Source: Clostridiales bacterium (lineage in GTDB: Bacteria; Bacillota; Clostridia; Oscillospirales; Acutalibacteraceae). From it: a DNA stretch of 34,586 bases. The notes under the pieces are model-generated. The model was not told the DNA's origin. It made no database searches and saw only the letters and a list, made by a program, of their open reading frames with translations. Below, one piece after another: positions 1-34,586 of the stretch. Location of the stretch: the NCBI GenBank assembly GCA_021200555.1, contig JAJQGK010000118.1:1-34586 (forward strand), in the 5' to 3' direction. The position numbers and the translations under genes are program-made. How positions within the stretch are numbered: the first letter of the stretch is position 1; every line of letters starts with the position of its first letter.

Positions 1-31
1 TTATTAACCAAAAAAAGATTTATTTTTTTAC

Positions 32-60
32 TTGACAAACGAATAAGTCTGTATTATAAT
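32..60 (+). promoter_or_regulatory. sigma-A type promoter, TTGACA-N17-TATAAT, for the XRE gene
   Basis: TTGACA at 32-37 and TATAAT at 55-60 with exact 17-nt spacer, just upstream of ORF at 71. Confidence 0.75.
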
Positions 61-70
61 ATCATCTGAA

Positions 71-445
71 ATGGAGGACCTAAAAATGAGTTACACAAAA
101 TTTGGTGAGTTTATGCGAATCCTGCGGGTTCAGCATCATGAGGTAATGGGGGATGCTGCGAAGTTTCTCGGCGTATCAACACCGTTTTTGTCTGCTGTTG
201 AAAACGGAAAGAAAAACATACCGGCAGAGTGGTTTGATATTATATCGGCCCATTATTCTCTTGATGAAAAGCAAATTGCGGAAATGAAGCAAGCCGCAGA
301 AAACTCAAAGACACAAATCAAAATCACACTTGCAAAATCCGAAGATTATCAAAGAGAGGCCGCACTTCAATTTGCACGCTCATTTGAAGGAATCGATGAG
401 GATACAGCGGAAAAAATTATAAAAATTTTAAAGGAGAAAACATAA
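71..445 (+). CDS. XRE-family helix-turn-helix transcriptional regulator
   Basis: N-terminal HTH pattern (FGEFMRILRVQHHEVMGDAAKFLGVSTPFLSAVENGKKNIP). Confidence 0.8.
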   Translation: MEDLKMSYTKFGEFMRILRVQHHEVMGDAAKFLGVSTPFLSAVENGKKNIPAEWFDIISAHYSLDEKQIAEMKQAAENSKTQIKITLAKSEDYQREAALQFARSFEGIDEDTAEKIIKILKEKT

Positions 446-718
446 TGCCTTTATATTGGAAAAAAAGTTATTTAAATGTACCTCTCAATGAAAAAGGGAT
501 TGCAGAGCATGAAGATTGCGACTCAAAGTTGGACAATGTATTTCAGTAGAGCTTACTGAAGAAGAATATTCTCTTTTAAGTGATTTCTTTTGTGAAATGA
601 ATAAAAAATTTAGTATTATATATAATAGACATTTTTGAGGAAGAAACGCTCGAAAAAGACAACATCAACTCAGCTATTGAACTTCTGAACAATATATTTC
701 CAAGAGCTTCAAGGTAAA
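445..718 (+). pseudogene. eroded partner gene downstream of the XRE regulator
   Basis: MPLYWKKSYLNVPLNEKGIAEHEDCDSKLDN.. is interrupted; reading continues in other frames as SVELTEEEYSLLSDFFCEMNKKFSIIYNRHF and FEEETLEKDNINSAIELLNNIFPRASR. Confidence 0.5.
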
Positions 719-859
719 TTTACTTGAAGCTGAAAATAAATTAATGACGGCTTTTTTAAAGCAAAAAAATTAAATATGCCTGTTTACTTTGATTTTAAGG
801 AGATACAAATATGAAAAATACTTATTGCAGACAAAAATTTTTTAAGGGGATTAAAATAG

Positions 860-1138
860 ATGATTAACGGAAATCCAAATGACTTCTTATATGTGCTTTA
901 TTCAGGGCAAGACACTGTATATATATTTCATGGAATAAAATATTGGTTTCAAGGTTATACAACACCTAATGGTTTCCATATGGAAATTTTCCAATACCAA
1001 CCTCCGACAGAAGGATATACATGGGAATTTGACGCATCTTCTGCTGATGAGGGCAAAAAAGCATTTATAACGGCACCCATTTTCGAGGGCAAAACTTTTT
1101 GGGAAGTCGAGCAGGAGATCGAGTGGACAGATGAATAA
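860..1138 (+). CDS. hypothetical protein
   Basis: Intact 92-aa ORF overlapping the start of the next ORF; no family recognised. Confidence 0.5.
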   Translation: MINGNPNDFLYVLYSGQDTVYIFHGIKYWFQGYTTPNGFHMEIFQYQPPTEGYTWEFDASSADEGKKAFITAPIFEGKTFWEVEQEIEWTDE

Positions 1139-1490
1139 CATTGATTTTTATAAAGGCTTTGAAGGTGAACCGAAAATTGAGTTAAAAATTATCGAAGATT
1201 CAAATCTTGCTCTGCATATTTGGGACGGATATTTTTGCGACATTTTCAGCAATCCGGTTTTTCACGAAAAGGGCCGGACGGGTTTTACAAAGGACTATCA
1301 AGAGGGTGTAAGAACCTATGATAACGAAGGCACCCTGATTAATATTCCGGAATATCTCTCTGACTTGCGTACATATAGAGGCAATCGGTTTGAAATTGCA
1401 GAAACCTCCAAATGCTTAGATTTGATTTGCGACTTTTTAGAGTATGCAGAGAAGCAGAATTATACAGTCCTTGTAAGCCGGCAGTGTTAA
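1131..1490 (+). CDS. hypothetical protein
   Basis: Intact 119-aa ORF, translationally coupled to the preceding one. Confidence 0.5.
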   Translation: MNNIDFYKGFEGEPKIELKIIEDSNLALHIWDGYFCDIFSNPVFHEKGRTGFTKDYQEGVRTYDNEGTLINIPEYLSDLRTYRGNRFEIAETSKCLDLICDFLEYAEKQNYTVLVSRQC

Positions 1491-1646
1491 GCAACCGATG
1501 ATTAAATTACACCTGACGCAACGCCGCCGCATCCAAACGTATGCGAGAGCGGCTGAATTATCGGGAGGCGGGTAGTTACGAAAAAAAGTCTGTACAATTT
1601 TGGCTTTGTATTTTTTTCAATTTTAGTCAAAAAGATAAAATAATCA

Positions 1647-1675
1647 TTGAAATCCAAAATCGGTTATGTTATAAT
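1647..1675 (+). promoter_or_regulatory. promoter TTGAAA-N17-TATAAT upstream of the EF-G-like gene
   Basis: TTGAAA 1647-1652, TATAAT 1670-1675. Confidence 0.65.
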
Positions 1676-1756
1676 AGCAATGTTATGTGAAGTAAAAACA
1701 AAAAATATCAATATGCCCGGCTATTTTGCTTTACGGCATAAAGGGAGGAACTTACA

Positions 1757-3802
1757 TTGAAACTTTACAGCGCAGACAAAATCCGCAACATTGCCATAGC
1801 AGGACGCGGCGGCAGAGGAAAAACGACTCTTGCCGAAGCAATGCTTTATACAGCCGGCGCTACCGACAGGCTTGGCCGTGTTCTTGACGGAAATACGGTA
1901 ATGGATTATGATGCCGAGGAGAGAAGAAGAAAATCATCTGTCCAAATGGCAGTAGCTCCGATTGAATGGCTTGACACCAAAATCAATCTTATCGACACTC
2001 CCGGCGCATTTGACTTTGCGGGAGGCGCCGCAGAGGGCATGAGAGCGGCAGGCACGGCTCTTATCGTGCTTCAATCCGGCGGCGGCGTTGACGTAGGTGC
2101 AGAAAAGGCTTATAAGGCGGCTGTTAAAAACGGCAAGTCTGTTATTTTTGCTGTCACAAAGTGCGATGATGAAAACGGTCACTTTTTCAATACATTCGAC
2201 GCTCTTAAAGAGGAGTACGGCACTCCCGTCTGCCCTGTGGTTATCCCCAATATAGTAGACGGAAAAATCGATTGCTACATAGACTTTGCGGTAGGCAAGG
2301 CTTATAAATATGACGGAGGCAAAAGAACCGAGGTTCCCATGCCCCAGGGCGATAAAATCGACAGAATGAGAGAAGAGCTGTTTGAGGCTGTTGCCACAAC
2401 CGACGACGATCTTATGGAAAAATATTTCGGCGGCGAACCCTTCACACAGGATGAAATTTACAACGGTCTCAGTGCAGGAATTACCGACGGCTCTGTATAT
2501 CCCGTTATGGCCTGCTCCGGCTACACAACTGAGGCGGTTGACATCCTTCTTGATTCGATTGCCAACTTTGCTCCCTCCGCTGCCGCAAAAACAGGCGAAG
2601 GCGACTTAAAGTGCGATCCCGACGGCAATCTTGCGGCGATTTGCTTCAAATCCGTTGCGGATCCGTTTGTGGGAAAAATGTCATATATAAAGGTTGTTTC
2701 CGGTAAAATCACCCCAGACATGACTGCATACAACCCCAGGACGGCGGAAACCGTCAAAATAGGCAAGCTCCTTATACTCAGAGGCGGCAAGCAGGAGGAT
2801 ACGAACTGCATCACGGCGGGAGACATAGGCGTTCTCACAAAGCTTGCGGGCGTACACACAGGCGACACTCTTTGCAGCGAAAAGAACATAGTGGAGCTCA
2901 GCGGCGTAGACTTCCCCAAGCCCTGTCTTTCAATGGCGGTTAAGGTTCGCAAAAAGGGTGAAGAGGAAAAGGTTGCACAGGGTCTGCGCAGACTTATGAC
3001 CGAGGATCCCACAATCGACTTCTACACAAACGAAGAAACCAAGGAAATGATACTTGCCGGCATCGGTGAGCAGCACCTTGATATTATAGTGAACAAGCTT
3101 AAAACAAAATTCGGAGTTGAGGTTGATCTTACGACTCCCAAGGTTGCGTACAGAGAGACGATAAAGAAAAAGGTTGAGGTTCAGGGCAGACATAAAAAGC
3201 AGTCCGGCGGTCACGGTCAGTTCGGCGATGTTTGGATCAGATTCGAGCCCTGCGACAGTGAAGAGCTTGTGTTTGCCGAAGAGGTATTCGGCGGTTCCGT
3301 TCCCAAGAACTTCTTCCCCGCAGTTGAAAAGGGACTTAGAGAAAGCGTTCAGAAGGGTCTTGTGGCGGGCTATCCCGTAGTCGGAATAAAAGCCACTCTT
3401 TATGACGGCTCCTACCATCCCGTTGACTCCTCGGAAATGGCATTTAAAACAGCCGCTTCCCTTGCATTCAAAAAGCTTAATCCCGATGCAAATCCCGTAA
3501 TTCTTGAGCCTATCGGCACTTTGAACGCTTATATGCCCGATGAAAATCTCGGCGATATTATGGGCGACATCACAAAGAGACGAGGCAGAGTTTTAGGCAT
3601 GGGTCCTGCCGAAGAGCCTAAAATGCAAAAGCTTGAGGCTGAGGTTCCCATGGCTGAAATGGGTGATTTCTCCACCATTCTCCGCTCCGTCACCATAGGC
3701 AGAGGCTACTTTGATTTCGAGTTCTGCCGTTATGAGGAAGCTCCCGCATCTGTTGCCCAGAAGGTTATCGAGGATGCAAAGAAAAACGCAGAAGAGGAAT
3801 AA
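1757..3802 (+). CDS. elongation factor G-like translational GTPase (EF-G2 type)
   Basis: P-loop GRGGRGKT, DTPG box, EF-G domain II-V motifs (GGHGQFGDVWI, MGDITKRRGRVLGM); TTG start preceded by gggagg. Confidence 0.88.
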   Translation: MKLYSADKIRNIAIAGRGGRGKTTLAEAMLYTAGATDRLGRVLDGNTVMDYDAEERRRKSSVQMAVAPIEWLDTKINLIDTPGAFDFAGGAAEGMRAAGTALIVLQSGGGVDVGAEKAYKAAVKNGKSVIFAVTKCDDENGHFFNTFDALKEEYGTPVCPVVIPNIVDGKIDCYIDFAVGKAYKYDGGKRTEVPMPQGDKIDRMREELFEAVATTDDDLMEKYFGGEPFTQDEIYNGLSAGITDGSVYPVMACSGYTTEAVDILLDSIANFAPSAAAKTGEGDLKCDPDGNLAAICFKSVADPFVGKMSYIKVVSGKITPDMTAYNPRTAETVKIGKLLILRGGKQEDTNCITAGDIGVLTKLAGVHTGDTLCSEKNIVELSGVDFPKPCLSMAVKVRKKGEEEKVAQGLRRLMTEDPTIDFYTNEETKEMILAGIGEQHLDIIVNKLKTKFGVEVDLTTPKVAYRETIKKKVEVQGRHKKQSGGHGQFGDVWIRFEPCDSEELVFAEEVFGGSVPKNFFPAVEKGLRESVQKGLVAGYPVVGIKATLYDGSYHPVDSSEMAFKTAASLAFKKLNPDANPVILEPIGTLNAYMPDENLGDIMGDITKRRGRVLGMGPAEEPKMQKLEAEVPMAEMGDFSTILRSVTIGRGYFDFEFCRYEEAPASVAQKVIEDAKKNAEEE

Positions 3803-3932
3803 TCCCCTCGGAGATAAAATTACAACAACAAGAAAACCCGTCACTCAGGCGGCGGGTTACGCTTGTTTTAACAAAAATAAACATCATCATAAAAATGAAA
3901 GCCGGCAATTAAGTCGGCTTCAATATTTTTGC

Positions 3933-3965
3933 AAAAAAGGAAGGGCATTAAATCAATACCCTTCC
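3933..3965 (-). terminator. rho-independent terminator of the minus-strand small ORF
   Basis: On the minus strand: GGAAGGG..CCCTTCC stem followed by TTTTTT. Confidence 0.75.
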
Positions 3966-3984
3966 CAATTGAAAATTCGGAGAA

Positions 3985-4125
3985 TTATTCCGTCTCTTCC
4001 GTATCGCCCGTATCAGCCGCTGTCGTTGTTGTCTCAATTCCAAGATAGCTAAGTATCATGGCAAAATACTTACTCAGAAGCTGAGTGATATAGTCAATGT
4101 AAACTATAAATGCTGTAAGATCCAT
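3985..4125 (-). CDS. 46-aa small protein MDLTAFIVYIDYITQLLSKYFAMILSYLGIETTTTAADTGDTEETE
   Basis: Not in supplied ORF track. Has an RBS (aggtgc), a TTGAAA-N17-TAAAAT promoter and a dedicated intrinsic terminator. Confidence 0.75.
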   Translation of the reverse strand: MDLTAFIVYIDYITQLLSKYFAMILSYLGIETTTTAADTGDTEETE

Positions 4126-4151
4126 GTCTTGCACCTCGCTTTTTTTCTTTT

Positions 4152-4180
4152 ATTTTATCATGTGCTGCAAGTTTTTTCAA
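4152..4180 (-). promoter_or_regulatory. minus-strand promoter TTGAAA-N17-TAAAAT for the small ORF
   Basis: Plus-strand ATTTTA 4152-4157 and TTTCAA 4175-4180, 17 nt apart. Confidence 0.6.
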
Positions 4181-4228
4181 GTGTTTTCATAAAATTCATT
4201 GAGAAACGCCGAAAATATTTTCTCATCC

Positions 4229-4257
4229 TTGACATACAGAGTTCATACGGGTAAAAT
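4229..4257 (+). promoter_or_regulatory. promoter TTGACA-N17-TAAAAT
   Basis: TTGACA 4229-4234, TAAAAT 4252-4257, upstream of flavoprotein at 4356. Confidence 0.65.
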
Positions 4258-4355
4258 AATTCAGTAAGAAACCGTATTTGCATATAAATGCTTTATTATA
4301 AAAAAGGCGGGGTATATTCTGCTTTTACTTTACACAGAAAAGGAAATCCTATCTT

Positions 4356-5597
4356 ATGAGTCGAAAAATTCTTGCAATAATCGGCGGCGGCGCTTCGGGA
4401 ATGGCTGCGGCGGCAGAGGCTTCCGATTATGCCGATAACGACACGGAAATAATCATATACGAAAGACTGCCCACCGTGGGAAAAAAGCTCCTTGCCACGG
4501 GAAACGGCAGGTGCAACATTATGAATAAAAACGCCGATATAAAAATGTATTCCGGAGACACGGGACAGGCGGAAGCGGTTTTCAAAAATTATACGCCCCG
4601 AGACAATATTGAATTTTTTGAAAAAATGGGCTTGCGTTTTTCCGAGGAGGAGGACGGAAGGCTGTACCCTATGAGCTTTCGTGCGGCTTCTGTCCTGGAC
4701 GCTTTAAGGTTTGAGCTTGCAAACAGAAATATAAGAACCGTTACAGGCTGCAAAATCGAAAAAATCGAGAAAGACAAAGAGGGTTTTATTTTAAACGGCT
4801 CCGAAAAAGCAAATGCCGTTATCGTTGCGGGAGGCGGTAAATCCGCCAAGGTTCAGGGGTCGGACGGTTCATGCTTCGAGCTGCTTAAATCGCTGGGAGT
4901 AAAAATAAATCCAACCTTCCCGTCATTAACCGGAATTGTTATCAAAAAGAAAAACAAGGCTCTTAAAGGAATAAGGGCAAAGGGCGAAATTCTCATTGTG
5001 GACTCCGGGCGGGTCAAGGCATCCGCAAAGGGCGAACTTCAATATACCGATTACGGGATTTCCGGTATTCCCGCAATGAACGTATCAAGAGCGGTATCGG
5101 AGCATTTTGCACTTCATAAAAAAGGACAAATTTTAATGGCGGTAAACTGCATGCCCGATTTCTCCGCAGAGGAAATTTTTGACTACATAATACAGCGAAA
5201 AAAGTCCAATCCAAGCCTTAAATGCGAGGATTTGCTTTCAGGCGTTATGCCTAAGCAGCTGGGAATTGCAAAAATCGAAAAAGCGGGAATAAACAGATCG
5301 TCACCTTTAAGCTCCGTAACAAAAAGCTCAGCGGCGGCTTTAACGGAGATTTTAAATTCCGACATATTCGAAATAAGCGGCGTTTTGGGTTTTGACCACT
5401 CCAAGGTTACAGCCGGCGGCGCAGATTTGTCTTTTTTTGACAATGAAACCCTTGAGGCGAAAAAGCTGCCCGGACTTTTTGCCTGCGGAGAGGTTTTGAA
5501 TATCGACGGAATATGCGGAGGATATAATTTAGGCTGGGCGTGGAGCTCCGGAAGAGCCGCAGGAAAGGCTGCGGCGTTATATCTCGCACGCCGATAA
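4356..5597 (+). CDS. HI0933/BaiN-like NAD(P)/FAD-dependent oxidoreductase
   Basis: GGGASGMAAA dinucleotide-binding motif, GNGRCNIMN, C-terminal GLFACGEVLNIDGICGGYNLGWAWSSG. Confidence 0.88.
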   Translation: MSRKILAIIGGGASGMAAAAEASDYADNDTEIIIYERLPTVGKKLLATGNGRCNIMNKNADIKMYSGDTGQAEAVFKNYTPRDNIEFFEKMGLRFSEEEDGRLYPMSFRAASVLDALRFELANRNIRTVTGCKIEKIEKDKEGFILNGSEKANAVIVAGGGKSAKVQGSDGSCFELLKSLGVKINPTFPSLTGIVIKKKNKALKGIRAKGEILIVDSGRVKASAKGELQYTDYGISGIPAMNVSRAVSEHFALHKKGQILMAVNCMPDFSAEEIFDYIIQRKKSNPSLKCEDLLSGVMPKQLGIAKIEKAGINRSSPLSSVTKSSAAALTEILNSDIFEISGVLGFDHSKVTAGGADLSFFDNETLEAKKLPGLFACGEVLNIDGICGGYNLGWAWSSGRAAGKAAALYLARR

Positions 5598-5636
5598 ATA
5601 TTTGACATTTTTTATTATGGGACTTTGGTGAAAATT

Positions 5637-7232
5637 ATGCTGAGAATAAATGAGCTGTCCGTCTCCCTTGACGAACCGAAAGAAAATTTAAAAAAAGCTG
5701 CCGCCGGCGTAATCGGCGTAAATCCCGAGGATTTTCTGTCCTTTGAGGTTGTCAGGCAGTCTGTGGATTCACGGCAGAAAACCATCAGACTTGTATACTC
5801 CGTGGAGGTCGCTCTGCCCTTCGGTGAAGAGGATATTGCCGCAGGTTTTCCGAAAAATAAAGTTACACTTGTTGAAAAATACAAGTACGAGCTGCCCGAA
5901 AACAGAAGGACGTCATATCTGCGTCCCGTTATTGTGGGGTTCGGTCCCGCAGGAATGCTGTGCGGTCTTATGCTTGCAAAATCGGGACTTAAGCCTCTTA
6001 TCATAGAAAGAGGTCATGACGTTGACAGGCGAAAAAGGGACGTGTCCGATTTTTGGACGAAGCGAATACTCAACACAAATTCAAACGTTCAATTCGGCGA
6101 GGGCGGCGCAGGCACTTTTTCAGACGGCAAGCTTACAACGGGAATAAAGGATCCGCGGTGCAGAGAGGTATTTAATGTTCTTCACTCTCACGGGGCGCCG
6201 GACGATATTATGTATTCCGCAAGACCGCATATAGGCACGGATCTGTTATCGGGCATTGTGAAAAATATCCGCAGCGACATAATATCCATGGGCGGTGAAA
6301 TCAGATTCGGCTGCCGTCTTACCGACATCATATCGGCAAATGACTTTGTTCATGGCATTACAATCACCGATGAGAATGGCAAAAACGAGGACATTGAAAC
6401 GGACTGCGTTGTGCTTTGTATAGGTCATTCCGCAAGAGATACGGTTAAAATGCTTTTTGACAAGGGCGTTAAGATGGAGCAGAAGGCTTTTTCCGTAGGC
6501 ACGAGAATTGAGCATCCTCAGGAATTTATCAACAAGGCTCAATACGGTAAAATGTGGAACGATCCGAGACTGGGAGCAGCCGATTACAAGCTGTCCAATC
6601 ACCCTTTGCACGGCAGAGGCGGTTATACATTTTGTATGTGTCCGGGAGGAACCGTAGTAGCCGCTTCAAGTGAAGAGCGGGGAATGGTTGTAAACGGCAT
6701 GAGTGAGTATGCCAGAGACGGTGAAAACGCCAACGCCGCAATTCTTGTGGGGATTGAGCCGTCATACTTTGAGGATAATCACCCGCTGTCGGGAATTGAG
6801 CTGCAAAGGCAGATTGAAAGGGCGGGCTTTGAACACGGCGGATGTGATTATACCGCTCCGGCTCAGCTGCTGGGGGATTTTATCAGCGGAAGTCCGTCGT
6901 TAAAAGGCGGCAGCGTAAAGCCGACTTGTCCCACAGGCGTCACATATACGGATATGAGGGCCGTTCTTCCAAGGTATGTGACGGACACTATCGGCGAGGC
7001 AATAACGGCATTTGACAAAAAAATGCCGGGGTACGCCATGAAGGATGCCGTTTTTACGTTTCCCGAAAGCAGAAGCTCCTCCCCTGTCAGAATTTTAAGA
7101 GACGAATTTTTCCAAACTAACATAAGAGGTCTTTATCCCTGCGGCGAGGGAGCGGGATATGCGGGAGGCATTGTATCCGCAGCCGTTGACGGGATGCGCT
7201 GCGCCGAAGCGGTTCTGAATGATGAGACATAA
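5637..7232 (+). CDS. FAD-dependent dehydrogenase (COG2509-like)
   Basis: VIVGFGPAGMLCGLMLA, FGEGGAGTFSDGKL, GLYPCGEGAGYAGGIVSAA; ATG at 5637 is more likely than the TTG of the track. Confidence 0.85.
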   Translation: MLRINELSVSLDEPKENLKKAAAGVIGVNPEDFLSFEVVRQSVDSRQKTIRLVYSVEVALPFGEEDIAAGFPKNKVTLVEKYKYELPENRRTSYLRPVIVGFGPAGMLCGLMLAKSGLKPLIIERGHDVDRRKRDVSDFWTKRILNTNSNVQFGEGGAGTFSDGKLTTGIKDPRCREVFNVLHSHGAPDDIMYSARPHIGTDLLSGIVKNIRSDIISMGGEIRFGCRLTDIISANDFVHGITITDENGKNEDIETDCVVLCIGHSARDTVKMLFDKGVKMEQKAFSVGTRIEHPQEFINKAQYGKMWNDPRLGAADYKLSNHPLHGRGGYTFCMCPGGTVVAASSEERGMVVNGMSEYARDGENANAAILVGIEPSYFEDNHPLSGIELQRQIERAGFEHGGCDYTAPAQLLGDFISGSPSLKGGSVKPTCPTGVTYTDMRAVLPRYVTDTIGEAITAFDKKMPGYAMKDAVFTFPESRSSSPVRILRDEFFQTNIRGLYPCGEGAGYAGGIVSAAVDGMRCAEAVLNDET

Positions 7233-7295
7233 AACAGTTTCCGAACATATACCGAAAACCTTAAAAATTTATTCATAAATATTGCATTATTTCTG

Positions 7296-7324
7296 TTGAG
7301 TATTCCGACTGAATATGGTATAAT
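7296..7324 (+). promoter_or_regulatory. promoter TTGAGT-N17-TATAAT
   Basis: TTGAGT 7296-7301, TATAAT 7319-7324. Confidence 0.65.
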
Positions 7325-7357
7325 ATGTTGATAGAAAAGAAAACCGGAGGGTTTGAT

Positions 7358-9166
7358 ATGGGTTTTTATAAAAATTTATGTCCCGGCTGTATGAATGAAG
7401 TTGGCGATGCAGAGGTTTGTCCCTTCTGCGGATTTGACCTTAAAGCGGAGCAGCAGTCTCCTTTCCTTGCCTATGGTTCTGTAATTGCCGGCAAATACGT
7501 TATCGGCGATGTGCTTGAACAGAACAGCGAGGGCGTAACCTATTTGGGGCTTGACACTATCACCAACAACTGTGTCAGAGTCAGGGAATTTTTACCCTTT
7601 GAAATATGTACAAGAGAAAAAAATGAGCTGAAAATCACTCCGAACACCTCATATGATATTACTTATGAGAGCCTCCGCAAGGACTTTCTCTCCATGTGGC
7701 ACGCTCTTATGAAGCTTAAAAATTCCGACAATCTCATTTCCGTTCTCGATGTATTTGAAGCGAACAACACCGTATACGCCATTGCCGAAGCGGACGGAAA
7801 TATGACTCTTGCCGATTATCTCAGCGAAAACGGAAACACTCTATCCTGGGATACGGTAAAAGAAAAGCTTTTGCCCGTAACGGACGCCTTAACCGAAATA
7901 AACAATGCGGGACTCGTTCACGGCTGCATTTCTCCCGACACGTTGTTTTTGTGCGGCAACGGGAAATTCAAGCCCTGGGGCTTCAGCATACGGGACGAGA
8001 GAAAAGCGGAAAGAGTCATTTCCACAGACATCCGTCCGGGCTACGCCGCAATTGAGCAATACGCCAACGATATGCAGCTGACGCCCGCCACCGATGTTTA
8101 CGGATTTTGCGCAACTCTTTACAGGTGCGTTACGGGTTCTGTGCCTATTGATGCGGAAATACGTTCAAAGGAGGACACTCTTTCAATTCCCGCCGAATAT
8201 GCAAAGGAGCTTCCCGATTATGTTCTCCACGCCTTTTTAGGCGCAATGCAGGTTCAGCCGAAAACAAGGACACAGGATATTCAGTCCTTCAAATTCTCCC
8301 TGACAAGAGAGGGCTATGAAAGCCTGAAAGCGAAACAAAACGGTTTGAACAGCACCGTTTTGGTGGATCCCCTTTCAGATATCAAGCCCGGAGATTTAAA
8401 TTCTGAGCAAAAGACATCGACTGTTGTTTCTTCTTCAACTCCGGCAATTCCCGTTCTGAAAAAGGATGCCGTTGTCGAAAAGAAAAACAATACGGCTGCG
8501 ACAATCCTCATGTGCTTCAGCATAATTTTTGTTATGATAATTTTCTTCATATGTCTTGTGCTTACGGGCATAATAACAATTAACACGGGAGGGACCTCAA
8601 CCGCTCAGGTTGTGACCATGCCCGACTTTACGAACCGCTCAAAGGACGACGAGGCAATTGTGGAGGCGGCGGAAAAATACGGCTTTAACATAACTCTTCA
8701 GCCTGCTTCATCCTCAACCGTCAGCGAGGATCTCATTTTTGAGCAAAGTATAGCCGCAGGCACTCAGGTTGCCGTCGGTACGTCTCTCATATTAACATAC
8801 AGCAAGGGAGTTTCCACTGTAACCCTGCCGAACTTTATAGGAATGACGTTTACGGAAAGCGTATACTATCTGGGAAGGCTTAATCTCTCTTACAATATTG
8901 TGGAAAAGAAAAACACGGGATCGGGAACGGCCGGTCAGGTTGCCTCCATGACTCCCGCTGCCGGCTCCGTAGTTTACGAGGAAACCGAAATCACGCTTGA
9001 AATCTGGGGCGAGGTTGGGGGCACCGACAGCTCGTCCGGCACGGTAACAGGCTCCGATACGGGCAGCGAGATCACATCCTCGGATTCAATCTTAGACAGT
9101 ATTTACGGCAGCTTAAGCGACAGCGTCAGCAGCTTGAGAGATACAATTGAAAGCTTCCTTAACTGA
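7358..9166 (+). CDS. zinc-ribbon / protein-kinase-like (pseudokinase) / TM / PASTA-domain protein
   Basis: CPGCMNEVGDAEVCPFCGF zinc ribbon, kinase-like fold, TM segment, two PASTA-like repeats; ATG at 7358 preceded by ggaggg. Confidence 0.8.
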   Translation: MGFYKNLCPGCMNEVGDAEVCPFCGFDLKAEQQSPFLAYGSVIAGKYVIGDVLEQNSEGVTYLGLDTITNNCVRVREFLPFEICTREKNELKITPNTSYDITYESLRKDFLSMWHALMKLKNSDNLISVLDVFEANNTVYAIAEADGNMTLADYLSENGNTLSWDTVKEKLLPVTDALTEINNAGLVHGCISPDTLFLCGNGKFKPWGFSIRDERKAERVISTDIRPGYAAIEQYANDMQLTPATDVYGFCATLYRCVTGSVPIDAEIRSKEDTLSIPAEYAKELPDYVLHAFLGAMQVQPKTRTQDIQSFKFSLTREGYESLKAKQNGLNSTVLVDPLSDIKPGDLNSEQKTSTVVSSSTPAIPVLKKDAVVEKKNNTAATILMCFSIIFVMIIFFICLVLTGIITINTGGTSTAQVVTMPDFTNRSKDDEAIVEAAEKYGFNITLQPASSSTVSEDLIFEQSIAAGTQVAVGTSLILTYSKGVSTVTLPNFIGMTFTESVYYLGRLNLSYNIVEKKNTGSGTAGQVASMTPAAGSVVYEETEITLEIWGEVGGTDSSSGTVTGSDTGSEITSSDSILDSIYGSLSDSVSSLRDTIESFLN

Positions 9167-9197
9167 TAAAAATTTTATGATATATGAAAAGAGTGGA

Positions 9198-10586
9198 ATG
9201 CATTTGCTTAATGATTTAAAAGCGGAATATCTATCCGGTATTTCAAGTTATACCGAGCTTAGAGCTCAGGTAAATACAATGTACGGAGTGAGCATTGTTT
9301 CCGGAAATCTTGTGGACAATTCAAGAAGTCAGACAAGCGGAGTCAATGCGAGAGTTTACAAAAACGGCGTTTACGGTTTTTCCTCCATGGGAGAATATTC
9401 CGATGAAAGTGTTAAGGCGGTAATCGACGCAGCCCAACGCAACGCTCTGTTTATGGACAGAAGGGTAAACAAGGGCAAGCCTCCCCTGTGGGACACTGCG
9501 CCCGCCGACTTTACGGAAAAAAGGGACTTTGTTGAAATCCCTCAAAAAATCCTCATTGATTACGCCAAAGAGCTTGACGAATATATTAACGGCAAGTATC
9601 CGGATCTTGCGTCAAGAAGCGTTATGATAAGATGCGACAGCATTGAGCGTTTGCTCCGTGTTAGCAACGGCAGCCGCTCTCACAGCATAAGCCCCAGATC
9701 CTGCATTTACGTGTCAATGACGACGGAAGCCTCGGACGGCTCTGCAATTGAACTGTTTGACATTATGGACTGCGGAAAGGGCTATTTCAGCGATTTATTC
9801 ACGGAGCCGAAGGAGCTTTACGAAAAGGCGGACGAACTTTACACAAGGCTTATGGCAAAGCGTGACGGCGTTTTCTCCGATGCGGGAATTTGCGACTGCA
9901 TAATCGATTCTTCAATAGCGGGAATGATAGCTCACGAGGCGGTAGGTCATACTGTTGAGGCCGATCTTGTTATGGCTGGGTCGGTTGCGGCATCAAAATT
10001 AGGCTGCCGTGTAGCGTCTGAAAAGGTATCAATCACAGATTTTGCGCACACCGCCTTCGGAAAAGAGGCTCCCCTCCCCGTTTATGTGGACGATGAGGGA
10101 GTTGTATGCGAGGATGCGCCGTTAATCAAAGACGGCATTCTTGTGGGATATATGAACAACAGGGACAGCGCTGTAAACTTTAATATGAAGCCTCAGGGCA
10201 ATGCAAGAGCATTCAGCTTTTCCGATGAGCCTCTTATAAGAATGAGGAATACGGCCATTCATCCCGGCACGGATAAATTAAGCGATATGATAGCGTCCAT
10301 TGACAAGGGGTATTATCTTACAAAAACCATGAACGGTCAAGCGGACACCACCGGCGAGTTTATGTTCGGCATAACCATGGGTTACGAAATCAAAAACGGC
10401 AAGCTGGGCAAAGCCATCAGGGACACAACAATTTCAGGCGTTGCCTTTGACATGCTCAAAACGGTGGATATGCTTTCGGATGAGGTTGCATGGTCGTCCT
10501 CCGGCTATTGCGGAAAAAAACAGCCTATGCCCGTTTCGGACGGCGGTCCCGCTGTTAAATGCAAAGTAAATATCGGGGGAAGATAA
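9198..10586 (+). CDS. tldD: TldD-like metallopeptidase
   Basis: HEAVGHTVEAD metal site, C-terminal GYCGKKQPMPVSDGGP; start uncertain (9147, 9177 or 9198). Confidence 0.87.
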   Translation: MHLLNDLKAEYLSGISSYTELRAQVNTMYGVSIVSGNLVDNSRSQTSGVNARVYKNGVYGFSSMGEYSDESVKAVIDAAQRNALFMDRRVNKGKPPLWDTAPADFTEKRDFVEIPQKILIDYAKELDEYINGKYPDLASRSVMIRCDSIERLLRVSNGSRSHSISPRSCIYVSMTTEASDGSAIELFDIMDCGKGYFSDLFTEPKELYEKADELYTRLMAKRDGVFSDAGICDCIIDSSIAGMIAHEAVGHTVEADLVMAGSVAASKLGCRVASEKVSITDFAHTAFGKEAPLPVYVDDEGVVCEDAPLIKDGILVGYMNNRDSAVNFNMKPQGNARAFSFSDEPLIRMRNTAIHPGTDKLSDMIASIDKGYYLTKTMNGQADTTGEFMFGITMGYEIKNGKLGKAIRDTTISGVAFDMLKTVDMLSDEVAWSSSGYCGKKQPMPVSDGGPAVKCKVNIGGR

Positions 10587-10597
10587 GGAGAAGCGTT

Positions 10598-11902
10598 ATG
10601 GAAATTTCCGAAATAAAAAATTTAGCTCAATATACCCTTTCCTGTCTTAAAAAATACGGCGCAGACGATGCGCAGTGCAAGCTGACGTTCGGATCTGTGG
10701 ATGAAATAAACGTAGATGCCGGAGAGTTCAGCCTTATGAGATCCACCTTTGACAGCTCCGTTACAATGAAGGTTATAAAAGACGGAAAAAAGGGCGTTAT
10801 AGGAATAAACAAAACCGATAAGCAGTCCATTGACAAGGCTGCGAAGGAATGTGTTGAAAATGCGGAGGTTTCGGCGGTTGACGACTGTCTCTCCATATCG
10901 GACAATCAGGAAAACGAGGATTTTGTCTACGGCGTCGACACTCCCGACCGAGATAAGCTTTTCGACCGCATTAACGAGTATATAAAGGACATTGAAGCGG
11001 ACTATCCAAAGGTATTTATAGAGCAGCTTATTGCCGATTTTTCGGAAGCTCAATCTGTCTTTGCGAATACCAACGGCGTTGAGTTTTCATACAAATGCGA
11101 TTATTACTCAATGGGCTCCATGTATTCGGCTCATGACGGTGAAAAAACAACCTCATTTAACTCTCTTGGGATTGATTTCAGCGATCTTGACAAGAAGATT
11201 ATCGATCAAGGCATAGGGAGAATGATGTACGCCCTTTGCGAAAAGGAGCTTGACGCTGTACCTTATGAGGGGAAATTCACCGGAACGGCGGTAATCGCTC
11301 CGTCCTGTCTGGGAGATATTATCGGCACGGCGGTCAGCAATTTCACAGGAGACGACATGATAATCGATTCCACAAGCCCATGGAGAGATAAGCTGGGTGA
11401 AAAGGTGGCATCGGACAAATTAACCGTTAAGCTTATACCTATTGACGACAGGGTTATCGGCGGAGAAAGATACACCGGAGAGGGATATAAAACGAAAAAC
11501 TGCACTGTCATAAACAAGGGCGTTTTGGAGAGCTTTACACTGTCCGAGTACGCTGCGAGAAAATCCGGTGAAAAAAGATGCTCCACGCTCAGCGGCTGCA
11601 TGGAGGTGGAAGCAGGCGACACTCCATATGAAGACCTTATAAAAAATATTGATCAGGGCATTCTCGTTTGCAGGTTTTCAGGCGGAGTACCGGCAGGCAA
11701 CGGCGATTTTTCAGGCGTTGCGAAAAACAGCTTTCTTATAGAAAACGGCAAAATTACGAAGCCCATACTTGAAACCATGATAAGCGGCAATCTCAGAGAT
11801 ATGATGCAGAACGTAACCGCCGTATCAAAAGAAACGGCTCAGGACGGCTCTTGCGTATTCCCCTGGGTGGCTTTTGACGGAGTAACAGTATCCGGCAAAT
11901 AG
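10598..11902 (+). CDS. TldE/PmbA-like partner protein
   Basis: Pairs with tldD; PmbA-type C-terminus; ATG at 10598 preceded by aaggag. Confidence 0.85.
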   Translation: MEISEIKNLAQYTLSCLKKYGADDAQCKLTFGSVDEINVDAGEFSLMRSTFDSSVTMKVIKDGKKGVIGINKTDKQSIDKAAKECVENAEVSAVDDCLSISDNQENEDFVYGVDTPDRDKLFDRINEYIKDIEADYPKVFIEQLIADFSEAQSVFANTNGVEFSYKCDYYSMGSMYSAHDGEKTTSFNSLGIDFSDLDKKIIDQGIGRMMYALCEKELDAVPYEGKFTGTAVIAPSCLGDIIGTAVSNFTGDDMIIDSTSPWRDKLGEKVASDKLTVKLIPIDDRVIGGERYTGEGYKTKNCTVINKGVLESFTLSEYAARKSGEKRCSTLSGCMEVEAGDTPYEDLIKNIDQGILVCRFSGGVPAGNGDFSGVAKNSFLIENGKITKPILETMISGNLRDMMQNVTAVSKETAQDGSCVFPWVAFDGVTVSGK

Positions 11903-11920
11903 AACAAAAAAATTATAGTT

Positions 11921-12096
11921 TAAGTAAGCACTGATCAAGTCGAGCGAGTCGAGCTTCACGGATTTTTTTGCAAGACAAGGAGCAAAGCACAAGGAATACC
12001 GGCGTATAAGGAGCTTTGTTATGATGTATTGCAGAAAAAAGAGCGACAGACGTTGTACTCAGCAGCTTCGTAAAATTTAATCGGTGCTTAACTTAG
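11921..12096. repeat. MITE-like element with terminal inverted repeats
   Basis: Left TAAGTAAGCACTGATCAAG matches reverse complement of right end TAAGTTAAGCACCGATTAAA; no coding capacity. Confidence 0.65.
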
Positions 12097-12103
12097 CATA
12101 TAA

Positions 12104-12154
12104 TACCGTAGCGGATGCATTAAAAAAAGGCATTTGTTACGGTATTTCGTATTT
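12104..12154 (+). terminator. candidate hairpin terminator downstream of tldD/tldE
   Basis: TACCGTAGCGGATGC / GCATTTGTTACGGTA pair fully as RNA with G-U wobbles, followed by TTTCGTATTT. Confidence 0.4.
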
Positions 12155-12309
12155 AATAATAAAAAGATTGGCATAATGACAGTATTTAAAATTTTGTACA
12201 TATCTTATCTTTTTACATAAAGCCAAATATTACATTCACCAAAAAGACTTTAAATCGGATTTAGATGTAATTGCCAACCTGTCAAGCGCTGCCTTATTTG
12301 TCTATGAAA

Positions 12310-12342
12310 CCTATTGACAAAGTAGGAAATGGGTGTTATACT
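12310..12342 (+). promoter_or_regulatory. promoter TTGACA-N17-TATACT with overlapping CCTA-N9-TAGG candidate operator
   Basis: TTGACA 12314-12319, TATACT 12337-12342; CCTA 12310-12313 and TAGG 12323-12326. Confidence 0.65.
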
Positions 12343-12477
12343 TTTACAGAGAAAAAAGTTTTAAATCGTCATAGTTCATATTAGGGCATGCAAAGCACTC
12401 TCAATTAGGTATGTATTTTAGATATGAAGAATATGTATATCAGATTTAAAGCAATCAGTAGAAAGCAAGGTTATGTA

Positions 12478-13020
12478 ATGAAAACAAAAGCAAAAACCAA
12501 AACTATTATTTTGCCTATAGTTGCGGCGGTAGTTGTGATTGCGGCTGTTTTAGCAATAGTAATACCGAGAACAAGCGGAGATTCAGCCGATGCAGTAAAT
12601 GCCGAAACCACACGGAAATCAGCGCAAAGCGGCACAGATATACCTGTATTCACGGGTAATATTGAGATTAATGAAAGCGAAATTACCGAAACGGCAGCGT
12701 TTTTTGATTACGATGCAGACAGTGCAACTGTAGAGGTGTTTGCGGTCAGAGCTTCGGACGGAACTGTTCGATTGGCACTGAACACCTGCCAAGTATGCAT
12801 GGGTTCGCCATATGCATATTTTGTGCAAAGCGGTGACAGCTTTATATGCCAAAATTGCAACAATTCATTTAATACAGATAATATCGGAATTGAGAAGGGC
12901 GGCTGTAATCCAGTACCGATAACGGCAGAATATTATGAAACCACAAATGGGGTAATAACAATTTCCTCGGATTTTCTTGAAGGATATAAAAATCAGTTTG
13001 CAAATTGGAAAAGCTTTTAG
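12478..13020 (+). CDS. DUF2318-like membrane-anchored protein
   Basis: N-terminal TM segment, CQVCMG..C..C arrangement typical of DUF2318; ATG at 12478 gives a signal-anchor start. Confidence 0.7.
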   Translation: MKTKAKTKTIILPIVAAVVVIAAVLAIVIPRTSGDSADAVNAETTRKSAQSGTDIPVFTGNIEINESEITETAAFFDYDADSATVEVFAVRASDGTVRLALNTCQVCMGSPYAYFVQSGDSFICQNCNNSFNTDNIGIEKGGCNPVPITAEYYETTNGVITISSDFLEGYKNQFANWKSF

Positions 13021-13030
13021 GTGATATGCC

Positions 13031-14311
13031 GTGAAAAAAATATGCCTTAATGTGGAGTCCATGAAATGCGCCGCCTGTGAAACAAGTGTTGAAAACGCTG
13101 TTAAAAAGGTTGACGGAGTAAGCACCGCAAAAGCAAACTGCGAAAAAAACACCTTGATTGTTGAGTTTAATGATCCGGCAAGTGAAGAATTAATAAAAGC
13201 CGCCGTTATCAGGGCGGGTTACGGCATTTCAGACAAACAGAAAAACAATAAAAATTCAATCTATATTCTTGTGATAATATTAGGCTTATATGTTATTGCA
13301 ACGCAATGCGGACTTACGGAGGCCTTCCAAAAATTTCCCACAGTAAGTGAGGAAAAGGTCAGCTATGCGGTTTTGTTTGTTATCGGTCTTTTAACCTCGG
13401 TTCACTGTATCGCAATGTGCTCGGGCATTAATCTGGCTCAAAGCGTCAATTCCTCGGAGAAAAACCCCGTGTTAAAGGGCTTATCGTACAATCTCGGCAG
13501 ACTTACGGGATATACTGTTGTCGGCGGTGTTCTCGGTTTGATAGGAGAAGCGGTTGCCATAACGCTTAAGGTACGAGGAATAATAGGCATAATTGCAGGT
13601 GCATTTATGGTAATAACCGGAGTAAATATGCTTGGCAATTTCGGATTGTTAAAAAGGTTAACGCCAAAAATGCCGAAAGGATTATCGACTGCTATGGCAA
13701 AATTCAGCCGGCACGGTTCTTTTGCGGTGGGCTTGGTAAATGCTTTCATGCCATGCGGTCCTTTACAGTCAATGCAGCTCTATGCAATAGCCTGCGGAGG
13801 TTTTATATCCGGTGCGCTTTCTATGTTCTTTTTCTGCTTAGGTACAATACCGCTGATGTTTACATTCTTCTTAGCGGCCGGAGTTCTAAAGAAAAAAGCG
13901 AGGGATGTTATGCTTAATGTAAGTGCTGTACTCGTTTTTGTATTCGGAATATATATGCTGCAAAACAATTTTGCTCTTACCGGAATATCCCTGCCGTCAA
14001 TATCTCAGTCGTCAAGCGGAAATATAATAACGGCAACGGTAAACGGCGATAAGCAATATATATCATCATCACTTCACTCAAACGGATTTGACGATTTGCA
14101 GGTGGAAGCACATATACCCGTTGTGTGGACTTTAACTGTAGATTCCGATACACTCAACGGATGCAATAATGAAATTGTAATCGCAGAATATAACATACAA
14201 ATAAAATTGCAGGAGGGTGAAAACATAATTGAATTTACGCCGACCGAAGAAGGAACATTCACCTATACCTGCTGGATGGGAATGTTAAAAAATACAATTA
14301 CGGTAGTATAA
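13031..14311 (+). CDS. HMA domain / UreH-DsbD_2-like (TauE/SafE-annotated) membrane domain / cupredoxin-like fusion
   Basis: MKCAAC HMA motif; HCIAMCSG and MPCGPLQ transmembrane motifs; C-terminal beta-rich domain ending TCWMGM. Confidence 0.8.
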   Translation: MKKICLNVESMKCAACETSVENAVKKVDGVSTAKANCEKNTLIVEFNDPASEELIKAAVIRAGYGISDKQKNNKNSIYILVIILGLYVIATQCGLTEAFQKFPTVSEEKVSYAVLFVIGLLTSVHCIAMCSGINLAQSVNSSEKNPVLKGLSYNLGRLTGYTVVGGVLGLIGEAVAITLKVRGIIGIIAGAFMVITGVNMLGNFGLLKRLTPKMPKGLSTAMAKFSRHGSFAVGLVNAFMPCGPLQSMQLYAIACGGFISGALSMFFFCLGTIPLMFTFFLAAGVLKKKARDVMLNVSAVLVFVFGIYMLQNNFALTGISLPSISQSSSGNIITATVNGDKQYISSSLHSNGFDDLQVEAHIPVVWTLTVDSDTLNGCNNEIVIAEYNIQIKLQEGENIIEFTPTEEGTFTYTCWMGMLKNTITVV

Positions 14312-14313
14312 AA

Positions 14314-15429
14314 ATGTTTGTTCTTTCAATAAATTTCAAAACAGCCGATTTGTCTCTTCGCGAGGCGTTTTCGTTTGATAATAAAAAAACGGCTGCTCTT
14401 TTTAAAATATTAAAATTAAATCAAACAGAAGCCTGTGTATATCTTTCCACCTGTAACAGGTGCGAAATTTACGGCAGCGGAGACCCATATAAGGCGCTGT
14501 CGGTTTTTTGCAAATTTGCGGGTGCAGATGAATATACCGTTAAAAGCCATATTTTAATTTACAATAGTAAGAGAGCAATTAATCACCTTTTTCGGGTATG
14601 CTGCGGGTTTGAATCCATGGTCTGCGGAGAGGATGAGATACTCGGTCAAATCAAAAAGGCCTTTGAGTTTTCGCAAAAAATTTCCTTCACAAATTATGAG
14701 ATTAACGAAAGCTTTAAATGTGCAATAACCTGCGCAAAAAAGGTGAAGACAAACACTCTGATTTCAAAAAGCTCCGTGTCCGTTGCAACTATTGCTGCGG
14801 GCGTTTGCCATAAATTTTCGGCAGACAACAAAACGGTTATGCTGATAGGTGCAGGTGGTGAAATCGGGGGTAAGGTTTTGAAAAATCTGCTTTCATACGA
14901 TGACTTTACGATTCTTGTTACATCCCGCAATATCAGTAAAAAGGAAAATCCAAAATCAAACCTGAAGTATATTGAATACAGCAAGAGATATAGTTATGTT
15001 GATGAAGCCGACATTGTAATTTCAGCAACCAAAAGCCCGCATTTTACGATTTTGTATGATAATTTGAAAAGCTGCATCAAAACCGATAAAAACCGTTTAT
15101 TTATTGACCTTGCGGTACCAAGAGATATAGATGATGAGATAAAGAAAATTACCGGCTTAACACTGACGCAAATTGATGATTTTAATAAGATTGCCGAAAA
15201 TAACAGTGAAATTAAAGTTAATGAAATGCAATTTGCCAATGATATTATCGCCGAATACGAGGATGAGCTTTTGAAGACACTGGAGTTTCACAAGCTTGTT
15301 CCCACAATTAATTCAATAAAAGATCTTGAAATTCGCAATTTTATATATAATTTCAGAGATTGCGCAACTGCAAATGAGCTTGAAAGCTTTATTACAGTGC
15401 TTGAAAAAATGCAAAAAAATGACAGTTAA
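14314..15429 (+). CDS. hemA: glutamyl-tRNA reductase
   Basis: STCNRCEIYG, CGFESMVCGEDEILGQIKKAF. Confidence 0.93.
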   Translation: MFVLSINFKTADLSLREAFSFDNKKTAALFKILKLNQTEACVYLSTCNRCEIYGSGDPYKALSVFCKFAGADEYTVKSHILIYNSKRAINHLFRVCCGFESMVCGEDEILGQIKKAFEFSQKISFTNYEINESFKCAITCAKKVKTNTLISKSSVSVATIAAGVCHKFSADNKTVMLIGAGGEIGGKVLKNLLSYDDFTILVTSRNISKKENPKSNLKYIEYSKRYSYVDEADIVISATKSPHFTILYDNLKSCIKTDKNRLFIDLAVPRDIDDEIKKITGLTLTQIDDFNKIAENNSEIKVNEMQFANDIIAEYEDELLKTLEFHKLVPTINSIKDLEIRNFIYNFRDCATANELESFITVLEKMQKNDS

Positions 15430-15447
15430 TGGAAGGCGGAGTGGCTG

Positions 15448-15990
15448 ATGACTTTGTTTCCGTTTTTTGAGGATATAGAAAACAAAAGCTTCTTAATAGT
15501 AGGTGGGGGAAAGGTCGCAAAAGAAAAAAAAGACAAGCTCAGTTTATTTACAGATAAAATTACTGTCGTGGCAGAAAACACGGAGCTTACCGGCGTTCAT
15601 GTTATAAAAAGAAAATTCAAAGAGTCGGATATCGATGCTGCCGATGTTGTGATATGCGCAAGTGACGATAACGAGTTAAATTCACATATTGCAGCGCTTT
15701 GCCGCAAAAAAAATATTCCCGTAAATGTTGCAGACAATCCGTCTCTCTGCACATTTATATTCCCTGCTCTGATAAAGCAAGGAGATTTGACTGTAGGAAT
15801 TGCAACGGCGGGTAAAAGCCCCGTTTATTCTGCATACATAAAAAAGGAATTTGAAAAAGTAATACCGGATAATACCGAAAAAATTATAGATGAACTTTGG
15901 CTTTTAAAAAATCAGCTTAAATATACGGTGCCCAAACAAAGTGAACGGGCAAAAATACTGAAAAAAAAGTTATCGGAGCTATTTTTATGA
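15448..15990 (+). CDS. precorrin-2 dehydrogenase / sirohydrochlorin ferrochelatase (Met8/CysG N-terminal type)
   Basis: FLIVGGGKVAKEKKDKL, NVADNPSLCTFIFPALIKQGDLTVGIATAGKSP. Confidence 0.9.
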   Translation: MTLFPFFEDIENKSFLIVGGGKVAKEKKDKLSLFTDKITVVAENTELTGVHVIKRKFKESDIDAADVVICASDDNELNSHIAALCRKKNIPVNVADNPSLCTFIFPALIKQGDLTVGIATAGKSPVYSAYIKKEFEKVIPDNTEKIIDELWLLKNQLKYTVPKQSERAKILKKKLSELFL

Positions 15991-16844
15991 CAAACATCAT
16001 TATAGCAACTCGTTCAAGCCGTCTTGCGATGGTTCAAACTCAAATAATTAAAGATTCAATAGAAAGTCAAGGAGTCGGCGTAACTGTTGAAAAGGTTCAA
16101 ACCAAGGGGGATAAAGACAGAAAAAGTCCGATAAATGAAATCGGAGGCAGAGGTCTTTTTGTAAGAGATATTGAAGAATACCTGATTGACGACAGGGCTG
16201 ACATTGCCGTACACAGCGGTAAGGATTTGCCTTATACGCTTGCAAGCGGTCTTATTGTTGCGGGAATACCTAAAGCGGCAGCCGGCGAGGATTGCTTGAT
16301 TTACAGAAAAGACATAACTCTTGAAAATGGCATTCTCATAGGAACCGGAAGTCCGAGAAGAATAGCAGAGTGCAAGAAATTTTTTCCAAATGCAAAATAT
16401 GAAAGTATTAGGGGCAATGTTGATACCAGACTTGAAAAATTAAAAAAAGGACAATATGATGCAATCATTCTTGCAAAAGCAGGTCTTGACAGAATGAATG
16501 TCGATTTGTCCGAATTTAATGTAAAGGTGTTTGATACGAGCGAATTTATACCGTCTGCCTGCCAAGGAATAATCGCCGCAGAGTGCAGAGAAAACGACAG
16601 CGAAATTGTTGAGCTTTTGCACAGCATTAGCGATGATATTTCAGCAAAGAGATTTGAAGCAGAGAGATATATGTTTTCCCTAATGCAGGCAGATTGCAGT
16701 GTTCCGCTTGGCGTTCATTCAAAAATTGACGGAGAAAACATAGAAATATCGGCGATGTACTGCGGCAAAAGGTCTGTTAAATCGGGAGCCTTTGAAAATT
16801 ACAAATTGCTTTGCCGTGAAATTAAGGATGAAATATATGGATAA
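15987..16844 (+). CDS. hemC: hydroxymethylbilane synthase
   Basis: ATRSSRLAMVQT, GTGSPRR, VPLGVHSKI. Confidence 0.93.
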   Translation: MTNIIIATRSSRLAMVQTQIIKDSIESQGVGVTVEKVQTKGDKDRKSPINEIGGRGLFVRDIEEYLIDDRADIAVHSGKDLPYTLASGLIVAGIPKAAAGEDCLIYRKDITLENGILIGTGSPRRIAECKKFFPNAKYESIRGNVDTRLEKLKKGQYDAIILAKAGLDRMNVDLSEFNVKVFDTSEFIPSACQGIIAAECRENDSEIVELLHSISDDISAKRFEAERYMFSLMQADCSVPLGVHSKIDGENIEISAMYCGKRSVKSGAFENYKLLCREIKDEIYG

Positions 16845-18303
16845 AGGAACCGTTACGATTGTAGGAGCAGGCTGCTCAAAGGAATTGATAACCGTCAGCG
16901 GTCTTGAAAAATTAAGAAATGCTGATGTCGTGGTCTATGATGATCTGATTGATGACGATTTGTTGCTTGAAGTAAAAAGCACGGCGGAAAAAATATATGT
17001 TGGGAAAAGATATAAAAATCACAGCAAAAATCAACAAGAAATTAACCGCATACTAATTAAAAAGGCAAAGGAAAATAAGAATGTGGTTCGATTAAAAGGC
17101 GGAGACAGCTTTGTTTTCGGAAGAGGCTCAGAGGAAATCATTGCTCTTGAAAAAGAAAATATCCCTTACCAAACCGTTGGCGGTGTAACCTCCGCTGTTG
17201 CCGTGCCTGAGCATTTCGGCATACCTGTAACATACCGCAGCGTTGCTAAATCATTTACGGTGGTAACAGGAAGCTCGGCGGATGAAAGCACTGAAAATTA
17301 TGCAGCCCTCGCAAAGCTTGACGGCACGCTGGTTTTTCTTATGGCTTTACACGATATTGATGAAATATGCGCTGCTCTAATCAGAAACGGAAAGGACAAA
17401 AACACTCCCTGTTCCCTGCTTTCAAGAGGATATTGTCCGGATGAAAAAAGAATTGACGGTTCTTTAAGCAATATCTCCGACAAGGTAAAAGACGCAAAAA
17501 CTCCGGCAATTTTCGTTGTCGGTACAGTATCGTCAATGCACCTTTGCAGAAATGATTTTCTGCCGTTAAGCGGTGCAAGCGTAACCGTTACAGGAAGTAA
17601 AAATTTTTCTTCAAAGCTGTGTAAAGAACTAAATTCTTTAGGTGCGTATACACAAAACAAAGCGAATTTAAAAATTGTTCCGCTTACAAAAAATATTCCA
17701 ACTGATTTTTCAAAATACACCTGTGCCGCTTTTACAAGCGCAAACGGAGTAAAGCTTTTTTTCAGCTTCTTAAAGGAAAAGAAAATTGATTTACGAAATC
17801 TTTTTAATTTAAAATTCGCCTGTATCGGAGTTCAATGCGCAAAAGAGCTTTCAAAGAACGGATTCTATGCGGATTTGATACCCGAAAAATTTACAGTCAA
17901 AGCAATGGGAAATCAGCTTGCAGCGGAGCTTTCTCATGATGACAGAGTTTTGATTTTACGCTCGGCAAAAGGCTCTGATGATTTACTTGTTTATTTGAAA
18001 AACGCAAATATAATGTTTGATGATGTTCATATTTACACAACCGAACCAATGTCGGAAAAAACTAATGTGAATACGGATTATATTACATTTTCAAGCGCCG
18101 ACGGTATTCGTGCCTTCTTTGAAAACGGTTCAAGGATTAATAATGCGCAGCCGGTTTGCATTGGCGAAATTACGGCAAAGCAATTAAGAAAATATACCGA
18201 TATAATTCCCATTGTTGCAAAAGAGCAAACAGCAAACGGTATTGTAACGGCAATTAAGGAGGACAGACTTAATGAAAAGATTCAGAAAATTGAGACAGAA
18301 TGA
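16837..18303 (+). CDS. uroporphyrinogen-III C-methyltransferase / uroporphyrinogen-III synthase fusion (CobA-HemD)
   Basis: N-terminal SUMT motifs (VGAGCSKELITVSGLEKL, VRLKGGDSFVFGRGSEE), C-terminal HemD-like domain. Confidence 0.9.
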   Translation: MDKGTVTIVGAGCSKELITVSGLEKLRNADVVVYDDLIDDDLLLEVKSTAEKIYVGKRYKNHSKNQQEINRILIKKAKENKNVVRLKGGDSFVFGRGSEEIIALEKENIPYQTVGGVTSAVAVPEHFGIPVTYRSVAKSFTVVTGSSADESTENYAALAKLDGTLVFLMALHDIDEICAALIRNGKDKNTPCSLLSRGYCPDEKRIDGSLSNISDKVKDAKTPAIFVVGTVSSMHLCRNDFLPLSGASVTVTGSKNFSSKLCKELNSLGAYTQNKANLKIVPLTKNIPTDFSKYTCAAFTSANGVKLFFSFLKEKKIDLRNLFNLKFACIGVQCAKELSKNGFYADLIPEKFTVKAMGNQLAAELSHDDRVLILRSAKGSDDLLVYLKNANIMFDDVHIYTTEPMSEKTNVNTDYITFSSADGIRAFFENGSRINNAQPVCIGEITAKQLRKYTDIIPIVAKEQTANGIVTAIKEDRLNEKIQKIETE

Positions 18304-19234
18304 AAAAATGCGTTCTTTTGTGCGTGAAAACAAAATAAGTACAGATGATTTAATATACCCTATTTTCGTCAAGGACGGAGAAAGCATTAAGGAGCCTATC
18401 GAATCAATGCCCGGTATTTTTCGATACAGCATTGACATGCTTGATGAAATATTAAATGAAATTATCACAAATAAAATTCAATCGATTCTCATCTTTGGCA
18501 TACCGTCAAAAAAGGATGAAAAGGGAAGCGGTGCATATGACGAAAACGGAGTCACCCAAAAAGCCATAGGACATATAAAAAAGAAATACCCAAACATTTT
18601 AATTATAGCCGATGTTTGTCTTTGCGAATATACTTCTCACGGTCATTGCGGAATTGTAAAAAACGGTGAAATTTTAAATGATGAAACCCTGCCGTTTCTG
18701 TCCAAAACCGCAGTTTCTCTCGCAGAAGCAGGTGCCGATATTATTGCGCCGTCGGATATGATGGATGGCAGAGTTGAAGTTATTAGAGACGCTCTTGATG
18801 AAAACGGTTTTATTAATATTCCTATTATGAGCTACAGTGCAAAATTCGCTTCCGCATATTACGGTCCGTTTCGTGAAGCGGCGGGGTCGTCTCCTTGTTT
18901 CGGCGACAGAAAATCATATCAAATGGATCCCGCAAACGGCAGAGAAGCAATGGCGGAAATAAAGCAGGATTTAGCAGAGGGTGCCGACATGATTATTATT
19001 AAGCCCTCACTTGCCTACGGTGACATTTTATTATCCGCAAGAAAAGAATGTGAAGTGCCTTTAATTGCGTACAATGTCAGCGGAGAATATGCAATGGTAA
19101 AATTTGCAGCCGAAAAGGGATTTATAAATGAAAAACAAATCGTTCTTGAAAACATGCTGTCGCTAAAGCGTGCGGGTGCAGACAGAATTATCACCTATCA
19201 CGCACTTGATATTGCGAGGTGGCTAAATGAATAA
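18272..19234 (+). CDS. hemB: porphobilinogen synthase (delta-aminolevulinic acid dehydratase)
   Basis: DVCLCEYTSHGHCG, ADIIAPSDMMDGRV, GADMIIIKPSLAY. Confidence 0.95.
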   Translation: MKRFRKLRQNEKMRSFVRENKISTDDLIYPIFVKDGESIKEPIESMPGIFRYSIDMLDEILNEIITNKIQSILIFGIPSKKDEKGSGAYDENGVTQKAIGHIKKKYPNILIIADVCLCEYTSHGHCGIVKNGEILNDETLPFLSKTAVSLAEAGADIIAPSDMMDGRVEVIRDALDENGFINIPIMSYSAKFASAYYGPFREAAGSSPCFGDRKSYQMDPANGREAMAEIKQDLAEGADMIIIKPSLAYGDILLSARKECEVPLIAYNVSGEYAMVKFAAEKGFINEKQIVLENMLSLKRAGADRIITYHALDIARWLNE

Positions 19235-20492
19235 TACCAAATCAGAGAAGTATTTTGAAAAAGCACAGAAATACATACCGGGAGGAGTAAACAGTCCCGT
19301 TCGTGCATTTCGCTGTGTAACCGGAAATCCTCTTTTTATCAAGCGGGCAAACGGCGCATATATTTACGATGAAGACGACAACGAATTTGTTGATTATGTT
19401 TGCAGCTGGGGACCCTGCATTTTGGGGCATGCAGACCGCAGGATTATCGATGTCGTTAAGGCCGAGTGTGAAAACGGTCTGACGTTCGGTGCTCCCACTG
19501 CGAAGGAAACAGAGCTTGCCGAAATGATTTGCAACGCAATCCCCTGCGCTGAGCAGGTTCGGCTTGTTTCAAGCGGTACGGAAGCGGTTATGAGTGCAAT
19601 TCGTCTTGCAAGAGGTTACACCGGAAAAAATAAAATAATAAAATTCAAAGGAAACTATCACGGTCACAGTGACGGCTTGCTTGTAAAGGCAGGAAGCGGA
19701 TTGCTTACCGAAAGTGTTGCGGACAGCTCAGGTGTACCCGAGGGATATGTCAAAAATACGCTTCTTGCCGATTATAATGATGAAAAATCCGTGGAGCGTA
19801 TATTCAAAAATAACGACGATATAGCGGCTCTTATTGTTGAACCTGTTGCCGCTAATATGGGAGTAATTCCGCCTAAAAAAAGCTTTCTCAGGTTTTTGAG
19901 AGATATTTGTGCGAAAAACAATACTATTTTGATTTTTGATGAGGTTATAACAGGCTTCCGTTTATCCTACGGCGGAGCAGGAGAATATTACGGGGTAATG
20001 CCCGATTTGGTGACGCTCGGCAAAATTGTAGGCGGAGGAATGCCGCTTGCCGCATATGCCGGAAGAGCTGATATTATGCAGTGCGTTGCTCCCGTCGGAA
20101 ATGTATATCAGGCGGGTACCTTGTCGGGCAATCCGATTGCGGTAACGGCAGGTATTCAAACATTGAAAATATTAAGGGAAAATCCCGACATTTACAACAA
20201 ACTTGATAAAAACGGCGCAGTGCTTGAAAATGTGTACAAGGAAAAGGGAATCAATGCAAATCGAGTCGGCTCGCTTTTGAGCGTATTCTTTACGGAAGAT
20301 GAGGTTACAGATTACAGCAGTGCGGTAAAATCCGACCAAAATACTTTTCGCAAATACTTTTATCAAATGCTTGAAAACGGTATATACATTGCACCAAGCC
20401 CATTCGAAGCAATGTTTATCTCGGTCTGCCATGAAGAAAAGGAAATAGAAAAAACCGTCTCGACCATCAGACATCTAAAGGGTATCATTTAA
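19227..20492 (+). CDS. hemL: glutamate-1-semialdehyde 2,1-aminomutase
   Basis: PGGVNSPVRAF, YHGHSDGLLVKAGSG, TLGKIVGGGMP. Confidence 0.95.
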   Translation: MNNTKSEKYFEKAQKYIPGGVNSPVRAFRCVTGNPLFIKRANGAYIYDEDDNEFVDYVCSWGPCILGHADRRIIDVVKAECENGLTFGAPTAKETELAEMICNAIPCAEQVRLVSSGTEAVMSAIRLARGYTGKNKIIKFKGNYHGHSDGLLVKAGSGLLTESVADSSGVPEGYVKNTLLADYNDEKSVERIFKNNDDIAALIVEPVAANMGVIPPKKSFLRFLRDICAKNNTILIFDEVITGFRLSYGGAGEYYGVMPDLVTLGKIVGGGMPLAAYAGRADIMQCVAPVGNVYQAGTLSGNPIAVTAGIQTLKILRENPDIYNKLDKNGAVLENVYKEKGINANRVGSLLSVFFTEDEVTDYSSAVKSDQNTFRKYFYQMLENGIYIAPSPFEAMFISVCHEEKEIEKTVSTIRHLKGII

Positions 20493-20510
20493 TATTTTTT
20501 GATTTTGGTA

Positions 20511-20571
20511 TTGACATTTTATTGCTGATAGGTTATTATTAATTACATACTAACCCTACTAACCCGATAGG
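20511..20571 (+). promoter_or_regulatory. promoter TTGACA-N17-TATTAT with downstream CCTA-N9-TAGG candidate operator
   Basis: TTGACA 20511-20516, TATTAT 20534-20539; CCTA 20555-20558, TAGG 20568-20571; also tandem (TACTAACCC)x2 20548-20565. Confidence 0.65.
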
Positions 20572-20620
20572 AAAAATCAACTTTTGATTTTACACATAAA
20601 TCAAAAAAAGGGATATTATT

Positions 20621-22300
20621 ATGGATCATGAAAAACTTAAAACGGATATTTTGATTATCGGCGGCGGTACAGCAGGCTGTTTTGCCGCAATTACAGCATC
20701 GGAGCTGTCGCTGGACACAAAAATAATCATTGCCGAAAAAGCCAATATCAAGCGAAGCGGCTGCCTTGCGGCAGGCGTAAACGCATTAAACGCCTATATT
20801 GCAAAAGGTCATACTCCCGATTTTTATGTTGACTATGCGGTATCAGACGCTCACGGTATCGCACGAGAGGATCTGCTTTTATCCATGAGCGAACGCCTTA
20901 ATGAGGTTACAAAAAAATTAGAAACGCTCGGACTTGTAATACTTAAAGATGAAAACGGCGAATATGTTTGCAGAGGCAACAGAAATATAAAAATTAACGG
21001 TGAAAACATCAAGCCGATTTTGGCAAATGCAGTAAAAAGACTCAGCAATGTAACTGTAGTAAATAATCTTAATATAGTTGATTATATTACCGACGGAAAC
21101 AGAATTGTCGGTGCTTGGGGCAACAGTGTCAATGAGGAAAAGCTTTATTTCATTTCCGCAAAAGAATCCATAATATGCACCGGCGGTGCGGCTGGACTTT
21201 ACAAACCGAATAATCCCGGCTTTTCACGGCATAAAATGTGGTACTGTCCTTTCAACACGGGAGCGGGATACGCTATGGGAATACGAGCCGGTGCGGAAAT
21301 GACAACATTTGAAATGCGTTTCATTGCGCTCAGATGCAAGAATACTATAGCACCGACAGGAACCATTGCTCAAGGAGTAGGCGCAAAACAGATAAATTCA
21401 CTTGGCGAAAAATACGAAAGCAAGTACGGACTCAGCACTTCTCAAAGACTTTGGGGTACTGTTGAAGAAAATAAATCCGGCAGAGGACCATGCTATTTAA
21501 AAACTGATTCAATTACCGCCGAGCAAGCAGAAGATTTAGAAAAAGCATATTTGAATATGGCACCGTCGCAAACGCTCAAATGGGTTTCATCCGGAAAAAG
21601 AGCAGACAGCGAAAATGTGGAAATAGAGGGTACGGAGCCGTATATAGTCGGAGGTCATACAGCAAGCGGTTATTGGGTTGATAATAATCGAAAAACCACG
21701 CTTGAAGGCTTGTATGCGGCAGGAGATGTCGCAGGAGGCTGCCCTCAAAAATATGTCACAGGTGCACTTGCCGAGGGAGAAATTACCGCAAAGGCAGCAT
21801 TAAAGGAATTGGACAGATTTGATAATTTTCAAATTTCCAACCGGTTTATTGATAAAATTACACTTGAAGCAGATCGGCGTTTTTCTTCTGCAAACACCGA
21901 AACCGCAGATGCAGTTGAGGCAAAAATGCAAGATATTATGGACACTTATGCAGGCGGAATAAAAACCAATTATTCCTATACACAGGAATCACTTGCTGTT
22001 GCAGAGAAAAAGATAAAAGAGCTGGAACAGGAGCTTGATAAAGTTCTTTGCAGTAATATGAGAGAACTTACTCATTTTTTTGAGGTGCGTGAACGGCTTA
22101 CCGTATGTCTTGTTTTGATTGCTCACCTTTGCGCAAGGAGAGAAACAAGGTGGCACTGCTTTGCGGAAAATCTCTCCTTCCCCGACAAGGATGATGAACA
22201 CTTTCTGAAATACATAAATTCAAGGCTTGAAAACGGAGAAATAAAAATAATCGAGCGGCAGCTTGCAAAAAGGTATGGCAAATATGAGTATCAGAATTAA
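20621..22300 (+). CDS. aprA: adenylylsulfate reductase alpha subunit-like flavoprotein
   Basis: IIGGGTAGCFAA FAD motif, RSGCLAAGVNALN, FEMRFIALRCKNTIAPTGTIAQG, GLYAAGDVAGG. Confidence 0.87.
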   Translation: MDHEKLKTDILIIGGGTAGCFAAITASELSLDTKIIIAEKANIKRSGCLAAGVNALNAYIAKGHTPDFYVDYAVSDAHGIAREDLLLSMSERLNEVTKKLETLGLVILKDENGEYVCRGNRNIKINGENIKPILANAVKRLSNVTVVNNLNIVDYITDGNRIVGAWGNSVNEEKLYFISAKESIICTGGAAGLYKPNNPGFSRHKMWYCPFNTGAGYAMGIRAGAEMTTFEMRFIALRCKNTIAPTGTIAQGVGAKQINSLGEKYESKYGLSTSQRLWGTVEENKSGRGPCYLKTDSITAEQAEDLEKAYLNMAPSQTLKWVSSGKRADSENVEIEGTEPYIVGGHTASGYWVDNNRKTTLEGLYAAGDVAGGCPQKYVTGALAEGEITAKAALKELDRFDNFQISNRFIDKITLEADRRFSSANTETADAVEAKMQDIMDTYAGGIKTNYSYTQESLAVAEKKIKELEQELDKVLCSNMRELTHFFEVRERLTVCLVLIAHLCARRETRWHCFAENLSFPDKDDEHFLKYINSRLENGEIKIIERQLAKRYGKYEYQN

Positions 22301-22601
22301 TGAGAACAAATGTGTATCTTGCCAAAGGTGCAGCGAGGTCTGTCCCGGAGGATTGATAGATATAAATGCAAAAACAGGAAAAGCGCAAATATTGTATCCC
22401 GAGGATTGCTGGGGATGTACATCCTGCTTAAAAGAATGTAGCACCGGAGCAATTGAATTTTTCTTGGGACCTGATATAGGTAATGAAAAGGTTTATATGC
22501 AGGTCGAAAAGAAGGGTTCCTTGCTCAACTGGAAATTTTATGATGAAAACGGTCTTATAAGAACGATTACCGTTGACAGTCAAAGTTCCAATAAATATTG
22601 A
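22284..22601 (+). CDS. aprB: adenylylsulfate reductase beta subunit-like 2[4Fe-4S] ferredoxin
   Basis: [14 protein letters not shown] and [16 protein letters not shown]; overlaps aprA stop; ATG at 22284 or 22275. Confidence 0.87.
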
Positions 22602-22615
22602 AAGGTATCAAAATT

Positions 22616-23518
22616 ATGAGTAAATTAACCCATCTTGATGAGCTTGAAGCGGAAGCGATATACATAATGAGAGAAGTGGCGTCAGAATGCGAAAAGCCGG
22701 TTATGCTTTATTCAATCGGCAAGGATTCCTCGGTAATGCTTCATCTTGCAATGAAAGCATTTTATCCGCAAAAGCCTCCATTTCCGTTTTTACATGTAAA
22801 CACAACATGGAAGTTTAAGGAAATGATAGAGTTTCGGGACAAAACCGCAAAAGAGTTAGGCATAGAAATGCTTGAATACATCAATGAGGATGGAGTTAAA
22901 AAAGGCATAAATCCGTTTGATAACGGCGCAGCGTATACGGATATAATGAAAACTCAGGCGCTTAAGCAGGCCCTCAATAAGTACGGCTTTACAGCGGCAT
23001 TCGGCGGCGGAAGACGGGATGAAGAAAAAAGCAGAGCCAAGGAACGAATTTTCTCTTTCAGAAATTCTGCTCAGGCATGGGATCCCAAAAATCAGCGTCC
23101 CGAAATGTGGAAGCTCTATAATACGGAAATCAAAAAGGGCGAGAGCATCAGAGTATTTCCAATCTCCAACTGGACAGAAACGGATATATGGCAATACATA
23201 AAAAGAGAAAACATACCGATAGTTCCCCTCTATTTTGCTGCGGTTCGTCCGGTTGTTAAGCGTGACGGAAAACTGATTATGGTGGACGACGACAGAATGA
23301 GGCTTAATCCCGGCGAAAAGCCTATGATGAAAAGCGTGCGCTTCAGAACGCTCGGCTGTTATCCCCTTTCCGGCGGTATTGAATCAACCGCAACAACACT
23401 TGATGAAATTATTGAGGAAACGCTTTCATCTGTCGAAAGCGAAAGGACAAGCCGAATAATAGACAATGACGGAGGTTCTGCAAGCATGGAAAAAAGAAAG
23501 AGAGAAGGATATTTTTAA
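22616..23518 (+). CDS. cysD: sulfate adenylyltransferase subunit 2
   Basis: [51 protein letters not shown]. Confidence 0.93.
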
Positions 23519-25206
23519 TGAACGATTTGCTCAAATTCATAACATGCGGAAGTGTTGACGACGGCAAATCAACTCTTATCGGGCATATATTGTACAATGC
23601 AAAGCTTCTTTTTGCTGACCAAAAGGAAGCACTTGTTCTTGATTCAAAAGTCGGGTCAACTGACGGAAATATAGATTATTCTCTTTTGCTTGACGGACTG
23701 ACGGCGGAAAGAGAGCAGGGAATTACTATAGATGTCGCTTACCGCTATTTCACAACCGATAAGCGTTCGTTTATCGTTGCGGATACTCCCGGTCACGAGC
23801 AGTATACAAGGAATATGGCTGTGGGGGCATCATTTGCTGATTTGGCGATTATTCTTGTCGATGCATCACAGGGAGTATTGGTACAGACAAAACGCCATGC
23901 AAGGATATGCAGCCTTATGGGCATTAATTATTTTATTTTTGCCGTGAATAAAATGGATCTGGTGTCTTACGACAACGCTGTTTTTAAAAGGATCGAGGAA
24001 CAGATAAACACTCTTTCCGATGAATTGAAGCTGAAAAATATCAAGATTATTCCCGTATCGGCAACTGAGGGAGATAATATAACCGAAAAATCAGATAATA
24101 TGCCGTGGTATGCAGGAGAGCCGATTTTGAACTATCTTGAAAATGTTGAGATTAAGAATACCGATGATGAAGCAGGATTTTATATGCCGGTTCAAAGAGT
24201 TTGCAGACCCAACAGAACATTCAGAGGATTTCAAGGACAGGTTGAAGCAGGCACCGTAAATATCGGCGATGAAATTACCGCTTTGCCGAGTGATGAAAAA
24301 GCACTTGTAAAGTCAATTACAGTCGGCGATAAGGAAAGTAAAAGCGCCTTTGAGGGACAGCCGGTGACGATAACTCTCAGCAGAGAAATAGATGTTTCAA
24401 GGGGAAGCGTTCTCTCTAAGGACAGCGGCATAAAAAATGCATGGCGTTTTAATGCGACTCTTTTATGGATGGATGATTCGCAGCTCGAAATTGGCAAGGA
24501 ATATTTCATTAAGCTCGGCACAAGGAAAATTACCGGGAGTATAAAAGAAATAATTTATAAAACAGACATCAACAGCGGCGAAAAGCTTGAAACTTCATAT
24601 ATCACGAAAAATGAAATTGCCGTTTGTGAGATTATCCTTGACGAAAAAATTCCGATAAGCGAATTTAAAAAGCATAAAACTCTCGGCGAGCTTATCATAA
24701 TAGACAGAGTTTCAAATATGACTGCCTCATGCGGTGTGGTTGAGGAAATAAAACTTGACGATGACGAGCTTTGCACTATAATCGAGGGCAACGGATTAAA
24801 AGCAAAAACCTATTTGTTTGATGAATTTTTCTATAATGAGAAAACATTTTCAATAGATAATTATTCTTTAAAGAACAATAATTACGGAATCAATGATGAA
24901 GTTCCACTCAAGGGAGAGAGCTACGAATACCCCAGATATTTTGACATTCTTGCTCTTGATTCCTGCACTGCTGTTCAAATAAGGGATGCAGTGGTAACAA
25001 ATCTTATTCCCATTGATGATTATTTTTACTCAGGACTGCCTATTGTAAACGGTAAAGGATTTTTCATAAACATACATTCCAACGACGAACTTATATCATT
25101 CTTTGACGATGCAAAAGCTATAGATAAACAACAGCTTTACGAAAAATGGATGAAATTTGAAACCTACAGAAGAATTATTTTCTCTGCCGGAAATTGGGTA
25201 ATATAA
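23518..25206 (+). CDS. cysN: sulfate adenylyltransferase subunit 1 (GTPase) with C-terminal extension
   Basis: GSVDDGKSTLIGH, DTPGHEQYTRNM, NKMD; extends beyond the usual CysN end. Confidence 0.92.
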   Translation: MNDLLKFITCGSVDDGKSTLIGHILYNAKLLFADQKEALVLDSKVGSTDGNIDYSLLLDGLTAEREQGITIDVAYRYFTTDKRSFIVADTPGHEQYTRNMAVGASFADLAIILVDASQGVLVQTKRHARICSLMGINYFIFAVNKMDLVSYDNAVFKRIEEQINTLSDELKLKNIKIIPVSATEGDNITEKSDNMPWYAGEPILNYLENVEIKNTDDEAGFYMPVQRVCRPNRTFRGFQGQVEAGTVNIGDEITALPSDEKALVKSITVGDKESKSAFEGQPVTITLSREIDVSRGSVLSKDSGIKNAWRFNATLLWMDDSQLEIGKEYFIKLGTRKITGSIKEIIYKTDINSGEKLETSYITKNEIAVCEIILDEKIPISEFKKHKTLGELIIIDRVSNMTASCGVVEEIKLDDDELCTIIEGNGLKAKTYLFDEFFYNEKTFSIDNYSLKNNNYGINDEVPLKGESYEYPRYFDILALDSCTAVQIRDAVVTNLIPIDDYFYSGLPIVNGKGFFINIHSNDELISFFDDAKAIDKQQLYEKWMKFETYRRIIFSAGNWVI

Positions 25207-25228
25207 ACCTTAAGGACAAGTGATAAAT

Positions 25229-26560
25229 ATGGATTTTAGAAAACTCTCCAAAGCACGGCAAAAGTATAACGAAAGAAAAGAGGAAAAATCACTTGAAATG
25301 AACACAATGCTCCTTCATTCAGCAAGACAGGAGCAGGATTTTATGGGTTCATCTTCCGTTCCGATTTTTCAAACAAGCGCTTTTGCTCATAAAACAGCCG
25401 AGGATTTAGAAAACATATTCAATAACAAAAAAGCGGGCTTTGCGTATTCACGGCTCGGTAATCCGACTGTAAATAACTTTGAAAAACGGATTGCCCGTCT
25501 CGAGGATGGTATATCCGCCACAGCTTGTTCGTCAGGCTCGGCGGCTGTTACATGCACTCTTTTGAATATTCTAAAAAGCGGTGATGAAATTATTGCTCCT
25601 ACCGGCTTATACGGAGGGACACTTGATTTGCTCCATGATTTGAAGGCGTTTGGAATTAAAACGGTATATGTAAATGACTTTACATATGACAATATCGCTG
25701 CTGTCATAAATAATAACACAAAGGTGATTTTTGCTGAGCTTATCGGCAATCCAAAGCTCAATGTGATTGACGTAAATGAGATTGCCTCTTTAGCGCACAG
25801 AAACGATATTCCCCTTGTTGTGGACAGTACGACTGCAACGCCCGTTCTTGCAAAGCCGATTAAGCTTGGTGCTGATATCGTTATTCATTCATCGTCTAAA
25901 TATATCAATTCAAACGGGAGTGCCATCAGCGGAGTTATTGTAGACGGAGGCAACTTCAAATGGAACAAAGAAAAATTTTCCGTTATGGGAGATTATCTTA
26001 AGTTCGGAAAAGGTGCATTCACAGCAAGGCTTAGAAATTCCGTTTGGCGAAATATCGGTGCCTGCTTAGCGCCCCTCAATGCATATCTCAATATCAACGG
26101 GCTTGAAACGCTCGGTATTCGTATGGAGAGAATTTGTACCAATGCACAGCGTTTGGCTGAGCATTTTAAAACGCTCAGATATGTTAAGGAGGTTAATTAT
26201 CCGGGACTTAAGGATAATCCGTACTATCCGCTTATCCAAAAGCAATTCACTCACGGGTATGCCGGCGGAATAATTACAATTCGGGTCGAATCAAAAGAAA
26301 AGGCTTTTTCTGTCATAAATCACTTAAAATATGCTCTTAATATTTCAAATATCGGCGACACAAAAACTCTCGTAGTGCACCCTGCATCAACTATTTTCGC
26401 ACATTCATCACAAGAGGAAAAGGAAGCCGCGGGAGTATATGACGATTTGATAAGAATAAGCGTAGGTATTGAGGATATAGAGGATATTATAGCTGATTTT
26501 GACAATGCATTTTTTACAGCGGACATGATGGAAATACTGTACGCAGGTGCAGATATATAA
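25229..26560 (+). CDS. metY: O-acetylhomoserine sulfhydrylase (Cys/Met PLP family)
   Basis: FAYSRLGNPTVNNFEKRIARLEDG, IHSSSKYINSNGSAISGVIVDGG. Confidence 0.85.
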   Translation: MDFRKLSKARQKYNERKEEKSLEMNTMLLHSARQEQDFMGSSSVPIFQTSAFAHKTAEDLENIFNNKKAGFAYSRLGNPTVNNFEKRIARLEDGISATACSSGSAAVTCTLLNILKSGDEIIAPTGLYGGTLDLLHDLKAFGIKTVYVNDFTYDNIAAVINNNTKVIFAELIGNPKLNVIDVNEIASLAHRNDIPLVVDSTTATPVLAKPIKLGADIVIHSSSKYINSNGSAISGVIVDGGNFKWNKEKFSVMGDYLKFGKGAFTARLRNSVWRNIGACLAPLNAYLNINGLETLGIRMERICTNAQRLAEHFKTLRYVKEVNYPGLKDNPYYPLIQKQFTHGYAGGIITIRVESKEKAFSVINHLKYALNISNIGDTKTLVVHPASTIFAHSSQEEKEAAGVYDDLIRISVGIEDIEDIIADFDNAFFTADMMEILYAGADI

Positions 26561-26660
26561 GCAGCAACCGATTAAATCACGCATGACTGCTGAGAATGCC
26601 GTTTGATTGCTGATTTTTGCAATCGCGCATCCGATGTACTCGATTTAGTTGATGCTTGTA
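26561..26660. repeat. short MITE-like element, related to 11921-12096 but inverted
   Basis: GCAACCGATTAAATCACG near left end versus reverse complement of right end AGCATCAACTAAATCGAG; internal CTGCTGAG matches reverse strand of first copy. Confidence 0.5.
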
Positions 26661-26685
26661 CAATAAACGATAAGGAGTGAGTAAT

Positions 26686-27546
26686 TTGACAATTGACTAT
26701 TCAGCACTTAAAGCCGGGGGATTTATGCGGCAAAAGCAGAAAAATACTTTTTCCCTTAGACTCCGTGTGGTAGGCGGAACAGTTACCTCAGAGCAACTAA
26801 AAGCCATTCAAGCTGTTGCTGATAAATACGGACACGGCTACATTCATCTGACTTCCAGACAGGGAATTGAAATTCCGTTTATAAAGCTTGAAGATATTGA
26901 TGAGGTTAAGGTGCAACTTGCAAAAGGCGGTGTTGTCCCCGGAGTTTGCGGGCCGAGAGTAAGAACGGTCACTGCTTGTCAAGGCGGGCGATGTTGCCCG
27001 AGCGGATGTATAGACGCACTTGAAATTGCCGAAGAACTCGATTCAAGATATTTCGGAAGAGAGCTTCCCCACAAGTTTAAATTCGGCGTTACCGGATGTC
27101 AAAATAATTGCCTTAAAGCAGAAGAAAATGATTTTGGTGTTAAAGGCGGAATGATTATAAATTGGGATAAAGCCTCGTGTATTTTTTGCGGCGTTTGTGA
27201 TAAAGCTTGCCGAAACGGTGCAATTACGATTCAAGACGGTAAAATAACTGTTGATGATGAAAAATGTAACAACTGCGGAAGATGCGTTACAGCTTGTCCT
27301 ACAGAAAGCTGGCAAGGAAAAAGCGGCTACATAGTTTCTTTAGGCGGCACTTTCGGCAACGATATTGAAAAAGGCAGAGAGCTTTTACCTATCATTCCGG
27401 ATAAAACTACATTATTCAGAGTAGCTGACACAGCAATCGATTTCTTTGCCGACAATGCAAATCCGTCGGAACGCTTTGCAAAAACCATCGACAGAGTTGG
27501 ATGGGATAAATTAGAAGAAAAAGTTTTGGAGGCATATAATGGATGA
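26686..27546 (+). CDS. compact siroheme/[4Fe-4S] sulfite reductase with ferredoxin domain
   Basis: Siroheme-cluster ligands CQGGRCC and CQNNC; CIFCGVCDKAC and CNNCGRCVTACP ferredoxin motifs; TTG start 26686 with aaggag. Confidence 0.87.
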   Translation: MTIDYSALKAGGFMRQKQKNTFSLRLRVVGGTVTSEQLKAIQAVADKYGHGYIHLTSRQGIEIPFIKLEDIDEVKVQLAKGGVVPGVCGPRVRTVTACQGGRCCPSGCIDALEIAEELDSRYFGRELPHKFKFGVTGCQNNCLKAEENDFGVKGGMIINWDKASCIFCGVCDKACRNGAITIQDGKITVDDEKCNNCGRCVTACPTESWQGKSGYIVSLGGTFGNDIEKGRELLPIIPDKTTLFRVADTAIDFFADNANPSERFAKTIDRVGWDKLEEKVLEAYNG

Positions 27547-27784
27547 TTACAAAATAACAGACAAGGTAGATATTACGGATGTTGTTTGCCCGGTTACATT
27601 TGTCAAGGCGAAGGTTGCGCTTGAAGAACTTGACGACGGCGACATCTTAAGCATTCATATGAATGACGGCGAGCCGGTTCAAAATGTTCCGAGAAGCATA
27701 AAAGAAGAGGGTCATAAAATTATCAAGCTGATTTCAAATCAAGATAATACATATGACCTTATAGTGCAGAAAGTCGGTGAATGA
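27539..27784 (+). CDS. TusA-family sulfurtransferase-like protein
   Basis: DVVCPVTFVKAKVALEEL resembles the TusA CPxP region. Confidence 0.78.
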   Translation: MDDYKITDKVDITDVVCPVTFVKAKVALEELDDGDILSIHMNDGEPVQNVPRSIKEEGHKIIKLISNQDNTYDLIVQKVGE

Positions 27785-27785
27785 T

Positions 27786-28112
27786 ATGGCGGAAAAATTA
27801 AACGACAGTACATTTGATGCTTATATTAATGAAAATGAATTGCCTGTACTGGCAGATTTCTATAACGACAGTTGTATACCGTGTAAAAGAATTTCTCCAA
27901 TTATCAGTAAAGCTGAAGTTCAGTACAGTGGAAAAATAAACTTTGTTAAGGTTAATTGTCAAATGTGTCCAAAGCTTGTTGAAAAATATGAAATTACATC
28001 TGCACCTACTCTGGTTTTGTTTGTAGATAAAAAAGAAGCAAACAGACACTGCGGTGTAATAAGTGCGGATGCTTTTGATTTATTTATTAAAAATTCAGTA
28101 AAAGGAGAATAA
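27786..28112 (+). CDS. thioredoxin-like protein with SCIPC active site
   Basis: LADFYNDSCIPCKRISPI, cis-Pro SAPTLVLF. Confidence 0.85.
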   Translation: MAEKLNDSTFDAYINENELPVLADFYNDSCIPCKRISPIISKAEVQYSGKINFVKVNCQMCPKLVEKYEITSAPTLVLFVDKKEANRHCGVISADAFDLFIKNSVKGE

Positions 28113-28116
28113 TGTT

Positions 28117-28323
28117 ATGACTATTACAGTATCAGGCAAAAAGAAAGAATATCCACAGGGATTAACAGTAAAGCAACTTATTGATGCAGAAGATGTAGAA
28201 AGTCCGCTTTATGTTACCGTTACAATAAATGATGATTTTGTAAAATCTGATGAGATTGAAACAAAAGTAATCAATGATGGAGACGTGATAGAGTTTCTTT
28301 ACTTTATGGGCGGTGGCTGCTGA
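28117..28323 (+). CDS. ThiS/MoaD-like sulfur carrier protein (HcyS-like), C-terminus GGGC
   Basis: 68-aa beta-grasp-like protein ending MGGGC; next to MoeB-like, JAMM, MetY genes. Confidence 0.83.
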   Translation: MTITVSGKKKEYPQGLTVKQLIDAEDVESPLYVTVTINDDFVKSDEIETKVINDGDVIEFLYFMGGGC

Positions 28324-29126
28324 TGGCTTTTACAAATGAACAGCTTGAAAGGTACTCAAGACATATTATACTCAAAGAAATCGGCGTAAAAGGTCAAAAA
28401 AAACTTCTTAATGCTAAAGTTCTTATTATTGGAGCAGGCGGACTCGGTGCACCTGCGGCGCTGTATCTTGCTGCGGCGGGCGTCGGAACAATAGGTATTG
28501 CAGATGCCGATGAAGTTGATTTATCAAATCTTCAAAGGCAGGTTATTCACACAACCGCCGATTTAGGCAAAGCAAAGGTGGAATCTGCAAAGGAGACGAT
28601 GCAGGCAATAAATCCCGATGTAAATGTAGTTACATATCACGAATTTATAGCGGCGGACAATATTGCCGATATTATAAAGGATTATGATTTTATTCTTGAC
28701 GGTACCGATAATTTTCCGGCAAAATTTTTAATAAACGATGCGTGTGTTATGGCGAAAAAGCCCTTTTCTCACGCAGGAATAATTCGCTTTCAGGGACAGC
28801 TTATGACCTATGTTCCGGGAGAAGGTCCCTGCTACAGATGCGTATTTAAAAATCCGCCTCCGCCTGATGCCGTACCTACTTGCAAGCAAGCCGGAGTAAT
28901 CGGTGCAATGGCAGGGGTTATCGGCTGCCTTCAGGCAATGGAAGCAATTAAATATATTACCGGCGCAGGCGATTTGCTTACGGGTTATCTTTTAACCTAT
29001 GATGCTCTTAAAATGGAGTTCAGAAAAATCAAGCTGCCGAAAGACAATTGCTGTGCCGTATGCTCGGATAACCCTACAATTACAACGCTTATAGATTATG
29101 AACAAACAGAGTGCAGCGGAGTATAA
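28323..29126 (+). CDS. ThiF/MoeB-like E1 adenylyltransferase (HcyF-like)
   Basis: GAGGLGAPAALYLAAAGVG, CYRC..CAVC zinc ligands, no rhodanese domain. Confidence 0.88.
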   Translation: MAFTNEQLERYSRHIILKEIGVKGQKKLLNAKVLIIGAGGLGAPAALYLAAAGVGTIGIADADEVDLSNLQRQVIHTTADLGKAKVESAKETMQAINPDVNVVTYHEFIAADNIADIIKDYDFILDGTDNFPAKFLINDACVMAKKPFSHAGIIRFQGQLMTYVPGEGPCYRCVFKNPPPPDAVPTCKQAGVIGAMAGVIGCLQAMEAIKYITGAGDLLTGYLLTYDALKMEFRKIKLPKDNCCAVCSDNPTITTLIDYEQTECSGV

Positions 29127-29129
29127 AAA

Positions 29130-29540
29130 ATGATTAAATTATCTTTATCTGATTATAATGCAATTGTCAGCCATGCCCGTGATAATTTGCCGAATGAAGC
29201 GTGCGGACTGTTTGGCGGAATTATTTGCGGCGGTTCAAAGGAAGTCAAAAAGGTTTATATGATGACAAATATTGATGCAAGCCCCGAGCATTTTTCAATG
29301 AACCCGGAAGAGCAATTGGCGGCTGTCAAAGATATGCGTAAAAACGGTTATGTTCCTCTCGGCAATTGGCACAGTCATCCGGAATCACCGTCCAGACCAA
29401 GCGAGGAAGACAAGCGTCTTGCATACGATAAAACGGCAAGTTACATGATTTTATCACTTATGGACAAGGAAAATCCCGTTCTTAACTCATTTGAAATATC
29501 CGCAGTGCAAAGCAAAAAGGAAGAATTGGAGATTAAGTAA
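29130..29540 (+). CDS. JAMM/Mov34 M67-family metallopeptidase (HcyD/Mec+-like)
   Basis: NEACGLFGG and HSHPESPSRPSEED JAMM motif. Confidence 0.9.
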   Translation: MIKLSLSDYNAIVSHARDNLPNEACGLFGGIICGGSKEVKKVYMMTNIDASPEHFSMNPEEQLAAVKDMRKNGYVPLGNWHSHPESPSRPSEEDKRLAYDKTASYMILSLMDKENPVLNSFEISAVQSKKEELEIK

Positions 29541-30448
29541 TGTACGATTTGGTAATAATCGGAGCGGGTTTTGCAGGGCTGACCTCGGCAATTTACGCAT
29601 CAAGGGCAGGGCTTGATTTTACGGTATTGGAACAAGACGGGTTCGGCGGCGGTCAGATCACTTCAGCCTTTGAGATTGAAAATTATCCGGGTCTTCCCGG
29701 TGTAAGCGGTGCCGACTTAGCGGAAAATGTCAGAAAACAAGCTGTGGAATTAGGTGCGAAAATTGAACTTTCCATTGCAATATCCATAGAAAAATGCGAT
29801 AATGAATTTATAATTCATACGCACTCCGGTGATGAAATTAAATCAAGGTGTGTTATTGTATCGACAGGTGCTGTGCCAAGGAAGCTGAACATCCCCGGCG
29901 AAAAGGAGCTTGTCGGCAGAGGAGTTTCATACTGCGCTCTTTGCGACGGTGCGTTTTTTACAGACAAGGATGTAATTGTTGCAGGCGGCGGAGATACCGC
30001 TGTAGAGGATGCATTGTACCTTGCTTCCATATGCAAAAATGTTACGCTCATGCTCAGAGGAACTGCATTTCGCGCAGCAAAGTCAGGAGTTGACAAGCTG
30101 CTTACGCTGCGGAATGTTTCCGTTTTATACGGCACGAATATTATTAAAATTGCCGGGGATAAAACCGTAAGCTCCGTTTGTATAAGGGATAAAAACGGTG
30201 AAAGAAGCTTCAATACAAGCGCTGTTTTTATCGCCGTGGGTACTGCTCCTGCTACAGACTGTCTTTTGAATTTGCCGCTTGAATCTGAAAATGGATATGC
30301 CGTTGCAAATGAGGATTGCAAAACGAATATTGACGGTCTGTTTGTTGCGGGCGATGTTCGCAAAAAGCCGCTGAGACAGGTTGTTACGGCAGCTGCTGAT
30401 GGTGCAAACGCTCTTTACAGTGCGATTGAATATTTGAAGGATATTTAG
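29540..30448 (+). CDS. trxB: thioredoxin reductase
   Basis: GAGFAGLTSAIYASRAG, CALC redox pair, GDVRKKPLRQVVTAAADGA. Confidence 0.92.
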   Translation: MYDLVIIGAGFAGLTSAIYASRAGLDFTVLEQDGFGGGQITSAFEIENYPGLPGVSGADLAENVRKQAVELGAKIELSIAISIEKCDNEFIIHTHSGDEIKSRCVIVSTGAVPRKLNIPGEKELVGRGVSYCALCDGAFFTDKDVIVAGGGDTAVEDALYLASICKNVTLMLRGTAFRAAKSGVDKLLTLRNVSVLYGTNIIKIAGDKTVSSVCIRDKNGERSFNTSAVFIAVGTAPATDCLLNLPLESENGYAVANEDCKTNIDGLFVAGDVRKKPLRQVVTAAADGANALYSAIEYLKDI

Positions 30449-30487
30449 GTAACCACTGATTACTTAAAAGCTACGGGAACTGAAATT

Positions 30488-31249
30488 ATGCTTAATCAAT
30501 TTTCAAGGACTCAACTTCTTTTCGGCAGTGAAGCTATGCAAAGGCTTGCCGAAAGCTCTGTTGCGGTTTTCGGTATAGGCGGAGTCGGCAGTTATACTGC
30601 GGAGGCGTTGGTCAGAAGCGGCGTGGGGACACTGGATTTAATAGACGACGATAAAATATGCTTGACTAATTTAAACCGTCAGGTTTTTGCCACTCGAAAA
30701 ACAGTCGGGCAATATAAGGTGGACTGTGCGGAGCAGCGCCTGCTTGAAATTAACCCTAATATTAAAATTAATAAATATAAAAAATTTTATCTTCCGGAAA
30801 ATCAGGATGAATTTGATTTCACTCAGTATGATTACATCGTAGACGCAATAGACACCGTATCGGGCAAAATTGCTCTTGCTGTGAATGCCCAAGAAGCAAA
30901 TACTCCCATCATCAGCTCAATGGGTGCCGGCAATAAGCTTGACCCAACCGCATTTGAAGTTGCCGACATTTATGACACTTCTGTTTGCCCTCTTGCAAAG
31001 GTAATGCGCAGAGAGCTTAAAAAACATGGAGTAAAAAGCTTGAAGGTTGTTTATTCAAAGGAGCCTGCTCTAACGCCTTGCGATGATATGTCGATAAGCT
31101 GCAAGAATAATTGTATCTGTCCGCCCGGCACTGCAAGGAAATGCACCCAAAGACGGCAGGTTCCGGGCAGCAACGCATTTGTTCCGCCGACGGTAGGATT
31201 GATCATCGCCGGTGAGGTAATAAAAGATATTGCGTTAAATCGTTTATGA
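30488..31249 (+). CDS. tcdA: tRNA threonylcarbamoyladenosine dehydratase (ThiF/E1-like)
   Basis: FSRTQLLFG, GIGGVGSYTAEALVRSGVG, SSMGAGNKLDPTAFEVADI. Confidence 0.9.
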   Translation: MLNQFSRTQLLFGSEAMQRLAESSVAVFGIGGVGSYTAEALVRSGVGTLDLIDDDKICLTNLNRQVFATRKTVGQYKVDCAEQRLLEINPNIKINKYKKFYLPENQDEFDFTQYDYIVDAIDTVSGKIALAVNAQEANTPIISSMGAGNKLDPTAFEVADIYDTSVCPLAKVMRRELKKHGVKSLKVVYSKEPALTPCDDMSISCKNNCICPPGTARKCTQRRQVPGSNAFVPPTVGLIIAGEVIKDIALNRL

Positions 31250-31297
31250 TGTTCATATTCACATAAGCAAGCCATTTTTTTAAGAGGTTGTCACTTT

Positions 31298-32623
31298 ATG
31301 AAACAAACAAACATAATATTTTATTTTACAGATCAGCAGCGATGGGATACCGTAAATGAAGCCGTAATGCCCAATGTTTGTTCACTTGCCGAGGAAGGTG
31401 TTTGGTTTGAAAACAACTTCACCTGCCAGCCGGTGTGCGGACCTGCCAGAGCCTGCCTACAGACCGGTGTTTACGCCACACAGTGCGGCTGTTATTGGAA
31501 CGGCATAGCACTCCCCAATGACAGACCAAGTCTTGCGCACTATTTTAACAATGCAGGCTATCAGACCGCATATATAGGCAAGTGGCATTTAGCATCTGAC
31601 AGGCTGCCGAATATCGGACTTCACTGTGAAAAAACCGCCATTCCGAAGGATCGTTTAGGTGAATACCAGTATTTCCGAGGTGCAGATGTACTTGAATTTA
31701 CATCCCACGGATATGACGGCTATGTCTTTGACGAAAACGGTAACAGACTTGATTTCAAAGGATACAGAGCAGACTGCATTAATGATTATGCCCTGGAGTA
31801 TTTGGACAATTACGACAGGAGCAAGCCGTTTTTTATGTTTGTAAGCCAGCTTGAACCGCATCACCAAAACGATAGACACACATACGAGGGATATAAGCCG
31901 ACGATTGAAAAGTTTAAAGATTATCCGATTCCGCCTGATCTGTCTTTTTTGCAAGGCGATTACAACGAAATGTACCCGGATTATATTTCCGCAATCAACA
32001 GAATTGACTATAATATAGGCAAGCTTGTCAATAAGCTCAAGGAGCTTGACATTTACGACAACACCGTAATTGTCTTTACGAGCGATCACGGCAGTCACTT
32101 CAAAACGAGAAATCCGGAATATAAGCGTTCCTGCCACGAAAGCTCAACGCATACTCCCCTAATAATAAAGGGCGGCGTGTTTAACGGAGGCAAAAGAGAA
32201 AAGAGGCTGTCGTCGCTTATTGATTTGCCGCCTACCCTGCTTTCCCTTGCAGGCATTCCCATACCAAATTCATATATGGGCGTTGATTTGGCACGACAAA
32301 GGGATAATACCGAGAATAAACGTGACTGCGTATTTATTCAGATAAGCGAAGCGTCAAATTCACGAGCGATAAGAACCGAAAGATATAAATATGAGGTGCG
32401 TGACGCCGCATTAACAGGCTATGCTCATCATAAATCTCGTGTTTATTTTGAAAATTATCTTTACGACTTGGAAAAAGATCCAAACGAAAAGAATAATTTA
32501 ATCAAGAACAGCAAATATTCTTCTGTTCGTCGTGAAATGAAAAAAATCCTGCTCGAACAAATGGAGCTTGCACAGGAAAAAAAACCTGTGATATTGCCCG
32601 CAGTTACAACAAGGAGAAAGTAA
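31298..32623 (+). CDS. type I sulfatase (alkaline phosphatase superfamily), no obvious signal peptide
   Basis: CGPARACLQTG formylglycine motif, YFTDQQRWD, FTSDHGSHF, GKWHL. Confidence 0.92.
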   Translation: MKQTNIIFYFTDQQRWDTVNEAVMPNVCSLAEEGVWFENNFTCQPVCGPARACLQTGVYATQCGCYWNGIALPNDRPSLAHYFNNAGYQTAYIGKWHLASDRLPNIGLHCEKTAIPKDRLGEYQYFRGADVLEFTSHGYDGYVFDENGNRLDFKGYRADCINDYALEYLDNYDRSKPFFMFVSQLEPHHQNDRHTYEGYKPTIEKFKDYPIPPDLSFLQGDYNEMYPDYISAINRIDYNIGKLVNKLKELDIYDNTVIVFTSDHGSHFKTRNPEYKRSCHESSTHTPLIIKGGVFNGGKREKRLSSLIDLPPTLLSLAGIPIPNSYMGVDLARQRDNTENKRDCVFIQISEASNSRAIRTERYKYEVRDAALTGYAHHKSRVYFENYLYDLEKDPNEKNNLIKNSKYSSVRREMKKILLEQMELAQEKKPVILPAVTTRRK

Positions 32624-34173
32624 TGAGCAGCAAAAAAGCTAATCAAAAGAAATATTTGACACTCAAAGAACGTGCTTGCTTCACGGTCGGTGCGTTTGGA
32701 AGATCGGGCATCTATACACTGATGTCAATGTTTACATTGGTGTTTTTCCAAAATGGTGCCGGTTTAACTCTCAGTCAGGGTACAACGATTATCTTAATCG
32801 GCAGAGTTTTCGATGCAATCAACGACCCGGTTATGGGTATGATTGTTGACAGAACAAAATCGAAATGGGGCAAAATGAGGCCTTATTTGCTTTTTGCTCC
32901 CGTGCCTATTGCAATTTGCACAATTTTGCTGTTCACCGCTCCGTTTGAACAGGGTTCGACAGCTGCTTTTGTATGGGCACTTGTTACATATATTTTATGG
33001 GGTGTTGCCTTTACCGTTCAGGATGTTCCGTTTTGGGGGCTTTCATCCGTCATCACGCCTCTGGAAAGTGAGAGAACATCGTTTATCTCAACCGCACGTT
33101 TAGGCTCAACATTCGGCAGTATATTGCCGGCTCTTCTTGTTCCGATTTTATATCAAAGCAACTTGGGGTATACAACAGGTTTTTTCATCAGCAGTGTTAT
33201 TTTCGCATTTCTCGGCTGCGGACTTTCAATCCTGATTTTCTTTGTCTCCAAAGAGAGAGTACCAAAAACAGATAACACGCCGTCATTTAAGGAAACCTTT
33301 GCGGTTTTGCACAAGGATAAGCTTCTAATCATTGTAATATTCGCCGGCGTTTTAGGCTCTACAATGGTTACGGCAAACCAGTGCGCAGACTATATAGGCA
33401 ATTATCTTGTTATCCAAAACTTCACGGATTTTAGCCAAATATTTGATTTATCCGGTAATTTGTTGAGCAATGCAGACGCTGCAGCGGCATATGATTTTTG
33501 GATTCCAAGGGGAACTATAGTAACAACTCTCACAGTTGCAATCGGTGTCGGGATGGTTCCGGCTATGGCAATTTTCCCTATGCTCAGGAAAAAGCTTTCT
33601 TTAAAACAGATTTATATCGGCTCTGCAATTTTCGGCCTCGTTGTGCATGTTTTATGCTATGTTGTAATCAGTGCGGATATTACCAATTTCAGCATTTATA
33701 TGCTTTGGGTATTTCTTTTCCTGATGGGATTACCGCTCGGCATTTACAATGTAATCACATATGCTCTTATTGCTGACTCAGTTGATTATCTTGAATGGAA
33801 AACAGGAGAGAGACACGAGGGCGTTTGTTTTTCATTTCAAACCTTCCTTTCAAAGGTAAATGCTGCAATAGCTACTTTCGTTTTCGGTCAGCTTCTTGAT
33901 GCCACTGATTTTAAAGCAGTTGACAAATCCCTTGTTGATGTTGAGGGCAGACAGATATTCTTTCAGCAGTCGATTGAAACTCAAAAGGTATTGCTTGCAC
34001 TTGTCACAATTGTGCCTGCGATCGGCTTTCTGCTTACTATAATTCCGATGTTCTTCAATGAATATACCGGAAAGACAAAGGAAGAGGCTCAAATCCAGCT
34101 TGAAGAAGCGAGAGATAAAAAAATAAAAATTGAGAATCAAGCAACCGCCGACGGGGTTATTCGATTAAAATAA
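32623..34173 (+). CDS. glycoside-pentoside-hexuronide (GPH) family MFS symporter
   Basis: FDAINDPVMGMIVDRTKSKWGKMRPYLL, multi-TM, YALIADSVDYLEWKTGERHEG. Confidence 0.92.
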   Translation: MSSKKANQKKYLTLKERACFTVGAFGRSGIYTLMSMFTLVFFQNGAGLTLSQGTTIILIGRVFDAINDPVMGMIVDRTKSKWGKMRPYLLFAPVPIAICTILLFTAPFEQGSTAAFVWALVTYILWGVAFTVQDVPFWGLSSVITPLESERTSFISTARLGSTFGSILPALLVPILYQSNLGYTTGFFISSVIFAFLGCGLSILIFFVSKERVPKTDNTPSFKETFAVLHKDKLLIIVIFAGVLGSTMVTANQCADYIGNYLVIQNFTDFSQIFDLSGNLLSNADAAAAYDFWIPRGTIVTTLTVAIGVGMVPAMAIFPMLRKKLSLKQIYIGSAIFGLVVHVLCYVVISADITNFSIYMLWVFLFLMGLPLGIYNVITYALIADSVDYLEWKTGERHEGVCFSFQTFLSKVNAAIATFVFGQLLDATDFKAVDKSLVDVEGRQIFFQQSIETQKVLLALVTIVPAIGFLLTIIPMFFNEYTGKTKEEAQIQLEEARDKKIKIENQATADGVIRLK

Positions 34174-34176
34174 TTG

Positions 34177-34205
34177 TTGACAAGTCAGGAAAAAATGATT
34201 ATAAT
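34177..34205 (+). promoter_or_regulatory. consensus promoter TTGACA-N17-TATAAT upstream of the terminal repeats
   Basis: TTGACA 34177-34182, TATAAT 34200-34205, no convincing ORF downstream. Confidence 0.6.
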
Positions 34206-34251
34206 AAGTTTCGGCTTAAGATGAATTATTTTAACGCCTTAATATGGTAAA

Positions 34252-34451
34252 AGCCAAGAACCGCAAGAGGGCGGACAAAGCATTCTTAGATGGCACTTGT
34301 TTTTTAAATATTTTTTTATTATCGGGGTGTAGTGCAGTTGGAAGCGCGCCTGCTTTGGGCAACACATCCGAACGCCGCCGGTGGCGGATGAAGTGAGGAT
34401 TTGTTGGCGCAGCGGTCGGCGATTGGCAAGGCAATCCTTTGCCGCAGACAG
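34252..34451 (+). repeat. tandem repeat unit 1 with tRNA-Pro(UGG)-like 5' half (34323-34359)
   Basis: AGCCxxGAACCGCAAGAGGGCGGACAAAGCATTCT... recurs about 200 bp later; CGGGGTGTAGTGCAGTTGGAAGCGCGCCTGCTTTGGG is a tRNA-Pro 5' half. Confidence 0.75.
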
Positions 34452-34586
34452 AGCCGGGAACCGCAAGAGGGCGGACAAAGCATTCTCGGATAGTTCTCGT
34501 TTTTTACATTTTGATATTTTCGGGGTGTAGCGCAGTTGGAAGCGCGCCTGCTTTGGGCAACACATCCGAACGCCGCCGGTGGCGGA
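34452..34586 (+). repeat. tandem repeat unit 2 (cut by window end) with tRNA-Pro-like 5' half (34521-34557)
   Basis: Near-identical to unit 1 including CAACACATCCGAACGCCGCCGGTGGCGGA. Confidence 0.75.

What the first reader, a model, noticed from the sequence alone, without database searches (positions are those of the whole stretch)
31298..34173. Cytosolic-type sulfatase plus GPH symporter as possible sulfate source
The sulfatase has the Cys-type formylglycine motif (CGPAR) but no evident signal peptide, and is followed by a sugar symporter. No sulfate permease was seen in the window. Only 48 bp separate tcdA and the sulfatase, with no clear terminator. Inference: imported sulfated sugars are desulfated inside and the sulfate feeds CysDN/AprAB, linking host glycan sulfate to methionine synthesis.
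Basis: inference. Interest (0 to 1): 0.65.

Follow-up and report, generated by a model that had tools for sequence, protein, structure and literature searches.

The report
Sulfated-sugar uptake and desulfation gene pair
Two adjacent genes of an uncultured Clostridia genome look able to import a sulfated sugar and strip off its sulfate inside the cell, mainly to eat the sugar; they lie beside the sulfate-assimilation genes only in this lineage, so a dedicated supply of sulfur to methionine synthesis is possible but not shown.

Summary
At 31298-32623 is a complete type I sulfatase (441 aa; Cys-type motif CGPAR, Cys47 invariant in 38 aligned sequences) with no signal peptide. Its stop overlaps the start of a GPH-family sugar symporter (32623-34173). 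The gap to tcdA is 48 bp, without a terminator-like site. Elsewhere the genome has a formylglycine-maturase gene, and no SulP, DASS, PHO4/CysP or CysT/CysW sulfate transporter. A TauE/SafE-family protein and an unassigned NitT/TauT-type ABC importer remain candidates.

Import followed by cytosolic desulfation is a sound inference. A dedicated feed to CysDN/AprAB is not supported. Sulfatase orthologues occur in 42 of 300 family genomes and AprA in 12; 2 have both, as chance predicts. None of 37 orthologue neighbourhoods and none of 80 apr loci shows the pairing. Relatives have TauE/SafE-sulfatase-GPH or sulfatase-GPH-anSME-beta-galactosidase operons, which points to sugar catabolism with sulfate efflux, as proposed for a pneumococcal PTS-sulfatase-TauE operon. 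The tcdA/sulfatase junction looks like a recent rearrangement.

Against dismissal: apr genomes lacking CysT/CysW tend to carry sulfatase machinery, and in another genus an alkyl sulfatase directly precedes aprA.

The parts
31298..32623 (+). type I (formylglycine, Cys-type) sulfatase, 441 aa, no signal peptide
31436..31450 (+). formylglycine motif CGPAR (residues 47-51)
   Evidence: sequence; Cys47 invariant in 38 aligned sequences
32623..34173 (+). GPH-family sugar:cation symporter, 516 aa, start overlaps the sulfatase stop by one base
31250..31297 (+). 48-bp gap between tcdA and the sulfatase, no terminator-like site; junction specific to this lineage
30488..31249 (+). TcdA-like ThiF-family protein, last gene of the cluster shared with G149
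   Evidence: TcdA model 161.8 bits, below its cut-off of 304
20621..22300 (+). AprA, adenylyl-sulfate reductase subunit alpha
   Evidence: NF005331 894 bits
22263..22601 (+). AprB, ferredoxin-like subunit (true start probably inside this ORF)
   Evidence: position and conservation beside AprA
22598..23518 (+). CysD, ATP sulfurylase small subunit
   Evidence: TIGR02039 480.9 bits
23518..25206 (+). CysN, ATP sulfurylase large subunit
   Evidence: TIGR02034 529.3 bits
25220..26560 (+). MetY-like O-acetylhomoserine sulfhydrylase
   Evidence: TIGR01326 434.3 bits, below its cut-off of 495.1
26677..27546 (+). sulfite reductase-like protein with ferredoxin domain
28116..28322 (+). small ThiS-like sulfur-carrier protein ending GGGC
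   Evidence: translation; near-identical protein in L170
28323..29126 (+). ThiF/MoeB-like adenylyltransferase
29130..29540 (+). JAB/JAMM peptidase
   Evidence: PF14464 83.2 bits

Best explanation
The sulfatase and the GPH symporter are a small sugar-catabolic module. The symporter brings in a sulfated mono- or disaccharide. A maturase encoded elsewhere converts Cys47 to formylglycine, and the sulfatase removes the sulfate in the cytosol so that the sugar can enter central metabolism. In relatives the sulfate probably leaves through a TauE/SafE-family exporter encoded next to the sulfatase; in this genome a TSUP gene lies elsewhere (C85). The module came to lie behind the apr-met-tcdA cluster by a rearrangement in this lineage. 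Released sulfate may also be used by CysDN/AprAB, but as a by-product rather than as the module's purpose. Shown: gene content, motif, lack of a signal peptide, maturase gene, neighbourhoods, phyletic patterns. Inferred: substrate class, direction of transport, fate of sulfate.
For: Overlapping sulfatase and GPH genes. GPH directly downstream of the orthologue in 5 of 37 neighbourhoods. TauE/SafE directly upstream in 8 of 37, among them G021 and G149, the two genomes that form a supported clade with the window sulfatase (100/97). TauE/SafE, sulfatase and GPH all together in G021, G034 and G142. Sulfatase-GPH-anSME-beta-galactosidase in G177 with spacings of 3, -4 and 9 bases. Alpha-L-fucosidase 14 bases upstream in G251, and arabinofuranosidase-type genes directly upstream in three related genomes. 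anSME in 36 of 37 sulfatase genomes against 3 of 25 others (p about 1e-12). 40 of 42 sulfatase genomes have no AprA. A second GPH-sulfatase pair in the same genome at C135. Precedent: the pneumococcal PTS-sulfatase-modifying enzyme-TauE operon, read by its authors as uptake of sulfated sugars and efflux of the sulfur product (PMC3302838).
Against: No substrate and no direction of transport is shown. Some TSUP proteins import rather than export (general knowledge). The window has no TSUP gene beside the sulfatase, and the one in the genome is only 36-39% identical to the sulfatase-linked ones. The apr pathway of this genome needs a sulfate source, and none of the classical permeases was found.
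Confidence: 0.62

Rival explanations
1. One reading: the module is a sulfur-scavenging device. Desulfation of imported sugars is the cell's sulfate source for CysDN/AprAB and methionine synthesis, and the genes are read with the apr cluster.
For: 48-bp gap without terminator; all genes from FtrD to GPH on one strand. No SulP, DASS, PHO4/CysP or CysT/CysW, whereas 7 of 12 apr genomes of the family have CysT/CysW. Among apr genomes, anSME is seen in 4 of 5 without CysT/CysW and 0 of 7 with it (p=0.010; at genus level 3 of 4 against 0 of 5, p=0.048). In G220 an alkyl sulfatase lies 8 bases before aprA, with a divergent anSME and type I sulfatase beyond it, and in G285 an anSME-like gene is divergent from aprA, 55 bases away.
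Against: Sulfatase and aprA do not co-occur beyond chance. The linkage is absent in the sister genome G149 and in 80 apr loci. TauE/SafE sits beside orthologues. The complementary pattern rests on few genera and may only reflect two clades with different gene content. A TSUP protein and a NitT/TauT-type importer could supply sulfate.
Confidence: 0.25
2. The sulfatase acts on something other than a sulfated sugar (an aryl or choline sulfate, a sulfamate, or a phosphonate or phosphate ester), and the GPH protein carries an unsulfated sugar or glycoside.
For: The superfamily is promiscuous, and no curated sulfatase equivalog is reached (best 154 bits against a cut-off of 481). Closest solved structures are only weakly similar.
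Against: The best solved match is an N-acetylglucosamine-6-sulfatase (2.5e-42), and orthologues neighbour glycosidases and sugar symporters.
Confidence: 0.13

Closest known systems
Streptococcus pneumoniae PTS-sulfatase-sulfatase modifying enzyme-TauE operon, SPH1922-SPH1929 (PMC3302838; PMC3283741)
   Same: sugar importer, sulfatase, maturase and TauE-family exporter; read by the authors as uptake of sulfated sugars with efflux of the sulfur product
   Different: PTS instead of GPH; maturase and exporter are linked there but unlinked in the window genome; no sulfatase activity could be detected in the pneumococcal assay (PMC3283741)
Bifidobacterium breve UCC2003 genes Bbr_0851-0853 (PMC6045583)
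   Same: transporter, sulfatase-family gene and atsB maturase listed together under sulfated-sugar metabolism; the strain grows on GlcNAc-6-sulfate
   Different: maturase adjacent; transporter annotated as glucose/fructose transport protein; no apr cluster described there
BT4656 N-acetylglucosamine-6-sulfatase (PDB 5g2v)
   Same: closest solved sequence; same catalytic domain
   Different: has about 26 residues ahead of the catalytic domain that the window protein lacks; similarity too weak to transfer the substrate
Clostridial aprAB-cysDN assimilation clusters with Sbp-CysTWA (for example L195, L199)
   Same: AprA, AprB, CysD, CysN, MetY-like, sulfite reductase, Trx, ThiF and JAMM genes in one neighbourhood
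   Different: no CysTWA here; hem genes upstream and a sulfatase-GPH module downstream

Membership tests
type I formylglycine sulfatase (PF00884) | catalytic domain over the curated cut-off | tested here: met
   160.9 bits against 25
type I formylglycine sulfatase (PF00884) | Cys- or Ser-type formylglycine motif with metal and catalytic residues | tested here: met
   CGPAR with D12, Q13, K95, H97, D263, H264 conserved in orthologues
type I formylglycine sulfatase (PF00884) | a maturase available in the genome | tested here: met
   C90:17862-18911, TIGR03942 342.6 bits, slightly under the 349.45 cut-off, directly behind a membrane-anchored sulfatase
type I formylglycine sulfatase (PF00884) | hydrolysis of a sulfate ester | not testable with these tools
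   needs an enzyme assay
GPH cation symporter (TIGR00792) | over the family cut-off | tested here: met
   249.6 bits against 231.35
GPH cation symporter (TIGR00792) | transport of a sulfated sugar | not testable with these tools
   needs a transport assay
import, cytosolic desulfation and TauE efflux module (pneumococcal type) | importer gene next to the sulfatase | tested here: met
   genes overlap by one base
import, cytosolic desulfation and TauE efflux module (pneumococcal type) | sulfatase without export signal | tested here: met
import, cytosolic desulfation and TauE efflux module (pneumococcal type) | TauE/SafE gene in the same operon | tested here: not met
   not beside the window sulfatase; directly upstream in 8 of 37 orthologues; an unlinked TSUP at C85
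sulfatase dedicated to apr-type sulfur assimilation | co-occurrence or conserved linkage with aprA | tested here: not met
   2 of 300 have both, 1.7 expected; no linkage in 37 sulfatase and 80 apr loci
sulfatase dedicated to apr-type sulfur assimilation | induction by sulfur limitation | not testable with these tools
   needs expression data

The most novel reading that the evidence does not exclude
In Clostridia that have aprAB-cysDN but no CysTWA, hydrolysis of organosulfates inside the cell is the main sulfate supply. It arose at least twice: the sulfatase-GPH module behind the apr cluster in the window lineage, and the alkyl sulfatase, type I sulfatase and anSME around aprA in genus g128.
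Probability: 0.2. Interest if true: 0.6.

Novelty: new variant of a known kind. Interest (0 to 1): 0.38.

Why it matters
Sulfated host and dietary glycans are usually described as being desulfated outside the cell or in the periplasm. A GPH-coupled cytosolic sulfatase, with a TauE/SafE partner in relatives, would be a widespread way for uncultured Clostridia to use sulfated sugars and would decide whether they release sulfate that others can reduce. If the sulfate is kept instead, host glycan sulfate would be a direct sulfur source for methionine synthesis in cells without a sulfate permease.

Tried and rejected
2. A conserved sulfatase-apr operon: rejected, no example in 37 sulfatase and 80 apr loci. 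3. Significant co-occurrence of sulfatase and AprA: rejected, p=0.68. 4. A terminator or RNA structure between tcdA and the sulfatase: none found. 5. Foreign base composition of the module: not seen, GC 0.41-0.43 against 0.36-0.45 for the cluster, leaving out Trx at 0.315. 6. The C141 NitT/TauT-type importer as kin of the one beside CysN in G250: only 23% permease identity, undecided. 7. Literature for a GPH-sulfatase operon: nothing relevant. 8. Literature for alkyl sulfatase with APS reductase as sulfur source: no paper. 9. Structure prediction was not run: sequence comparison already placed the fold, and a model would not settle the substrate.

Full report
What is there. The two ORFs are exactly as described: a 441-aa type I sulfatase at 31298-32623 and a 516-aa GPH symporter at 32623-34173, overlapping by one base. 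The motif CGPAR is residues 47-51. Cys47 and the usual metal and catalytic residues are conserved through 38 aligned sequences. The protein starts at the catalytic domain: residue 2 aligns with residue 27 of BT4656, and at most 16 codons could be added upstream, so it is very probably cytosolic. The gap to tcdA is 48 bp, with no terminator-like site and no unusual fold.

The rest of the genome. The window is the first 34,586 bases of a 61,797-base contig of a 2.23-Mb draft genome (97.25% complete, 143 contigs). It has three PF00884 proteins: this one; one on C135 directly behind another GPH gene; and a 674-aa membrane-anchored one on C90 followed by an anSME-type maturase. SulP, DASS and PHO4/CysP are absent. 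Only five BPD_transp_1 proteins were found and none is CysT or CysW. Remaining candidates for sulfate movement are a TSUP protein at C85 and a NitT/TauT-type importer beside an FNT channel at C141. The anSME score lies slightly under the curated cut-off, as for most relatives.

Does the sulfatase belong to the apr cluster? Among 300 genomes of the family, orthologues (45% identity or more) occur in 42 and AprA in 12; only G000 and G149 have both, against 1.7 expected. In G149 the aprA-to-tcdA cluster is collinear with the window (50-93% identity) and ends at tcdA, while its sulfatase is on another contig behind a TauE/SafE gene. In the sister species L170 (AprA 89%) the cluster ends after trxB with no tcdA or sulfatase. 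None of 80 named apr loci has a sulfatase, anSME or alkyl sulfatase in the stretch fetched, while about half have CysT/CysW and a few have SsuBC-like genes. The tree puts the window sulfatase in a supported clade with G021 and G149, both of which have TauE/SafE upstream. The simplest history is a TauE/SafE-sulfatase(-GPH) ancestor, with the sulfatase-GPH pair moved behind tcdA in the window lineage (inference).

What the module does. In relatives the sulfatase is flanked by TauE/SafE upstream (8 of 37) and GPH downstream (5 of 37); G021, G034 and G142 have all three. G177 has sulfatase-GPH-anSME-beta-galactosidase, tightly packed. Others have a fucosidase or arabinofuranosidases next door. anSME is present in 36 of 37 sulfatase genomes and 3 of 25 others. 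This is the profile of a sulfated-sugar catabolic module. The same logic was published for a pneumococcal operon with a PTS in place of GPH (PMC3302838), and B. breve lists a transporter, a sulfatase-family gene and atsB together under sulfated-sugar metabolism (PMC6045583). [quoted passage not shown] The direction for these proteins is not shown.

Seven of 12 apr genomes have CysT/CysW; the two that also have the sulfatase do not. Among apr genomes, anSME is found in four of the five without CysT/CysW and in none of the seven with it (p=0.010; 0.048 by genus). G220 was not in the anSME search, and its anSME was read from the Pfam domains and the position of the gene. In genus g128 the link is physical: in G220 an alkyl sulfatase lies 8 bases before aprA, with a divergent anSME and a CVPSR-type sulfatase beyond it; in G285 an anSME-like gene is divergent from aprA, 55 bases away. 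These are few genera, and the pattern could be clade history. It makes sulfur scavenging a live minority hypothesis, and free sulfate in the cytosol would be open to CysDN in any case.

Verdict. Observation confirmed; import and cytosolic desulfation likely; a dedicated link to methionine synthesis unproven and not favoured by comparative data. The module is a GPH-type variant of a known kind of sulfated-sugar system.

Noticed in passing
L125 (G220:C57) 3-5034: Alkyl sulfatase (PF14863/PF14864) 8 bases before aprA, with a divergent anSME and type I sulfatase (CVPSR) beyond it: an organosulfatase-apr neighbourhood in another genus.
   Followed up: partly
L123 (G285:C21) 12211-15118: anSME-like radical SAM gene divergent from aprA with a 55-base gap.
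   Followed up: partly
28116-29540: ThiS-like carrier ending in GGGC, ThiF/MoeB-like enzyme and JAMM peptidase beside the MetY-like gene: looks like a protein-thiocarboxylate sulfur-transfer cassette for homocysteine (comparison from memory); the extra C-terminal Cys would need trimming.
   Followed up: no
34325-34586 and L015 4330-4781: Two copies of a tRNA-Pro 5' half, each with the same unrelated tail, followed by a 100-N scaffold gap and then an intact tRNA-Pro(TGG). Either a tRNA-derived repeat or an assembly artefact.
   Followed up: partly
34177-34205: Perfect sigma-70 consensus (TTGACA-17-TATAAT) just after the GPH gene, ahead of the tRNA-Pro repeats.
   Followed up: no
L018 (G000:C135) 237-3093: Second GPH-sulfatase pair in the same genome, 10 bases apart, with motif CAPYR.
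   Followed up: partly
L020 (G000:C141) 7670-11708: NitT/TauT-type ABC importer, FNT channel and what looks like a CRP-type regulator together; substrate unknown, could be sulfur or nitrogen anions.
   Followed up: partly
12424-20492: Haem-biosynthesis operon (hemA, cysG-like, hemC, hemD/cobA, hemB, hemL) directly upstream of aprA; kept in L169, L170 and G250.
   Followed up: partly
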